Positions 1-62,749 of a stretch of DNA of 62,749 bases are shown here, piece by piece. The position numbers and the translations under genes are program-made. This DNA comes from Rhodohalobacter barkolensis (GTDB taxonomy: Bacteria; Bacteroidota; Rhodothermia; Balneolales; Balneolaceae). Location: positions 1 through 62,749 of the forward strand of contig NZ_PISP01000007.1 of assembly GCF_002834295.1 (NCBI RefSeq), given 5' to 3'. Below the pieces are notes generated by a model, which was not told the origin of the DNA, ran no database searches, and saw nothing but the letters and a program-made list of their open reading frames with translations. Position 1 is the stretch's first letter. Each line of letters starts with the position of its first letter.

Positions 1-76
1 TTTCGATCTCTTTAAATTCCCCCTTTTTGTCATCAACATCTGCTGTGTTCGGTATGTTTATCGTTAACGACTTCAT
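1..76 (-). pseudogene. 5' fragment of UPF0175-type antitoxin gene (partial at window edge)
   Basis: Reading leftward from ATG at 76, the first 17 codons are identical to those of the antitoxin gene at 61927. After the codon for Lys17 the sequence diverges into KKGEFKEIE and runs open off the window edge. The divergent stretch (11-28) is an inverted copy of the cassette start at 132-149, so this end may be a rearranged or truncated second antitoxin copy, or an assembly fold-back. The upstream 77-155 also matches the 5' region of the intact gene with one substitution. Only a partial gene is visible. Confidence 0.55.
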
Positions 77-161
77 ATTTGAAATGTAATTAATTTTTCT
101 GTTTAACGATAATCAACAGATATTGGTCTTAAAAAGGGGGAATTTAAAGTGAGCCCTATAA
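1..161 (-). mobile_element. Partial integron-type gene cassette (antitoxin cassette, copy 1)
   Basis: On the minus strand this follows the crossover GTT of the attC-like site at 156-289. It opens with GTTATAGGGCTCACTTTAAA, close to the start of the right-end cassette at 61841 (GTTATGGTGCTCACTTTAAA). Positions 26-153 are the reverse complement of 61849-61977 with one substitution seen. Bases immediately upstream of the shared GTTAT are unrelated in the two copies, as expected for cassettes inserted by site-specific recombination. Integron origin is inferred; no integrase gene lies in the window. Confidence 0.6.
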
Positions 162-289
162 CGACTCACCGCCTAAGCGGTCATGCCGGGTTGTTAATTG
201 AAAGTATTGTAACCCGAGAAAGCCGAAAACTACACCCCAATTTCTTAAAACCTAAATCGAGGTATGTCCGCTTTAGGCGGTTGTTATAG
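156..289 (-). repeat. attC-like recombination site (left)
   Basis: On the minus strand the outer boxes are CTATAAC (289-283) and GTTATAG (162-156). The inner boxes are CCGCCTAAAGCGG (280-268) and CCGCTTAGGCGG (180-169). The 5' inner box has one extra A relative to its partner, matching the extrahelical base typical of attC L'' boxes. A further internal hairpin (CGGGTT...AACCCG) lies at about 188-217. The length of about 134 bp and the order R''-L''-L'-R' fit attC sites of chromosomal integrons. Known attC architecture is the basis; recombination activity is inferred. Confidence 0.72.
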
Positions 290-635
290 AGCGTAAATGG
301 TGAACTTTATATGTTTAAAAACTATATGCTGATTTTACTTTCAATTCTTTCAAGTTTGCTCCTTTGAAACAGATAAACAACTGGCGTGATCGAAGGAAAT
401 AGTACCATGAATATTACCCATAATGACTTATGGTAAAATTTTCTGTATGCCATATCTCCAATAACAATTAGCCAGGCTGCCGCCGATAAAATAATTGCAG
501 AATGAGTTATGACTTGAGGAACAACCCATTGTTGAAATATGGAAAGCAGTGCAGTTATTGAAAATAGAACACTACTGATTACAATAACCCAAACTAACTT
601 GTAGTTTAATTTAAAAGCTGAATATTCCATATAAC
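162..635 (-). mobile_element. Complete integron-type gene cassette with one small membrane-protein gene
   Basis: The cassette is bounded upstream by GTTAT at 635-631, directly abutting the ATG at 630, and downstream by the attC-like site ending at 156. It holds a single minus-strand gene of 102 codons. One gene followed within about 35 bp by an attC is the canonical cassette layout. The gene has almost no leader, so it would need an outside promoter or leaderless translation. Confidence 0.6.
322..630 (-). CDS. Small integral membrane protein, unknown function (cassette-borne)
   Basis: This 102-aa protein has three or four hydrophobic segments (about residues 13-32, 36-58 and 69-90) and a basic C-terminus (FQRSKLERIESKI). 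I recognise no family. The ATG at 630 lies only five bases inside the proposed cassette boundary GTTAT, so no Shine-Dalgarno sequence is possible within the cassette. Stop TAG at 322-324 is followed 33 bp later by the attC-like site. Small unknown membrane proteins are common cassette cargo. The gene call rests on cassette context and continuous hydrophobic coding, not homology. Confidence 0.6.
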   Translation of the reverse strand: MEYSAFKLNYKLVWVIVISSVLFSITALLSIFQQWVVPQVITHSAIILSAAAWLIVIGDMAYRKFYHKSLWVIFMVLFPSITPVVYLFQRSKLERIESKISI

Positions 636-870
636 ATTTACTCTATGTGAAAGATTAATTATGTATAGCTCTATTACATGTATTTATCGGCACTATCTTG
701 ATTGTGCCAATGTCCGATAATGATCCAATCATTCCCCCAAAGCAAGTAATCACAATATTTTGCCCCAGTAAGATTTTTCGGCTAAATCAGTTTGATCAGA
801 ATTAAAAGCCAATCTCGAAATAACCCATCTCAATTCTCACATCCCAAATCTCACATCTCATATCTGAGTC
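636..870. other. Junction between left cassette and chromosomal core
   Basis: No gene is seen. It contains a possible stem (TATCGG...CCGATA, about 686-719) and, at 829-869, degenerate short tandem text of the type tctcacatctca, similar in style to the heptamer array near 21.4 kb. If the cassettes belong to an integron, an attI or a further attC would be expected here; I could not identify one. Confidence 0.35.
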
Positions 871-3306
871 CTACTCCACCGCATCCACATCCACATTGAT
901 TCGCACCGCGCCGGCTCCTTTCGGTTTGATGGCATCATACTTTGCAAATATGGTATTCAGCAGCTTCTCAATGGCATGACCGTTATATTTTCGATCCAGT
1001 TTGATGTTCGCTTCCCATTGATACTTTCCACTCATCCACTCAATAACCGAAGGCGATGGTCCCATCACAGGATTTTCGCCAACCACCATCCGCATCGCAT
1101 CACAAAATTTGTCCGCCACTGTCTGAACCTTGCTCCATGACTGGCTCTTAAACTGAAACACAATCATCCTTGAATAGGGCGGAAACATCAACATTTCGCG
1201 CTGGTGAAGCTCATATCGCGCAAAGGTTTTAAAATCGTGGGTTCGGGCGCACTTAATGGCCGGATGATCCGGTTTCCAGGTCTGAACATAAACAACCCCC
1301 GGCTTTTCCGCGCGGCCGGCACGACCCGCTACCTGGCTCAGCAGCTGATACATTCGCTCCCCGGCACGGAAGGATGGAAACGCCAGCTCCGTATCGGCAT
1401 TGACCACACCTACGACCGTCACATTTGGAAAATCAAGGCCTTTAGCCACAATCTGAGTCCCGATCAGAATATCGGCGTTACCCGATAAAAACTGATCATA
1501 AATCTTCTGATGACCATCTTTGCCGGACGTGGTATCCATATCCATTCTCAGCAGCCGGGCATCAGGGAAGAGTTCCTGAACCTGCTCCTCCACCTGCTGT
1601 GTTCCGCTTCCTTTTGTTTTCAAATTGCTGGATCCGCACATCTCACAGCGACTGTCTGCACGACGGGAGTATCCGCTATAGTGATCGAGCAGAATATTCT
1701 TTCGTTTATGATAGGTCAGGCTCGTCGAACTCTCCGGACTTTCGGGAATATGTCCGCAATCTTCGCACTGCATAAAGGAAGCAAATCCCCTCCGGTTGTA
1801 GAGAAAAATAACCTGCTCTTTTCGATCAAGTGCTTTTTTTGTCTCATCATAAAGCTCCACTGTCAGCGGTCCGCGCATGGCCGACTTGTACTCCTTCATA
1901 TCCAGAATACTCACTTCAGGCATAGTTCCGGTCGGACGGATGGGAAGGTGCAGCAACGTGTGTTTCTCCTCTTTCACCGCTTGAACCGAAACCATTCCCG
2001 GCGTGGCCGATCCCAGAATAGTCACCGCTCCCTCCATGTGAGCACGCATAATGGCCACATCCCGAGCGTGATATCGCGGTGCAGGATCAAACTGTTTGTA
2101 GGAGTTGTCGTGCTCTTCGTCCACCACAATGAGGCCCAGATTTTCGACCGGTGCAAAAACCGCCGAGCGCGGGCCAATCGCAATTCTTTTCTCGCCCGAC
2201 TTTAAACTCTGCCACGCCTCGTATTTCTCCCGTTCGTTCAGCCGGCTGTGGAGTACCGCAATCTGATCCCCAAATATCTGATAGAAACGTTTGACGGTTT
2301 GAGGAGTGAGCGCAATTTCCGGCACCAGTACAAGCCCGCCCCTGCCCTGATCCAAGGCATGTTTCAGCGCATGAATATAAACTTCTGTTTTTCCCGAGCC
2401 GGTGACACCGAAGAGCAGAAAACTTTTAAAAGTCTCTGCGTCGAGCGCATCACGAATCTGTTCAAACGCATCCTCCTGCTGATCCAACAAACTGTTCAGC
2501 TTCTCCGGCTCAAACACTCCCTTGTAGATCTCCTCACCCTTTACCGGCAGATCCACAGATTCAATCCACCCCTCCTTTTCGATGCGATTCAGTGAGTATG
2601 AAGTAAACAGATCGTCCATCTCCTGCAGCTCACTGTTTGGCATTGGCAAGTCGAGTGTGGTCAGCTTCTCAAACGCCTGAACCCATTTTGTCTCCCGCTC
2701 ATTTTCCGTCAGCCCCTCCAGAACAGACCCGGGATCAACACCCTTTTTAATCTGCCAATGTTTAACCTTCTTGAAATCGACTTTTTGCCGGGGTTCTTCC
2801 CAGATGGTTATCCAGCCGTGCTGAAGCGCCTTTTTGAAAAACGTTTTCCCTTTTCCATCCCGCCACCGCTTTTCGGCCTCTTTCAAGGTGATGGACTTCT
2901 CCTCTATCTCCTTTAATATCGCGAGTTCTTCTTCAGTGATTTCAGCCTTGAATCCCTTTTTAACCCTGAGCCTTTTCTCGGATGAAAAGTTGAGCCCAAC
3001 CGGAAGCGCAGCCTGAATAGCCTCACCCCAGCTGCAGTAGTAAAACCGGTGAATCCATTCCGTGAGGTTGAGCACGGTTTCATTCATGATCGGGTCCGAA
3101 TCCAGAATCCGCTCAATCGGACGAGTCTCAAAATCAGGCTTATTATCGTGTACCCGAACCACCATCCCGATCGCAAATTCATTACGCAATGGCACCCAAA
3201 CCCTCATTCCGGGTTTGATCGAATCATCCCGGGTTTCGTAGGTAAAAACCTGCCGTACGGCTGTGGGAAAAGCTATGTCTGCAAACTGTTTATTCATCCG
3301 ATCCAC
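871..3306 (-). CDS. priA: Primosomal protein N' (replication restart helicase PriA)
   Basis: PriA is a 3'-5' DNA helicase that reloads the replisome at stalled forks. Numbered from GTG at 3306: Walker A GVTGSGKT at 300-307, DEEH box at 396-399, a helicase C-lobe with QVAGRAGR near 675-682, and length 811 aa typical of the family. ATG at 3297 (MNKQFADIAF) is a likelier start. The zinc domain is odd. Only four cysteines remain (C514, C517, C554, C557). The four inner cysteines expected around the LTYHK motif are S523, S526, D541 and S544. Two zinc ions per PriA is established for E. coli; here one site appears lost. Confidence 0.97.
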   Translation of the reverse strand: MDRMNKQFADIAFPTAVRQVFTYETRDDSIKPGMRVWVPLRNEFAIGMVVRVHDNKPDFETRPIERILDSDPIMNETVLNLTEWIHRFYYCSWGEAIQAALPVGLNFSSEKRLRVKKGFKAEITEEELAILKEIEEKSITLKEAEKRWRDGKGKTFFKKALQHGWITIWEEPRQKVDFKKVKHWQIKKGVDPGSVLEGLTENERETKWVQAFEKLTTLDLPMPNSELQEMDDLFTSYSLNRIEKEGWIESVDLPVKGEEIYKGVFEPEKLNSLLDQQEDAFEQIRDALDAETFKSFLLFGVTGSGKTEVYIHALKHALDQGRGGLVLVPEIALTPQTVKRFYQIFGDQIAVLHSRLNEREKYEAWQSLKSGEKRIAIGPRSAVFAPVENLGLIVVDEEHDNSYKQFDPAPRYHARDVAIMRAHMEGAVTILGSATPGMVSVQAVKEEKHTLLHLPIRPTGTMPEVSILDMKEYKSAMRGPLTVELYDETKKALDRKEQVIFLYNRRGFASFMQCEDCGHIPESPESSTSLTYHKRKNILLDHYSGYSRRADSRCEMCGSSNLKTKGSGTQQVEEQVQELFPDARLLRMDMDTTSGKDGHQKIYDQFLSGNADILIGTQIVAKGLDFPNVTVVGVVNADTELAFPSFRAGERMYQLLSQVAGRAGRAEKPGVVYVQTWKPDHPAIKCARTHDFKTFARYELHQREMLMFPPYSRMIVFQFKSQSWSKVQTVADKFCDAMRMVVGENPVMGPSPSVIEWMSGKYQWEANIKLDRKYNGHAIEKLLNTIFAKYDAIKPKGAGAVRINVDVDAVE

Positions 3307-4095
3307 AAACTATTGATTTCAGCCGTAAAGATTGAGAGATTTTTTACAAAGATCATGCACCTGACGGTGCATCTTGAGTGATAGTAAACTTTTGAGTGGG
3401 ATAGTAAGATTCAGTATCTACTTTACAAAACAAATGAACAGTTGATTTTTAAACTGAATCTACTACTAACAAGAAATTCATGAATTTGAAAATCCTACTC
3501 ACAATCCGCTCCGGATGGAGCGGCAGGTTTGTACAGAACGGATCATATTATCTACCTTCAGCGCGCCGGAGGTGCGCTACTCTTTTTATAGTGACATTAT
3601 CACATTGCTTTATGTACTGCTCCATCCGGAGCAGGGTATGAAGTCAGCTTCTTTTTACTTACAAACATAATGCACCTGCCGGTGCATCTTGGTCGATTAT
3701 AAATTTTTAGGTGGGATAGTAATATTCAGTATCTACTTTACAAAACGAACGCACAGTTAAGTTTTAAACTGACCCTCCTGCTAAGAAGGGTTTGTGAAAT
3801 TTAAAATCGTATTCGAAAACCCGCTCCGGATGGAGCGGCAGGTTTGTACAGAACGGATCATATTATCTACCTTCAGCGCGCCGGAGGTGCGCTACCACAA
3901 CTGTTGACAGCACTATTCACTCTGCTCACTTCTGAGCAGTCGAAAAAAGTGGCTCGCCGATTTACACAAAGAACATGAACATGGTTAGGAAATTCCCCTG
4001 ACCGTTTTACACAACCTTGTGGGTATAGCATATCAAATCTTGTGTTTAAGAAAGTGCATGTGACAGCTTGGAGCGGTCTGATGTAGACAGGGCAT
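3307..4095. repeat. Two direct copies of a 226-bp palindrome-rich intergenic repeat
   Basis: Copies lie at 3355-3580 and 3670-3895, 315 bp apart. Each starts with an ATGCACC...GGTGCAT hairpin, shares a middle with 'attcagtatctactttaca', then contains CGCTCCGGATGGAGCG and ends with GCGCGCCGGAGGTGCGCTAC. Hairpin parts are almost identical while the linker between them has drifted. A further CTGCTCC...GGAGCAG hairpin lies between copies. No credible gene is present. Confidence 0.8.
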
Positions 4096-5151
4096 TTAAT
4101 TTGTACCGTAAATCATACGATAACTCTTATCGAGCTCACGTAAAACCCTGCGATTCTCACTCAAAAACTCCCGAATAGATTGTGTTGATATCGCCTGAGT
4201 TAAACCATAATCCAGTGTTGCTATCTCCCGGGCCATGATATATCCGTCGTAAAACTGATACGATAAATCAGGATCTAACTGGTTTTCTTCAGGAACCAAA
4301 TAAAATTCTCGTGTTGCAATTCCGGCATTGGAAACCCCTACCCAATCAAACGACTTGAAATTATCCTTTGACGCTACAATAATTCCCCCGCTGATTCCTC
4401 TATTGTAAAGAGCATCCGTTAAAAAATCACCTTTGGTATTTCTGTTATCCTGAATGACGATACCCTGCGTAACGGCTTCAAAACCTTTTGGATAGCCCAT
4501 AACATAAAGCACACTCCCCGATCTCAAATTTTCAGAAAATCCCATGGGGATTTCGAGTGGTGTCAGGTCTTCTGCAATATCTTTGAAATTTCTGAGATTG
4601 ATACTGATTAAAGCCAGATCCTTTGACGTATCTTCCTGAAGAAGTGAATAAGTTGCCAGAGTTCTGTTTGTAAGAGCCACATTAGATTGACTCTGCTTCA
4701 CCGCAATGGTTCTCACATATGTATTTTCCGGAATATCATCTCCGATTTTATAGCTGTACACCCGTTCAGGAAAATTGACCGTATGCGCACAGGTTAAAAG
4801 AATTCCCCTGTCCTCAGATTTCCTGATTACAATTGCACTGCCGGCCGAACTCTCCTCTACTATGGTTTGATCTACGGCAATATCAGCCGGGTTGATGGTA
4901 TCCGCCTCGGCGGCGGTCATATTTACATTTTCATCAAGTATGTAGACCCGATATCGTGCTGTGGATGTAATTCGGATGATAGACTGCTGAATTTCTTTAA
5001 TGTTGTCAGACACATCCACAATTGGATAACCCGAAGTATAAAGCGGATCCGTTACAGGTAAATCATCAATCTTAACCTGATAGGTTTGGGTGCAGGATCC
5101 AATGAAAGCCGCAATAAATACCAGAAAAAACAATCGGGTAAGATTTTTCAT
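4096..5151 (-). CDS. Trypsin-like serine protease lipoprotein
   Basis: This 351-aa exported protein has a lipoprotein signal (lipobox FIGSC, Cys20). A chymotrypsin-fold triad can be read: His123 in LLTCAHTV, Asp178 in KDLALISI and Ser254 in GISGGIIV. The usual GNSGGP around the serine is GISGGI, which alters the oxyanion region but keeps the nucleophile. No PDZ domain follows, so it is not a full DegP/HtrA. It probably acts at the periplasmic face of an envelope membrane. Monocistronic; the next gene upstream is divergent. Substrate unknown. Confidence 0.75.
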   Translation of the reverse strand: MKNLTRLFFLVFIAAFIGSCTQTYQVKIDDLPVTDPLYTSGYPIVDVSDNIKEIQQSIIRITSTARYRVYILDENVNMTAAEADTINPADIAVDQTIVEESSAGSAIVIRKSEDRGILLTCAHTVNFPERVYSYKIGDDIPENTYVRTIAVKQSQSNVALTNRTLATYSLLQEDTSKDLALISINLRNFKDIAEDLTPLEIPMGFSENLRSGSVLYVMGYPKGFEAVTQGIVIQDNRNTKGDFLTDALYNRGISGGIIVASKDNFKSFDWVGVSNAGIATREFYLVPEENQLDPDLSYQFYDGYIMAREIATLDYGLTQAISTQSIREFLSENRRVLRELDKSYRMIYGTN

Positions 5152-5303
5152 TATAGACCTGATATTGAAAGTTTATATCAATTTATTTCTTGTACGTCTG
5201 TATTGCAATTTTGTTATCCAACACGATTTTAATCATGCACATTACAGTTGATCACTTTTACACATATTTTCAAGGCAAGTAAAACCGGTGAAGCGTAAGC
5301 TCC

Positions 5304-5335
5304 TTGACACACACTTCATAAATTCGTTGTATAAT
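5304..5335 (+). promoter_or_regulatory. Possible sigma70-like promoter of the pullulanase gene
   Basis: TTGACA at 5304-5309 and TATAAT at 5330-5335 are perfect hexamers, but the spacer of 20 bp is longer than the optimal 17. The start codon is 43 bp downstream. Promoter use in this lineage is uncertain. Confidence 0.35.
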
Positions 5336-5378
5336 ACTCTGCAAAACAACCGAATACTACACCTGCTACTTAATCATT

Positions 5379-8231
5379 ATGAGATTATCTATCGTCTTCC
5401 TGTTCATCGCTGCCGGAGTTCTCATCACTTCTTGTTCTACTCCTGAGCCGGTTTCAGAAATTTCAACAGAACTGAAAATTGACGGCGCTTCCGCCCATTG
5501 GGTCTCGTCTGATTTGTTAATCTGGGATCCCGGAGTTGAAGCCGATCGATATGAAATCCACTACAGCCGGAAAGCAGACCTTACGATTCAAAGCTTCGAT
5601 ATACCCTCCGGAGAATCTATCTCACTTGAAACGGATGGAATACTAACCGGATATTTAGCCGATAAATTCCGACATATTTCAGAGCGACCCGTTTTCTCTG
5701 TAGATGCTGAAAAAGATGAACTTCGCCGTGCCTTGAAAGGGCAACTCATCGCAGTGGCATACGATTCAAACCGGATTCCTGTCTCCGCAACTCGCGTACA
5801 AACCCATGGAGTGATTGACGACCTCTACACCTACGACGGGCAGCTCGGACCCATCTATTCCGGTGATGATCTCTCACTTAAACTCTGGGCACCCACGGCT
5901 CAGGAAGTAACACTTTCGATTTTTGATGATGATAAGAACGAAATTGAAACCATTGAGGCGGTTCAGAATAATCCTGAGAACGGCGTTTGGGAATTTGAGA
6001 ACCTGATTGAGTGGGATAGAAATTTCTATCGCTTTAATGTTACCGTTTTTCATCCTGAGAACAATCAGATTAACACTTTTGAGGTAACGGATCCCTACTC
6101 GGTCAGCCTTTCAACGGATAGTCATTACAGCCAGTTTGTGAATCTGAAGGATGATAACATCAAACCGGCCGGCTGGGATCAGCTAAAAAAGGAGCTTCCA
6201 CATCCTGCGGATATCACATTGTACGAAGCACACATGCGTGATTTCAGCATTATTGATAAATCGATTCCTGAGGAACACCGTGGAACCTATATGGCATTTA
6301 CTCACAATGGAGAAAAAGGTTCAAATCTGTCAGACGCGATGGCTCATCTGAAACGGCTGAGCGAGTCAGGATTGACGCACCTGCACCTTCTGCCAATTAA
6401 CGATATCGCCTCCATCAAAGAGGACACAAATAATCGCGTGGATCTGGATGATCCTTTCAACCGGATTTGTGAAATTATCGGTACGAATGACCAGCTTGCT
6501 GAAGATTGTGAAAAATATGGCACTACTCCCATCCGGGAAGTTTTTGAGAGTTTATCTGAGGACGATCCGACTACTTTAGAAATTCAGCGAATTTACAGAT
6601 CACCTGAACACGAAAATAAACTGGCAGACTACGACGGTTTTAACTGGGGATACGATCCTTTTCATTTCAACACGCCGGAAGGAAGTTTTGCCACGAATCC
6701 GGAGGGAGTACAGCGCATTTTGGAAACCCGGGAGATGGTACAGGCACTTGATGAAATTGGTCTGAACATCGTTGTGGATGTGGTCTACAATCACACGCAC
6801 GCTACCGGTTCGTCCCGATTCTCCGTTCTCGATAAGATGGTTCCCGACTACTACCACCGACTGGATCCAAATTCCGGTGACGTGGAAACATCCACTTGTT
6901 GCTCCAATACAGCAGCAGAGTTTAATATGATGGAGAATCTCATCATTGATTCTGTTTTGCTTTGGGCCAAAGAGTACAAAATCGATTCCTTCCGGTTTGA
7001 CCTGATGGGGCATCACCCGCGTTATGTAATGGAGCGTCTGACCGAAGAGCTTGCAAAACTCACGCTCGAAGAAGACGGTGTGGATGGGAAAAACATCTAC
7101 ATCTATGGTGAAGGCTGGAATTTTGGAGAAGTCGCCGACAACCGCATTTTTGATCAGGCTACCCAATTTATGATGGGCGGAACAGGTATCGGAAATTTCA
7201 ACGACCGAAGTCGTGATGGAATCCGAGGAGGAAATTATACCAACAACCGGCGCGATCAAGGATTTACAAACGGGCGCTATCTCTTCCCAAATGATGATAC
7301 CGGAGATGAGAATGAGGAACTTGCTGCACTTCTGGACCAGGGAGATCGTATCCGTGTTGGCATGACCGGTAACCTTGCCGACTATCCGTACATCAACAGA
7401 AACGGTGAAAGTGTGACCGGCGGAAATGAGATGATTGGCTATGCGGAACTGCCTCAGGAATCGGTCAACTACATCGACAAACACGACAACGAAACACTTT
7501 GGGATAACACGCAATCCAAATTGCCACACGATCTGGAAATGGACGAACGCATCCGAGTTCATCTACTCAGTCAGGCGATGATAAACTTTGGCCAGGGAGT
7601 TCCATTCCATCAGATGGGAACAGATATCCTGCGTTCCAAGTCGATGGACCGAAACAGCTACGACTCCGGAGACTGGTACAACGCCATCGATTTTACGCTC
7701 GAAAACAATAATTGGGGCATTGGCCTGCCACCCGGCTGGGACAACTCCGACCTATGGGATGGGCAGCGGGAGTTTCTATCCAATCCCAATATCGATATTC
7801 AAAAAGAACATATGGAGCTCTCTCATCAGCTTTTCCGTGAGCAGCTGGAGATCCGGTACAGCTCTCCGCTCTTCCGATTACCAACCGGTGACGAGATCAA
7901 CAAACGGGTAGCCTATCACAACACCGGTCCCGATCAAATTCCCGGTATTATTGCGATGAGCTATTCTGATGGAGTGTGCTCCGGTAATGATCTGGATTCT
8001 AGTCTGGACGGAGTACTTATCATCTTCAACAGTAGTTTGGATGAGCAATCGATTGAGCTAAACCTCTCCGGTATGACTCTCCATCCAAGCCAGGTTAACG
8101 GGTCTGATGAGATCGTAAAAGAGAGCCGCATTGAAAACGGAATGGTCACGGTACCGGGACTAACCGCTGCCGTTTTTATAAAAGAACAAAATGGCGAGCA
8201 GGGAGAGTTTGTGTGTAATCCAATAGAATAG
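5379..8231 (+). CDS. pulA: Pullulanase-type alpha-1,6-glucosidase (GH13), lipoprotein
   Basis: This 950-aa debranching enzyme hydrolyses alpha-1,6 links in pullulan, starch or glycogen-like polymers. The N-terminal lipobox ITSC (Cys19) suggests surface or periplasmic anchoring. An N-terminal beta-sandwich (about 130-230; LKLWAPTAQEV) precedes the GH13 barrel. GH13 regions: I VVDVVYNHT near 465, II FRFDLMGHH near 540 (nucleophile Asp), III YGEGWNF near 577 (acid/base Glu), IV DKHDNETL near 700. The pullulanase signature NWGYDP is near 422, and a C-terminal beta-domain follows. Stands alone, with a strong hairpin right after the stop. Confidence 0.93.
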   Translation: MRLSIVFLFIAAGVLITSCSTPEPVSEISTELKIDGASAHWVSSDLLIWDPGVEADRYEIHYSRKADLTIQSFDIPSGESISLETDGILTGYLADKFRHISERPVFSVDAEKDELRRALKGQLIAVAYDSNRIPVSATRVQTHGVIDDLYTYDGQLGPIYSGDDLSLKLWAPTAQEVTLSIFDDDKNEIETIEAVQNNPENGVWEFENLIEWDRNFYRFNVTVFHPENNQINTFEVTDPYSVSLSTDSHYSQFVNLKDDNIKPAGWDQLKKELPHPADITLYEAHMRDFSIIDKSIPEEHRGTYMAFTHNGEKGSNLSDAMAHLKRLSESGLTHLHLLPINDIASIKEDTNNRVDLDDPFNRICEIIGTNDQLAEDCEKYGTTPIREVFESLSEDDPTTLEIQRIYRSPEHENKLADYDGFNWGYDPFHFNTPEGSFATNPEGVQRILETREMVQALDEIGLNIVVDVVYNHTHATGSSRFSVLDKMVPDYYHRLDPNSGDVETSTCCSNTAAEFNMMENLIIDSVLLWAKEYKIDSFRFDLMGHHPRYVMERLTEELAKLTLEEDGVDGKNIYIYGEGWNFGEVADNRIFDQATQFMMGGTGIGNFNDRSRDGIRGGNYTNNRRDQGFTNGRYLFPNDDTGDENEELAALLDQGDRIRVGMTGNLADYPYINRNGESVTGGNEMIGYAELPQESVNYIDKHDNETLWDNTQSKLPHDLEMDERIRVHLLSQAMINFGQGVPFHQMGTDILRSKSMDRNSYDSGDWYNAIDFTLENNNWGIGLPPGWDNSDLWDGQREFLSNPNIDIQKEHMELSHQLFREQLEIRYSSPLFRLPTGDEINKRVAYHNTGPDQIPGIIAMSYSDGVCSGNDLDSSLDGVLIIFNSSLDEQSIELNLSGMTLHPSQVNGSDEIVKESRIENGMVTVPGLTAAVFIKEQNGEQGEFVCNPIE

Positions 8232-8249
8232 TTGATATTCAGTCCAGAT

Positions 8250-8282
8250 CTGTCAGGTTTCCAAAACCTGACAGGTCTTTTG
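8250..8282 (+). terminator. Hairpin after the pullulanase gene, probable terminator
   Basis: A perfect 11-bp stem (CTGTCAGGTTT / AAACCTGACAG, loop CCA) begins 19 bp after the stop and is followed by GTCTTTT. The same sequence style is also one of the dispersed repeat hairpins here, so it may be both a repeat and a terminator. Confidence 0.55.
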
Positions 8283-8333
8283 GTTGAGTTGTCTCTTCTT
8301 CCACCAAGGCAAAAAGTCTCGAAGATTCACAAA

Positions 8334-8816
8334 GACTATTCTGCGAAAAATCCGCGTGTAAATCTGCGAGAAACAGTGTCCTGTAGGTTATACCCGACAC
8401 TTACAGATGCCGACAGCTGTCGGTACGCTGCCAGGTCTTTTCTTTCATTCTACAATTTTACTTTTTTTCCAATATCGATCAGAAGGCTCCGAGGGAGCCC
8501 TTGTCATCATTACGTTTGTATTTCTATAAACAGAATACTCCTAACGGAGTTGGTTTATATTCGTGCCGAACATTCAAATCAAACCAACTTACTGAACTCG
8601 GTTTTCATTCTTCAAAAAACCCATTCATGGGTTTAACACACGAGCGCGGGATTTATCCCCGCGAAACTCTGCGCTTACATCAGCGAAAATCTGCGAGAAA
8701 CAATACTCTGTATTCTTTACCCGACGCTTTCAGGTGCCGACAGCTGTCGGTAAGCTGCCAGGTCTTATTCATCAATATCATCCGTCTGACCGAAAATGCA
8801 ACGGTCTGACGGAGTG
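8334..8816. repeat. Composite palindromic repeat, left copy flanking the DJ-1 gene
   Basis: Ordered blocks: 'tctgcgagaaac' text; a GACAGCTGTC-type hairpin; CCAATATCGATCAG plus GGCTCCgagGGAGCC; ACTCCTaacGGAGT; again 'ctgcgagaaac'; a second GACAG hairpin; then CCGTCTGACCG...CGGTCTGACGG. The same order occurs at 9592-10019. Open frames through this stretch look non-coding. No gene in 8232-8901. Confidence 0.7.
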
Positions 8817-8901
8817 ACTGGGTGATCTTTAGAACGATCTCTTTTCTATTCAGGTTTTTATTGATAGACTCATCAACTAAAAATTAAAACAAGGAGAATT
8901 T

Positions 8902-9486
8902 ATGGGAGCAAAAAAGATTTTAATGATCGTTGGGGATTATGGTGAAGACCTGGAAATCATGGTTCCGTTTCAGGCTCTGCAGATGGTTGGACATAATGTT
9001 CACGCCGTTTGCCCGAATAAAAAGAAAGGGGAAACTTGCCCTACCGCCGTTCACGACTTTGTAGGCGATCAAACCTATAAAGAGCTAACCGGACACAATT
9101 TCACCCTGAACTACTCTTTCGATGATGTGAAGGTTGAAAAGTATGATGCGTTGGTCCTTCCCGGCGGTCGTGGTCCTGAATATCTGCGCCTGGATAATAA
9201 TGTGATTGAGATGGTTCGTCATTTTGTAGAAGAGGATAAGCCGATCGCTGCTATCTGCCATGGACTGCAAATATTGGCAGCCGTTGGTGGAATTGAAGGG
9301 AAAACTCTGACCGCTTATCCCGCATGCGGTCCTGAAATGAAGCTTGCCGGTGCAGATTACAAAGATGTAGAGCCAACGGAAGTTGTCCGGGACGGTAACC
9401 TGGTAACTACCCCCGCATGGCCAGGACATCAAAAATGGCTTGCAGAATTCCTGGATGTACTTGGAACAAAAATTTCACACAATTAA
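8902..9486 (+). CDS. DJ-1/PfpI family protein
   Basis: This 194-aa cytosolic protein has the DJ-1/PfpI fold. The nucleophile elbow AICHGL places Cys119-His120, and Glu15 (GDYGEDLE) is in the usual position of the acidic partner. The length matches single-domain PfpI-like members. Family members act as glyoxalases, deglycases, chaperones or peptidases; the sequence alone does not choose. Start supported by AAGGAG eight bases before ATG. The gene stands alone between two copies of a composite intergenic repeat. Confidence 0.88.
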   Translation: MGAKKILMIVGDYGEDLEIMVPFQALQMVGHNVHAVCPNKKKGETCPTAVHDFVGDQTYKELTGHNFTLNYSFDDVKVEKYDALVLPGGRGPEYLRLDNNVIEMVRHFVEEDKPIAAICHGLQILAAVGGIEGKTLTAYPACGPEMKLAGADYKDVEPTEVVRDGNLVTTPAWPGHQKWLAEFLDVLGTKISHN

Positions 9487-9591
9487 TATTCTACATCCTC
9501 GTGGCACGTCTCCAAGCCGTGCCACGAGTTATTTTAATAACAAATTTATGTTGGCACATCCCTCCTGCCACAAAGTCTCCAAGACTCGAAG

Positions 9592-10019
9592 TTTCACAAA
9601 GATATCTCCGCGGAAATCTGCGAGAAATAATTCTCATTCCGTAGGAATATCCTGTTTGTAGAAAAATGTACAGCAGTTACCGTCGCTCCGTAGGTGCGAC
9701 CTGTTTTTTCGACCTATTATTTTTCTCTGTCTCCAATATTGATCAGGAGGCTCCGATGGAGCCTAAATATGAGCAGCGAGGGTTTGCTATAAACAGGACA
9801 CTCCTGACGGAGTTTTTCTAGAGCCTTACATTTTTCACCTACCACTAAAGCAAAAAAATCAACGGTTCACAAAATCTTCTCCGTGGAAATCAGCGTTTCA
9901 ATCAGCGAAACTCTGCGAGAAACAAAATTTCTGACGCTGACAGATCCTGTAGGTGCTGTCAGGTCAATTATTGGATCATATCTCACCCGTCTGACCGAAA
10001 AGGCAACGGTCTGACGGAG
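9592..10019. repeat. Composite palindromic repeat, right copy flanking the DJ-1 gene
   Basis: Has the same block order as 8334-8816: 'tctgcgagaaa', a CGCTCCGTAGG hairpin, CCAATATTGATCAGGAGGCTCC, ACTCCTgacGGAGT, 'ctgcgagaaac', a GACAG...CTGTC hairpin, and CCGTCTGACCG...CGGTCTGACGG. Stems differ in detail from the left copy. No credible gene in 9487-10021. Confidence 0.7.
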
Positions 10020-10021
10020 AA

Positions 10022-10168
10022 TTATTTTCTACTCTTCCTCTCTCTTCGGCATCTCTCGCTGCAGTACTTTACATCATCCCAATTCTTCTCCCACTTTTTA
10101 CGCCAGCTAAACGGCCGATTACAAACCGGACAGATTTTTTCGGGCAGATTAGGCTTTTTATGGGTCAT
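10022..10168 (-). CDS. DUF2256 family small zinc-binding protein
   Basis: A 48-aa protein. It carries the DUF2256 pattern: [19 protein letters not shown] followed by [15 protein letters not shown]. Four cysteines (C13, C16, C36, C40) form a probable zinc site of treble-clef or ribbon type. It starts 12 bp after the stop of the TonB-C lipoprotein gene on the same strand. In other genomes DUF2256 genes often sit near cryptochrome/photolyase genes; here the DASH gene is about 28 kb away. Function unknown. Confidence 0.85.
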
Positions 10169-10180
10169 CCCGGGTAGCAA

Positions 10181-10639
10181 TTACTGACTCGTGTTGTCGT
10201 TAAAATACGCACTGATTGCATATTGCTGTTGAACCGGTTCGCCATTTAAAATTGCAGGTTCCCATCTCTCCATATTTGCTATGATTTTTTCATACATAGA
10301 TGTAATGGCTTCATGCGGGCTCATCAGTGTTTCGACCTGTCCCGCAACTCCCTCATTGTTAACCACATAAGTCATCACCAGTCGGCCGTTATATCCTTCT
10401 ATCCTGGCCTCTTCAGGAATTATTGTATTCATTTGAATATGAGATTGAAGCGCCTCATTTCCACCGGGATACTTTGCCCACTCATCCGGTTGGGGAAACT
10501 CTTCAGAGACCAGTTGATTAGGCATGGGTACTTCGGCATAACTCGCAGATGAACTGTTCACCTGATTACCGGTCGTTGAACAGCTGAACCCTACAAATAC
10601 AAAGAGTGAAAAAAGGATTGTGAATAAATATTTACGCAT
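10181..10639 (-). CDS. TonB C-terminal-domain-like lipoprotein
   Basis: A 152-aa protein with lipobox VGFSC (Cys20). From about residue 55 it matches the TonB C-terminal fold as found in Bacteroidota: KYPGGNEALQSHI, then PEEARIEGYNGRLVMTYVV, and a closing RWEPAILNGEPV. Unlike true TonB it has no N-terminal transmembrane anchor or proline-rich linker; it is lipid anchored. It may bind TonB-dependent receptors or be a stand-alone envelope protein. Followed at 12 bp by the DUF2256 gene. Confidence 0.75.
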   Translation of the reverse strand: MRKYLFTILFSLFVFVGFSCSTTGNQVNSSSASYAEVPMPNQLVSEEFPQPDEWAKYPGGNEALQSHIQMNTIIPEEARIEGYNGRLVMTYVVNNEGVAGQVETLMSPHEAITSMYEKIIANMERWEPAILNGEPVQQQYAISAYFNDNTSQ

Positions 10640-10702
10640 AGCAACCTATTTAATTAAAAGATCACAAAGCATAAATAAATTATGTTGCCAATTCAACTGC
10701 GT

Positions 10703-11758
10703 TTATTTCAAAAATCCTTTCTTAACCAGTAGTTCTGCATTTAAAACAGCGCCACCGGCAGCTCCGCGAACCGTATTATGAGCCATGGCAATATAGCTTA
10801 CATCCATCACGTGAGCCTGACGAATTCTTCCAATGGCCGTCTGCATCCCACCTTCACTGTCTGCATGCAGTCGCGGCTGAGGGTATCTCGGATCGTCAAA
10901 TATTTTTAGTGGAAATTTTGGGGCTGATGGCAGATCTAGATCATGAATTGGACTTCCCCAGCTCTTCATCACATTGATAATCTCATCTTGATCTGCTTTC
11001 CTTTTTAAGCTCACCGTAACTGAAAGCAGATGTCCGTTGATGACCGGAACCCGGGTGGCGGTTGCCTGAACAGGAAAATCTGCATATCGAACGGCACCGT
11101 CTTTCAATTTACCTAATAGTTTCAGTGGCTCCTGGCGAATTTTGGACTCTTCACCGCCAATAAATGGAATTACATTTCCCATTATATCGAGACTTGGAAC
11201 ACCGGGATAGCCGGCTCCTGATATCGCCTGCATAGACGTTACAACTACCGACTCAATTCCAAAAGCATCGTATAGCGGCTTCAGGGATGTAGTTAAGGGA
11301 ACAGCCACACAGTTGGGATTGGTTACAATCCAGCCGGACCCATCAGCTGTAAACCTCTGCTCACGTATCATTTCGATATGATCGGGATTTACTTCAGGGA
11401 TTAAGAGCGGTACAGTTGGATCGGTTCTGAAATTCTTTGCATTGCTGATTACCGGGATCCCGGCCTTGGCAAAATCAGTTTCAATCTCAGTAGCTACTGA
11501 CGAATCAAGCCCGGAAAAAACAAAGTCTACCTCATCAAAATGGTTCGATGTACACTCCAGTACTGTCAGTGATTTGACCCCATCCGGCATGCGCGTGCTT
11601 TCAATCCAATTCGCAGCTTCCTCGTAAAGTTTACCCGCCGATCTGCTTGACGCACCCAAAGCCGTAATCTTAAACCAGGGGTGATTTTCAAGAATTCGGA
11701 TAAACTTCTGCCCAACGGCTCCTGTAGCTCCCAATATTCCGACTTTAAATGAAGTCAT
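10703..11758 (-). CDS. asd: Aspartate-semialdehyde dehydrogenase
   Basis: Reduces aspartyl phosphate to aspartate semialdehyde with NADPH, at the branch point to lysine/DAP, threonine and methionine. The N-terminal NADP motif is GILGATGAVGQKF (residues 8-19). The catalytic Cys150 lies in TNPNCVAVP and His243 in INGHLLS. The sequence style (PNCVAVPL, SMQAISGAGYPGVPS) resembles the archaeal/fungal-type ASADH rather than the enterobacterial type. The 351-aa length is typical. Functionally linked to lysA at the right end of the window. Confidence 0.95.
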   Translation of the reverse strand: MTSFKVGILGATGAVGQKFIRILENHPWFKITALGASSRSAGKLYEEAANWIESTRMPDGVKSLTVLECTSNHFDEVDFVFSGLDSSVATEIETDFAKAGIPVISNAKNFRTDPTVPLLIPEVNPDHIEMIREQRFTADGSGWIVTNPNCVAVPLTTSLKPLYDAFGIESVVVTSMQAISGAGYPGVPSLDIMGNVIPFIGGEESKIRQEPLKLLGKLKDGAVRYADFPVQATATRVPVINGHLLSVTVSLKRKADQDEIINVMKSWGSPIHDLDLPSAPKFPLKIFDDPRYPQPRLHADSEGGMQTAIGRIRQAHVMDVSYIAMAHNTVRGAAGGAVLNAELLVKKGFLK

Positions 11759-11975
11759 AAACTGCTAATCCTTTTATTAATCTTCCTAAAATGTATCGTT
11801 TCACCTGATCATCCAAGTAACCAGTTGGTACTTTAGTGATCTTTACCGGCGGAGTCGAAAATAACAATTCCTGTATACAAACGATTCATCAAAGGGCAGA
11901 TTTTTCATATCTTTGGTGTTTTGTAGCAAATCCGAATTGAAATACGATTTTCAAAACGAATAACCATCAGATTTT

Positions 11976-13433
11976 ATGCCTGTAAAGAATTTAGATTCAT
12001 TAGACAAAATTGTTTCACTGTCGAAAGCCAGAGGGTTCATTTTCCAATCCTCAGATATTTATGGGGGTCTCGCAGCCGTTTATGATTACGGCCCGCTTGG
12101 CGTTGAACTGAAACGAAACATTCAGGAGAACTGGTGGAAATCGATGACACAATTCCACGACAACATTGTTGGTGTGGATGCGGCTATTTTTATGCATCCG
12201 AAGGTCTGGGAAGCAAGTGGCCATGTGGAAGGGTTCAACGACCCGATGATTGACGATAAGCAGTCCAAAAAACGATATCGGGCGGATATGCTGATCGAGC
12301 AGCACATCCAGAAACTGCGCGATAAAGATAAAGATGACGAAGCTGACAAACTCCAGGAGCAGCTCGACACCACCGGTACCCGTAAGGGATTATGTGAAGA
12401 TCTCTACGATATCATCATGCAGGAAGAGATTAAGGCTCCCGATTCAGGAGCATTCGACTGGACCGAAGTGCGTCAGTTCAATCTGATGTTCAAAACTCAC
12501 TATGGAGCAACATCATCCGGAGATGATGATGCTATTTATCTGCGCCCGGAGACTGCGCAGGGTATTTTTGTAAACTATAAAAATGTACTCGATACGGCAC
12601 GGGTTCAGATTCCATTTGGAATTGCACAGGTTGGAAAAGCTTTCCGTAACGAAGTGGTTGCCCGTCAGTTTGTGTTTCGTATGCGCGAATTTGAGCAGAT
12701 GGAGATGCAATACTTTGTAGAACCGGGTACGGACGAAGAGAGTTATGAAAACTGGCTCAATGCCCGAATGGAGTGGCACAAGAGTTTGGGAATCCGGGAA
12801 GAGAATTTAAGAACCGCTCCGCATCCGGAAGATAAGCTGGCTCACTATGCCCGTGCTGCCGCTGATATTCAGTTCAAATTCCCTATTGGATGGCAGGAAG
12901 TGGAGGGTATCCACAACCGAACCGATTTTGACCTCTCCCGCCACCAGGAGTACTCCGGAAAGAAAATGGAGTACTACGATCAGAAACAACAAAAGCGTTA
13001 CACTCCTTATGTGATCGAAACATCCATTGGGCTGGACCGCTGTACGCTGATGGTGCTTTGTGATGCCTACCGCGAAGAAGAGGTGGATGGCGATACAAGA
13101 ACCGTACTCAAGCTTCACCCAAAACTGGCTCCGACCAAAGTTGGGATCTTCCCGCTTATCAAAAAGCCTGAACTGCAGGAAGTAGCAAGAAAGATCGAGC
13201 ACGAACTCCGGGAAGATTACAATGTTCTCTATGATGAGTCCGGTTCTATTGGAAAACGATACCGCCGCCAAGATGAAGCCGGAACACCATTTTGTGTAAC
13301 CGTTGATTTTGATGGTCTGGAAGATAATACCGTAACCATCCGCTACCGAGACAATATGGAACAGGAGCGTGTTTCCATAGATAAGCTGGGTGATGTAATT
13401 CGCGACGGGATGAGAAACTGGAAATCGGAGTAA
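11976..13433 (+). CDS. glyS: Glycyl-tRNA synthetase (dimeric type)
   Basis: Class II synthetase, 485 aa, of the single-chain homodimeric type (also called glyQS). Motifs: GGLAAVYDYGP near the N-terminus, motif 2 GKAFRNEV near 222, motif 3 ETSIGLDRCTLM near 347, and a C-terminal anticodon-binding domain from about residue 385 (PTKVGIFPLIK). Start ATG at 11976 follows a 217-bp gap from the divergent asd. No alpha/beta subunit split is seen. Confidence 0.96.
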   Translation: MPVKNLDSLDKIVSLSKARGFIFQSSDIYGGLAAVYDYGPLGVELKRNIQENWWKSMTQFHDNIVGVDAAIFMHPKVWEASGHVEGFNDPMIDDKQSKKRYRADMLIEQHIQKLRDKDKDDEADKLQEQLDTTGTRKGLCEDLYDIIMQEEIKAPDSGAFDWTEVRQFNLMFKTHYGATSSGDDDAIYLRPETAQGIFVNYKNVLDTARVQIPFGIAQVGKAFRNEVVARQFVFRMREFEQMEMQYFVEPGTDEESYENWLNARMEWHKSLGIREENLRTAPHPEDKLAHYARAAADIQFKFPIGWQEVEGIHNRTDFDLSRHQEYSGKKMEYYDQKQQKRYTPYVIETSIGLDRCTLMVLCDAYREEEVDGDTRTVLKLHPKLAPTKVGIFPLIKKPELQEVARKIEHELREDYNVLYDESGSIGKRYRRQDEAGTPFCVTVDFDGLEDNTVTIRYRDNMEQERVSIDKLGDVIRDGMRNWKSE

Positions 13434-13632
13434 TCAACTCACCGCAGTGGCGCTGAAGTACACAGAGCGTATGGTGCCGTCAGACCGCTATAGTCGGTCA
13501 GACGGCTTCATGGTTAATAATTCATAGACCTGCCAGCGTCTGAAGTGCAACGAAAGTCCTGGCAGCGTCAAATGTCGCGTAGCTTTACAACGCTGATAGG
13601 TTTCCTTGTCAGATCTTAGTACCCGTGGCAAG

Positions 13633-13857
13633 CCTTACACTTAACCATCTGACCTCAGGAAGCGGACTGATGGGATCATCACACTCATGCGCCGGCAGGC
13701 GCATTACGTTTGTAAAAAAAGGCGAGACACATTAACCCACTGCTCCGGAGTGAGCAGTACGTTAATACTTTGTGTACAAAGAGAAGTAGCGCACCTCCGG
13801 CGCGCTGGTGATTAAACACTGATCTGAGTTTACAAAGTTGCCGCTCCATCCGGAGCG
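13633..13857. repeat. Four-hairpin intergenic cassette, copy 1
   Basis: Four stems in fixed order: ATGCGCCggcaGGCGCAT (13687-13704), ACTGCTCcggagtGAGCAGT (13739-13758), GTAG plus CGCacctccgGCGCGCT (13786-13806), CCGCTCCatccGGAGCG (13841-13857). Linkers are conserved and contain TTTGTAAAA and a TTTGTGTACAAAG palindrome. A 54-bp leader (13633-13686) recurs in copy 3. Confidence 0.85.
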
Positions 13858-14074
13858 TGTTTTAGGTTGTTCACTCTCGTGACTATCCTTATAATCGTCT
13901 TCGAGTGTTTTAGCACAATCTCTAGCCGACCACTCATGACAGCCTGTAAAATAGAATCTAAGATCCTTACGGGTTTAGTTTCCATTCATTCAATTGACTT
14001 TATTGAACCTGCTAAGTCAGCTTCACACTCATCCCTGTGACAGCTTTGAGCTAGCTGATGGAATAGCTTCATCA

Positions 14075-14248
14075 ATGCGCCGACAGGCGCATTACGTTTG
14101 TAAAAACAGGCGAGACACATTAACCCACTGCTCCGGAGTGAGCAGTACGTTAATACTTTTGTGTACAAAGAGAAGTAGCGCATCTCCGGCGCGCTGGTGT
14201 TTAGACGCTGATCAGAGTTTTACAAAGTTGCCGCTCCTTCCGGAGCGG
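14075..14248. repeat. Four-hairpin intergenic cassette, copy 2
   Basis: Same four stems and linkers as copy 1, 388 bp downstream, with point changes (ATGCGCCgacaGGCGCAT; CCGCTCCttccGGAGCGG). It lacks the leader seen in copies 1 and 3. Confidence 0.85.
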
Positions 14249-14416
14249 ATTTATGGATGTCCGCTCCACGTCTGACTAGCCTCAAAATTGTGCCACTAGT
14301 GTTTTCACCATTATCCCGACTGACCACTCAATGTGGTTTGTCGGCTAGGATCTAAGATCGGCTCAGAATTTCTTAATCTTCATTAAACAGACATTGAAGA
14401 ACGTTCAAAGAATCAG

Positions 14417-14641
14417 CCTTACACTTACCCATCTGACCACAGGAAGTGGACTGATGGGATCATCACACTTATGCGCCGGCAGGCGCATTTCGTTTGTAAA
14501 AACAGGTGAGACACATCAACCCACTGCTCCGGAGTGAGCAGTACGTTAATACTTTGTGTACAAAGAGAAGTAGCGCACCTCCGGCGCGCTGGTGATTAAA
14601 CACTGATCAGAGTTTACAAAGTTGCCGCTCCATCCGGAGCG
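14417..14641. repeat. Four-hairpin intergenic cassette, copy 3
   Basis: Nearly identical to copy 1 including the leader, 784 bp from it. The whole gap 13434-14810 otherwise holds only another hairpin (GCCGTCAGACCG...CGGTCAGACGGC, about 13470-13502) and unique spacer text. No credible gene. Confidence 0.85.
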
Positions 14642-14810
14642 GGTTAAAGAGTCAGAGCCAGAATTGAATTAATCGACGTAACCATGCGGAGCGGGCTGAT
14701 AAAGCAACGTATAGTTAGCGATCTGAAGAAGATTGCCGTTTTAATCAATTTAGCCACGAGAACTCATAAATAATCTCCTGCGCACTTAGCGTCCCTACGG
14801 TAAACAGAAA

Positions 14811-16202
14811 TTAAAGTGAGTTAAGCCACTCAATCATGGCTTCCACAAAACCGGGAGCAAACTCTTTTTCGAGCATACCGTACTCGCTGGGCAGGCCGCT
14901 ATTGGCCAGCTGAAACAGGTGATTGGCCGATTCAATTTCCACAATTTGCATCAGAAGCTCAGCCTCATCCCGTAACTGCTCCGCTTTTTCACGGTTTGGC
15001 CCTAAAATAACCTGCGTGTCTTTCTCACCAAAAAGTGCCAGCATCGGAATATCCAGATTTGAAATATCATTCTCCGGATTGTACTCAATAAACGACTTAA
15101 ACCACTCGGTTTTTGCAGCCGCCAGCTGTCGATTGATCTGGCTTCGAATAAACGAATTCATATCGCCCAAAGCTTCACGCTGCTCTTCAGGCAGTTCATT
15201 GATTTGCGCTTCCAGCCGATCATACAGATCCTGCTCCACATCATCCCAGTCGTCCTCATTTCGGATGACTTCATAAATCCTCTCCTGAAACTCCAGATTC
15301 TGCTCCACAACCTCTTCCGCAATACCCTGGGATTCAGAAATTGCTTTGATCTGATGGTTAATCACCTCATCACCCGGTAGAAATGGAGATCCCATCAAAA
15401 TTACACCATCTACATTTTTGTTAACCGCCGAAATAACAGAAACCAAACCTCCCTGGCTATGACCCAATAAAATGGTTTTTGTGATCTGATCAGGGTACTC
15501 ATCCTCAAGGTGAACAAGGATATCCAGCAAGTCGTCAGATAAATCAAAAAGAGTGGCGTCTGTTTCACCGGTAGAGCGGCCTACTCCCCGGTCATCATAC
15601 CGGAATGATGAGTAACCGTTTTTAGAAAGGGAATCTGCAATTTGAGCAAAAATTTTAAATCCCGCTACGGTTTCATCCCTGTCCTGCGATCCGGAGCCGG
15701 TCAACAGAATAACAATGGGCGCCGGTTCATCAGCGAGTTGCAGAGTACCACTTACTTGACCTGCCCGGGTTTGGATGATAATCTCCTCACCGCCGGCTAA
15801 ATTTCTTTCATTTACTTGGTTCCCCTCTCTCTTTTTAATTGAAAAGGGATAACTCATATCCATCTGCTCAAATGTACCTGAAATCGTTCCGGCGTCCCGG
15901 TTCCACTCGCCCTTAAATGTTGCCGGCCCTGTGCCTGTTTGAAATTGAAAAAGAAGAGAGTCCCCATTCATCCGGGTAAACTCAACCGGTAAGTTGTACG
16001 CGTTTTGTTGCGGAATATCGATGGTACCGTCCAATTCTCCATCCAGAAAACTGAATGTAAAATTAGTGGTAAGATTCTGTCCCGTAATCTGAATAGTACC
16101 TTCCCAATTACCGGCAACTTCCTGATAATTTTGTGCGGTAACAGATTGAGCAAATGGAATTCCCAAAAAAAATAGAGTAATAGCAACGAATAGATTTTTC
16201 AT
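14811..16202 (-). CDS. Exported alpha/beta hydrolase
   Basis: Start chosen at ATG 16202 (MKNLFVAITLF), which begins a clear signal peptide ending near AQSVTAQ; the longer frame to 16256 runs through the terminator of the preceding gene. The 463-aa protein has an N-terminal beta-rich domain (about 25-125; EGTIQITGQN, GTIDIPQQ) and a C-terminal alpha/beta hydrolase domain with nucleophile motif GHSQGG. The late acid and histidine fit LFGEKDTQV and SANHLFQ. Family members are exported esterases or peptidases; substrate unknown. Confidence 0.82.
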   Translation of the reverse strand: MKNLFVAITLFFLGIPFAQSVTAQNYQEVAGNWEGTIQITGQNLTTNFTFSFLDGELDGTIDIPQQNAYNLPVEFTRMNGDSLLFQFQTGTGPATFKGEWNRDAGTISGTFEQMDMSYPFSIKKREGNQVNERNLAGGEEIIIQTRAGQVSGTLQLADEPAPIVILLTGSGSQDRDETVAGFKIFAQIADSLSKNGYSSFRYDDRGVGRSTGETDATLFDLSDDLLDILVHLEDEYPDQITKTILLGHSQGGLVSVISAVNKNVDGVILMGSPFLPGDEVINHQIKAISESQGIAEEVVEQNLEFQERIYEVIRNEDDWDDVEQDLYDRLEAQINELPEEQREALGDMNSFIRSQINRQLAAAKTEWFKSFIEYNPENDISNLDIPMLALFGEKDTQVILGPNREKAEQLRDEAELLMQIVEIESANHLFQLANSGLPSEYGMLEKEFAPGFVEAMIEWLNSL

Positions 16203-16240
16203 ATTCGGAATGTAATAAAAAAAGAATACTCCTTTATAAT

Positions 16241-16267
16241 AAAAAACCCCGCTCAAAGGCGAGGTTT
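16241..16267 (-). terminator. Rho-independent terminator after sodC
   Basis: On the minus strand AAACCTCGC pairs with GCGGGGTTT around a short loop and runs into TTTTTT. It begins about 30 bp after the sodC stop and separates it from the hydrolase gene. Confidence 0.75.
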
Positions 16268-16299
16268 AAAGTTTTTTACAGATTAAAGCTGATCTTCTC

Positions 16300-16860
16300 T
16301 CAGTAATCCGGATTGGCAACTCCAATTACGCCGCATGACAGACGAGCGCCTGCATCGCCGGTAGGTTGAGACTCCAGATCATCCTCACCCGCGTGGACAA
16401 TTACACCGCGTCCCATGATGGAAGTCATCCCTGATAGTTGAAGTCTGGGATCTACAAAGTCAACATTGGCGTTTCCATCTTCATCAGATTCCAGATTTCC
16501 GAGATCTCCGACATGACGAACATCATCATCCGGTCCGCCATGCTCCATCTCTTCAGGATTGAAGTGTCCCGCAGCAGATGTTCCGTCATCCGCCCGGCAA
16601 TCACCAAATTCATGAATATGAAATCCGTGCATTGAATTTGCTTCAAGTCCGCTAATTGATGCTTCTACCCGAACTCCTTCATCCGTCTGTGTAAATACTA
16701 CAGTTCCTTCAGCGCTATTCCCCTCCGTAGCGTGAAGTACGGCCACAGCTTTATCTTCTGATTGTGTCTGATATTCCATTTCCACTTCTTCTTGTTCTTG
16801 CTCCGCGCAAGAGGCAAAAAGAAACAGTGCCATAAGCGCTATTGATATATATTTCATCAT
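16300..16860 (-). CDS. sodC: Superoxide dismutase [Cu-Zn], lipoprotein
   Basis: Envelope Cu,Zn-SOD of 186 aa that converts superoxide to peroxide and oxygen. The lipoprotein signal ends at FASCAEQ. The Cu/Zn ligand pattern is clear: HGFHIHEFGDC, then GHFNPEEMEHGG, and VIVHAGEDD near the C-terminus. The disulfide Cys pair lies in FGDC and ARLSCG. An acidic linker after the lipobox and a His-containing HGGPDDDVRHVGDLG loop are typical. A terminator follows. Start could be either of the two adjacent ATG codons. Confidence 0.95.
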   Translation of the reverse strand: MMKYISIALMALFLFASCAEQEQEEVEMEYQTQSEDKAVAVLHATEGNSAEGTVVFTQTDEGVRVEASISGLEANSMHGFHIHEFGDCRADDGTSAAGHFNPEEMEHGGPDDDVRHVGDLGNLESDEDGNANVDFVDPRLQLSGMTSIMGRGVIVHAGEDDLESQPTGDAGARLSCGVIGVANPDY

Positions 16861-16914
16861 AATTTTGAGATAGTTTTATTTTGTGTGATTTGTATGGTTG
16901 AATTGTACAAAAAA

Positions 16915-17670
16915 TCATAGATAAATGGATGACCATTCAGCAATCATTGAACCTGCATACCGGCTGTAGGTCTCTTCCATGAGCAGGTGATCTGCTTCGT
17001 GCATTGACAGAAAACTTTTGGGGTGTTTCGCAGTTTTATAGATATGAGCCGCATTATCAATGCCTACGGTATCATCCAGCGGGGAATGCATCACCATCAA
17101 TGCCCGGTCCAGCTCCAGAATGTATTTATCCATTTTCGACTTTTCCAGATCATCCAAAAACTGCTTTTTTATTCGAAATGGCCGTCCGGCAAGCGTTACA
17201 ATCGCGGATCCCTCCTGTTCAATCTCGTCGCGTTTTAACTCAAAATGCTTCTCCACATGTTTTGGGTTTGATGGCGCTCCAATAGTAGCCACGGCTTTCA
17301 CGGATTCTAATCGATGAGCTGCCTGGATTACTGCAGCTCCCCCCAAAGAGTGCCCGATCAATATTGATGGAGAACTCATCTCTTTCTCCATGTATCCCGA
17401 TGCGGCAATCAAATCATCAACATTTGAACTGAAGTTGGTGTCTTCAAAACTTCCATCACTATCGCCCAATCCTGTAAAGTCGAACCGGAAAACAGCCACC
17501 CCTTTTCTGTTTAAGGCTTTCGCAATATTTCCTACAGCCTTCAAATTCTTTGAACAGGTAAAACAGTGAGCAAAAAGCGCGCATGCTTTATGTTCTCCCT
17601 CCGGTATATCAATTTTTGCTGCCAGCGTATCACCAAAAGCACCCTGAAATTCTATTTTTTTAGTTTCCAT
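16915..17670 (-). CDS. Alpha/beta hydrolase (OsmC-associated type)
   Basis: This 251-aa cytosolic serine hydrolase has LFAHCFTCSKN (oxyanion/HxFxC motif), nucleophile motif IGHSLGGAAV and closing SMHEADHLL histidine. This is the hydrolase half often fused to an OsmC peroxiredoxin-like domain; here it is stand-alone and no OsmC gene is in the window. It precedes sodC on the same strand by 54 bp, so co-transcription is possible. Substrate unknown. Confidence 0.82.
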   Translation of the reverse strand: METKKIEFQGAFGDTLAAKIDIPEGEHKACALFAHCFTCSKNLKAVGNIAKALNRKGVAVFRFDFTGLGDSDGSFEDTNFSSNVDDLIAASGYMEKEMSSPSILIGHSLGGAAVIQAAHRLESVKAVATIGAPSNPKHVEKHFELKRDEIEQEGSAIVTLAGRPFRIKKQFLDDLEKSKMDKYILELDRALMVMHSPLDDTVGIDNAAHIYKTAKHPKSFLSMHEADHLLMEETYSRYAGSMIAEWSSIYL

Positions 17671-17838
17671 AATTTTAATCGATTGCGTCTTAGCTATTTA
17701 GTACAATGATTATTTGATGCTTAGCATTCACTTATTATTTCTTCGAAAAATGTATAATTATCATCATTTTACATTACCGTTGAATATTTTATTTAACTAT
17801 ATATAACACGACTTAACCACCAACTAAAACTACGTTTT

Positions 17839-20322
17839 ATGATCCATTTAGTACAAAAGCTATCAGCATTGATGCTTGCTCTACTTTTGATCGCCGGCTG
17901 TGCCAGCACAGATAGCGTTCAAAGTTCTGATGCGCCAAGTGAACGGCCATCCGGAGCGGCAGCTGCATCATCAGACGGCCCCAAGCCTTTCTCCGAAGTG
18001 ATTAAAGAGAGCTTCGATAAAGATGAGGGACTGTTCAATGTCTACAAAGACAATTCTACTTACTACTACGAAATACCAGACGACATGCTGGAGCGAGAGA
18101 TGCTTATGGTGTCGCGAATTGCCCGAACGGCAGACGGCATTGCCTATGGCGGTATGAAAAACAATACACAGGTTCTCCGCTGGCAAAAGCGTGATAACAA
18201 AATTCTCCTTCGCCGGGTATCATTCAGCAATACGGCAAGTGATACACTTCCCATTTACGAAGCTGTAAGAAACTCAAATTTTGAGCCTATTCTGGCGTCC
18301 TTCGATATTGCGGCTATCAATGAAGATTCCACCGGATCTGTTATTGATGTTACCAGCCTCTTTACAACCGATGTTCCTGCTTTAGGTCTGCAACAAGGTA
18401 ACAGAACACGTTTTCAGGTTCGAAGTGTTGACGGAAGCAGAACCTTTATTGAAGAGATTCGCAGTTTCCCTGAAAATGTGGAAGCACGCCATTTACTGAC
18501 CTATGTTGCTCAAAATCCTCCGTCCAATTCAGATGCCAATACCATCTCTCTTGAAATTAACCACAGTATGCACCTGCTGCCGGAAGAACCGATGCAGCGA
18601 CGAGAGCCTGATGCACGTGTTGGATATTTCACTGCCAGCCAGACAGACTTTGGTACAGACGAACATCGTGCAAAACCGGTAAGTCACGTTACCCGATGGA
18701 AACTGGTACCTAAAGACAAAGAAGCTTATATGAGAGGCGAACTGGTTGAACCTGAAGAACCGATCATTTTCTACATCGACCCCGCAACTCCGGAAGTTTG
18801 GAGAGAGTGGCTGATTAAAGGTGTGGACGACTGGCAGGTAGCTTTTGAGGAAGCCGGTTTTAAAAATGCTATTTACGGTAAAATGGCACCAACGAAGGAA
18901 GAAGATCCCGACTTTAGCCTCGAAGATGCACGCTATCCAACCATCCGTTACTTTGCATCGCCAATTCAAAATGCATTTGGCCCGCACGTACACGATCCGC
19001 GATCAGGTCAGATTATGACATCAGCCATTGGTTGGTACCACAACGTGATGCGTCTGCTCAGAAACTGGTACTTTATCCAGACGGCAGCCGCCAATCCGGA
19101 AGCACGTTCCGTTCAGTTTGATGATGACGTAATGGGCGAACTGATTCGCTTTGTATCGGCTCACGAAGTAGGCCACACACTCGGACTTCCACATAACTTT
19201 GGTTCAAGTGCCGCGATTCCTGTAGACTCTTTACGTTCACCAACATACACCGATGAAAACGGTACAGCACCATCCATCATGGACTATGCCCGATTCAACT
19301 ACATTGCACAGCCCGGTGATGGCGTAACGAACTTCTTCCCACGCGTGGGTCCATACGACAAGTGGGCCGTTAAGTGGGGTTACACCTGGTTTGGAGATAC
19401 TCCACTCGAAGAACAGAATGAAACCCTTCACGAATGGACGAAAGAGCGTGCCGACGACCCGGTTTACTTTTATGGAGCTCAGACCGGATCAAAAATTGAC
19501 CCGAGATCACAAAATGAGGATCTGGGTGACAATAGTATGAAAGCCAGTACATACGGAATTGCAAACCTTCAGGTCATTACCGACAACCTGATTGAATGGA
19601 CAAGCCAGGAAGGTGAAGATTTTGCTGAACTGGACGAACTTTACGGACAAATTCTTGGCCAGTGGAGCCGATACATGGGCCACGTTACACAGAACGTTGG
19701 CGGGGTTTACGAAAACGACAAAACCTTCGATCAGGAAGGCGGCGTGTATGAGCCAACTCCGAAAGAGATCCAGAAAGAGGCGATGGACTTCCTGAGAACC
19801 CACGCTTTCTCCGATCCTTCATGGGTATTGAACCAGGATATTCTGAGCCGTGTAAACCAGGCGGATTTCGTAGACAACTTCCGCGGACGTCAGGTTTCAG
19901 TGCTGAATAATTTGGTGGACCCACAGCGTATTGCACGCCTGATTGAGTACGATAACAGGTCAGATGCAGATGTTTACTCTCCATACGAATTTATGGACGA
20001 TGTACGCGGTACCATCTGGACCGAGCTCGATAGAAATCGTGAGATCTCAGTTTACAGAAGAAATCTGCAGCGAGCTTACATTGAGCGAATGGAGTATCTG
20101 ATGACTGAAGAGCTGCCAAGCGTTCCGGCCGCATTCCGTCAGTTTGTAGGATTTACATCCGTTGATGTTAGCCAGTCCGACATTCGTCCGATTGTACGTG
20201 AGCAGCTCGAAATTCTTCAGCGCGATATCAATAATACACGAAATAGTGTTAGTGACCGCGCAACCCGAATTCACCTTGCTGACTCCGAAAGGAGAATTGA
20301 CAACATCCTGAATCCGAACTAA
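17839..20322 (+). CDS. Zinc-dependent metalloprotease lipoprotein (DUF5117/DUF5118 type)
   Basis: An 827-aa exported lipoprotein (LIAGCAST, Cys21). The N-terminal region (about 50-300) matches the DUF5118/DUF5117 arrangement: YKDNSTYYYEIPDDMLEREML, then TRWKL. The catalytic zinc motif HEVGHTLGLPHNF, near residues 441-453, is an extended HExxHxxGxxH metzincin-type site. The C-terminal part carries a DUF4953-like domain. Likely acts in the periplasm or on the cell surface. A strong terminator follows directly. Confidence 0.85.
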   Translation: MIHLVQKLSALMLALLLIAGCASTDSVQSSDAPSERPSGAAAASSDGPKPFSEVIKESFDKDEGLFNVYKDNSTYYYEIPDDMLEREMLMVSRIARTADGIAYGGMKNNTQVLRWQKRDNKILLRRVSFSNTASDTLPIYEAVRNSNFEPILASFDIAAINEDSTGSVIDVTSLFTTDVPALGLQQGNRTRFQVRSVDGSRTFIEEIRSFPENVEARHLLTYVAQNPPSNSDANTISLEINHSMHLLPEEPMQRREPDARVGYFTASQTDFGTDEHRAKPVSHVTRWKLVPKDKEAYMRGELVEPEEPIIFYIDPATPEVWREWLIKGVDDWQVAFEEAGFKNAIYGKMAPTKEEDPDFSLEDARYPTIRYFASPIQNAFGPHVHDPRSGQIMTSAIGWYHNVMRLLRNWYFIQTAAANPEARSVQFDDDVMGELIRFVSAHEVGHTLGLPHNFGSSAAIPVDSLRSPTYTDENGTAPSIMDYARFNYIAQPGDGVTNFFPRVGPYDKWAVKWGYTWFGDTPLEEQNETLHEWTKERADDPVYFYGAQTGSKIDPRSQNEDLGDNSMKASTYGIANLQVITDNLIEWTSQEGEDFAELDELYGQILGQWSRYMGHVTQNVGGVYENDKTFDQEGGVYEPTPKEIQKEAMDFLRTHAFSDPSWVLNQDILSRVNQADFVDNFRGRQVSVLNNLVDPQRIARLIEYDNRSDADVYSPYEFMDDVRGTIWTELDRNREISVYRRNLQRAYIERMEYLMTEELPSVPAAFRQFVGFTSVDVSQSDIRPIVREQLEILQRDINNTRNSVSDRATRIHLADSERRIDNILNPN

Positions 20323-20351
20323 ACCGGATCAGAACGTTTCAAAATTTACAG

Positions 20352-20386
20352 CCCCGAATTGGCACCCGCCGGTTCGGGGTTTTTTA
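20352..20386 (+). terminator. Rho-independent terminator
   Basis: CCCCGAA...TTCGGGG stem, followed by TTTTTTATTTT, 29 bp after the metalloprotease stop. Nearly identical text recurs at 21305-21340. Confidence 0.85.
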
Positions 20387-20543
20387 TTTTCAGAGTATAT
20401 CTAGTACCTACAACCTCGTGAGACATTATATAAATAACGTACAATCAATTGCATACACTCACATCTTTATGCTATATATATTTGTATTTTATCTACATTA
20501 ATTGACTATATCTTATGTACTTACAAACTAAATACACCTAACA

Positions 20544-21206
20544 ATGAAATTGATCTGCCAAATATTCGTCACTGCTCTAATTACATCCATGTTAATGATT
20601 TCTCATGTTCAGGCTCAGGAATCAGAAAACTTATTACCACTTCAGGAAGGATCAAGAGCGCTACAGTTTCAAATATCCGAAAACTTTAATCTCGAATCAT
20701 TTTCCGGATCAGTCTTCTCCTACAAGCGTCAATTGTCAGATCAAAAGGCAACTCGGATTGGGCTGAGTCTCTCTTCTCAATATGCTGTAACGGATTATCC
20801 GGATGACATCAACGATCAGAACGACTCAAACATGCAATTTAACCTGGGCTTGAGCTATTCAAGAATGAACTACATTAACCCCGATTCAGAAATCAAGTTT
20901 TATTACGGTTACGGTCCGGGTGTCAATTTTGGATTGAACAGAACCGTACAGGATGAAACAAATTCAAAATTAACAAACCGATCTGTTCTCTACGGCATTT
21001 CAGGAATCGGCTACGCAGGTGTGGAGTGGTTTTTTCACTCCTCAATGAGTTTACATGCCGAATATCAAAGTTCAATTCGATTAAACCACAGACGTATCAA
21101 ACAGACGAATGAGCAAAATGCAACAGATAATTCTATCCGAAACAACTCTACAGTATTCAGTTTGGGAGGAGATGGAGTTCAATTTGGGTTATCTGTATAC
21201 TTTTAG
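20544..21206 (+). CDS. Putative outer-membrane beta-barrel protein
   Basis: A 220-aa protein with a signal peptide ending at SHVQAQ. The mature part alternates polar and hydrophobic residues with many aromatic-ended strands (LGLSYSRMNYI, IKFYYGYGPGVNFG) and ends in FGLSVYF, a C-terminal aromatic typical of outer-membrane barrels. No specific family recognised. Flanked by near-identical terminators on both sides, so probably monocistronic. Confidence 0.7.
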   Translation: MKLICQIFVTALITSMLMISHVQAQESENLLPLQEGSRALQFQISENFNLESFSGSVFSYKRQLSDQKATRIGLSLSSQYAVTDYPDDINDQNDSNMQFNLGLSYSRMNYINPDSEIKFYYGYGPGVNFGLNRTVQDETNSKLTNRSVLYGISGIGYAGVEWFFHSSMSLHAEYQSSIRLNHRRIKQTNEQNATDNSIRNNSTVFSLGGDGVQFGLSVYF

Positions 21207-21304
21207 TCTGCAAGGATTATTTGGCAGTTTGATTTAATTATAAAATTGGTCCAATTTTTACTGCCTGATATTATCAATACCGGAAATGCTTCAGGTAATC
21301 GACC

Positions 21305-21340
21305 AACCCGAATTGGCAACCACCGGTTCGGGTTTTTTAT
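21305..21340 (+). terminator. Rho-independent terminator
   Basis: AACCCGAA...TTCGGGTT followed by TTTTATTTTCAG, about 100 bp after the barrel-protein stop; a near copy of the terminator at 20352. Confidence 0.8.
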
Positions 21341-21413
21341 TTTCAGGTCTCCCCAATTACTCGGGACTGCGTACCGAGCCGAAGGCGATTCTCACAAAGT
21401 GAAAAACACGCAG

Positions 21414-21458
21414 CAAGTCTCAAGTCTCAAGTCTCAAGTCTCAAGTCTCAAGTCTCAA
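21414..21458. repeat. Tandem heptamer repeat (CAAGTCT, about 6.4 copies)
   Basis: Uninterrupted perfect copies, prone to slippage; sits 130 bp upstream of a TlpA-like gene. Confidence 0.9.
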
Positions 21459-21584
21459 GTCTCAAAATGGAATTAAACAATAAGTACCTGATTTTCTTGT
21501 CGATCTCGCCAAAAATTCTATATTTAGGAATAGTAAACATCAACGAGAGGGGCTTTTGAATACTTCAATTTTAAATGAATAGCC

Positions 21585-22607
21585 ATGAGTCGAATTCTAT
21601 TAGCAACTGCGATACTACTCTTTACAATTCCATTTCAAACCCTTCTTGGTCAAAGCGCGACTGTTCCGGCAGATTCAACATTTGAAGATTATATGAATCA
21701 AGCCTGGGATCAAATTCGAGAGACTGACTTTTCTGACAGCCTGCAAAATGTTTATTCCGTTGAATTTTATAACTACTACAAAGAAAATCCCGACACTGAA
21801 ACAGGTGAAAAAGCATTTGCACAAGCCTTTTTAATGTGGGGAAATACAGGTAATTCAGAGCATGTAAGTGAAGCGATTCAAAACCTCAGCTACGATTCTG
21901 AACTTTGGAGAATGATCGTGTCTCCAATGTCCAACATCTATGCAAGAAATGAAGATTTGAGTTTAACAGACTATTATGAACTGCTGGACTACCTTTCTGA
22001 AAAACTGACAGATCCAAACAGTAAATCAGCAGTTTTGCTCTCACTTTTACGAAAAAACTCCAGAGAAGAAGATCATAAAGAGAGAGCCGTTGATTTTGCG
22101 CGCGAGATTGTGGAAATAGATGCGAATGAATTTTATGTGACTCAAGCTTTAGGTTATTTACATGAAATTGAGTCGTTAAATATTGGCCAAAAGGCTCCTG
22201 ATTTTGATCTCCAAACAATAGACGGTGATAAGATTTCACTGGAAAGCCTGGAAGGGCAATATGTAATTCTGGAGTTTTGGGCTACCTGGTGTGGCCCCTG
22301 CCTCCCCGAAATTCCACATCTAAAGGAGCTTTATGAATCTTACCATGACAGTGGATTTACCATCATCGGAATTTCTTTAGACAGAGAGGTTAAGACATTA
22401 ACAGACTTTATTGAAGAGAGAGAAATGGAGTGGCCTCAAATTTATGTAGAGGATGGGTGGACTGGAGACATTTCAAGATTATTCAACGTTTCAGGCATTC
22501 CAAGAATGTACCTGCTTGATCCGAATGGTATTATCATCGGGAGGGATCTACGTGGCGAAGAGATGATTTCAAAAGTAGATCAATTAATGGCTGATGCTCA
22601 GCAGTAA
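21585..22607 (+). CDS. TlpA-like thioredoxin-fold protein, exported
   Basis: A 340-aa protein with a signal peptide (ending near TLLGQS). The N-terminal 180 residues are helical and acidic, of unknown role. A TlpA/ResA-like thioredoxin domain begins near residue 205 (GQKAPDFDLQTIDGD) with active site WATWCGPCLPEIP near 240. The cis-proline region (FNVSGIPRMYLLD) is present. Probably an extracytoplasmic thiol-disulfide reductase. Confidence 0.88.
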   Translation: MSRILLATAILLFTIPFQTLLGQSATVPADSTFEDYMNQAWDQIRETDFSDSLQNVYSVEFYNYYKENPDTETGEKAFAQAFLMWGNTGNSEHVSEAIQNLSYDSELWRMIVSPMSNIYARNEDLSLTDYYELLDYLSEKLTDPNSKSAVLLSLLRKNSREEDHKERAVDFAREIVEIDANEFYVTQALGYLHEIESLNIGQKAPDFDLQTIDGDKISLESLEGQYVILEFWATWCGPCLPEIPHLKELYESYHDSGFTIIGISLDREVKTLTDFIEEREMEWPQIYVEDGWTGDISRLFNVSGIPRMYLLDPNGIIIGRDLRGEEMISKVDQLMADAQQ

Positions 22608-22931
22608 TTAAAGCACCTTTATTGTTGCTCGCTGATTGACGCAGATCGATTCCGCTGAGTCCCACAGATATTCTGCGCTTAACTCCGCGAAAATCTGCGA
22701 GAAAGAATGCTAACATTATTTGAATACCTGATTCTCTTGGCGATCTCACGTAAAGTTCTATATTTATCCCTATGAATTAAATTCCCTAAAACGCTGGCCT
22801 TTAACTATGAAAAACTGTGGGTAGAACTCGTGGCTTGAAACGGTCGTAGTCTTTCAGTGACTAGTCTAGCAGCCGTATTACTTCACCATTACCGGGCTTA
22901 CATATTTCCATGACTGAATAAATGATCCTAA
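22608..22931. other. Intergenic region between the two TlpA-like genes
   Basis: No gene. It carries 'ctgcgcttaactccgcgaaaatctgcgagaaa'-type repeat text (22660-22710) and the 44-bp block at 22724-22768 shared with the region upstream of the previous TlpA-like gene. Confidence 0.6.
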
Positions 22932-23810
22932 ATGGTTAAAAAAAATATTTTCAGAATAGTGTCGGGTATTTTCCTATCCATAGCCATCCTGGCTGCGGGA
23001 TTCTACTTTTTCCTGTTTGCCAATCCTATCCATCTGCATCAAGCCAATCTTCTTAAATGGATCCCAATATTGCTTTGCTTTGGGGCCTTATTTGCAAGCG
23101 GGATAATTAATACAGAGACCCCTTCTAAGTACTTGCCTTTACTGTTCATACCCTTTATTGTTTTTGATCTGTTCAACTTCTTTTATTTCCCATTCATCAT
23201 TGTGTTAATCACTGTCGGTATACTCGCATTGGTCATTTCAAGAACCGAGGTGACCGGATATGTTAAGCTTGCATCCATCCTCCCAGTCTCTGGAATTTTC
23301 GTCTACTATTTACTGGCCCAGCCGTTGATTATTGAGCGGGATGGATTTAGGCGTAATATGGAAGGGGAATTGGTAAATGCGACTGTTTTGTGGAATCCTT
23401 TGCCGGATGGGCTTCAGGCTCTGCCAAGTCACACCCTGGTTGATGAGAATAACAATGAGTACACCTTAGACAGCGTAACCGGCAAAACTCATTTTATTGC
23501 ATTTTGGGCAACCTGGTGTGGCCCATGTATTGAGAAAAAACCTTTGTTGGATTCATTGAAGCTAGCCTATCAAGATCAAGTTGAGTTTATTGATATCTCA
23601 CTTGATGAAGACAGGGATAAATGGCAGGCATTTCTCGAAAAACACGATCCGGCCGGTTTGCAACTCATTTCAAATAACATAAACAAAACCCGAAGGGATC
23701 TTAATATCAGTTCTCTTCCCCTCCATTTCATTGTAAACCCTGAAAGGGAATACAAATCATATACATCCTTAGAGCAGGCCGGGGAAGTGCTTAAAACGAG
23801 TATTGAATAA
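22932..23810 (+). CDS. Membrane-anchored TlpA-like thioredoxin protein
   Basis: A 292-aa protein. The first 140 residues hold about four transmembrane helices. After an extracytoplasmic linker, a thioredoxin domain starts near 165 (LVDENNNEYTLDS) with active site FWATWCGPCIEKKP near 193 and cis-Pro at SLPLHF. Likely reduces or isomerises thiols at the outer face of the inner membrane. Followed 24 bp later by a small lipoprotein gene, suggesting an operon. Confidence 0.82.
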   Translation: MVKKNIFRIVSGIFLSIAILAAGFYFFLFANPIHLHQANLLKWIPILLCFGALFASGIINTETPSKYLPLLFIPFIVFDLFNFFYFPFIIVLITVGILALVISRTEVTGYVKLASILPVSGIFVYYLLAQPLIIERDGFRRNMEGELVNATVLWNPLPDGLQALPSHTLVDENNNEYTLDSVTGKTHFIAFWATWCGPCIEKKPLLDSLKLAYQDQVEFIDISLDEDRDKWQAFLEKHDPAGLQLISNNINKTRRDLNISSLPLHFIVNPEREYKSYTSLEQAGEVLKTSIE

Positions 23811-23834
23811 ATATTTACATCTCTTTTCTAAATT

Positions 23835-24338
23835 ATGGTACGTTGTGCCCTTTCACTTTTCTTGATTTCTGCCATCATATTGATCTCATGCAAGGAAAAT
23901 GAATCAACACTTGATCATCCAGAGCTTCCCCGTCACAGTTTAAACATCGATGGAGACGTTCAGCTCCAGGCTGAAATCCATTGGATCGACTCAACTCAAA
24001 CATTGGAAACAAATATCCGGGCAGAAAATGTCTCCGCGGATACGACAGTCATCGAAACCGGATCCTGTGCGTTTCAGATTTTGGCGTATTCTTCAGCCGG
24101 CTCCGGGAAAGAACTGATCTGGCACAGTCAAATGCATGAACATTTTGTTTGTTTTGATGAGCTGCTGGTGTATCAAATTCCGCCTGATGAAACGCTCTCT
24201 TTTGACAGACAGCAGTACATCAACGGAAACAGCTGGAAGCGGCCGATTCCAAAGGGTGAATGGGAGTTTGAGATTCACGCGAAATCAGAGAACGACGAGG
24301 AGATAGTGATTCCTGCGAACCGGTTGGTAATCAGATAG
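23835..24338 (+). CDS. Lipoprotein, possible BsuPI-like beta-sandwich domain
   Basis: A 167-aa protein with lipobox ILISC (Cys19). The mature part has beta-sandwich features: QAEIHWIDSTQTLETNIRAEN, SCAFQILAYS, ending KGEWEFEIHAKSEN. This resembles BsuPI-type domains in layout (NxT/xNxS...W), but the match is weak. Probably co-transcribed with the membrane TlpA-like gene 24 bp upstream. Function unknown. Confidence 0.6.
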   Translation: MVRCALSLFLISAIILISCKENESTLDHPELPRHSLNIDGDVQLQAEIHWIDSTQTLETNIRAENVSADTTVIETGSCAFQILAYSSAGSGKELIWHSQMHEHFVCFDELLVYQIPPDETLSFDRQQYINGNSWKRPIPKGEWEFEIHAKSENDEEIVIPANRLVIR

Positions 24339-24404
24339 GTTCGGATTGGTTACTTATCATCGGGCGGAATAATGGATATTGCCATGGATATATTCTCATC
24401 ATAT

Positions 24405-25094
24405 TTATTCGATCTTTTCTACCAACTCTCCATCTTCATAGCGTTCTTGCTCAATGATCTCTCCATCATCATTGTACTTGGTCATTAAGCCGTGATACTC
24501 CATTCCTTTCTTATGAGTCATCTCAAATTTAAGTTGTCCATTTGGATGCCACTGTTTAATGGAACCGAGGCCGTCTTCAGTTGTCGGTGATAACCATTCT
24601 TCAACTAATAACCCATTTTCGTTGTATTCCTTAATAGTCGCAAATCCATCCCCCACATAATCATACTCATGTCTACCCATCAAACTTCCATCTTCATGGT
24701 ATGCAGTGGTGCTTTTTAGAACTCCATCATCATATACTGTTTCACTAAACAGGCTGTCATTTTTCACATATCTCATTTTCTGTGTTCCGGTAAATGGAGT
24801 ACCTGATTTATCAAACATTATACCTGTACCTCTTTCTTCAATTCCTAATTCGTCCGCCCGATCCGGGTTTAAGTAAAGTTCAACATTCGAATACAGGTCA
24901 TCACTATTTCCGGACATATTTCGCGGATATTCACTCTCATTGGGATTCGTACAGAACATCAACGATAAGCAAAGAACCACAGGGGCTGTAATAATCTTAA
25001 TTGAAATTGAGCGGTTGCGGGAAATATTCTTTCCCATCATGCGCAGACGTTTGCTAGTAAATTTAAAGTCAATCTTTGAAGTAAACTGTTTCAT
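24405..25094 (-). CDS. Protease-less M56-paralogue tail with MORN-like repeats
   Basis: A 229-aa protein whose first about 50 residues (FTSKRLRMMGKNISRNRS, then a transmembrane segment) match the segment after the protease domain in the adjacent M56 gene. Its C-terminus (KQWHPNGQLKFEM...QERYEDGELVEKIE) matches that protein's MORN-variant/YwqK-like tail. The HExxH region is absent. It lies only 6 bp after the M56 gene and is probably in the same operon. Looks like a partial duplication kept as a separate membrane protein with an extracytoplasmic repeat domain. Confidence 0.7.
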   Translation of the reverse strand: MKQFTSKIDFKFTSKRLRMMGKNISRNRSISIKIITAPVVLCLSLMFCTNPNESEYPRNMSGNSDDLYSNVELYLNPDRADELGIEERGTGIMFDKSGTPFTGTQKMRYVKNDSLFSETVYDDGVLKSTTAYHEDGSLMGRHEYDYVGDGFATIKEYNENGLLVEEWLSPTTEDGLGSIKQWHPNGQLKFEMTHKKGMEYHGLMTKYNDDGEIIEQERYEDGELVEKIE

Positions 25095-25100
25095 AGTATT

Positions 25101-26603
25101 TCATTTAATTTTCTCTATGAGTTCCCCATCATCGTAGCGTTCCTGCTCAGTAATAGCACCATTTTCATCATAAACGGTAGTTAAGCCATGCCTTCCTCCG
25201 CCAGGAACCTTCATCTGGAATTCCCATGCCAACTGCCCATTAGGGTGCCATGCTTTATTGATTATTAACGAATCAGTATCAATTTTTTTCAGACTAAGAA
25301 CCAAGCTATCAGTATGCTGGTCACTATAATACGAAGAGACTGTATTACCGTCTTCATCCAGAGAAGGAATAACTACGGATCTGTATTGATAAGCTCCGGT
25401 ACTATCATACATGGGAAACTCAGACCGCGTTACTTTCCCATCAACGATGGTTTCTGCGTAGATAACTGAATCTGTTTCGACACTGTATGTATTTCGTTCT
25501 CCGGAATACGGCTCTCCCTCAGGGCCGATCAATACACCGGTGCGCTCATCAAGTGGGTGATATAAACCGGTGGGGCCCTCGGATTCCAATTCAACATCAG
25601 TATAGGTAGTGGGAGGCAAAGAATCCCATATTTCCTGCATACTCATAGTTTGAGGATAATTGTCTGTTTGCGCTGAAAAAACAATGATCAAGGCTACAGA
25701 TAATGGAAGGAGAAAAAGCCAAACAGCACCTACTTTTACTTTAGAAATACTTTTTCCCATCATTCGGAGCCGTTTTTTGGTCAGTGAAAAATTTATGTTA
25801 CTGGTTGTCTTTAATGAGGTTTTCCCGGCACTCACCCGGATCAGCAATTCCTGGTATTCGCTTATGGCTGAGCCGTTTTGTACAACAGCTTCATCGGCCA
25901 TGAACTCATGGTTGAGTTGAATCGCATGTTTGTAAAGATACATCAGCGGGTTGAACCAAAAGATGACTTTCAGGAATTCGATCAATAGCACATCAAATGA
26001 ATGAAACTGGCGAACATGAGTGAGTTCATGATCCAGGATCTCAGGTTCAATTTCCCCCAACTCGAACTGTTTCTTTTCCAGGAAAATGTAATCTAAAAAT
26101 GATTGAGGAGTGATCGGCTCATCCAATAAAACCAGTGTGGCATGATCTGTCTTTTTATGGGTTCCGGCTTTAACTTTATTTCTAATTTCGATCAATCCGG
26201 TCACAAATCGGATCAAAAGAAAAAGAGTGATCACTCCATAGATTCCAAATAAAACTTCTAACGGACTTATCGACCAGCTTGGCTCTTCGGTAACAACCGG
26301 GGTGCTTTCAGCTTTGGGTAAAGCTTCCTCTGTTTGTTGAGGTACGATCAACGGTTCAACAGATCTGCTTACCGCTTCAGCCGGTGCGTTGACCACGCGT
26401 TCCATCTGCTGCATATTTACACCGACCATGGATGTTTCCGGGCCCAGGTCAAAAGAGATCAACGGAGCCGTAAGTCCAAATACCAGGGCAAACAACAAAA
26501 AGAACCGGTTGAAGCGGTGCATCTTCTCGTTCTCGAGAAACAGCTTATAAAGCACAAAGAGAAGCCCAAGTAGTAAAGTGGATTTAACTAAATAGATAAT
26601 CAT
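25101..26603 (-). CDS. M56 family (BlaR1/MecR1-like) metallopeptidase with MORN-like tail
   Basis: A 500-aa integral membrane sensor-protease. Two N-terminal helices, a proline/glutamate-rich loop, a third helix (115-135), zinc motif HELTH at 192-196, further ligand glutamate in NHEFMADEA near 238, and a last transmembrane helix near 290-310. The extracytoplasmic tail (330-500) has YwqK/MORN-variant repeats (GPEGEPYSGER, WHPNGQLAWEF) instead of a penicillin-binding domain, so the signal is not obviously a beta-lactam. Third gene of the blaI-M56 operon by order of transcription. Confidence 0.82.
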   Translation of the reverse strand: MIIYLVKSTLLLGLLFVLYKLFLENEKMHRFNRFFLLFALVFGLTAPLISFDLGPETSMVGVNMQQMERVVNAPAEAVSRSVEPLIVPQQTEEALPKAESTPVVTEEPSWSISPLEVLFGIYGVITLFLLIRFVTGLIEIRNKVKAGTHKKTDHATLVLLDEPITPQSFLDYIFLEKKQFELGEIEPEILDHELTHVRQFHSFDVLLIEFLKVIFWFNPLMYLYKHAIQLNHEFMADEAVVQNGSAISEYQELLIRVSAGKTSLKTTSNINFSLTKKRLRMMGKSISKVKVGAVWLFLLPLSVALIIVFSAQTDNYPQTMSMQEIWDSLPPTTYTDVELESEGPTGLYHPLDERTGVLIGPEGEPYSGERNTYSVETDSVIYAETIVDGKVTRSEFPMYDSTGAYQYRSVVIPSLDEDGNTVSSYYSDQHTDSLVLSLKKIDTDSLIINKAWHPNGQLAWEFQMKVPGGGRHGLTTVYDENGAITEQERYDDGELIEKIK

Positions 26604-26656
26604 GACCTCTTACTGTTATTTTTTACCAAAATGGATAAATCAGTTTTTAGATACCA

Positions 26657-28432
26657 TTAATTTTTCTCCGGAGGTACAATCGATAGCTTCATTGGATAGG
26701 TCTCCCGGATGGTTTCACTTTCGGAACTGTTCTCTTCCAGATTTGAAAATGCCGTGCCAAACTGAGTTTGTGCAGCCCCATCTCTCATTTCACCGTACGC
26801 TGCCCTGATTTCATCCAACAGTTCAGTGAACTGCTCATATGGCGTCTCCGGATCTGTCTTAATTCCTATTACCGCCTGGGATGGACTTGAGGCACTCATT
26901 TCAACAAACTGTTTGATATTCTGTCTTACGTCATTCAATTCAGCCGGTTCTTCGTTCATCAGAAGCAAACCCTGACTGTTCATTAAAATCTGCATCAGGT
27001 CCCCTTCTTCTACAGGAGAAGGCGGTGCCGGTGGAGCCGGGGGTAACGTCAGATCTGCAGGGCTTTCCAAACGCTTTTCCGGTGATGGTACCAGCGGAGG
27101 AGGCGGAGGTGAATTCGGATCATCTGTTTCTACGGCTTGAATCGCTTCATACAGCTCCAATGCTTCATTATACTTTTCATTCAGCGCATCTTCATTTGAC
27201 GGGTCGGCCTCAATCTCCATATACCGATTGGCTGCTTCCAAAAATTCGTTGGTCACTCTTTCCAACTCATTGCTTGTAGAATAGGAAATCCTGAATGCTT
27301 CATAATTTCGAAGCAGGCTTTGTACATCCGTTATAAATGCAAATGGCGCGCCCGGATTCAAGCTTAACTTAACAACACCCGGGCTTTCCGGCAGATCTGA
27401 CAAATAGCTCTCCAGCTCATCTAAAGTCATCTGATTGCCATTTACAATCAGATCTTCATTTTCCCCTATTTGAATTCTAACCTCATCTACGGTTTCAACT
27501 TCGTCTGAAACCTCGGTGGTTGTGGAATCGCAACCCGGCAACAGGGTGATGGCTGCAAGCAGCGGCATGAGTGCCAGGACTTTCAATACGGATCGGAAGG
27601 CAGATTTTGATTGTGTCATCATTTGGAGTCGTTTTTTGGTGAGGGAGTAGTTCAGCGTACTCGTCAGACTGTTGACCGGACGAATCAGCATCGTATTTAA
27701 CAGAATGTTTTGGTACTCTTTCACGCTTTTCCCCTGTGAAAGAACGGCCTCATCGGCCAGAAACTCGTGATTTAACAGAATGGCTTTTTTGTAGAGATAG
27801 AGCAACGGGTTAAACCAGAAGAGAATCTTTAAGAATTCGACCAGCAAAATATCCAGGGTATGTTTTTGGCGGGCATGAGTCATCTCATGAATCATCACCT
27901 CTTCCGGGATCTCCCCATTCAGATAGCTCTTTTTATTCAAGAAAATTTGATTAAAAAAAGTGTAGGGGACATCATTCTCATTCAGAAGAATAATTTCACA
28001 GCCATTCAGTAGTCTCTTGTTATTTCGATCGGCTTTCAGTTGGATTCTGTGCACGATTCGAATCAGGCGAATAAACAGCCCCGCCGAAACAAGCACATAA
28101 ACCAACAACGCTGTCATCCAAAAAAAATAGACTTGTGAGCCGGATGCTTCATCATGTACCGCCAGAGATTCTGCGTCAACATTCATCCATTCACCGTCAA
28201 GCGCTATGAAGCTGCCGGATTCCTGACTTTTCGATTGATCAAACAATGTCAGTTCGCTGATAGGCATATCAATGAATCCTACCGGAATCAGAGGAATCGT
28301 AAAGGAGAAAAGCAGACTGAAGATCAAAAATCCCCGGTTCACCTTGTGCATCTTCTCTTTTTCCAGGAACAGGTGGTAGAAAAGAAGGAGCACTCCCAGG
28401 CTTATCGCAGAGTATATCAGGTAGATAATCAT
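26657..28432 (-). CDS. M56 family (BlaR1/MecR1-like) metallopeptidase with ExbD-like tail
   Basis: A 591-aa membrane sensor-protease: helices at 2-22, 34-50 and 103-123, zinc motif HEMTH at 182-186, Glu in NHEFLADEA (E228), and a last helix near 285-300 ending LLPGC. The periplasmic tail has two ExbD-like modules (IQIGENEDLIVNGNQMTLDEL and, near the end, VIGIKTDPETPYEQFTELLDE) joined by coiled-coil and proline-rich linkers. The start overlaps the blaI stop by 4 bp (ATGA), so the two are translationally coupled. Confidence 0.85.
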   Translation of the reverse strand: MIIYLIYSAISLGVLLLFYHLFLEKEKMHKVNRGFLIFSLLFSFTIPLIPVGFIDMPISELTLFDQSKSQESGSFIALDGEWMNVDAESLAVHDEASGSQVYFFWMTALLVYVLVSAGLFIRLIRIVHRIQLKADRNNKRLLNGCEIILLNENDVPYTFFNQIFLNKKSYLNGEIPEEVMIHEMTHARQKHTLDILLVEFLKILFWFNPLLYLYKKAILLNHEFLADEAVLSQGKSVKEYQNILLNTMLIRPVNSLTSTLNYSLTKKRLQMMTQSKSAFRSVLKVLALMPLLAAITLLPGCDSTTTEVSDEVETVDEVRIQIGENEDLIVNGNQMTLDELESYLSDLPESPGVVKLSLNPGAPFAFITDVQSLLRNYEAFRISYSTSNELERVTNEFLEAANRYMEIEADPSNEDALNEKYNEALELYEAIQAVETDDPNSPPPPPLVPSPEKRLESPADLTLPPAPPAPPSPVEEGDLMQILMNSQGLLLMNEEPAELNDVRQNIKQFVEMSASSPSQAVIGIKTDPETPYEQFTELLDEIRAAYGEMRDGAAQTQFGTAFSNLEENSSESETIRETYPMKLSIVPPEKN

Positions 28433-28800
28433 TTCTTCCTCCGCTCCAGTTCTTGCTCAACAATGTCCTGCAGCTCCTTGAGCTGATCTTCCGTCAAGTC
28501 GGTTTCCCTCGTAAAAAATGAAGCAAAGGTAGATGGAGAATCATCAAAATACTTTCGGATCAGTCCTTTCAGGTGACGCGAAAAGTAGTCCGATTTTTTT
28601 ACGGTAGGATAGTACCGGCGAGATCGACCCATCTGTTCATAGTCGATATACCCTTTATCCTTCATTCTCTTCAGCAGCGTGGCAACCGTAGTATTTGCCG
28701 GTTTCGGCTCCGGATACATCTCAAGCAGCTCATTCATGAACGCCTTTTTTCGTTTCCAGATATACTGCATTAACTGCTCTTCAGATTTGGATAGCTTCAT
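28429..28800 (-). CDS. blaI: BlaI/MecI/CopY-type transcriptional repressor
   Basis: A 123-aa winged-helix repressor: EEQLMQYIWKRKKAFMNELLE, then PANTTVATLLKRMKDKGYI (recognition helix), YYPTVKKSDY wing, and a C-terminal dimerisation helix region. This family is cleaved or released after M56 protease activation. Immediately upstream lie two palindromes of the BlaI TACAnnTGTA type, indicating autoregulation of this gene and the M56 genes. The actual inducer is unknown. Confidence 0.9.
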   Translation of the reverse strand: MKLSKSEEQLMQYIWKRKKAFMNELLEMYPEPKPANTTVATLLKRMKDKGYIDYEQMGRSRRYYPTVKKSDYFSRHLKGLIRKYFDDSPSTFASFFTRETDLTEDQLKELQDIVEQELERRKK

Positions 28801-28805
28801 AGTTC

Positions 28806-28819
28806 TACATGTTTAGAGG
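28806..28819. promoter_or_regulatory. BlaI operator, imperfect half
   Basis: TCTACATGTTTAGA, an imperfect palindrome, 6 bp before the blaI start, exactly 20 bp (about two helical turns) from the perfect site at 28826. Confidence 0.6.
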
Positions 28820-28825
28820 TTTCTC

Positions 28826-28839
28826 TACAATTGTAGAAT
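28826..28839. promoter_or_regulatory. BlaI operator, perfect palindrome
   Basis: TCTACAATTGTAGA is a perfect 14-bp palindrome containing the TACAnnTGTA core known for BlaI/MecI operators. It sits 26 bp before the blaI start codon. Confidence 0.75.
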
Positions 28840-29068
28840 TAAAATCCAAAAGATGCAACACCTTTTTTAATTTGCTGCTAAGATTTAAATATAAACTCAT
28901 GGCAGAGAATGGATTATTACTATTTTTAATCCCCCTCCCGAACTAAACGTTGTTACTGCCTGGGATTTTTTGGAATTTGTTCAAACAGAGTACAGAGTTT
29001 ATCACCGTTTCAACCGCAGTGCATCAGAGAGTTGGTTCATCATAAATTTAGGATAGACTGATAAAATC

Positions 29069-30679
29069 ATGAGCAAATCTAACAGTGAATCAGAATCCAG
29101 AAATAGCTTGTGGGAGTTCCTGGAGAATCGTGAGGTCTACCCTCATAAACCCGAACGTGTTAAGCATATCCAGACGCACATATCCCATGTGTTTATTGCT
29201 CCGCCTTTTGTTTATAAAATTAAAAAATCTATCGATTTCGGTTTTCTGGACTACAGTACCCTTGAGAAACGTAAACACTATTGTGAACGGGAAGTGGCGC
29301 TGAACCGGAGACTTTGCTCCGATATTTATCTGGGAGTCATCCCGATTTCAAAAAAGGAGAATACGTTTACTTTCAATTCAGATAATCCGGATGAGGTCGT
29401 TGAGTATGCCGTAAAAATGAAAATGCTTGATGAGGAGTATTTCCTCTACTCATATATCGAAAATGGTTCCCTGACCAACCAACATCTGGACCGGGTTGCG
29501 GATAAACTGGCGAAGTTCTATCTGCAGCAGGAACCGAAAGATGATGTTCTTCAGTATGGTGAAATTGAACAGATCCGGTTCAACACCGATGAAAACTTTG
29601 AGCAAACCGAATCTTACATCGGAAAGACGATTGAAAATGAAGAGTATCAGGCGATCAAATATTTTACCGATCAATATTTTGAAAAGAATCAGTCTCTTTT
29701 TAACCGGCGAGTGACTCAGAAACGAATCGTAGACGGGCACGGAGATTTGCACCTCGAACATATTCATATCAGGCCCGAAAGCATCTGTATTTATGATTGT
29801 ATAGAGTTTAACGAGAGGTTTCGGTGTGGCGACCTTGCAGCAGATCTGGCCTATCTTGCCATGGATCTGGATTTTCAGGAGTGCCGGAATGAGAGCCGCT
29901 ATTTCGTTGAGCAGATGGCTCAGAAACTGGATGATCCTGACCTCTCAAAAATGATCGATTTTTATAAATGCTACCGTGGCTATGTAAAAGGAAAGGTAAA
30001 GAGCCTTCAAAGCGGCGGGGAAGAGAATTCACCAAAAAAGAAAAAACAGCTCCAAAAAATAGCTAACGATTATTTTCATCTCTCCCTGCGATATGCCCTT
30101 CTGGGTTCCCATCCTGTACTTCTCATTTTCATGGGCCGGATTGGAACAGGCAAGAGTACGCTAGCTGAGCACCTGGCAAATATTCTGAAGATCGATTATT
30201 TCTCATCCGATCGTATTCGTAAAACCCTTGCCGGCCTTCCGTTGTACAAGCGTCCGGATTCATCTGCACGCGAAAAACTTTATTCGGCAGAGATGTCTCA
30301 AAAAACATACCGGCAGCTTTTTAAGAAGATCAACACACATCTGGGGTCCGGGAAAAGCGCCATCCTCGATGCAACATTCAGCCTGCGATCACAACGAAAA
30401 GAGTTCGAAAATCATCTTGAATCCATACAGGCCAATTATCTGTTCATTGAAGCTCAGGCTTCAGACGAAACCATTCTTGACCGCTTGAAAACCAGGGAGA
30501 CAGAGAAGGATACGGTTTCTGACGCCCGCTTGGAGGATTTTGAAATGCTCACCGGCAAATATGAATCACCCAAGGAGCTCTCTGAAAGCCATTTGATCAG
30601 TGTGAGCACGAAAAATCGTCTGCCCGAAACTCTTGAAAATCTCTACAAAAAGCTCGTTGATCATCATCTGCGACGATAA
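29069..30679 (+). CDS. Aminoglycoside-phosphotransferase-like plus AAA kinase fusion protein
   Basis: A 536-aa two-domain protein. The N-terminal half has a phosphotransferase/kinase-like fold with catalytic VDGHGDLHLEHI near 223 and IYDCIEFNERFRCGDLAAD metal loop near 240. The C-terminal half is a P-loop NTPase: Walker A FMGRIGTGKST near 355, followed by DYFSSDRIRKTLAG and a zeta-toxin/T4 polynucleotide-kinase-like core (ILDATFS, EAQASDETILDRLKTRE). Matches the widespread 'bifunctional aminoglycoside phosphotransferase/ATP-binding' family, whose physiological substrate is not settled. Monocistronic. Confidence 0.88.
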   Translation: MSKSNSESESRNSLWEFLENREVYPHKPERVKHIQTHISHVFIAPPFVYKIKKSIDFGFLDYSTLEKRKHYCEREVALNRRLCSDIYLGVIPISKKENTFTFNSDNPDEVVEYAVKMKMLDEEYFLYSYIENGSLTNQHLDRVADKLAKFYLQQEPKDDVLQYGEIEQIRFNTDENFEQTESYIGKTIENEEYQAIKYFTDQYFEKNQSLFNRRVTQKRIVDGHGDLHLEHIHIRPESICIYDCIEFNERFRCGDLAADLAYLAMDLDFQECRNESRYFVEQMAQKLDDPDLSKMIDFYKCYRGYVKGKVKSLQSGGEENSPKKKKQLQKIANDYFHLSLRYALLGSHPVLLIFMGRIGTGKSTLAEHLANILKIDYFSSDRIRKTLAGLPLYKRPDSSAREKLYSAEMSQKTYRQLFKKINTHLGSGKSAILDATFSLRSQRKEFENHLESIQANYLFIEAQASDETILDRLKTRETEKDTVSDARLEDFEMLTGKYESPKELSESHLISVSTKNRLPETLENLYKKLVDHHLRR

Positions 30680-30776
30680 TCCGGAAAAAGACCATTGTTT
30701 CTATCCGATTGGGTGAGGGGAAAAACACTTAGAATCAGTTGTGTGAGAAGGTGTATGAACATGCAAATATCCGGAC

Positions 30777-30808
30777 ATAAAAAAGCCCGGCTTTATTCAA
30801 ACCGGGCC
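30777..30808 (-). terminator. Rho-independent terminator of the fasciclin gene
   Basis: On the minus strand GCCCGG...CCGGGC then TTTTTTAT, 31 bp after the stop. Confidence 0.85.
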
Positions 30809-30838
30809 CATCAATCAAAACAAATTGTTAACTAAAAA

Positions 30839-31357
30839 TCAGTAACCTGATTCCTCTTCCGGTGGAAGAATTACAGCATCAATCACGTGAATAACACCGT
30901 TAGATGCTTCAATATCTGCAGAAACTACATTTGCGTCGTTTACTTTAGCACCTGCATCACTGAGTGTAATGGTTACTTCAGAACCTTCAACAGTTTCTGC
31001 CATCATTCCATCGCTCAGATCACCAGACATTACTTCACCGGCAATAACGTGGTAGGTCAGGATTTCAACAAGCTGATCCCGGTTTTCCGGCATCAACAGG
31101 CTCTCCAGCGTTCCGTCAGGAAGTGCATCGAAAGCAGCATTCGTTGGAGCAAATACCGTAAACGGTCCATCTCCTTTCAAAACATCTGTCAACTCTGCAG
31201 CCTGAATAGCGGCAAAAAGTGTTGAGAGGTCTTCTGTATCTTCAGCCATGCTTACAATGTCATGGTGGTTGTGGTCAGCATCCGATACGCTGTATGGTGC
31301 CATCGCCATATAGGAGATTGCCAATACAAGCATCAGTAAAATTTTTAAGGTCTTCAT
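30839..31357 (-). CDS. Fasciclin (FAS1) domain protein, exported
   Basis: A 172-aa protein with a signal peptide (ISYMAMAPYS) and a His-rich mature start (SDADHNHHD). One FAS1 domain fills the rest: H1 motif FTVFAPTNAAFDALP near 65-79 and H2 motif NGVIHVIDAVILPP near 153-166. FAS1 proteins mediate adhesion or interact with other envelope components. Followed by a clear terminator; monocistronic. Confidence 0.93.
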   Translation of the reverse strand: MKTLKILLMLVLAISYMAMAPYSVSDADHNHHDIVSMAEDTEDLSTLFAAIQAAELTDVLKGDGPFTVFAPTNAAFDALPDGTLESLLMPENRDQLVEILTYHVIAGEVMSGDLSDGMMAETVEGSEVTITLSDAGAKVNDANVVSADIEASNGVIHVIDAVILPPEEESGY

Positions 31358-31604
31358 AATTGTTGTTCTATTTTATTGGGGTTAAGGATCTGATATAACT
31401 AAAATTGTTATCAGAATGGTTATTTAACAGAACAACTCAGCGTATACGTTCCTGAAAACAGTTCCACCTGTAGTGGGCCTAAATAATCCCATACTACATT
31501 GGACTTCAGTGGGTTAAACGCCCCAAAATTTGGATTGACAAAAGATTAGATCTAGAAAAACTGTAGAAATTAAATGTGAATTGAGAACAAACGGAGATTA
31601 ATTC

Positions 31605-32264
31605 TCAATCCCACCCCTTTTCACCAATCAAAGGAACAAATTTGAAGTGGCTTAATCTCTCCTCTTTAAAGTCATTTTCACCTGTTCGGGTAATCCGGAT
31701 CATCACCTGACTTTTCTGATCTCCCACAGGTACTACCAGCTTCCCTCCAATATTGAGCTGCTGTTTGAGATCTTCGGGTACAACCGGAGCTCCTGCCGTA
31801 ACAACAATTCCATCATACGGTGCATAGGCACTCCACCCGAGTGTGCCATCACCTAATTTCAAATGCGGGCGGTACCCCAGCTTTTGTAATGTCTCTTTTG
31901 CATTCTGATAAAGTTTTTCATGACGTTCCACACTGTAAACATCTGCCCCCATTTGACAAAGAATAGCTGCCTGGTAACCTGACCCGGTTCCGATTTCCAA
32001 TATTTTATCCCCTTTTTCTACTTCAAGTAGTTCGGTTTGAGCCGCGACCGTATATGGCTGAGAGATGGTTTGCCCATTTCCGATTGGAAGTGCGGAATCC
32101 TCGTATGCCCGATTTTCAAAAGCTGTATCCACAAAAACATGTCTTGGAACGGACTGGACAGCCTGAAGAACATTCTTGTCCTTAATTCCTTTTTCTTCAA
32201 TAATTTTTACCAGCTTCGCCATCCGGCGACTGAATCGTTTGTGAGATCTATTACCCTTTGTCAA
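31605..32264 (-). CDS. pcm: Protein-L-isoaspartate O-methyltransferase
   Basis: Repairs isoaspartyl residues using S-adenosylmethionine; 219 aa, cytosolic. Diagnostic motifs: YEDSALPIGNGQTISQPY (about 58-75), SAM motif ILEIGTGSGYQAAIL near 94-108, and GDGTLGW followed by APYDGIVVTAGAP near 150. The N-terminus RFSRRMAKLVKIIEEKGI is typical. Stands alone. Confidence 0.95.
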   Translation of the reverse strand: MTKGNRSHKRFSRRMAKLVKIIEEKGIKDKNVLQAVQSVPRHVFVDTAFENRAYEDSALPIGNGQTISQPYTVAAQTELLEVEKGDKILEIGTGSGYQAAILCQMGADVYSVERHEKLYQNAKETLQKLGYRPHLKLGDGTLGWSAYAPYDGIVVTAGAPVVPEDLKQQLNIGGKLVVPVGDQKSQVMIRITRTGENDFKEERLSHFKFVPLIGEKGWD

Positions 32265-32564
32265 TGAAAAATCCGTTTAATATACCCGATTGTTGATGAA
32301 TCCTAAATATATCACCATTTTCTCCTTCTAACATATCAAAATATGCAATGAGTATCGACTCGTACTGTTAAAGTGTCCATTGACCTGAAAATTCGAGCAT
32401 TCAAATCTCCTTCTCAGTGTCTTTTAGCTCATTTCCTAATCAGATTGGCTAATAAAATATTATCACGTAGTAGCATCTACCCAACTTTCAATATTTAAAT
32501 TGTATTTAATGGCAATGCTTGTATTTTCAATGCAGAAAAAAATGTTTACCAAGCTCTTATTGAA
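32265..32564. other. Divergent intergenic region between pcm and nhaC-like gene
   Basis: AT-rich, about 300 bp, no gene and no repeat recognised. Promoters for both divergent genes presumably lie here but I cannot place them. Confidence 0.4.
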
Positions 32565-34298
32565 ATGAAAAAATTTGGCTTTATAATCGGTTTTATTCTT
32601 CTTTCCACACTGTTTTTCGGATGGTTCGATGTCCATGCAATGATGCAGGAAGAGCCAACGGAAAACGGATATTACGGAACCTGGATCAGTTTACTCCCTC
32701 CCATCGTTGCAATTGGCCTGGCACTGATCACACGTGAAGTTGTTCTTTCGCTGTTTGCAGGAATCTGGATCGGGGCCCTTTTTATTGTGAGTCTGAATCC
32801 ATTTGCAGGTACAGCAGAATCGCTGGATTTGCTGGTTAACGCTCTGGTAAATGCCGATCATATCGCTATTATCGTTTTTAGCATGCTTCTCGGTGGAATG
32901 GTTGGTGTGATGTCGCGAGGCGGTGGAACACAGGGTGCTGTTGATATACTTGGCAAGTTTGCCACAAATCGAAAGAAGGGACAACTTCTATCTTGGGCTT
33001 CTGCACTGTTTATCTTTTTTGATGACTACGCCAACACGCTCATTCGCGGAAATGCTCTTCGCCCGATGACGGATCGACTGAATATCTCCCGTGAAAAACT
33101 TGCCTACATTGTAGACTCCACAGCGGCACCTCTGGCCGTAAGTGCAGTCATCACCACGTGGATTGGTTTTGAAATTACACAGATTCAGAATTCACTCTCC
33201 GGAATTGCAGAACAGACTACCGATCCTGAACTGGCTGCCCAACTGATGGCCGGAGCCGATAATGCCTTTACGATTTTCCTACACTCTGTCCCCTATCTTT
33301 TCTACCCGCTACTTGCGCTTGCCTTTGTTCTGATGACCATCATCATGAAGCGTGAGTTTGGTCCTATGTATGATGCTGAAAAAAGAGCAGCTTCAGGTAA
33401 CGGGGTGATTCGCGAGGGGTCGATGCCGGCTACAGATACCAGTTTATCCAGTCTTCAGCCAAAAGAAGGCAAGCCAAAACGTTGGCAGAATGCCGCGTTC
33501 CCGGTTATTTCAGTTATTCTGGTAGCTCTTTATGGACTTTACAGCACAGGAAGTGCAGGTTTAGTAGCCGGCGAAGGCGGGCTAACCGCTATTATCGGTA
33601 ATGCCGATCCTTTTGCCGCACTGCTTTGGGCGTCATTCACAGGTTGTATCGTAGCTATTGGGCTGGTCGTCTTTCAAAAGGTGTTGACACTCAATGAGGC
33701 GCTTGAATCATGGGTAGGCGGCATGCAGTCGATGTTGATGGCGGTTATCATTTTAATTCTGGCTTGGGGACTTGGCGGTGTGACGCAGGAAATCGGAACC
33801 GGAACCTATCTGGCCGGACTCCTTGAGGATACTCTTCCACTTGCTCTGCTTCCCGGACTTGTTTTCTTCATTGCTGCAGTCACTGCATTCTCTACAGGTA
33901 CCAGCTGGGGCACCATGGCCATTCTTTTTCCAGTCGTTGTTCCACTGGCCATTGTGATGGGTGCCGGTGTTGGATTTGCAGGAGGAGAAAACTACGGAAT
34001 TCTTCTTGGGTCTGTCAGTTCGGTAATGGCAGGTGCTGTTTTTGGAGATCACTGTTCACCGATTTCCGATACCACCGTTCTAAGTTCAATGTCTTCGGCG
34101 TGTGACCTTATTGACCACGTGAGAACTCAACTTCCATACGCCTTGGTTGTTGCCTTTGTAGCCTTGGTTGTCGGTGAACTACCCGCCGCTTTCGACTGGA
34201 TCCATCCGGTTTGGGGACTACTGGCAGGGTTAGTAATCCTATACTTCATTCTGAAGTATTTCGGAAAAGATCCCGAAGCCACAGCGGCTCAGGCGTAA
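32565..34298 (+). CDS. nhaC: NhaC-type Na+/H+ antiporter
   Basis: A 577-aa protein with 11-13 transmembrane helices. The N-terminus looks like an uncleaved or cleaved signal helix (FGWFDVHAMMQEE). NhaC-family features: LLPPIVAIGLALITREV, FFDDYANTLIRGN with acidic residues in the membrane near 155-168, the STAAPLAVSAVITTW repeat motif near 190, and SGTSWGTMAILFPV plus GDHCSPISDTTVLSS near the C-terminus. Probably exports Na+ against protons. Monocistronic. NhaC is best by style, but substrate is not proven. Confidence 0.88.
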   Translation: MKKFGFIIGFILLSTLFFGWFDVHAMMQEEPTENGYYGTWISLLPPIVAIGLALITREVVLSLFAGIWIGALFIVSLNPFAGTAESLDLLVNALVNADHIAIIVFSMLLGGMVGVMSRGGGTQGAVDILGKFATNRKKGQLLSWASALFIFFDDYANTLIRGNALRPMTDRLNISREKLAYIVDSTAAPLAVSAVITTWIGFEITQIQNSLSGIAEQTTDPELAAQLMAGADNAFTIFLHSVPYLFYPLLALAFVLMTIIMKREFGPMYDAEKRAASGNGVIREGSMPATDTSLSSLQPKEGKPKRWQNAAFPVISVILVALYGLYSTGSAGLVAGEGGLTAIIGNADPFAALLWASFTGCIVAIGLVVFQKVLTLNEALESWVGGMQSMLMAVIILILAWGLGGVTQEIGTGTYLAGLLEDTLPLALLPGLVFFIAAVTAFSTGTSWGTMAILFPVVVPLAIVMGAGVGFAGGENYGILLGSVSSVMAGAVFGDHCSPISDTTVLSSMSSACDLIDHVRTQLPYALVVAFVALVVGELPAAFDWIHPVWGLLAGLVILYFILKYFGKDPEATAAQA

Positions 34299-35357
34299 CA
34301 GTTCAGGGGTGATGGTAACTCTTTTTGAGCCGCACCTACGGTGCTGACTTAGTAGACGGGTTACGTGTCTTACAAACATACTGCTCCATCCGGAGCAGCG
34401 CCTTAACTTGATGACGATCCTGTAGGTTAAGTTGATTTTTTTCCCGCTTGGCCGATCCTCCTCAGTATTCAGCCCACTAGGGTTAGTTCGTCGTGTTTCA
34501 CTCATTCCTTGAACACAACAAACCAAAAAATGCCCCGGCAGGGGCATTACATTTGTAAAAAGAAGTAGAAAAGCCACCATACAACTGCCCCGGACGGGGC
34601 AGCACAATAGAGTTCCGAAGGAGCGATACAGCTTATAATGAAAGAGGGTTGATCCAACCATATTGCTCCATCCGGAGCTGGCCCAAATTTGATGACACTC
34701 TCGTAGATCACATTGCTTTTTTTAAGCCACTTTTCCGAAACATCACAGTACTCAGCCCACTAGGGTTAGTTCGTCGGGTTTCACTCATTCCTTGAACACA
34801 GGAAACTAAAAATGCCTCTGAAGGAGCAGCTACGTGCCTGCTAAAGTGTGGGTTTTAGATAATGAAGTATCTCTTCAGGTACCTTACCCCCTTTTTTCTA
34901 TCAGAAGGCTTACATTCAGATCCATCTTTTGCGCTGATTGCAGACAAAAATGCCCCGGCAGGGGCAATACATTTGTAAAAAAAGGCAGAAAATCCACCGT
35001 ACAACGGGGCAGTACAACAAAGCTCCGAAGAAACGCACCCTTGCACCTTCCACAACTTAAATGAATCGCACCTACGGCGCTTGCCGTGAGTAGAAACTTT
35101 CCACCACTACCCACGTCATGTCCCTGACGGGACAGCTGGCTCCTTTACAAGCTTGTTGAAAAAGTATAAACCCCTCATTCTGTACATCAAGTATTCTCCT
35201 GAACTCAAAACCAGATGCAGCAATAACTCTCTAAGCGTAGGCTATTGTCCAAGAAACTCTTCGTCCTATCGGGACGGATATGGGTAGAACATGATATGGT
35301 ACAGAGCACCTGAAGAGCTCCGTAGGAGCGGCACTCATCCGCATGTTATGAAAAGAG
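34299..35357. repeat. Hairpin-rich intergenic repeat cluster
   Basis: Contains CTGCTCCatccGGAGCAG (34381-34398), two copies of a 50-bp block 'cccactagggttagttcgtcg' (about 34468 and 34753), ATGCCCCggcaGGGGCAT plus ACATTTGTAAAA twice (about 34529 and 34949), CTGCCCCggacGGGGCAG (about 34585), and GCACCTacgGCGC-type stems. Open frames here are low-complexity by-products of the repeats. No credible gene. Confidence 0.75.
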
Positions 35358-35430
35358 AGCCGGAGATCGGATTTGAACCGACGACCTATTCTTTACGAGA
35401 GAATTGCTCTACCCCTGAGCTACTCCGGCT
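35358..35430 (-). tRNA. tRNA-Thr (anticodon CGT)
   Basis: Minus strand folds as a cloverleaf: acceptor AGCCGGA/TCCGGCT, D-arm GCTCAGGGGTAGAGC, anticodon loop CTCGTAA (CGT, reading ACG), T-arm GTCGGTTCAAATCCGAT. No encoded CCA. Confidence 0.93.
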
Positions 35431-35560
35431 TAAAAAGAGACGCAAATATAAAGAGATTTCTGAGTGCAGATCAATATGATCTAATCATTTCAGTAAAGTC
35501 ACGCTCCATATACAACCATCAAACCTGAAATTTGTTACCTTTACATCCATCAAAAACAAA

Positions 35561-35634
35561 TGACCCTGTAGTTCAACCGGATAGAACGATAGCCTCCTAA
35601 GCTTTAGATCTGGGTTCGAGTCCCGGCGGGGTCA
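35561..35634 (+). tRNA. tRNA-Arg (anticodon CCT)
   Basis: Plus strand cloverleaf: acceptor TGACCCT/GGGGTCA, D-arm GTTCAACCGGATAGAAC, anticodon loop CTCCTAA (CCT, reading AGG), T-loop GGTTCGAGTCC. The last 13 bases plus one (35622-35635) recur at 35756-35769. No encoded CCA. Confidence 0.93.
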
Positions 35635-35755
35635 CTCCTACTTTTTGTTTGCTTAATCTCTATCAATTCATTCCAAACTTTCATTGGTTGCACACATAAG
35701 GAACGAGAAGCCTGTCCCGCCGTAGGGGAATCCGTTAACCAACGGATCGGGAAGG

Positions 35756-35769
35756 CCCGGCGGGGTCAC
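35756..35769 (+). repeat. Duplicate of the tRNA-Arg 3' end (14 bp)
   Basis: CCCGGCGGGGTCAC repeats the tRNA 3' end exactly, 134 bp downstream, and lies beside a hairpin (ATCCGTTaaccAACGGAT). It could be an integration scar or part of a local hairpin with CCCGCCG at 35717. Confidence 0.6.
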
Positions 35770-35787
35770 ATTTTTCAACTAAAAACT

Positions 35788-36699
35788 TTACTCCTCTTTC
35801 TTACCTCTTCGAAACGGTTTGGAAGCCAGCCTCAGCGGAGCTTTTCCAATATGCTTTACAACGATCTTTGTTCCATCGTACACAATTCCGGCCAGCATCT
35901 TGGCTGCTTCAGCTGTTGCTGAATTCCGGATCGATTGACGGCGCCTTTTTACTAACGTACCGCAATATTGCTGAGCCACTTTTCCTACCCTCAACGTTAA
36001 AAAAGCATTTGAGCTCCCGGTAATTACCGAGTTGATCACCATGGTAGTTCCGGGTACAAACGAGAGTACAGAGCCAATTCCCTGCGACATGGACGACTCC
36101 ACAATCTCGTAGTACTCCGCTTCGTCAATGCTGCTGGCAATGAATGCCGTCACCATCACATTGGTGTAGAGATAACTCAAATCCTTAATAGTCGGTCGCT
36201 GAGCATAAATATGGGCGATCTCCCAAATCAACCTGAACTGTAGTCCTAAAATAAATAGTGCATCCAAAGCTCCGTTTTGAGAAATAGCCGTAGTAATGAA
36301 TGCCCGGTTAGCCGTTCGTTTGATCGATTTATCAGACTCTTTATCTAATACATGAATCGCCTCCCTGACATCATCCACACCGGACACCTGATCCATCTTT
36401 ACGATGGGATTACCGCCTAATCTCTTTGAAAGATTCTCAATATACCGGTCAAACTCTGCGCCTTCGTCTGTCTCGGGAGGAATTAACCTGCCCGGCAGTT
36501 TAAAATAGAGCCATACAGGCGCAAGTACTGCAACGGCTGCTACAATCAAGAACAGAATTAATGAGACCTGACCAAATACAGGATGGATACCTCCCAAAAA
36601 GTTTGCAAACTGAATGAGCTGATTTACAATAACAATCAGTATCAGAGCAGAAACAGCAAATGCCGTGATGGTTAAAACTCTTCTTATTTCACGTTTCAT
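35788..36699 (-). CDS. DUF697-type membrane protein
   Basis: A 303-aa protein with two N-terminal transmembrane helices (about 10-35 and 43-65) followed by a DUF697/YcjF-like domain with hydrophobic helices (TAISQNGALDALFILG, GIGSVLSFVPGTTMVINSVITGS, AFLTLRVGKVAQQYC). Ends in a basic tail. Role unknown. Last of three same-strand genes (DUF885 lipoprotein, zinc-ribbon, this), with 38 bp to the zinc-ribbon gene. Confidence 0.75.
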   Translation of the reverse strand: MKREIRRVLTITAFAVSALILIVIVNQLIQFANFLGGIHPVFGQVSLILFLIVAAVAVLAPVWLYFKLPGRLIPPETDEGAEFDRYIENLSKRLGGNPIVKMDQVSGVDDVREAIHVLDKESDKSIKRTANRAFITTAISQNGALDALFILGLQFRLIWEIAHIYAQRPTIKDLSYLYTNVMVTAFIASSIDEAEYYEIVESSMSQGIGSVLSFVPGTTMVINSVITGSSNAFLTLRVGKVAQQYCGTLVKRRRQSIRNSATAEAAKMLAGIVYDGTKIVVKHIGKAPLRLASKPFRRGKKEE

Positions 36700-36737
36700 C
36701 TCATCTTGTTTGAATTGAATTTATTTCGATATCACAT

Positions 36738-36953
36738 TTACTCATCCAGATGCTGCCTATAGAACCAAAACACATATCCACAGTTGTCGCAGATCTTATT
36801 CAAAGCATCCCGGTTCAGCCAATCGAAACTGAAAAAGCTCGCTCCTCTTGTATTCATTAGAGTCCTGCGGGTCCAGAATTGATCGTGATCACAAACCGGG
36901 CAGGTAATTTTCTTTCCGTCTACCCGAACCTCACTCACTTCTCTATTAGCCAT
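36738..36953 (-). CDS. Small zinc-ribbon protein
   Basis: A 71-aa protein with two CxxC pairs (ITCPVCDH near 17-22 and KICDNCGY near 56-61) separated by about 36 residues containing an aromatic-rich middle (SFFSFDWLNR). Likely binds one zinc; role unknown. Starts 16 bp after the DUF885 gene, consistent with an operon. Confidence 0.75.
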   Translation of the reverse strand: MANREVSEVRVDGKKITCPVCDHDQFWTRRTLMNTRGASFFSFDWLNRDALNKICDNCGYVFWFYRQHLDE

Positions 36954-36969
36954 TTTTTCTCTTTTCGAC

Positions 36970-38712
36970 TTAATTGTTCATCCAGTTTAAAACATTGTCC
37001 TCTAAAACGCTCAAAGGTACACTTCCTTTGAGAAGAACCACATCATGAAATTCCCTCAAATCAAATTCAGACCCCATTTCTTCCTCAGCCTGCTCCCGAA
37101 GTTCACGTATTTTGATCTCACCCATTTTGTAAGCCAGCGCCTGACCCGGCCAGAAAATATAGCGGTTTACTTCAGAACGAATATTGTGCAGTGAAAGTGC
37201 GGAGTTTTCTGCCATAAAATCGATCGCTTCCTCACGCGACCATCCTTTCGCATGCATTCCTGTATCCACCACCAACCTCAGTGCCCGCCACATCTCGTAG
37301 CTCAATCGTCCAAAATTAGTGTAAGGATCATCATACATACCCACTTCCAGCCCCAGCCGTTCGGAGTAGAGTGCCCACCCTTCGACAAATGCGGTAAATC
37401 CGGCCACAGAACGGAACTTGGGCTGATCCTCAAGCTCCTGCTGAAGAGCAATTTGCAGATGATGTCCCGGCACGGCTTCATGAAGAGATAGCGCAGTTAC
37501 TTCATAGAGCGGGCGGCTCTGCAGATCGTACGTATTTACTGCATAATAACCCGCCCGTGTACCATCGGCAGCACCGCGACTGTAATATGCCGTTGCCGTT
37601 CGGGGTGCCAGATAATCGGGAACCGCCATAATTCCATATGGCAGTCTCGGAAGAGTTTTAAAAAGTTCCGGCAGATGACCATCCATGGTTTTCAAAACGT
37701 ATGCCGTCTCTTTTAATAGCTCATCCGGAGTCTCTGCATAAAATTGAGAATCTGTTCTTAAAAATTCTACAAACGTATCAAAATCATCCCCGTACCCTTC
37801 TTCCTCAATAATTTCCATCATTTCATTACGGATTCGCTCCACTTCATTCAGCCCGATATCATGAACCTCATCCGGTGTAATCTCCATGGTGGTGTAAGAT
37901 TGAACCAGATGCTTGTAATACTCCTCACCACCGGGCAGATCGGTAATTGCAATTTCATCAGCTGCAGCCGGAATGTACTCCTCTTCCAAAAATTGAAGAA
38001 GACGTTCAAACTCCGGAATAACGGTTTCTGACAGGACTGATTGAGCTCTCTCCGTCAGTTCACTCTGATCATCTTCTGAAACTGAGTCGGGAAAATCCTC
38101 AAAAGGCTCATACAGTCGGCTTTCTGTGACATCACTTGTAATATGAGCTTCAATGGATGGCAGATAATCATCAAATGACTGTCTTGGACGAACAAACCCG
38201 ATCTCAATTCCCCTGCGCATCCTTTCGATATACCCCGCATTATACTCCCGGAAAGCCTCCAGCCGACTTAAATAGTTCTCATAATCTTCCACATTATTTA
38301 ACGGCACCCGATTAGCAAGATCGGCAAATGTGGCGTGATAGTCCCACCAGCCATTCAACGGTAGCAGTTGATCATTCAGTTCATAAGAACGGATGGCATT
38401 CTGAATCTGCAACTCAAAAATATCGTAATTCACCTGCTGCAGAGACGAAAGATCCTCTTTGGAGATTCGACTCAGTCTCTCCTGAAATTCAATATTTCGC
38501 TGATAGTTTTCTTCAAGGCCATCAAGGGAAGTATCTGCAAGGCGGTCGTTCCATTCATGCACTCCCTGATCTGTAGCCATCATCGGATTTGATTCCAGCG
38601 AATATCGCCAGTAGTCATCAAAAAGGTTATCGAGGCGCCGCTCATTTGAAATGCAAGATGAAAATAGAAATACGAAGAATAGAAGAAGAATATTTCTGAA
38701 CATGAAAGCCAA
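36970..38712 (-). CDS. DUF885 peptidase-like lipoprotein
   Basis: A 580-aa exported lipoprotein (LFSSCISN, Cys19). Mostly helical, with the DUF885 metal motif HEAVPGHH near 413-420 and a downstream FVEGWALYSERLG glutamate motif near 440, both consistent with a zinc-peptidase (gluzincin-like) site. Family members are exported oligopeptidase-like proteins. First gene of a likely three-gene operon. Confidence 0.85.
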   Translation of the reverse strand: MAFMFRNILLLFFVFLFSSCISNERRLDNLFDDYWRYSLESNPMMATDQGVHEWNDRLADTSLDGLEENYQRNIEFQERLSRISKEDLSSLQQVNYDIFELQIQNAIRSYELNDQLLPLNGWWDYHATFADLANRVPLNNVEDYENYLSRLEAFREYNAGYIERMRRGIEIGFVRPRQSFDDYLPSIEAHITSDVTESRLYEPFEDFPDSVSEDDQSELTERAQSVLSETVIPEFERLLQFLEEEYIPAAADEIAITDLPGGEEYYKHLVQSYTTMEITPDEVHDIGLNEVERIRNEMMEIIEEEGYGDDFDTFVEFLRTDSQFYAETPDELLKETAYVLKTMDGHLPELFKTLPRLPYGIMAVPDYLAPRTATAYYSRGAADGTRAGYYAVNTYDLQSRPLYEVTALSLHEAVPGHHLQIALQQELEDQPKFRSVAGFTAFVEGWALYSERLGLEVGMYDDPYTNFGRLSYEMWRALRLVVDTGMHAKGWSREEAIDFMAENSALSLHNIRSEVNRYIFWPGQALAYKMGEIKIRELREQAEEEMGSEFDLREFHDVVLLKGSVPLSVLEDNVLNWMNN

Positions 38713-38778
38713 TGTAGTTTGAATTACAGTCGCTTCATGTTAATGCGGAAAGGTCACTGAGTCAAGTTGAACCGTAAC

Positions 38779-40200
38779 TCATCCTCGTTTTTTAATCTCC
38801 TCATAGCTATCCTCCAGATTAATCATCGGTTTTGGATAATCTTGCCCGACAATGCACTCATTCAGTTTTTGCTGATCTTCACTCATCTTCCACGGCTCGT
38901 GCACAAATTCATCCGGCACATATTTCAACTCCTGCAGCCAGTGGCGAACATACTCCCCATTTGGATCATACTTCTGAGCCTGTCCCACAATATTGAAATA
39001 ACGGTTCCGGGGATCGTGACCCACGGTAGAGTTATACGCCCAGTTTCCCCAGTTGCTGCACACATCGTAATCGATCAGCATCGACTCAAACCAGGAGGCT
39101 CCCCATCGCCAGTCGAAATTCAGATTCTGAGCCAAAAAACTAGCCACATTTTGCCTCCCCCGATTACTCATGTATCCGGTCTGCTTTAACTCTCGCATAT
39201 TTGCGTCAATAAAAGGTATTCCGGTGGTGCCATCTCTCCACTTCTGGAAAATGTTTTCATCTGTTCGCTTATCCAGACTTTTCTGCTGAATCCCTCCCAG
39301 TTTAAATATCTTATCGCCGTGTTTGCGGGCAGAATATCTGAAATAGTCACGCCAGATCAGCTCAAATTTCATCCAATAGGTTGATACGTTTTCATGAACC
39401 TCCCGCTCATATTTTTCAACCTGATGATGGATCGACCTCGCTGAAAGACATCCATGAGCCAGCCAGGGAGAAAATTTGGATGAGAAATCCGCACCAAGCA
39501 AACCGTTTCTCTTATACTTGTAATTACGAAGCTCATCAGATTCAAAAAAGTAGTGGTTCAGTCTTTTCCAGGCCTCTTCTTCTCCACCTTTGAATTCTAA
39601 AACTGAACGATCATCGGCAGGTGGGGCATTAAGTCCTAAGTCTTTCAGATGTGGAATTTCGCCCGGATCATCCACTGAAATAAACTCCGGATGATTGGGA
39701 ACCGGCAGCGGATCACGAATCATAGAACTCTTTTCGATTTTTTTCCTGAATTGAGTAAATACATCAGGTATTTCATCCGGTTGAAACGGTAGATCTTCGG
39801 GGTGAACCATCTCGTGTCCCCAATATTTTTTTATACGTATTTCTACTGAATTTTCTATACGTAGTTCTACGTTCTTCTCTTCTGATGTGACCTCCCCGTG
39901 GAAAAAGAGATTCTCAATTTGGAGTTCTTTAATCAACTTTGGGATGATCTCTTCCGGATTACCTTGCCTGATTATTAGATCGCCACCCAACTTTCTAAAA
40001 GTAGAACGTAAAGCAGAAACAGACTTGATCAGAAATTGTGCTCGTAGTGAGTTTGTTTTTGGGAATCCATATGTTGTTGTTTCAAAATGCCGAGGATCAA
40101 AACAGTAAACAGCTGCAACTTTTCCGGCCTCTGATGCACGCACAAGAGGCTCATGATCTTTCACTCTAAGATCGTTTCTAAACCAAATAAGTGTTTTCAT
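38779..40200 (-). CDS. DASH-type cryptochrome/photolyase
   Basis: A 473-aa flavoprotein. N-terminal photolyase domain (MKTLIWFRNDLRVKDHEPL; FFHGEVTSEEKNVE is characteristic of DASH members). C-terminal FAD domain with MKFELIWRDYFRY, GTTGIPFIDANMREL near 330, SNRGRQNVASFLAQNLNFDWRWGA and SNWGNWAYNSTVG. DASH proteins repair pyrimidine dimers in single-stranded DNA or act in light response, with methenyl-tetrahydrofolate antenna. Single gene; the DUF2256 partner lies elsewhere in this window. Confidence 0.93.
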   Translation of the reverse strand: MKTLIWFRNDLRVKDHEPLVRASEAGKVAAVYCFDPRHFETTTYGFPKTNSLRAQFLIKSVSALRSTFRKLGGDLIIRQGNPEEIIPKLIKELQIENLFFHGEVTSEEKNVELRIENSVEIRIKKYWGHEMVHPEDLPFQPDEIPDVFTQFRKKIEKSSMIRDPLPVPNHPEFISVDDPGEIPHLKDLGLNAPPADDRSVLEFKGGEEEAWKRLNHYFFESDELRNYKYKRNGLLGADFSSKFSPWLAHGCLSARSIHHQVEKYEREVHENVSTYWMKFELIWRDYFRYSARKHGDKIFKLGGIQQKSLDKRTDENIFQKWRDGTTGIPFIDANMRELKQTGYMSNRGRQNVASFLAQNLNFDWRWGASWFESMLIDYDVCSNWGNWAYNSTVGHDPRNRYFNIVGQAQKYDPNGEYVRHWLQELKYVPDEFVHEPWKMSEDQQKLNECIVGQDYPKPMINLEDSYEEIKKRG

Positions 40201-40336
40201 CCGCTAAAGATTGTTTTAAAAACTTCTCATAAACGGTAACCAAACAATACTTTAGCGATGAACAATTCCAATATTCAGAAGTTTTGGAATTATTCGACCT
40301 AATTTCTTTTTATATGAGTGTGGAATTCGTAAATCA

Positions 40337-41593
40337 ATGCTAACTAACAAATTAACAATGAGAGGATTATACAAACTGACTACTACTTTATTGATAGGTG
40401 TAATTTTCACCTTATTCACCGGATTGCTTTTTGTTGCAGAAGCACAATCTGACGAGGAGTCGTCGCTGCATGTTGGCGGGGCTCTGCGATATAATATGAT
40501 ACTGACCAGTTATGAGAGTGACATGGATGCTCAAAGCTCTCAATTTACCTGGGACACATGGAGAATTAATGTTCTTTATGATAATCCGGGCGGAATCGGT
40601 CTGAATTTTGAATATCGATTCTACCCTACTTTTGGAACCCATTTTATTAAACAGGGGTGGCTCGAATATGATTTCAACGAGCAGACACAAATGCAGTTGG
40701 GTGTAACACAAGTACCGTTTGGTAATCTTCAGTACAACTCAAACAACTGGTGGTTCAGCTTGCCCTACTATGTTGGGTTAGAGGATGATCACGATATGGG
40801 TGTAAAAGTTACCCGTACCACGGACAACATGCAGTGGGATTTTGCCTACTTCTTTCAGGCTGCACCGGAAGGTCCCGTTAACGGTGCAGGCAATTTTGGA
40901 ACCGGTGGTTCCGGACGCTACGCATACGATGTGATTCCGGAAGCAAACGCTTCAATTACCGAAAGAAATCAATTTAACGTAAGGGGTGCCTATCAACTGG
41001 ACAGCGGTGAATTAGGGGCATCTTTCCAATATGGACAGCTCTATAATACTGCGACGGACGTTTTTGATAGCCAGTATGCATTTGCTGTACATGCCGATTA
41101 TAATGTTGGGAATATTAATATTAAACCGCAGTTCCTCTACTACGGAATGAACGCAACCGACAATGACGGTTCAGATCTGAGTACTGTTTTTATGGGAGCC
41201 TACGGAATTCCGTATGAGGTTTCTACTGAAGCTTGGATTGCTACACTCGGGCTTGCCTACTCTTATGATGTGGATTGGGGACCTATCACCAACATCAACT
41301 TCTATAACGACTTCAGTTATATGAATAACACAATTGGTGAAGGCACAACTACCAGAGCAACAGGAGATAACCTCACCCTTGGCGATAACTTTGAATATAC
41401 GGTCCAGAATATCACCGGCTTTTTGGTTACTGCCGGACCGGTATTTACCTATTTCGACATAGCTCAGGGAATCAATCAGCCCTGGTTGACCGATAACTTT
41501 GGCGTGGGAGTTGGCCCGGGCCATGAAGATCTTGGCATTGGCGAATCTGAGTACAATATCCGATTCAATATTAACATTGGATTCTATTTCTAA
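40337..41593 (+). CDS. Porin-like outer-membrane protein
   Basis: A 418-aa protein with signal peptide (FVAEAQS). The mature part is beta-strand rich with regular aromatic-girdle strands (WRINVLYDN, GLNFEYRFYP, QWDFAYFFQAAP) and ends NINIGFYF, a C-terminal aromatic typical of porins. ATG at 40337 or 40373 (MRGLYKL) could start it. It lies 134 bp upstream of a BCCT transporter and may provide outer-membrane entry for its solute. No precise family recognised. Confidence 0.78.
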   Translation: MLTNKLTMRGLYKLTTTLLIGVIFTLFTGLLFVAEAQSDEESSLHVGGALRYNMILTSYESDMDAQSSQFTWDTWRINVLYDNPGGIGLNFEYRFYPTFGTHFIKQGWLEYDFNEQTQMQLGVTQVPFGNLQYNSNNWWFSLPYYVGLEDDHDMGVKVTRTTDNMQWDFAYFFQAAPEGPVNGAGNFGTGGSGRYAYDVIPEANASITERNQFNVRGAYQLDSGELGASFQYGQLYNTATDVFDSQYAFAVHADYNVGNINIKPQFLYYGMNATDNDGSDLSTVFMGAYGIPYEVSTEAWIATLGLAYSYDVDWGPITNINFYNDFSYMNNTIGEGTTTRATGDNLTLGDNFEYTVQNITGFLVTAGPVFTYFDIAQGINQPWLTDNFGVGVGPGHEDLGIGESEYNIRFNINIGFYF

Positions 41594-41628
41594 CCAACGG
41601 ATTAAATTATTATCCTAATTGTGTTTAG

Positions 41629-41670
41629 CGACTGAATGTTTAATCACAGATATTTTATCTGTGAAAGTCG
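41629..41670 (+). terminator. Strong hairpin between porin and BCCT genes
   Basis: Perfect stem TCACAGAT/ATCTGTGA (41644-41664) inside an outer CGACT/AGTCG pair. The following CTCTTT is a weak U-tract, so it may be a partial terminator or an mRNA-processing hairpin setting unequal expression of porin and transporter. Confidence 0.45.
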
Positions 41671-41727
41671 CTCTTTAACCAAACTCAGTCGCTGAGCGCA
41701 TTAACCTAAATCTAAGGTGTAATACGT

Positions 41728-43350
41728 ATGGCTTTACGAGGACAAGACGACAAGCCGGAGTCAAAAAAAACCGGCATCAATCGTTTGTTTGATATACACA
41801 AACCGGTCTTTTGGCCGTCAGTAATTCTAATCACAGTTCTGATCGTTGGAACACTGTGGGCCGGTGAGGCAGCAGAAGAAACCTTTAGCGCTATTCAAGC
41901 CGGTATTACAAGTTGGGCAAGCTGGCTCTTTGTAGCTGCCGTAAATATTTTCATCGGTTTTGCACTCTATTTTGCATTCAGCAAATATGGAAGTATTCGT
42001 TTAGGCGGAGAAGATGCCGAACCCGATTTCAGCACCATGGCATGGTTTGCAATGTTATTTAGTGCCGGTATGGGTATCGGTTTGATGTTTTTTGCCGTAG
42101 CCGAACCAATGTGGCATCTGCTCTATCCGCCACATGCAGAAAGTGGCACAATTGAAGCTACCCGCGATGCAATGGGGGTAACATTCCTTCATTGGGGATT
42201 ACACGCATGGGCTGTTTATGCTATTGTAGCTTTGGCACTTGCATTTTTTGCTTTCAACAGGAAACTGCCTCTCTCTTTTCGATCGGTTTTTTACCCACTG
42301 TTAGGTGATCGTATTAACGGATGGATGGGCGATATCATTGATGTTCTGGCAGTTCTGGCAACACTCTTTGGCTTAGCTACCTCTTTAGGCCTTGGAGCTT
42401 CGCAAGCCGGGGCCGGTATGGAATATGTGTTTGGACTTGAGAATACAACCATGCTTCAAGTCATCATCATTGTCGGTGTAACAGCAATTGCTACAATTTC
42501 TGTTGTGCTCGGTATTGACAAGGGTGTTAAGGTTTTAAGTGAGTTCAATATCCGTATTGCGGCTCTCTTTCTACTGTTTATCCTTGTTGTTGGACCGACA
42601 TTCTTTATACTCAGCTCCTTTATCCAAAATATCGGGCATTATGCACAAAACTTTCCATCTTTTGCATTCTGGACTCAGTCATACGAAGAGGGTGAATTTA
42701 TGTCCACCTGGACTGTATTTTACTGGGCGTGGTGGATTTCCTGGTCGCCATATGTGGGTATGTTTATTGCCCGAATTTCCAGGGGCCGTACCGTCAAGCA
42801 GTTTGTACTTGGAGTTCTGATTGTGCCGACTCTCATCACATTCTTGTGGATGAGCGGATTTGGCGGAAGTGCAATTTTTCTGGAAACAAACGGAATTGCC
42901 GAGATTGCAGCAGCTGTTGAGGCGGATCAAACAACATCGCTATTCATTCTGCTTGATCAATTTCCATGGGCAACGATAACATCGTTTCTGGCCATAATTC
43001 TGGTACTCAGTTTCTTTGTGACTTCGTCTGACTCAGGTTCTTTAGTAATTGATGGTCTGACAAGCGGCGGTAAACTGGATGCCCCTGTGGGCCAGCGAAT
43101 TTTCTGGGCTTCCACTGAGGGACTTGTCGCAGCCGTACTGCTGGTTGGTGGCGGTCTTACCGCACTCCAGGCCGGTGCTATAAGTACAGGCCTTCCATTT
43201 GTGATCGTTCTGCTTGTGATGTGCTACAGTTTACAACAAGGACTGCAGCAAGAGCATGAAGATCTGCAGAGAATTGACAAAGATAAAGAGCGACAATCGT
43301 ACAGAGAGCTCGTTACGAATGCTATTAAAAAACAGAAAAAATCGGATTAG
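41728..43350 (+). CDS. BCCT family betaine/choline/carnitine transporter
   Basis: A 540-aa inner-membrane transporter with 12 helices. BCCT hallmarks: SAGMGIGLMFFAVAEPMWHL near 110-130, the tryptophan segment TVFYWAWWISWSPYVGMFIARISRGRTV near 330-357, and a charged C-terminal tail (QQEHEDLQRIDKDKERQ) like the osmosensing tail of BetP-type carriers. Likely imports a compatible solute in symport with Na+ or H+. Followed 8 bp later by a UspA gene and preceded by a porin gene. Confidence 0.94.
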   Translation: MALRGQDDKPESKKTGINRLFDIHKPVFWPSVILITVLIVGTLWAGEAAEETFSAIQAGITSWASWLFVAAVNIFIGFALYFAFSKYGSIRLGGEDAEPDFSTMAWFAMLFSAGMGIGLMFFAVAEPMWHLLYPPHAESGTIEATRDAMGVTFLHWGLHAWAVYAIVALALAFFAFNRKLPLSFRSVFYPLLGDRINGWMGDIIDVLAVLATLFGLATSLGLGASQAGAGMEYVFGLENTTMLQVIIIVGVTAIATISVVLGIDKGVKVLSEFNIRIAALFLLFILVVGPTFFILSSFIQNIGHYAQNFPSFAFWTQSYEEGEFMSTWTVFYWAWWISWSPYVGMFIARISRGRTVKQFVLGVLIVPTLITFLWMSGFGGSAIFLETNGIAEIAAAVEADQTTSLFILLDQFPWATITSFLAIILVLSFFVTSSDSGSLVIDGLTSGGKLDAPVGQRIFWASTEGLVAAVLLVGGGLTALQAGAISTGLPFVIVLLVMCYSLQQGLQQEHEDLQRIDKDKERQSYRELVTNAIKKQKKSD

Positions 43351-43358
43351 AGGATATT

Positions 43359-44264
43359 ATGAAAGATTCTAAACACTGGTTAGCATGTCTCGACCTGTCC
43401 AATATGGACGATGTTTTAATTGGGTACACTGCTTTTTTAACATCTATTGTGAAGCCTAAAACAATCACCTTTTTCCATACGATTGAATCAGGCCCCACAG
43501 CACTGGAAATTGTCGAACAATTTCCGGAAATAGACTCAGAAGAAGAGTTCCTGGATCTTATTCGAAATGAGCTTCATGAAAAAATATCCGGGCATTTTGA
43601 TGATGAGTCTATAGAAATCAGAATTGTCATTAAACAGGGGAAACCGACAGATCAAATCATTGAACTGACTAATTCGCTGGAGCCCGATCTTATCTTAATG
43701 GGTAAGAAAATCGGGTATGCCGGTGAAGGTGTTATTCCCCGCCGAATTCTAAAGTATGTATCAGCCTCTGTACTGTTTATACCGGAAAACAGCCGTTACA
43801 GCTTAGAAAATATTCTCGTTCCGGTCGACTTTTCTGAACAGTCGGCCAAAGCGGTTCAAACCGCCAGTAGTTTGGTGGATGGTGGTCATGTTACCGCTCA
43901 GCATATCTATCGGTATCGGGCACAGTTCTTCCCTTATACACTATCGGATGAGGAGAAGAGAGAAGTGGATAAGAAGATTGAGAAAAAGATGAAGTCTTTT
44001 CAGAATGAAAACGGCATTTCAGATAGTGTCAATTTTGTTTTGACACTGCATAAAAAAGGCAAAGTAGCGGATGAGGTATATAATCAGGTTGTTAAAGATC
44101 AGGTTGACTTCATCATCGTATCAGCCAAATCCAAAAAGATAAGCAGTATAATCAGTCACGATTTTACCGACAAAATGGTCGATTATGCTTTTGGCATTCC
44201 ACTGCTTGTACAGAAAAATAAAGAGAGGCATAGTAAATTTTTACGAGCCCTTCTTGGAGATTAA
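43359..44264 (+). CDS. Tandem-domain universal stress protein
   Basis: A 301-aa cytosolic protein with two UspA-like domains (about 1-145 and 148-290). The first ends LILMGKKIGYAGEGVIPRRILKYVSASVLFIPE, resembling the nucleotide-binding G-rich segment; the second starts ENILVPVDFSEQSAKAVQ and has a degenerate end (IIVSAKSKKISS). Starts 8 bp after the BCCT stop with a GAGG ribosome site, so it is probably co-expressed with the transporter and may regulate it. Confidence 0.88.
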   Translation: MKDSKHWLACLDLSNMDDVLIGYTAFLTSIVKPKTITFFHTIESGPTALEIVEQFPEIDSEEEFLDLIRNELHEKISGHFDDESIEIRIVIKQGKPTDQIIELTNSLEPDLILMGKKIGYAGEGVIPRRILKYVSASVLFIPENSRYSLENILVPVDFSEQSAKAVQTASSLVDGGHVTAQHIYRYRAQFFPYTLSDEEKREVDKKIEKKMKSFQNENGISDSVNFVLTLHKKGKVADEVYNQVVKDQVDFIIVSAKSKKISSIISHDFTDKMVDYAFGIPLLVQKNKERHSKFLRALLGD

Positions 44265-44285
44265 ACTAAAATAAACTCCCAAATA

Positions 44286-44317
44286 AAAAGCCCGGTTTTA
44301 GCGCCGGGCTTTTTTTA
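44286..44317 (+). terminator. Rho-independent terminator (bidirectional)
   Basis: AAGCCCGG...CCGGGCTT followed by TTTTTT; A-rich on the other side, so it can serve both the UspA gene and the convergent amidohydrolase gene. Confidence 0.85.
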
Positions 44318-44338
44318 TGCAAATAATTTTCGGTGATT

Positions 44339-45622
44339 CTATTCACTTTTATAAACTATTCCTTCCTTCATCACAAAATTAACGTTTTCCAGCACTGAGA
44401 TATCACTTAAAGGATTCCCTGAAACCGCAATAATATCGGCTGACTTCCCGGCTTCTATGGAACCAATTTCGTTTTCGAGTCCAAGAACAACGGATGCCGT
44501 TTGAGTAGCACTTAACAGAGCTTCAATCTCCGGCATACCCGCTTCTACCATAAAACCGAACTCCTTGGCGTTATCGCCGTGATGAAAAACACCGGCATCT
44601 GTTCCGAAGGCTATTTTCACACCGTAGCGATACGCTTCTCCGAAGGTGTTCTGAATTAGCGGGCCAATTTCACGTGCCTTTGGAACCACCAGTGGCGGAT
44701 AGTACCCCTCCACTTCAGCTTTTTCGGCGACAAACTTACCGGCCGTAATAGTTGGCACGTAGTAGGTATCATTATCAACCATCGCCTGCATTACTTCCTC
44801 GTCCATGTAGGTTCCGTGCTCAATGGTATGCACTCCGGCTTTCACTGCTCTCAACATTCCCTCCTTACCGTGGGCATGGGCTGCAACGTGCATCTCGTAG
44901 TCGCGCGCGGTCTCAATAATCGCCTCCAGTTCATCTTCCATAAACTGTGGATTTTGTCCCGATTTCGCCACGCTCAGAACTCCGCCAGTGGAGGTGATTT
45001 TGATATGGTCTACACCCAGCTTATAATTCTGCCTAACGGCCTCACGAGCTTCATCAGCTCCATTCACCACACCCGATTCGGGGCCGGGATTCCCCATCAG
45101 TTCCCTTTTAAAGCTATTGGTTGGATCGGCATGACCGCCGGTTGTAGCCAGTGACTTTCCAACACTGATGACCCGAGGGCCATCAACATATCCGGTCCGA
45201 ATTGCATCACGAAGGGAGGTATTAACTCCGGTTCCTCCCAGATCCCGAACAGTAGTAAAACCTGCCAAAAGTGTTTTTTTTGCATTCCGAGAAGATTCAA
45301 ATGCGATATCCTCCGGGTTTTTGGTAAAACGATCGAGGTACCGGTCGGGACCTGTTTCATTTTCCAGGTGTACATGCAAATCAATAAATCCTGGCAGTAC
45401 CGTTTTATCACTCAAATCAATGAGCACGCTTTCTGAATCCGGATTCAGCAGTCCATCGCGGACATCCACAATCCGGCCGTCGTCAACAATAATGGTAACA
45501 TTTGACCTCATCTGTTCACCGGTCCCGTCAAACAGCGATCCGGCATGAATATAGGTTTGTTGAGCAACCAGCGAGCTGCTCATAGCTACAAAAAGGGTGA
45601 GTAGTAAAAGTCGAAGAGTCAT
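44339..45622 (-). CDS. Exported amidohydrolase (imidazolonepropionase-like)
   Basis: A 427-aa metal-dependent hydrolase with a signal peptide (SSLVAQQ). Metal motif DLHVHLEN near 79-84, later histidines in HVAAHAHGKEG and GVHTIEHGTYMD, and the final aspartate in AFGTDAGVFHHG. C-terminal composite beta-domain (IGSIEAGKSADIIAVSGNPL). Members of this exported group act on Xaa-Pro or other cyclic amide substrates; the substrate here is unknown. Confidence 0.9.
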   Translation of the reverse strand: MTLRLLLLTLFVAMSSSLVAQQTYIHAGSLFDGTGEQMRSNVTIIVDDGRIVDVRDGLLNPDSESVLIDLSDKTVLPGFIDLHVHLENETGPDRYLDRFTKNPEDIAFESSRNAKKTLLAGFTTVRDLGGTGVNTSLRDAIRTGYVDGPRVISVGKSLATTGGHADPTNSFKRELMGNPGPESGVVNGADEAREAVRQNYKLGVDHIKITSTGGVLSVAKSGQNPQFMEDELEAIIETARDYEMHVAAHAHGKEGMLRAVKAGVHTIEHGTYMDEEVMQAMVDNDTYYVPTITAGKFVAEKAEVEGYYPPLVVPKAREIGPLIQNTFGEAYRYGVKIAFGTDAGVFHHGDNAKEFGFMVEAGMPEIEALLSATQTASVVLGLENEIGSIEAGKSADIIAVSGNPLSDISVLENVNFVMKEGIVYKSE

Positions 45623-45713
45623 AAATGGATTGGTTTAGTTGGAGTAATTATTCAAAATAATAAATATCGATAGTCACATTTTCAGCTGGTACCAAAAATA
45701 TTAACCGTAAGTC

Positions 45714-47384
45714 CTATAATTCTTTCAAAATCCAGTGATTCGGATCTGCTTCCATATCAGCAGACTCCGGTATTTCTAAAGTAATCCGGTTATTCTCCGG
45801 TACAAGTGTCACCATTTCATTGTTAATTCTGACTTCCACCGGCATCGGGAAGTCGATTCCATTTGGCACATCCCACTCCATAACTACCTGAAGTCCTGCA
45901 CGGGTAATATTCAGAGCCGGAAGCTCTGCCTGGCGCAAATAGACCTCAAAAAGCCAATCCAGATCTATCCCTGAAATCTCCTCTGACAGATAAAGCAGAT
46001 CATCTGTGGTTGCATATCGTACCTGTTCACCGGTCGTAGTGTTTTCCAATTCTTCCGTTGGATACGCGAATTTCCTTAAAATCTCAAAAAAGTGATCCTC
46101 TCCCACTACATATCTTAGTGTGTGCATAAACCAAGCCCCCTTGTAGTAGACATCTCCGCCGCGTTCTCCTTCCCTAATATCCAGCGAACTCATTGATGAC
46201 TCCCTGGGAGCAGTTGCTCTATTTGATGTAATTCTAGTTCTCAAGAATTCCATCATTTCGCGGTACGATTCCATCCCGTTTAGATGTTCAGCATACAACG
46301 GCTGCATGTAGGTACCAATTCCTTCATGAATCCAGAAATCGCGCCAGTCCCAGGCGGTTACTAAGTTTCCCCACCACTCGTGAGCCAGTTCGTGTTGATG
46401 GAGATCGTCAAACCCCGCATCTTGTCCAAACAAATTATCGTTCTCAAAGCTTGCTCCATATGCGATAATAGATTGATGCTCCATACCCAGATAGGGTGAA
46501 TGAGCTACTCCATATTTATCTGCCCGGAAAGGGTAAGGACCGGCAGTCTCTTCCAGAAATCGAATCTGTTCAGCAAACTGTGGAAAAAGCCACTCGCTCT
46601 CTTCACGAAATTCAGGCAGATACCAGAACTTGATCTCCATTTCATCACCCGCCGTGCTGGTATACGTTTCCGACATGGTTTCGTATGGAGCCGCGTTGAC
46701 AGTAACGTTATAGTTATTAATCGGTGTTGAAACAAACCAATGGGACGTTTTCCATCCATCTTCGTGGTCGGTGACTCCCCTGTCACGGCCATTTGACGCC
46801 ACAACCAGATTATCCGGCATCGTAAAATTGATGGCTACCGAATCGGCCTTATCCGTAGGGTGATCTTTATTTGGCCACCAAACCCATGCCCCAAGTGATT
46901 GAAGGGCAGCACCTACCCACGGTTCTCCTGATGGTGTTCTTTTCCATACCAAACCGCCATCCCATGGCGGATTATCACCCACTCGGGGTATCCCGGAATA
47001 CTCGATTTCAAGAGCTGTCGACCGTCCGGGCTGAAGGGTTTCCGGAAAATAGACATAAAAAGTTTTGGAGGTATCACTACGCTCTATCTTAACAGCTCGC
47101 TCTGGTTCGTCTTCAGTCCAGTTCACTGACGATATTTCAAGTTTTGGATCCAGGTCCAGCGCAACCACATTTGTAGGATGTACCACATTAAAATGGACCC
47201 CAACCCTGCCGTCTACAGTACTGTCAGCCGGATTCAGTTTCAAATTCAAATCATAAAAAAAGACATCATAAGATGATTTTTCGGGTGGTAACTCCCCTCC
47301 CGATTCGTACACAACTTCCTGAGCTGTGGCTGTGGAACTCATGATGAGTAAGAAAGCTGTGATCAGTAATGAAATTCTTGCCAT
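45714..47384 (-). CDS. M1 family aminopeptidase, exported
   Basis: A 556-aa zinc aminopeptidase with signal peptide (STATAQ). Exopeptidase motif YLGMEHQS near 299-305 in place of GAMEN, and zinc motif HELAH (331-335) with second glutamate E354 in WIHEGIGTY. The N-terminal beta-saddle domain spans 30-230. Shorter than classical PepN because it lacks the large C-terminal helical domain, as usual for this exported subgroup. Likely completes peptide degradation in the periplasm. Confidence 0.92.
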   Translation of the reverse strand: MARISLLITAFLLIMSSTATAQEVVYESGGELPPEKSSYDVFFYDLNLKLNPADSTVDGRVGVHFNVVHPTNVVALDLDPKLEISSVNWTEDEPERAVKIERSDTSKTFYVYFPETLQPGRSTALEIEYSGIPRVGDNPPWDGGLVWKRTPSGEPWVGAALQSLGAWVWWPNKDHPTDKADSVAINFTMPDNLVVASNGRDRGVTDHEDGWKTSHWFVSTPINNYNVTVNAAPYETMSETYTSTAGDEMEIKFWYLPEFREESEWLFPQFAEQIRFLEETAGPYPFRADKYGVAHSPYLGMEHQSIIAYGASFENDNLFGQDAGFDDLHQHELAHEWWGNLVTAWDWRDFWIHEGIGTYMQPLYAEHLNGMESYREMMEFLRTRITSNRATAPRESSMSSLDIREGERGGDVYYKGAWFMHTLRYVVGEDHFFEILRKFAYPTEELENTTTGEQVRYATTDDLLYLSEEISGIDLDWLFEVYLRQAELPALNITRAGLQVVMEWDVPNGIDFPMPVEVRINNEMVTLVPENNRITLEIPESADMEADPNHWILKEL

Positions 47385-47926
47385 GATTATAGATTAGTTT
47401 TCACGTATCAAATAGAGAATCTTTCTTTCTGAACATATCATCAATATACTCTCAAAAACGGAAGTCAGAAACCTACCTTGTCAAAATAGAAAATTTAAGG
47501 ATAGTCGCTATGAATGATTCTCAATCATTTTATGAATTTAAAATACCGGTAGGAGGCTCCGATGGAGCCATAATATATTTCCTGTTTTGTACTTCTAACA
47601 AGATTTTTCTTCGGAGTGGGTTCGGTAATCAATCCAGGCATCTTAGAATTCTAAACAGATTTTCACGTATGGTCACTTAATGAGAATTTTTTTAATCATA
47701 AATTAACCCCCCCTTTTTTCTCGCAGATTTACGCAGAAAAATTTCACAGATTCTCACAGAAACTCTGCGTAAATCCGCGGTTAACTCAGCGAACCTCCGC
47801 GAGAAACCATTCCATTCCTTGTTTTACCTTTCCCTCAAACATCATACATCCATCTTACTATCTTTGCCAAATCAACCTTATCTTTGCATCGGACAATTAA
47901 AAACTTTGAAATTTGGTAACTAAACA
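47385..47926. other. Intergenic region with short repeats upstream of hisS
   Basis: No gene. Contains GGAGGCTCCgatGGAGCC (47552-47571), like the hairpins near 8.5 and 9.75 kb, and 'tctgcgtaaatccgcggtt'-type text (47718-47805). The hisS promoter is presumably in the last 100 bp. Confidence 0.6.
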
Positions 47927-49186
47927 ATGGCCCAGGCAAAATATACCACTCACCTCGGGATGGTTGATATCCTCCCCGATGACGTTCGAAAATGGCAATA
48001 TCTCGAAAACCTGATTCGTGAGGAGGCCGAAAAGTTCAACCTTGAAGAGATTCGCACTCCCATAATGGAACAGACCGAGCTGATTGTACGGGGTTTGGGT
48101 CAGCTGACCGATATCGTTTCTAAAGAGATTTTCTCTTTCAGCCGGGGTGAAGATAATTATGTTTTGCGTCCAGAGCTTACTGCGCCGGTGGTTCGTTCCT
48201 ATGTGGAAAATCATCTTGACCAGCGTGGCGGCTCTCAAAAACTATTTTACATTGGCCCAATGTTTCGTGCCGAACGACCGCAAAAAGGCCGGCAGCGTCA
48301 GTTTCATCAGTTTGGAGCGGAAGTGATTGGCAGTGACGACCCGATAGCCGATGTGGAAGTAATCGCTTTTATGATCCACATCTACAACAAAGTGGGGATT
48401 ACCAATACATCACTGAAGCTAAACTCCATCGGAGATCCGGAGAGCCGTGAAAAATACAAGGAGGCTTTGAAAGCTCATCTGAAGCCCAATTTTGATCAAT
48501 TAAGCGACGTATCAAAGAAACGTTTTGAGAATAACCCACTCAGAATTCTGGATTCCAAAGAGGAAGAAGACCAACCGTTTATTGAATCTGCCCCGGTCAT
48601 TACAGACTATCTGGGCGAAGAATCCCTTGCCCATTACAAGAAAGTAAAAGAGTATCTCTCCGACTTAGATATCCCATTTGAGGAAGATCCCTATCTGGTT
48701 CGCGGAATGGACTACTATACCCAGACTGCGTTTGAACTGATCAGCCCCGATCTCGGTGCACAGGACGCTCTTGCAGGTGGTGGACGATATGATCTTTTGG
48801 TTGAGGAAATTGGAGGTCAGCCTACACCGGCAGTTGGATTTGCAGCCGGAATGGAACGCCTGTTTATAGCCTGCGAAGAGCTTGGAATTAAACTTGGGTC
48901 CGAGAAAAAAGTAGATGTCTACATCGTAACACTGGGTGATGAAGCCCGGCGATGGGGACTTAGCAAACTTCCAATTTTGCGTGAACACGGACTTTCGGCT
49001 ACGATGGACTACATGGGGCGGTCGATGAAAGCGCAGATGAAGGACGCCAATCGGGAGAATGCGCAGTACACACTAATCGTGGGTGGAAATGAGCTTACAG
49101 AAGGAAAATTCACCCTGCGAAATATGGTGGAGAGTGAAGAGAACTCACTGGAATTTGATGAGATCCTGAAAAAATTGAGCAAATAA
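47927..49186 (+). CDS. hisS: Histidyl-tRNA synthetase
   Basis: Class II synthetase, 419 aa. Motif 2 is FYIGPMFRAERPQKGRQRQFHQFG near 107-130. Histidine-specific segments are LVRGMDYYTQTAFE near 260 and ALAGGGRYDLLVEE. C-terminal anticodon-binding domain from about 325 (VDVYIVTLGDEARR). Length and motifs are complete. Convergent with the SulP gene, 31 bp apart. Confidence 0.96.
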   Translation: MAQAKYTTHLGMVDILPDDVRKWQYLENLIREEAEKFNLEEIRTPIMEQTELIVRGLGQLTDIVSKEIFSFSRGEDNYVLRPELTAPVVRSYVENHLDQRGGSQKLFYIGPMFRAERPQKGRQRQFHQFGAEVIGSDDPIADVEVIAFMIHIYNKVGITNTSLKLNSIGDPESREKYKEALKAHLKPNFDQLSDVSKKRFENNPLRILDSKEEEDQPFIESAPVITDYLGEESLAHYKKVKEYLSDLDIPFEEDPYLVRGMDYYTQTAFELISPDLGAQDALAGGGRYDLLVEEIGGQPTPAVGFAAGMERLFIACEELGIKLGSEKKVDVYIVTLGDEARRWGLSKLPILREHGLSATMDYMGRSMKAQMKDANRENAQYTLIVGGNELTEGKFTLRNMVESEENSLEFDEILKKLSK

Positions 49187-49217
49187 TTGCTCTGATATAA
49201 AAACTAAGAAGGCTGCC

Positions 49218-51086
49218 TCAGTCGATGTTTTTCAGGTAATCACTGAGTCGGTGAGGTGGCTTTTTCTCTTCCTGATTTTCCGGTTGCTCCTTTTCTTTTT
49301 TATCCTCGTTCTCTTCCTCACTTTCACGATTTTCTTTATCAAGTTCACTTTGATACTCCTCCCGGTCACTGTCGCTCTTCTCTTTTGCATCCCACTTATT
49401 CAGCAGAAACTTAACCGCTTTATGCGTGGTGTTGTGAAAATGTGCCCCACCCATTTCGCGGGCCAGACCGGATTTAAGCAAGAGATCCAGAACCGGTTTT
49501 TTAAGTCCGGCAAAATGAAGTTCGATATCCCATTTCTCAAGAGTTTCCACCACAGACTGAAATACTTCAATAGCGGTTGTATCCAGATCATTAATACTCT
49601 TTGCATCCACAATAATTGCACGGATTTTCTTATTACTCTCCTCACTCTTCTGTATGATGAAATCCTTAATGATCTCTGCATTGTTAAAAGCTATAGAGGT
49701 GTCAAACCGAAGGATCAGGATCTCTTCAATAGGCATCGCTTTCGGATTCCGGTCCACATCCCTGAACTCTCTGGAACCGTGTACATGCCCTAAAACAGAC
49801 ATATTTGGACGGCTTGAATGGTAGAGTACTGCAATTAGCGAAGCACTTATACCCAGTAAAATCCCTTCCTGAATACCAATCACCAATACGCTTAAAGCTG
49901 TAAATATTGCGATGTATGCATCTTCCGGTTTAGTTCTGAAAAAGTAACGAATCTCTTTCAGGTCGATCATTGAAATTGTAGCTGCAATGATGATTGCAGC
50001 AAGTGCCGGAATGGGTATGTAGTAAAAAAGAGGTGTTAGAAAGACAAGTGCTAAACCGATAACAAGAGCTACGAATACATTAGAAAGTGCCGTTTTTCGG
50101 CCCGCCTGTTCACTTACCGCTGTTCTCGAAAAACTACCCGAAATCGGTGGGCTCTGGAAAAAACTTCCGACCAGATTGGACATCCCTACTGCAAAAAACT
50201 CACGATTCGCATTCAGTGGATATTTATATTTGCTCGCAAAGGTTTTGCCTATAGACATTACAGACATTAACTGGACCAATACAAGTGTTGCCGCTGTAGG
50301 AATGAGCTGCCTTATATCCTCCAATGTAAACTCGGGCAACTGAAATGAAGGTAGCCCGGATGGAACGACTCCAATAACATCAACCCCAAGCTGCTGAAAG
50401 TTCAAAGCCCAGACAGCGACACCTCCTCCTGCGATTAACACAAAAGCTCGCGGAAAAATGGGGAACAGTTTTTTCATAATGAATAGAAACACGATTCCGA
50501 TGACGCCAATCAGTACAGACATATTATTTACCTGATCAAACTGCTGAATGATCTGCATAATCAGATTCCCAACATATTGAGAGCCTTCGGTTTCCACACC
50601 AAAGAAGTTCCCCAGCTGACTTGCTCCAATGATCAATGGCGCAGCGATCATAAATCCGTAAATAACCGGTTTAGAGAGCAAATTCACCAGCCAGCCCATT
50701 CGCATTAAAGATAAACTGATGTGAACTACGCCCACAAAAAGTGTAAGCAAAAGGACCACGGAAACATATTGATCTGTTCCGGGATCTGCGATCATACTGG
50801 CGCCGGTCGCAATAATTATCATATCCGTAGCAACAGTTCCCAGCGCCAAATGCCTGGATGTTCCAAAAAGCGGATAGATGAGCAGAGGAATTAGTGATCC
50901 GTATAAACCGTAGATCGGTGAGAGTCCCGCAATGACGGCGTACGCCATCACCTGAGGTATTTCGATAACTCCAACGGTGACACCCGATTTAAGATCTGCT
51001 GAAAATTCTTCTTTGGTATAATCGGGCAGCCAGTTCAATATGTTGAACTGGTTTTTTATCCAGGAAAGGATTGCCGTTGGTTTCAT
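49218..51086 (-). CDS. SulP family anion transporter with STAS domain
   Basis: A 622-aa transporter. SulP motifs: GVIEIPQVMAYAVIAGLSPIYGLYGS near 36-60 and FQSPPISGSFSRTAVSEQAG near 310. The cytosolic STAS domain lies at about 440-555 (ILRFDTSIAFNNAEIIKDFI; IIVDAKSINDLDTTAIEV). An unusually long Glu/Lys-rich tail (about 570-622) ends KKPPHRLSDYLKNID. Probable substrate sulfate or bicarbonate; not decidable from sequence. First of four same-strand transporter genes. Confidence 0.9.
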   Translation of the reverse strand: MKPTAILSWIKNQFNILNWLPDYTKEEFSADLKSGVTVGVIEIPQVMAYAVIAGLSPIYGLYGSLIPLLIYPLFGTSRHLALGTVATDMIIIATGASMIADPGTDQYVSVVLLLTLFVGVVHISLSLMRMGWLVNLLSKPVIYGFMIAAPLIIGASQLGNFFGVETEGSQYVGNLIMQIIQQFDQVNNMSVLIGVIGIVFLFIMKKLFPIFPRAFVLIAGGGVAVWALNFQQLGVDVIGVVPSGLPSFQLPEFTLEDIRQLIPTAATLVLVQLMSVMSIGKTFASKYKYPLNANREFFAVGMSNLVGSFFQSPPISGSFSRTAVSEQAGRKTALSNVFVALVIGLALVFLTPLFYYIPIPALAAIIIAATISMIDLKEIRYFFRTKPEDAYIAIFTALSVLVIGIQEGILLGISASLIAVLYHSSRPNMSVLGHVHGSREFRDVDRNPKAMPIEEILILRFDTSIAFNNAEIIKDFIIQKSEESNKKIRAIIVDAKSINDLDTTAIEVFQSVVETLEKWDIELHFAGLKKPVLDLLLKSGLAREMGGAHFHNTTHKAVKFLLNKWDAKEKSDSDREEYQSELDKENRESEEENEDKKEKEQPENQEEKKPPHRLSDYLKNID

Positions 51087-51243
51087 CGATTATTCAGCCT
51101 TTGAGATGATCAACTTTTTGTTTGCAGAGAAAGTTAACTCAACCAACCCCAAGAGTCCAACATTTAATCCTGTTAACACAACAGGCGATTTTCGATAGAA
51201 AGCAGTAAAATCTCAAACCTGTCTGATTTTATTGACCGGAACC

Positions 51244-53370
51244 TCAGAGATTCAGCATATTTTTCATCTCTTTGATATCACTCTTATCCCCGATAATGGA
51301 GAGTTCATCGTTCTCTTTCAGAATTGATTTTCCGTGAGGGAATATAATATTCCCATCTCGTTTGATGAGGGTAATCAGACTTTCGCCGGGAAGCTCAAGA
51401 TCTTTCACCTCTTTATCAATCATCGATGCAGTGATATCATTCTTCTTGAGGGTAATATTTATAAACCGTTCATCACGCAGTAATATTTCACGAATTTGTC
51501 CTTCATCTTCTGCCGCCATCCAGCGTTCGTAAAAGTCAATACTGTCGATCATTTCAGCCAGGTGAGCGATAATTCTCAGGTGCTGCCCCGACTTCTTCTT
51601 CGAGCTGATCAGGTAGATAATACAGTGAATTTTACCGTCTTTCTTCTCTTCATCACTGATATCCTCAAACTCTTCACGGTCCAGTTCAATACCCTCGTGC
51701 AATCGAACCAATGCCACTTCTGTATCAACATCATCGTTGATGCGGATATGCTGTAACGCGCTGGTATTCCCCACCGGGATAATGCCATCTTTGTAGTCAG
51801 ATTCAAACAGCTCAACCAGTTCGCTTTTAGAGTAGCTAATTCTCGTTGATAACTCTTTGCAAACCATTTCAATAATTTCTTCGACAGGAGGACTCTTTTC
51901 CAGATCAAATACAGCCGAGCGCCCAATCGCTTTCTCGTACGGATCCTCTTTTCGGAGGCCTTTTTCGCGCATAATGCCACGCATTTCACTCTCAAGCCCT
52001 TTGTACTGATACTTTCCCAAACGGGCATGAACATGATAAATGGCTCCTTCGCGCTCAACATTTCCTTTGGAGTAGCTGAAGTACCATGCTACGCTAACCG
52101 CGGCAATTGCAAATGTAAAGATAACCGAGAGTAACCCCATTTCAGCAATGAGAAACAAACAGATGAAGAATCCGGCAATTTGCATCCAGGGATACCATGG
52201 AGATTTAAACCCGGGATCGTAACCTTCAATTTTACTTTCTCTCATCACGATCACAGAGATATTTAAGATCCCGAAAAGCAACAGCTGAAATGCACTGGCA
52301 AGTTTTGCTACGGACTCAACATTAAATACAACCAGAAGAAAAATCATCAGAATTGTAGTGGCTACCGTGGCGATTGTTGGTGTACCGAAACGGCCAAGTT
52401 TTGAAAAATAAGTTGGAATTAAATCATCGCGTGCCATTGCCAGCGGGTAACGGGCGGCCGACATGATCCCGGCGTTGGCTGTGGACGCAAAGGCGGCAAT
52501 AGCAGCAATTACGACCAGTATAAGTCCGGTTTGTCCGGGCAGCCATGTCAGGAATACTTCACCGGCTGTGGCAACCGGGGTTAAATCTTCTTGCAGTGCA
52601 GAAGGTTCGAGCACCATCACCATAATAAAAACACCCACAACATAGATAAATGTAGCTGTACCCAGCGAAAGCATCATCCCCAGGGGAATATTTCGGTCCG
52701 GATTTTGAACCTCTTCCGATACACTTGCAACTTTCGTTAAACCCGCATACGATACAAATACAAATCCGATGGTGGCAAAGAATCCTTGTGGACCAAACTC
52801 AAAAAACGGGGTGAATTCTGATCGTAGAACATCAAAAAAGTCAACATCAACTACTGCAAAAACACCCTGGAAAACGTAGAAAAAGAGAATACTGACCAGG
52901 GTGGCCACCATTACATTTTGCAGCCAACTGCTCTCTTTTGCCCCCACAATATTGGTGATACCAAATGCAATAGTCAGCGCAACCGCTACCGGAGTGATCG
53001 GAACTTCAATGAAAATAGAGATGTAAGCCCCCATCCCAATCAAAGCAAATGCACTTTTAAAAATGAGTGCTAACCACGATCCTATTCCGCCAACCGTACC
53101 GAAGAGCGGGCCCAGACTTCGATCAATAAAATAGTAGGCGCCACCGGCACGGGGCATTGCAGTGGATAGTTCAGCAACACTGAACATGGCCGGCAAAATG
53201 AGTATTCCGGCAACAAAATAGGCAAGTACAACAGAGGGACCCGTTTGCGCAGCGGCAAGCCCGGGTAGTAAAAAGAATCCTGAGCTAAACATAGCGCCGG
53301 TGCTTATTGCATATACATCAAAGAGTTTCAACTCCTTTTTTAGGCGTTTACTCTTATTTAATTTGGGCAT
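51244..53370 (-). CDS. APC family permease fused to EIIA-like and TrkA-C domains
   Basis: A 708-aa protein. Residues 1-430 form an APC-superfamily amino-acid/cation permease with 12 helices (FDVYAISTGAMFSSGFFLLPG; ELSTAMPRAGGAYYFIDRS). After a linker, an EIIA(Ntr/Fru)-like domain lies at about 510-620, with ALQHIRI at the position of the phospho-histidine and IIYLISSKKKSGQHLRIIAHLA. A TrkA-C domain closes it (LPGESLITLIKRDGNIIFPHG, 645-708). These suggest control of transport by phosphorylation state and a bound ligand. Substrate unknown. Confidence 0.82.
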   Translation of the reverse strand: MPKLNKSKRLKKELKLFDVYAISTGAMFSSGFFLLPGLAAAQTGPSVVLAYFVAGILILPAMFSVAELSTAMPRAGGAYYFIDRSLGPLFGTVGGIGSWLALIFKSAFALIGMGAYISIFIEVPITPVAVALTIAFGITNIVGAKESSWLQNVMVATLVSILFFYVFQGVFAVVDVDFFDVLRSEFTPFFEFGPQGFFATIGFVFVSYAGLTKVASVSEEVQNPDRNIPLGMMLSLGTATFIYVVGVFIMVMVLEPSALQEDLTPVATAGEVFLTWLPGQTGLILVVIAAIAAFASTANAGIMSAARYPLAMARDDLIPTYFSKLGRFGTPTIATVATTILMIFLLVVFNVESVAKLASAFQLLLFGILNISVIVMRESKIEGYDPGFKSPWYPWMQIAGFFICLFLIAEMGLLSVIFTFAIAAVSVAWYFSYSKGNVEREGAIYHVHARLGKYQYKGLESEMRGIMREKGLRKEDPYEKAIGRSAVFDLEKSPPVEEIIEMVCKELSTRISYSKSELVELFESDYKDGIIPVGNTSALQHIRINDDVDTEVALVRLHEGIELDREEFEDISDEEKKDGKIHCIIYLISSKKKSGQHLRIIAHLAEMIDSIDFYERWMAAEDEGQIREILLRDERFINITLKKNDITASMIDKEVKDLELPGESLITLIKRDGNIIFPHGKSILKENDELSIIGDKSDIKEMKNMLNL

Positions 53371-53446
53371 AAATTTTTCTACTGCTGATTCAACTTCTGT
53401 AATTGCAGCTTTTAACTTACAACGATTCTTTCAATAATATTTAACC

Positions 53447-55606
53447 TTATGTGTTAAAAACAATTACCGGGCACGATGCCATTTGGAGAATGCTTTCCAC
53501 ACGCGGCCCGAGATACAGTCGGTTTGATCCCGGTCGAACATTTGTACCTACAACAATAAGGTCAATAGCATTTGATGAGGCCAAATCGGTAATCACTCCC
53601 TCAACAGAATCTCCCTTCCGGACCAACGCTTCCGTTTTCACTTCAAAAGCTTCTCCAAGCCTTTTGAGCTCATTTACAGCTTCGTTTGCAAATTGCTGTC
53701 TGGATTTAATGTAGGCCTGTTTCGATTTCTGAACAGGTGTTAACTCATTTGTTATCACGTTAAGAGCTACCACCTCTTTACTTCGATCCGATTTAGCAAT
53801 GAAGAATGCGAGTTCAGCTGCATTTTTAGACTCCGTACTGCCATTGGTTGGAACCAGAATTCTTTCAGGTTCCCAGCCTTTTGAGATCGCTCCGGCCTGC
53901 ACAATAAGTGTAGGGCAGGGAGCAAAACGTGTAATGAAATCCACTATTGGGCTAAAGAGATGAGAGTGATCTTCCGACCGCTCTGTAGCACCAAGCACAA
54001 CCAAATCGTAATCTTTTTTAGCTTCATCGATGATCGCATCACCGGGTTTATCGCTCGACACCACCTTCTTCATCACTTCATCGAGGTTGAAATATTCGGC
54101 CAATTCATCGAGGTACTCTTCACACTGAGCTCTATCCTTCCCTCTCGATACAGTAAGCAGAGTGAGGGAAATTTTCGTATCCTGACCAATTAACTCAAGA
54201 ATCTGAGCTTCGGTAGATTGAATATTCTTCTCTCTTACATCACTTGTCTTGCGCGTTCGAACAGGCAGTAATACTCGGTGGATATCGGCCACGAGGCTTT
54301 CCGCTTCAAGCTCTTCTTTTTTAAGCCGTTCTTCTTCTTCCTTGCCTATTTCCACTTTACTGAGTACCCACTTGAGAGCTGAAGGTGCCATGAGAGACGT
54401 GGCCATCGCCATCACTACAATGATGGAGAACATATCCTGCGAAAGGATTCCAAGCCGAAGACCGATGGTAGCAATAATGATCTCCATGGCTCCACGGGCG
54501 TTAAGTCCGGCCCCGAAACTGAGGGATGTCCAGTGATCTTTTTTCCCGATGAAGCGGGCTCCTGTATAGGTTCCCGCCACCTTTCCGAGTGTTGCTATTG
54601 CAATTACAATCAGGGTGATTACGATCAGTGTCGGATCAAAAAGATTGATAATATTCACCTTCAAACCGGCTACGGCAAAGAATATAGGTGCAAAAATTCC
54701 AAGTGCAAGACTTTCCAGTTTATTAATTACATCTTCGGGCAGACGAGGCATCATGCCAAAAATAATACCCATCACAAATGCACCTAAAATAGCTTCCAGG
54801 TTTAAAAGCTGTGTGATGGCACCCCAGAAAAATGCAAGAATAATCACTAAAGAGAGGATTCTGTCTGTACTGACCACTTCATCCTGAACATAGATAAGCA
54901 GTTTACGCACCATCCAGCGTCCAATCGTAAAACTCAATATCAAAAATGCTAAAACGCTTCCCACAGTGGTCAGAACCGTACCTGTTGTTACCGCATCACC
55001 GGCAGCAATCCCCGCTACAATGGAGAGCAGAATCCATCCAATTGTATCATCACTCATACCGGCAGCCAGTATGGTCTGACCAATATCACGGCGCATCAGG
55101 TTCATATCCATCAGCACTTTGGCAATAACCGGTATTGCCGAAATGGCCATGGCCGTTGCAACAAAGAGGGAGAATACAAGGCGCTCATCCGAATCGGCCA
55201 ATAAAAAATCTGGGAGATGTTGCCCCAGAAAGAATCCTGTGATAAATGTTATAGATATTCCGCCAAAAGATACACTAATAGCTGTTTTAGCATGTCGCTT
55301 AATCAGTTGAATATCGGTTTCAAGACCCGTTATCAGAAGCAGAAACATGGCACCCAAGAGCGAGATAACTTCAAGCAGATAACCGCTCACTTCAGTCTGG
55401 GGCACAATAAGTTCACCAAATGCAGGGAAAAAACCGGCCAACAAGGACGGCCCCAAAATGATACCGGCTAGAATTTCACCGATAACGGAGGGTTGACCGA
55501 GTCTCGTTGCCACTTCGCCAAAAGCCCGGGCAGCCAGAAGCAGTAAACCAACCTGAAAGACAAGTAGAAAAATATCATGATGTGGCGCTGCAGAAAATAC
55601 GTCCAT
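53447..55606 (-). CDS. CPA2-type cation/proton antiporter with two UspA domains
   Basis: A 719-aa protein. About 12-13 helices to residue 410 (RLGQPSVIGEILAGIILGPS; AGMSDDTIGWILLSI with the paired acidic site; GLNARGAMEIIIATIGL). Then two UspA domains: about 445-570 (RVLLPVRTRKTSDV...LVVLGATERS) and 580-719 (RILVPTNGSTESKNA...LIVVGTNVRPGSNRLYLGPRV, a complete nucleotide-binding G-motif). Probably a Na+ or K+/H+ antiporter gated by nucleotide. 76 bp downstream of the APC start. Confidence 0.9.
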   Translation of the reverse strand: MDVFSAAPHHDIFLLVFQVGLLLLAARAFGEVATRLGQPSVIGEILAGIILGPSLLAGFFPAFGELIVPQTEVSGYLLEVISLLGAMFLLLITGLETDIQLIKRHAKTAISVSFGGISITFITGFFLGQHLPDFLLADSDERLVFSLFVATAMAISAIPVIAKVLMDMNLMRRDIGQTILAAGMSDDTIGWILLSIVAGIAAGDAVTTGTVLTTVGSVLAFLILSFTIGRWMVRKLLIYVQDEVVSTDRILSLVIILAFFWGAITQLLNLEAILGAFVMGIIFGMMPRLPEDVINKLESLALGIFAPIFFAVAGLKVNIINLFDPTLIVITLIVIAIATLGKVAGTYTGARFIGKKDHWTSLSFGAGLNARGAMEIIIATIGLRLGILSQDMFSIIVVMAMATSLMAPSALKWVLSKVEIGKEEEERLKKEELEAESLVADIHRVLLPVRTRKTSDVREKNIQSTEAQILELIGQDTKISLTLLTVSRGKDRAQCEEYLDELAEYFNLDEVMKKVVSSDKPGDAIIDEAKKDYDLVVLGATERSEDHSHLFSPIVDFITRFAPCPTLIVQAGAISKGWEPERILVPTNGSTESKNAAELAFFIAKSDRSKEVVALNVITNELTPVQKSKQAYIKSRQQFANEAVNELKRLGEAFEVKTEALVRKGDSVEGVITDLASSNAIDLIVVGTNVRPGSNRLYLGPRVESILQMASCPVIVFNT

Positions 55607-55798
55607 AGAATAAACCGGTTCCGGTTAATAGTTTATTAGCCTGACGGCAAAAATAGTTATTGTTTAGTTTAAACTAAAAATTTTCAGATTTCCATTGGTC
55701 TCTTTAATGAACGCGGTATTTCTGAATCTGTCCTTCAACCACATTCAGTATGCATTCTACTTTCACTTAAAATACACAGAGGTTACTATAAGCAAATA

Positions 55799-58288
55799 TT
55801 ACTTCACATCAGTTTCCAAAATTGCCTGATAAATTCCGGGAATATTTTCAGCATCTCTCACAGCTTTCAAATTTTTACCCGGTTTAATCAATTTTGCCAC
55901 CTTATTAACTCCTTCAAGATGTTGGTCTACGCTGTAAGATTTTGGGCTCAATAAAATCAATATCACATAAGCGGTATGAGCGGCCTGCTTTAAATTCATT
56001 CCTTCTCTGCTTACTCCGATAAAAAGCAGCTGACTCTCCACTTTTGAAGTATGGGCTTCGTACAAAAGCACGCCCGGCATTACCTCCGGTGTATAGTCAG
56101 CCGAATTCTTCAACAACCGTTTTGAGATTCGGTTTAAGTCGATGCCGTCAAATGCAGGGTCCTTGTGAATAATATCCTCCAGCAGTTCTTCTGTAGGCTT
56201 TTCTTTAAGATCCATTTTAATTCTCTTCTGCTGAACCAGCTGAAGATCTTTATTATCAGATTTATCTGATAAGGAGGAAGTTTGCACCTGTTCCGGATAG
56301 ACCGTTATAAAACTTAGTCCGGGATAACGCTGTGCAATCACACGCGGCAACCGGTCCAGTCCGGGCCTCCACGATACCGAACCGTCTCTAGCACTGAGCA
56401 GAACAAACAGATCTTCTTCATCCTTGAAACCATCGTACCATTCGGGCAGATCTCCCCACTTCTGAAGGATTTCGAAGGTCACTTCAGGTTCGGGTTTAAT
56501 ATCCAGAACTCTCGGTTTCACAAACTCCTGACGAGCCTTTGTGGTTACAACAACAAGCTCATCCCCAATCTGGTCGGCCATCAACTTTAAAGATCTGACA
56601 GCTTCCCTAAACCCGGATTCAAATTCAGCAAATGGCGGAATGGCTACTACAATCCGCTTAGAGGAGTTGATTGGTTTTTCAATTTTGCTCACCATAAGCA
56701 TAGTCTGAACATCATCAAGAAGCTGATCCAGAATACTTCCAAATATCTTCTGTTTCGCCGAAATCTGGCCGTTCCAGCCAATGATGATATTGGAAATTCT
56801 CATTTCGCTGACCGCCCGGGTGATCCCCTTGGCAATATTCAGATCTACCCTCGTTACCGGATTAACCGGCACATCTGCTGCTGCTGCGTGGATCACGGCA
56901 TGACTCAGCATTTTCTCTCCCCTGGCAACCTGCGCTTCGGCGTCTCTTCCATCCCGTGCAACAGTCAGCGGATAGATCGGCTGATCCAGTTTCTGATCCC
57001 GAACCATAAATGCAATATCCATGAGCGCATCAGACGTTTCGGGGTTGGCAAGCGGAACAAGAATTCTTTGAGGCGCCTCTGATGATTTGTATGGTTTTTG
57101 ATCCTCTTGTATAGCAACGGCACGCCCATACTTTTCAACCAGCCAGGGACCAATCAGGCAGGTAATTAAAATCATAATAACAACTGCATTTACAGCCGTG
57201 GAGTTGAAAAATCCCAGGTCATACCCAATAAGCGTAACGGCAAGTGTTGCGGCCGACTGAGGCGTAGTCAACCCATAGATAACAAAACCCTCCTCTTTTG
57301 TAAAATTGAAGAGTTTAGTTATTCCCAACGAGGCTATTCCTTTACCGGCAAAAACCAGCAGACTGAAAACAATCGCCTTTACCCAAACGTCCAGACTTCC
57401 AAGAACCGATACATCAACCAGCATCCCCACGCTGATCAGAAAGAATGGGATAAAGAGTGCATTTCCTACAAACTGTACACGGCTCATGAGAGTACCGGTT
57501 GCCGGGACCAGTCGATTCAAAAGGAGTCCCGCCATAAATGCACCGATAATCGGGGCCAGGCCTGCAAGCTCAGCAAAGAAAGCCGTTGTAAAGAGAATGG
57601 CTACAAGAAAGATGTAGTCTGTATTGTCCCTCGACTTCACGTTTCGGAAAAACCAACGACCCAGTCTGGGGAGCAACAGTACGGAAACGGCTACAAAAGC
57701 GATCACAGATGCGGCAAACCCGGTCCAGTAACCGGGACCGCTGTTATCACCTACCGTTCCGGCTACCACGGCCAGTACGCCAAGAGAGAGAGTGTCGGTT
57801 ACCAGCGTCCCGCCCATCGACATGGTCACACCCATATTTTTTGTGATTCCCAGTCGTTCGGCAATCGGATAGGCTAAAAGTGTATGAGAGCCTACAATCG
57901 ATCCCAGCAGCAGTGAGGTAGCCACTGAATAGTCGAGCAGATAAACTCCTGCAGCCAGTGCCGCCAATTGCGGCAACAGAAAGGAGGCCAAACCAAATCC
58001 GATACTTTTATTCCTTAGCTTTTCAAACTGGATCAAATCGAGGGAAAGCCCGGCCATAAACATCAAATAGAGCAGGCCAACCGTGCCGAGCAGCTCGATG
58101 GTAAAATCCCGCTCAAGCAGGCCAAGCAATCCCGGCCCCACAATGGTTCCTGCCAGAATGAGCCCTACAATGGCCGGTAGCTTCAGTTTTTTTGAAGCGA
58201 TAGGTGCCAATAGAATAATCAGCATCACCAGTGCAAATATGATCACCGGATCTTCAAATGGCAGCGGGTATGAAAAAATTTCTTCCAT
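55799..58288 (-). CDS. CPA2-type cation/proton antiporter with Usp-like and EIIA-like domains
   Basis: An 829-aa protein. Residues 1-390 hold the antiporter (KLKLPAIVGLILAGTIVGPGLLG; IGAFMAGLLLNRLVP; GKGIASLGITKLFNF). A Usp-like tandem follows (about 410-670; QRILVPLANPETSDALMDIAF, RIVVAIPPFAEFESGF). From about 700 an EIIA-like domain (MPGVLLYEAHTSKVESQLLFIGVSREGM; YVILILLSPKSYSVDQHL) that lacks a clear PH phospho-site, though EAHTS may stand there. First gene of the transporter run in transcription order; 192 bp before the next. Confidence 0.86.
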   Translation of the reverse strand: MEEIFSYPLPFEDPVIIFALVMLIILLAPIASKKLKLPAIVGLILAGTIVGPGLLGLLERDFTIELLGTVGLLYLMFMAGLSLDLIQFEKLRNKSIGFGLASFLLPQLAALAAGVYLLDYSVATSLLLGSIVGSHTLLAYPIAERLGITKNMGVTMSMGGTLVTDTLSLGVLAVVAGTVGDNSGPGYWTGFAASVIAFVAVSVLLLPRLGRWFFRNVKSRDNTDYIFLVAILFTTAFFAELAGLAPIIGAFMAGLLLNRLVPATGTLMSRVQFVGNALFIPFFLISVGMLVDVSVLGSLDVWVKAIVFSLLVFAGKGIASLGITKLFNFTKEEGFVIYGLTTPQSAATLAVTLIGYDLGFFNSTAVNAVVIMILITCLIGPWLVEKYGRAVAIQEDQKPYKSSEAPQRILVPLANPETSDALMDIAFMVRDQKLDQPIYPLTVARDGRDAEAQVARGEKMLSHAVIHAAAADVPVNPVTRVDLNIAKGITRAVSEMRISNIIIGWNGQISAKQKIFGSILDQLLDDVQTMLMVSKIEKPINSSKRIVVAIPPFAEFESGFREAVRSLKLMADQIGDELVVVTTKARQEFVKPRVLDIKPEPEVTFEILQKWGDLPEWYDGFKDEEDLFVLLSARDGSVSWRPGLDRLPRVIAQRYPGLSFITVYPEQVQTSSLSDKSDNKDLQLVQQKRIKMDLKEKPTEELLEDIIHKDPAFDGIDLNRISKRLLKNSADYTPEVMPGVLLYEAHTSKVESQLLFIGVSREGMNLKQAAHTAYVILILLSPKSYSVDQHLEGVNKVAKLIKPGKNLKAVRDAENIPGIYQAILETDVK

Positions 58289-58581
58289 TAAAAACAGTCA
58301 TTTATAATCTCAATTTAGATGGAGCAGAATACCGCTTTGATATGAAAAAAACATTAAAACGATTGTCAAAACTTTGAAACCGCATTTGTTTGTAGCTTCT
58401 ATTTTGTTATTCTCTGCTCGTTTTGTTAGGTCTAAGTTCTATTTTAAACTGTAAATATGAACTTTCTGATCGGTCATAGAGTGAGTATTTAGAGAACATG
58501 TTTTTGCCAAACTTAGATTTAAAACTTTTTCCCGGTCAACTCGTATTGGAAGTCCACACCGTTTTTAAGTAATCAACAGAA

Positions 58582-60111
58582 ATGAAATCTACCATTATGA
58601 AACGCATACTACTCGGATTCATCATTGCCATATCGTTTACAACCGTAACCGTTACGGCTCAGGAGATATCCCCTGATCACATCAAACAGGTTATTCAAAA
58701 AAGTGACGTGGAGTTTGATGTCTATTTTCTGGCATCCGATGAATTTCTTGGCCGCAATACCGGAACTCAGGAACTGAAGATTGCATCCCGGTACATCGCC
58801 ACACGTTTTCAACAGTATGGAATGCAGCAAGCTCCCGGGCTGGATGGGTATTACCAGAATGTACCTTTTCGTATGAACCGTGCACCGGAATCCGTTCAGA
58901 TTTCGGGCGGGGATTCTCTATTTACAATGGGACAGCATCTACTTTCCGCCGGTTCTTTCCGGGGAGATATAGAAGCGTCTACGTTAGTGATGGAATACGC
59001 TTCAGAGGAAGAGATTGCAGAGCATGATATCAGCGGGAAGATTGTAGTGGCAAAAGCCGGCCTGCCTGGAATGGACAGTCCACAGCAACTCTTTCAAATT
59101 TCTTCCCAAAAACGTGCTCAAATTGCTGAAGCCGGTGGCGCAGGTTTAATTGAACGATACGAAAATCCTCAACTCCCCTGGCAGGTTTTAACGGGATACC
59201 TGACACGAGATCAGCTTTCGCTCGATACTGAAGATGCTTCCGAAGAACCTGAAAATCAGATCCCTCACATCTGGATCCACACACAGCCGGAAGGAATGAA
59301 CGCATTTCTGGACGAGCAGAACGGCGAAACGGTTTCTCTCTCTGTTGAAGGAGCTGAACCGGAACCTTTTTACAGCCGAAATGTGGTCGGGATTATTGAA
59401 GGGAGCGACCCGGAGCTGAAGGATGAATACATCCTGCTCTCGGCCCACTACGATCACACCGGCACAACCGGAGATCCTTCACAGGAAGACTACATCAACA
59501 ATGGAGCGAGGGATAACGCAGTGGGTACAGCCGGAATTCTGGCTGCGGCCAAATATCTATCCGAAAATCCACCGAAGCGATCTGTGATTGTCGCCGCCTG
59601 GACTGCGGAAGAGAAGGGATTGCTGGGAAGCGGTTATTACGCAGAGAATCCGCCGATATCGCTCAATCAAACCGTATACAACCTTAATATTGACGGAGCC
59701 GGCTATAACGACACGACAAAAGTAACGGTAATTGGCCTTGGGCGGACCGAAGCGGATGATGACCTGAAAGCATCCGCCGAAGCGTTTGGTCTGGAGGCGA
59801 TCCCCGACCCGGTACCGGAGCAGAACCTGTTTAACCGGTCGGATAATGTTCACTTTGCACGGGCCGGAATTCCATCCCCGACCTACAGCATGGGACTGAC
59901 CGCTTTTGATGATGAGATCAATCAGTATTACCACCGCCCGACGGACGAACCGGACACCATCGACTATGATTATGTAACCGCCTACATTCGTTCTTTTGTG
60001 ATGGCGGCTTCTCTGGTTGGAAATTCAGACAAAGCCCCGTTCTGGCTTGCCGGTGATGAGTATGAACAGGCGGGTATAGAGCTGTATAATTATGAGGTTG
60101 AAAATTACTGA
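58582..60111 (+). CDS. M28 family metallopeptidase, exported
   Basis: A 509-aa protein with signal peptide (TTVTVTAQE). A PA-like insert spans about 120-250. The M28 zinc ligands are seen: His and Asp in LLSAHYDHTG, Asp in NGARDNAVGTAG, the Glu pair in WTAEEKGLLGS, then NLNIDGAG, and the closing His in YYHRPTDEPD. Likely an exported aminopeptidase. Start at 58582 or the internal ATG at 58597 (MKRILLGF). Confidence 0.92.
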   Translation: MKSTIMKRILLGFIIAISFTTVTVTAQEISPDHIKQVIQKSDVEFDVYFLASDEFLGRNTGTQELKIASRYIATRFQQYGMQQAPGLDGYYQNVPFRMNRAPESVQISGGDSLFTMGQHLLSAGSFRGDIEASTLVMEYASEEEIAEHDISGKIVVAKAGLPGMDSPQQLFQISSQKRAQIAEAGGAGLIERYENPQLPWQVLTGYLTRDQLSLDTEDASEEPENQIPHIWIHTQPEGMNAFLDEQNGETVSLSVEGAEPEPFYSRNVVGIIEGSDPELKDEYILLSAHYDHTGTTGDPSQEDYINNGARDNAVGTAGILAAAKYLSENPPKRSVIVAAWTAEEKGLLGSGYYAENPPISLNQTVYNLNIDGAGYNDTTKVTVIGLGRTEADDDLKASAEAFGLEAIPDPVPEQNLFNRSDNVHFARAGIPSPTYSMGLTAFDDEINQYYHRPTDEPDTIDYDYVTAYIRSFVMAASLVGNSDKAPFWLAGDEYEQAGIELYNYEVENY

Positions 60112-60470
60112 GTTCCGGCATAATTAAATGTCTTCCTGAACATTAAACGTCATCCTGAACGGAGTGAAGGATCTCTAGTACCCAGTCGCTCCAATCCTCA
60201 AAGATTCTTCGCAAGGCTCAGAATGACCCAACTGTCATCCTGAACGGAGTGAAGGATCTCTAGTATCCGGCTGCACCACTCCTGACAGATTCTTCGCAAG
60301 GCTCAGAATGACCCAATCCGTCATCCTGAGTGAAACGAAGGATCTCCAGTACTCAGTCACACTAATCCTAACAGATTCTTCGCAGGGCTCAGAATGACCC
60401 AACTTGTCTTACTGAAAACTGATTGTAGTTTTTCGTATCATAAGCGCTCTTTATAATCCAACTCAGATTG
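60112..60470. repeat. Three tandem copies of an about 85-bp palindromic repeat
   Basis: Copies at 60149-60230, 60234-60316 and 60320-60402. Each opens GTCATCCTGA(a/g)...GAAGGATCT and closes AGATTCTTCGCA.GGCTCAGAATGAC, forming an imperfect inverted repeat of about 26 bp per arm, MITE-like. No gene. Confidence 0.88.
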
Positions 60471-61619
60471 ATGTTCGACGCTCAAACCATAAAATCATTC
60501 AAATCGCAAAAAACTCCATTCTACTACTACGACCTGGGACTGCTTCGCCGCACCCTGGATGAGATCAAGAACCACGGTCTATCGAAAGGGTATCACGTGC
60601 ATTTTGCGATCAAGGCCAACTTCAACCTGCCGATTCTTGAGGAGGTTCGAAAAGCGGGACTGGGTATCGATTGTGTGAGTGGAAATGAGATCAAGCGAGC
60701 CGTTGAAGCCGGATTTACCGGAGATCAGCTTGCTTTTGCGGGTGTGGGAAAAACAGACGAAGAGATTCAGGTTGGCCTCGATCACGACATCTTCTCCTTT
60801 AACTGCGAGTCACTTCAGGAACTGGAAATTTTGAACGGTCTGGCCCAAAAGAGCGGAAAAACGGCAAATGTATCGATTCGGCTAAACCCCAACGTGGAGG
60901 CTAAAACCCACAGGTATATCACCACCGGGCTGAACGAAAACAAGTTTGGGATTACCGCCGATAGACTACCGAAACTGTTTGATATGCTGCCCGGCCTGAA
61001 AAATATCAGCCTGACCGGGATCCACTTTCACATTGGGTCCCAGATCACCGACCTTCAGCCGTTCACAGATCTGTGCAACCGGGTAAATGAGATGCAGGAT
61101 CTGTTTGAAGAGAACGGGGTCCGGCTCGACCATATTAACGTGGGCGGCGGATATGGAATTGATTACGAGAAGGTTGATGAAAACCCCATCCCCGATTTTA
61201 AATCCTTTTTTGAGGTATTTGACCGAAATCTAGAACTGCGTGAAGGACAGCAGGTTCACTTTGAGCTGGGTCGAAGTATTGTGGGACAATGCGGGAGCCT
61301 GATCTCGAAAGTCCTCTACATTAAGGAGGGAGCTACCACTAATTTTGCAGTGGTTGATGCCGGCATGACCGAACTGATCCGTCCCGCCCTCTACCAGGCC
61401 AATCACCGGGTGGACGTACTCACCTCAGACAAACCGCATAAGACATACGATGTAGTCGGCCCCATCTGTGAAACATCCGACACTTTTCAAAAAGGTATTC
61501 AGCTGCCTGAAATTGAGCGGGGCGACCTCGTTGCCATCCGAAGCGCCGGAGCCTACGGCGAAGTGATGAGTAGCGCGTATAATCTGAGAGATCGCGTTAA
61601 GGCGGTTTACTCGAAGTAG
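60471..61619 (+). CDS. lysA: Diaminopimelate decarboxylase
   Basis: Last step of lysine synthesis: PLP-dependent decarboxylation of meso-DAP. ATG at 60471 is preferred over the TTG three bases upstream. Counting from that TTG, the PLP lysine is K49 in HFAIKANFN; HFHIGSQI is at 186-193; the substrate-side GPICETSDTF lies near 331-340. The 382-aa length is slightly short for the family but complete. Pathway partner asd is 49 kb away. Last core gene before the right-end cassette. Confidence 0.94.
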   Translation: MFDAQTIKSFKSQKTPFYYYDLGLLRRTLDEIKNHGLSKGYHVHFAIKANFNLPILEEVRKAGLGIDCVSGNEIKRAVEAGFTGDQLAFAGVGKTDEEIQVGLDHDIFSFNCESLQELEILNGLAQKSGKTANVSIRLNPNVEAKTHRYITTGLNENKFGITADRLPKLFDMLPGLKNISLTGIHFHIGSQITDLQPFTDLCNRVNEMQDLFEENGVRLDHINVGGGYGIDYEKVDENPIPDFKSFFEVFDRNLELREGQQVHFELGRSIVGQCGSLISKVLYIKEGATTNFAVVDAGMTELIRPALYQANHRVDVLTSDKPHKTYDVVGPICETSDTFQKGIQLPEIERGDLVAIRSAGAYGEVMSSAYNLRDRVKAVYSK

Positions 61620-61840
61620 ATTTTAGGCCGGGGTTTGGGGAGTTGAATCTCATTGATTGTTAAGACTGATAAACCTTGAACTCCTAACAGAAAACCTGTC
61701 GCTTTTCCACTGTTATCAGACATTGGCCAAATAGTTTATGTCGTATAAACTCCTAAATAACAGTCGCTAATTGCAACTAACAGTAAAATCAGATATTCTG
61801 CGACAGGCAGGAGGGTTTAAGTTCTGTCGTATAATTATAT
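61620..61840. other. Junction between chromosomal core and right cassette
   Basis: No gene. An inverted repeat CTCCT...CCTGTCGC (61681-61702) / GCGACAGGcAGGAG (61800-61813) spans it, and TGTCGTATAA occurs twice (61739 and 61825). It could be a degenerate attC or an attI-like region, but outer boxes matching GTTATGG are missing. Confidence 0.45.
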
Positions 61841-61926
61841 GTTATGGTGCTCACTTTAAATTTCCCCTTTTTAAGACCAATATCTGTTGATTATCGTTAA
61901 ACAGAAAAATTAATTACATTTCAAAT

Positions 61927-62169
61927 ATGAAGTCGTTAACGATAAACATACCGAACACAGCAGATGTTGATGACAAAGAGGCAAGAATGTCATTGGCTTC
62001 TAAATTGTATGAAAGGGGGAAGCTCACTCTGGGACAAGCGGCTGAACTGGCCGGCTATTCAAAGGAAACTTTCATGGAGCTGCTTGCTGAGTACAATGTG
62101 GCTCTGATCAACTATCCTGCCGACGAACTTGACGAAGATATAAAAAATGCCCAACGTCATAGTATCTGA
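61927..62169 (+). CDS. UPF0175 family antitoxin
   Basis: An 80-aa protein. An N-terminal strand (KSLTINIP) is followed by the UPF0175 helix-turn-helix core (LASKLYERGKLTLGQAAELAGYS) and the tail INYPADELDEDIKNA, which is typical of the family. It probably binds its own leader and neutralises the downstream PIN toxin. The stop overlaps the toxin start by 23 bp. Confidence 0.88.
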   Translation: MKSLTINIPNTADVDDKEARMSLASKLYERGKLTLGQAAELAGYSKETFMELLAEYNVALINYPADELDEDIKNAQRHSI

Positions 62170-62602
62170 CACAAGCTGCTTAATTCTATTCTACAAAATC
62201 GGAGAGCTTGATCTTCTCAAAAAGCTTTTCGGCAAGTTACATGTCACAAATATCGTTTTAAAAGAGTTCAATCAACCGGTTCCGGATTGGATTGAAGTTG
62301 TAGATCTGAAAACTGATGTGCATAAAGGGTTATCCGGCTACCTGGACGCGGGTGAAGCAACAAGTATTGCATTAGCCTCTGAATATGAAGATTCACTTTT
62401 AATCATCGATGAAATCAAGGGGAGAAAAGCAGCGAAAGAAATGGGTATCCCGGTAACCGGATCTCTTGGTGTGTTAATTACAGCAAAAAACAAGGGTCAT
62501 TTGAAAGCTGTTAAACCGGTCATTGCTAAAATCCAGAAAACGAACTTTCGGATTTCGAAAGAGTTGATTGAACGGGTGCTTGAAAAGGCAAAGGAGTCCT
62601 GA
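62147..62602 (+). CDS. DUF3368 PIN-domain toxin
   Basis: A 151-aa predicted ribonuclease. PIN acidic residues: Asp8 in IVSDTSCLI, Glu in VLKEF, Glu-Ala in GEATSIALA, and Asp in LLIIDEIKGRKAA. The end (LGVLITAKNKGHLKAVKPVI) is typical of DUF3368 proteins. The ATG lies inside the antitoxin gene, so translation is coupled. The stop is 17 bp before the attC-like site. Confidence 0.88.
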   Translation: MPNVIVSDTSCLILFYKIGELDLLKKLFGKLHVTNIVLKEFNQPVPDWIEVVDLKTDVHKGLSGYLDAGEATSIALASEYEDSLLIIDEIKGRKAAKEMGIPVTGSLGVLITAKNKGHLKAVKPVIAKIQKTNFRISKELIERVLEKAKES

Positions 62603-62618
62603 AAGGGGCTGTTCGCAG

Positions 62619-62749
62619 CCATAACCAGCGTTTCACCCGGATTTTGCCGCTAATAGTTGGTTATGAAAATTTTCAGAGTTGCGGTATATCTTGCTTTTTA
62701 TCACTTTAATAGCTGTCAATGGCAAAACCGGTTAAACACCAAACCGTTA
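62619..62749 (+). repeat. attC-like recombination site (right, truncated by window end)
   Basis: R'' CCATAAC at 62619-62625 pairs with the terminal GTTA (62746-62749). Inner boxes GCGTTTCACCCGGATTTTGCC (62628-62648; split by one extra A) and GGCAAAACCGGTTAAACACC (62721-62740) are complementary. The extra base in the 5' inner box again fits the attC extrahelical base. The length and position just after the toxin gene fit a cassette-terminal attC. Confidence 0.7.

Follow-up and report, generated by a model that had tools for sequence, protein, structure and literature searches.

M56 membrane proteins are commonly annotated as beta-lactam sensors, and the locus described here raises the question of what two such proteins, encoded behind a BlaI-type repressor, might detect instead. 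The locus lies in the window, that is, the whole 62,749-nucleotide stretch of Rhodohalobacter barkolensis DNA that was analysed. The initial annotation had described a BlaI-M56-M56 operon ending at 25101. Pfam families place these three genes where they had been put, on the minus strand (Table 1): Penicillinase_R, the domain of the BlaI/MecI/CopY family, was found in blaI (E 8e-29, 100.7 bits against a cut-off of 22.6), and Peptidase_M56 in both receptor A (E 2e-17, 64.0 bits) and receptor B (E 7e-18, 65.3 bits; cut-off 31). The frames of receptor A and blaI overlap by 4 nt. The downstream end had to be moved, however, because P0004, which starts 6 nt past receptor B and has no protease domain, is a fourth gene of the operon and extends the unit to 24405. 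The protease signature, an intact HExxH with a downstream Glu, was found in all 27 receptor A relatives, in which HExxH, Glu223 and Asp227 are invariant; receptor B has HELTH. The best PDB matches of the receptor structure model were to BlaR1.

Table 1. Features of the blaI locus (positions in the window)
Feature	Position	Strand	Remarks
Candidate −33 element, TTG	28856..28858	-	spaced 20 nt from the TACAATTG of O1
Operator O1, perfect palindrome TCTACAATTGTAGA	28824..28837	.	exact match
TACAATTG inside O1	28835-28828		position of the promoter −7 box
Operator O2, TCTAAACATGTAGA	28804..28817	-	3 mismatches; 3 nt 5′ of the blaI start codon
blaI, BlaI/MecI family repressor, 123 aa	28429..28800	-	Penicillinase_R; MecI 1okr match, E 3e-12
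Receptor A, M56 protease, 591 aa	26657..28432	-	membrane helices in four regions; ExbD-type periplasmic tail in two parts
Receptor A juxtamembrane segment, TSTLNYSLTKKRLQMMTQSK	27605..27664	-	counterpart of the BlaR1 autocleavage loop and next helix (BlaR1 facts from PMC9834060)
Receptor A tail domain 1, aa 315-392	27257..27490	-	like the cell's own ExbD2
Receptor A tail domain 2, aa 471-591	26660..27022	-	like the cell's own ExbD1
Receptor B, M56 protease with MORN-type tail, 500 aa	25101..26603	-	
P0004, stand-alone tail gene, 229 aa	24405..25094	-	MORN-type tail behind a juxtamembrane segment and a membrane helix

A perfect and an imperfect site, 20 bp apart and directly before blaI, had also been reported, and both were recovered, with a start-to-start distance of 20 bp. 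O1 was present in 42 of the 43 blaI upstream regions compared; in 40 of those 42, O2 lies at exactly +20 bp, and in 36 of the 40 it begins with TCTAA. Of 128 genomes of the order, 45 contain the O1+O2 pair at up to 2 mismatches, as against 2 for the reversed pattern. The count within the window (6 sites at up to 3 mismatches, where 2.9 would be expected) carries little weight, since 6 is reached by 8 of 100 shuffles, but the conservation of the pair across genomes argues against a chance origin and indicates that O1 and O2 are real operator sites. TACAnnTGTA is the core of BlaI/MecI-type operators, and the predicted sites give blaI the palindromic operator in its own promoter that is characteristic of BlaI/MecI/CopY repressors. 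A TTG at 18-23 nt was found in 41 of 42 relatives (mean of shuffles 6.1, maximum 14); the −7/−33 assignment follows the promoter consensus. A scan of sigma-70-type promoters and terminators returned 9 hits versus 10.5 in shuffles, no signal above chance.

The operator search elsewhere, suggested at the outset as a way of defining the regulon, identified blaI promoters at 44 of the 48 places of the pair in genomes of the order, so that, judged from these sites, the regulon would be essentially the operon itself. In the genome at hand, the 14-bp site at up to 2 mismatches occurs in 24 places versus 18 for the reversed pattern, and a wider regulon was rejected, as were two one-mismatch O1 places, one within a dnaX-like gene (named by reading) and the other ahead of an unrelated ORF, both lacking the paired pattern. 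Outside the window's family, a MORN-type lipoprotein lies directly 3′ of the pair in 7 of 9 places; MORN_2 was under its cut-off in 5 of 6 of those distant lipoproteins. In genus g17 the pair is also found 5′ of a DUF4837 lipoprotein, the target in both G075 and G078, and in the latter the DUF4837 gene adjoins genes that read as Skp-like (three) and BamA-like (one).

What, then, do the tails of the receptors resemble? The ExbD-like tail noted earlier for receptor A was confirmed by Pfam (E 2e-10, 41.2 bits versus a cut-off of 25.4) and could be refined to two different domains. The second shares 43% identity with the cell's own ExbD1 over 123 aa; the first gave a short blastp match to the cell's own ExbD2 (38 aa, E 6e-7 in a one-sequence search). 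These likenesses are specific among the relatives of receptor A, with ExbD2-like z values of 8.7-19.1 in 26 of 27 and ExbD1-like z values of at least 28.7 in 20 of 21. By sequence comparison, the tail is thus a tandem matching the periplasmic domains of ExbD2 and then ExbD1 of the same cell, specifically and in that order. The five best PDB matches of its predicted fold were ExbD periplasmic domains (Foldseek; 8pek, 8p9r, 8vgc, 8vgd), so that both the fold and the sequence of the ExbD/TolR periplasmic part are represented. Unlike ExbD of the ExbB-ExbD-TonB motor, the copies have no N-terminal membrane helix of the stator, the matched stretches spanning the periplasmic part only, and they are attached to an M56 protease. 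The tandem is not constant: in six of the 27 relatives the ExbD1-like part is largely missing, and in G025 its place is taken by an unrelated stretch.

The second BlaI-M56 locus of the genome carries a copy of another Ton component. Its receptor carries a TonB end that is 77% identical to the cell's TonB (82 of 106 residues), and free TonB_C lipoproteins are encoded there as well. The ExbD2/ExbD1 copy on receptor A together with this TonB copy points, at the level of sequence, to the Ton machinery or its contacts. Bacteroidota have M56 proteins with TonB_C tails that similarly join an M56 core to a Ton-derived tail, and the second locus is similar in kind, whereas receptor A carries the ExbD2-like and ExbD1-like tandem. 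Peptidase_M56 matches were found in 140 of 198 genomes of the phylum (101 over the cut-off), and the tails of 61 wider M56 proteins included TonB_C in 19, ExbD in 3 and Amidase_3 in 2. Read as an HtpX-like protease, L004 matched M56 under the cut-off and was set aside. Within the open-access literature we found no paper on the function of the M56-TonB_C proteins and no account of a BlaI/M56 system such as this one; in PMC12578637, "M56" is a catalogue number and not the protease family.

The reading that we favour, with confidence a little short of even, is that the operon is an autoregulated BlaI/M56 switch whose non-beta-lactam receptors report on the Ton/envelope machinery and whose output is a periplasmic MORN-type protein. 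BlaI bound to O1, over the −7 box, and to O2, about two helical turns away by the start codon, would repress its own operon. Each M56 receptor would be a membrane zinc protease kept inactive by its own loop; engagement of the periplasmic tail would release the loop from the active site, and BlaI would be cleaved. Receptor A may act as a reporter of the Ton motor by means of its replicas of the ExbD2 and ExbD1 periplasmic domains. Because its tail replicates these domains, it should bind the partners of an ExbD pair, either the linker strand of TonB or peptidoglycan; with a low pTM (0.40-0.42) for the mutual arrangement of the two domains, their action as a TonB-binding pair is guesswork. Receptor B would be the bearer of an exchangeable MORN-type tail, and the output would be the operon itself, that is, additional receptors and the free periplasmic P0004. 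Since the sensing ends copy import-motor parts and a periplasmic repeat protein, the switch probably monitors the envelope and not penicillin. The initial annotation had proposed an envelope cue not yet described; a non-beta-lactam cue is indeed the likelier one, no penicillin-binding tail having been found, and sequence likeness sharpens it to a Ton theme. A more general hypothesis, which we consider speculative and rather unlikely, is that BlaR1-type proteases of Bacteroidota monitor the Ton motor, an idle or unpaired partner docking on the replica and triggering BlaI cleavage, with exchangeable tails that are either fused or plugged in at the autocleavage loop as separate subunits. A receptor tail that copies a part of an existing cell machine itself hints at what is sensed, and what such receptors detect thereby becomes directly testable; feedback on TonB-dependent import is one possibility.

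One could envision a broader sensor of the envelope or of peptidoglycan: the ligand of the ExbD-type tails would be peptidoglycan or debris from the outer membrane, not TonB, and their likeness to the cell's ExbDs would reflect origin only. The DUF4837 lipoprotein behind the pair in g17, with its Skp-like and BamA-like neighbours in G078, and the Amidase_3 tails would agree with this possibility, and the bla response of B. licheniformis is reportedly, to judge from the title of PMC3305447, triggered by a peptidoglycan fragment. We regard it as somewhat unlikely, given that the tail of receptor A matches ExbD2 and then ExbD1, and does so specifically, and that the copy of TonB makes the Ton theme common to both receptor loci of the genome.

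The tails might be effectors rather than sensors, each receptor being its own effector: once BlaI is cut, abundant freed ExbD-like and MORN-like parts would disturb or brace the Ton motor or the envelope. A regulon confined essentially to the operon is compatible with such a role, as are the free TonB_C lipoproteins of the second locus. According to PMC9834060, which also supplies our reference facts on the autocleavage loop, BlaR1 is cut by signal peptidase past its last helix. Of the 27 receptor A relatives, 24 have a lipobox-like Cys, flanked by G/A/S before and D/E after, at the end of their own last helix. Among the wider M56 proteins, however (90 of 110 loci parsed, 20 unparsed by the script), a Cys at the last helix was found in 43 of 90 and was lipobox-like in just 21, and in 22 of 25 MORN tails the Cys is preceded by Phe and forms no lipobox. 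Lipoprotein tails are thus suggestive for the ExbD type, unsupported for MORN tails and not general, and an effector role appears improbable.

For the MORN-like tail noted in receptor B, the MORN_2 match (E 0.002, 18.7 bits) falls below the cut-off of 29.6; P0004, a relative of this tail, exceeds it with 39.1 bits. MORN tails have been exchanged repeatedly between receptor-fused and stand-alone genes, the latter starting at the segment that matches the BlaR1 autocleavage loop, which suggests a route by which one membrane protease could swap sensors; in G041, a free MORN tail and an M56 core form a naturally split pair. Free tails as silent cassettes are disfavoured by their own starts and by a dN/dS of 0.13 in one close pair. 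Two of the orphan tails L120-L123, L121 and L122, were read as leftovers of decayed BlaI/M56 loci, so that the lost motif of orphan tails carries no weight. No P0004-type gene was found 3′ of receptor B in the stretch examined of the same-genus genomes G042 and G044, and the P0004 output is thus not universal.

The operon shares with S. aureus BlaI-BlaR1 and MecI-MecR1 a BlaI-family repressor, an HExxH M56 membrane protease, palindromic operators and a loop-helix segment ahead of the last membrane helix. It differs in having ExbD/MORN tails in place of the penicillin-binding tail, two receptors per repressor and free tail genes, and in containing no resistance gene. In the alignment, MecI retains the Phe of the BlaI cleavage site described in PMC9834060. 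The D-box, which ExbD binds, is the subject of PMC10907165. A repressor and protease of the bla/mec type could belong to a switch for beta-lactam resistance whose drug-binding domain escapes recognition, which we consider very improbable. No transpeptidase or beta-lactamase domain was detected in the four operon proteins (Pfam, E up to 1), and thus no match to the penicillin-binding sensor domain of BlaR1/MecR1, nor was a penicillin-binding or beta-lactamase domain found in nine neighbours within 17839-34298; the NCBI BlaR1/MecR1 sensor models, with cut-offs of 400 to 1200 bits, scored no more than 12 to 51.5, and the fold predicted for the tail of receptor A is that of ExbD. The missing penicillin-binding tail makes a non-beta-lactam periplasmic cue likelier, and caution is warranted in annotating such genes as antibiotic resistance. 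In Mycobacterium tuberculosis BlaI-BlaR (Rv1846c-Rv1845c), the M56 partner of BlaI is likewise not known to carry a penicillin-binding domain; unlike the receptors here, it is not known to have a mimic tail either.

Decaying or non-functional duplicates, suggested by the broken copies in relatives (a frameshift in G029 and the decayed-looking L121 and L122), are hardly credible in view of the open frames, the conserved operators and the dN/dS values, which range from 0.10 to 0.25 where receptors A and B and one free-tail pair could be measured. In three further tail pairs, P0004 included, synonymous sites were saturated and dN/dS was not obtained; the blaI pair gave 0.002, with synonymous sites near saturation. 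Many relatives have blaI with one receptor only.

One promoter region is followed, on the minus strand of the 62.7-kb contig (whole genome, 3.6 Mb), by four genes: blaI, the M56 proteases receptor A and receptor B, and the stand-alone tail gene P0004. The blaI and receptor A genes overlap by 4 nt, and 6 nt separate the end of receptor B from the start of P0004. The initial annotation had described a three-gene operon, in which blaI and both M56 genes were correctly placed but the fourth gene was missed; P0004 is the clearest MORN_2 match of the operon (39.1 bits against a Pfam cut-off of 29.6). The protease HExxH motif, together with a downstream Glu and an Asp, is invariant in all 27 receptor A relatives. 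Judged from the sequences of the repressor, protease and operator, the system is a BlaI/M56 switch. The hallmark of the beta-lactam sensors BlaR1 and MecR1 is missing from the receptors, which makes the earlier view of them as non-beta-lactam sensors likelier, and the nine neighbouring genes include no beta-lactamase or penicillin-binding family member. Three features set the system apart from the known BlaI/M56 switches: tails derived from the Ton motor, two receptors under one repressor, and exchangeable free tails. No recognisable account of M56/BlaR1/BlaI receptors with such tails was found in the open-access literature. The divergent neighbour of the operon encodes a kinase-like protein (see table).

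Features of the operon and of related loci (G, genomes, G000 being the window's own; L, fetched loci)
Feature	Location	Sequence or content
O1		TCTACAATTGTAGA; operator before blaI
O2		TCTAAACATGTAGA, read in operon direction; 20 bp on from O1
Second BlaI-M56 pair	G000:C1, L126 5262-9131	M56 + TonB_C + CarbopepD_reg_2, then two TonB_C genes
Small free TonB_C protein	window 10181-10639, minus	Lipoprotein-like start, no TonB membrane anchor; Pfam 28.8 bits, cut-off 24.6
Divergent neighbour	window 29069-30679, plus	Kinase-like (APH) part fused to P-loop AAA_33 domain
G043 operator pair	L183 1558-1591	O2 degenerate; precedes DUF5128 six-bladed propeller lipoprotein
G078 and G075 operator pairs (one genus)	L342 1270-1303; L103 7916-7949	Precede DUF4837 lipoprotein
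Free MORN tails	L121 5000-5200; L122 4600-4740	Directly after apparent BlaI remnants; only the tail ORF still open

The genome carries an exbB-exbD1-exbD2 cluster (MotA_ExbB, ExbD, ExbD), and exbD1 and exbD2 are adjacent in all 21 genomes examined. In searches of one sequence, the end of receptor A matched ExbD1 (E 7e-34; 43% identity over 123 aa), and ExbD2 matched a stretch before it (16 of 38 aa, E 6e-7). Across the 27 receptor A relatives, the first tail segment gave z scores against ExbD2 of 8.7 to 19.1 in 26, compared with −1.0 to 6.0 against ExbD1; the exception is G074, whose copies, on reading, seem ExbD1-like. The second segment is missing in six relatives; 20 of the 21 with a stretch at that place (all but G025) scored at least 28.7 against ExbD1, and the scores against ExbD2 ran from −1.1 to 2.4. 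A core control segment gave −1.4; for six genomes the ExbDs of G000 replaced their own in this comparison. By these z scores, the match of the tail to each of the two proteins is specific. Receptor copies retain sites that are invariant in housekeeping ExbD1 more than variable ones (mean 60% versus 28%). A tree of 41 ExbD1 domains contains four label changes between the receptor and housekeeping kinds, at least two of them forced, and the G074 receptor copy, on a long branch, groups with the ExbD1 of its own genome (96/83); it is therefore likely that receptors captured or renewed the ExbD1 domain more than once.

The predicted structures of full receptor A (pLDDT 74, pTM 0.42) and of its tail alone (pLDDT 78, pTM 0.40) are usable for the folds and not for the arrangement of the two domains. 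In Foldseek searches BlaR1 ranked first with the full model, and the top five hits with the tail model were ExbD periplasmic domains (E 7e-4 to 0.02, TM by target 0.60 to 0.81), some of them solved with TonB peptides. An ExbD dimer captures a linker strand of TonB, the D-box, in E. coli, according to PMC10907165. By analogy, we infer that the ExbD2-ExbD1 tandem could capture the TonB linker strand likewise within one chain.

A second BlaI-M56 pair in the same genome agrees with the Ton-derived theme of receptor A. The TonB part of its M56 protein is identical to the cell's TonB at 82 of 106 positions (77%), a likeness comparable to that between two of the cell's own TonBs (72 of 100). Both TonB_C genes behind it have lipoprotein-like starts, and one aligns with the whole M56 tail (68 of 244 columns identical, an alignment without a shuffle control). 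Here too a receptor is accompanied by a free protein related to its tail. The tails of 61 wider M56 proteins include TonB_C in 19, ExbD in three and Amidase_3 in two. A small free TonB_C protein is also encoded in the window.

Free tail genes beside receptors start with a TSxxxFSLTKKRLxMM-like segment, whose place in fused receptors is before the last membrane helix. PMC9834060 places the BlaR1 autocleavage loop at residues 271-289, cut in cis at 283/284 and followed by a swapped helix, and reports that signal peptidase makes a further cut beyond the last helix; the segment aligns to the loop and swapped helix as described there. The aromatic position of the segment holds F or Y in all 27 receptor A relatives, in all 38 proteins of the MORN set and, among the wider M56 proteins, in 49 of 61. 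Free tails can form arrays, seven in G039 and, in G041, five in a row with one apart. In a tree built from 13 fused and 25 free tails (38 in all) the label changes seven times, at least five forced; the tail type of the window's receptor B occurs free in G027 and G033, and the P0004 type occurs fused in G035. Between the window and G044, blocks of receptor B are 84 to 97% identical as far as residue 335, after which 3 of 15 residues agree; past residue 351 the G044 tail matches a G035 free tail at 86 of 143 positions versus 47 of 139 for the window's tail. The M56 gene stops short of the loop in G041 and G033, with tail genes behind it; by reading, one junction shows a frame change and the other one in-frame stop, which makes these splits no more than suggestive. 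The one close free-tail pair that was measurable gave a dN/dS of 0.13. Free MORN tails at L121 and L122 read like survivors of decayed loci.

For 43 blaI genes of the order, from loci picked for receptor or tail matches, we collected the upstream region. O1 was present in 42, the sole exception being the TonB-type pair of the window's own genome, whose blaI lacks the paired operator altogether. O2 followed at exactly +20 with at most four mismatches in 40 of these 42, missing in L117 and at one of two blaI genes in L104, and was regularly weak, with TCTAA at its start in 36 of 40. Of the order's 128 genomes, 45 carry the pair at up to two mismatches, versus 2 for the reversed pattern; together with the conserved spacing, this bears out the two operators 20 bp apart first proposed from the window. 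A box, TACATTTG, lies in the O1-overlapping promoter of 31 of the 42 regions (TACAATTG in the window), and at 18-23 nt upstream TTTG is present in 31 of the 42 (shuffles: mean 2.5, maximum 9) and TTG in 41 (mean 6.1, maximum 14). We take the box to be the −7 box of the Bacteroidota promoter consensus; BlaI bound at O1 would cover it, because O1 overlaps a promoter of this type. Pairs spaced 20 bp also precede BlaI-sized genes in Aquimarina, Tenacibaculum and Flavobacterium loci (L285, L289, L280, L290), and other loci, such as L292, L309 and L310, have the second site at longer spacing. TACAnnTGTA was found within 150 bp upstream in 25 of 64 wider loci where a BlaI-sized gene abuts M56, and was absent in 39.

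Exact TCTACANNTGTAGA occurs at 60 sites in 52 of the 128 genomes (reversed-pattern column total, 26), 17 of them away from blaI. Sixteen of these were read: 14 lie within ORFs, and the site in G043 is accompanied by an O2-like partner, as is the seventeenth (G075). The paired pattern, sought genome-wide as the initial annotation had proposed for defining the regulon, marks nearly only blaI promoters: of 48 places, 43 are blaI promoters with the gene seen, one (G052) is at a contig edge, and four remain, in G012, which looks like chance, and in G043, G075 and G078, where lipoprotein genes follow. The G078 place adjoins three Skp-like genes and one BamA-like gene. The window's own genome has one pair. 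In nearly all these genomes the only target that can be recognised is thus the operon itself, and the output should be encoded in it. Single or weaker sites for BlaI may exist elsewhere.

Among 296 genomes of the phylum, 30 carry the exact operator pair (reversed control, 0), and nine of these come from a single family other than the window's, f24. In two of the nine f24 places the operator is at blaI; in the other seven the gene directly behind it is small and has a lipoprotein-like start. This small gene is followed by blaI and M56 in four of the seven places; in the remaining three, neither turned up within 1.5 kb to either side. MORN_2 was the top Pfam rank in all six small genes scanned, only one of which passed the cut-off; the seventh (L347), short in the available stretch, was judged by eye. 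Given these small genes and P0004, a MORN-type envelope protein would be the likeliest output of the switch.
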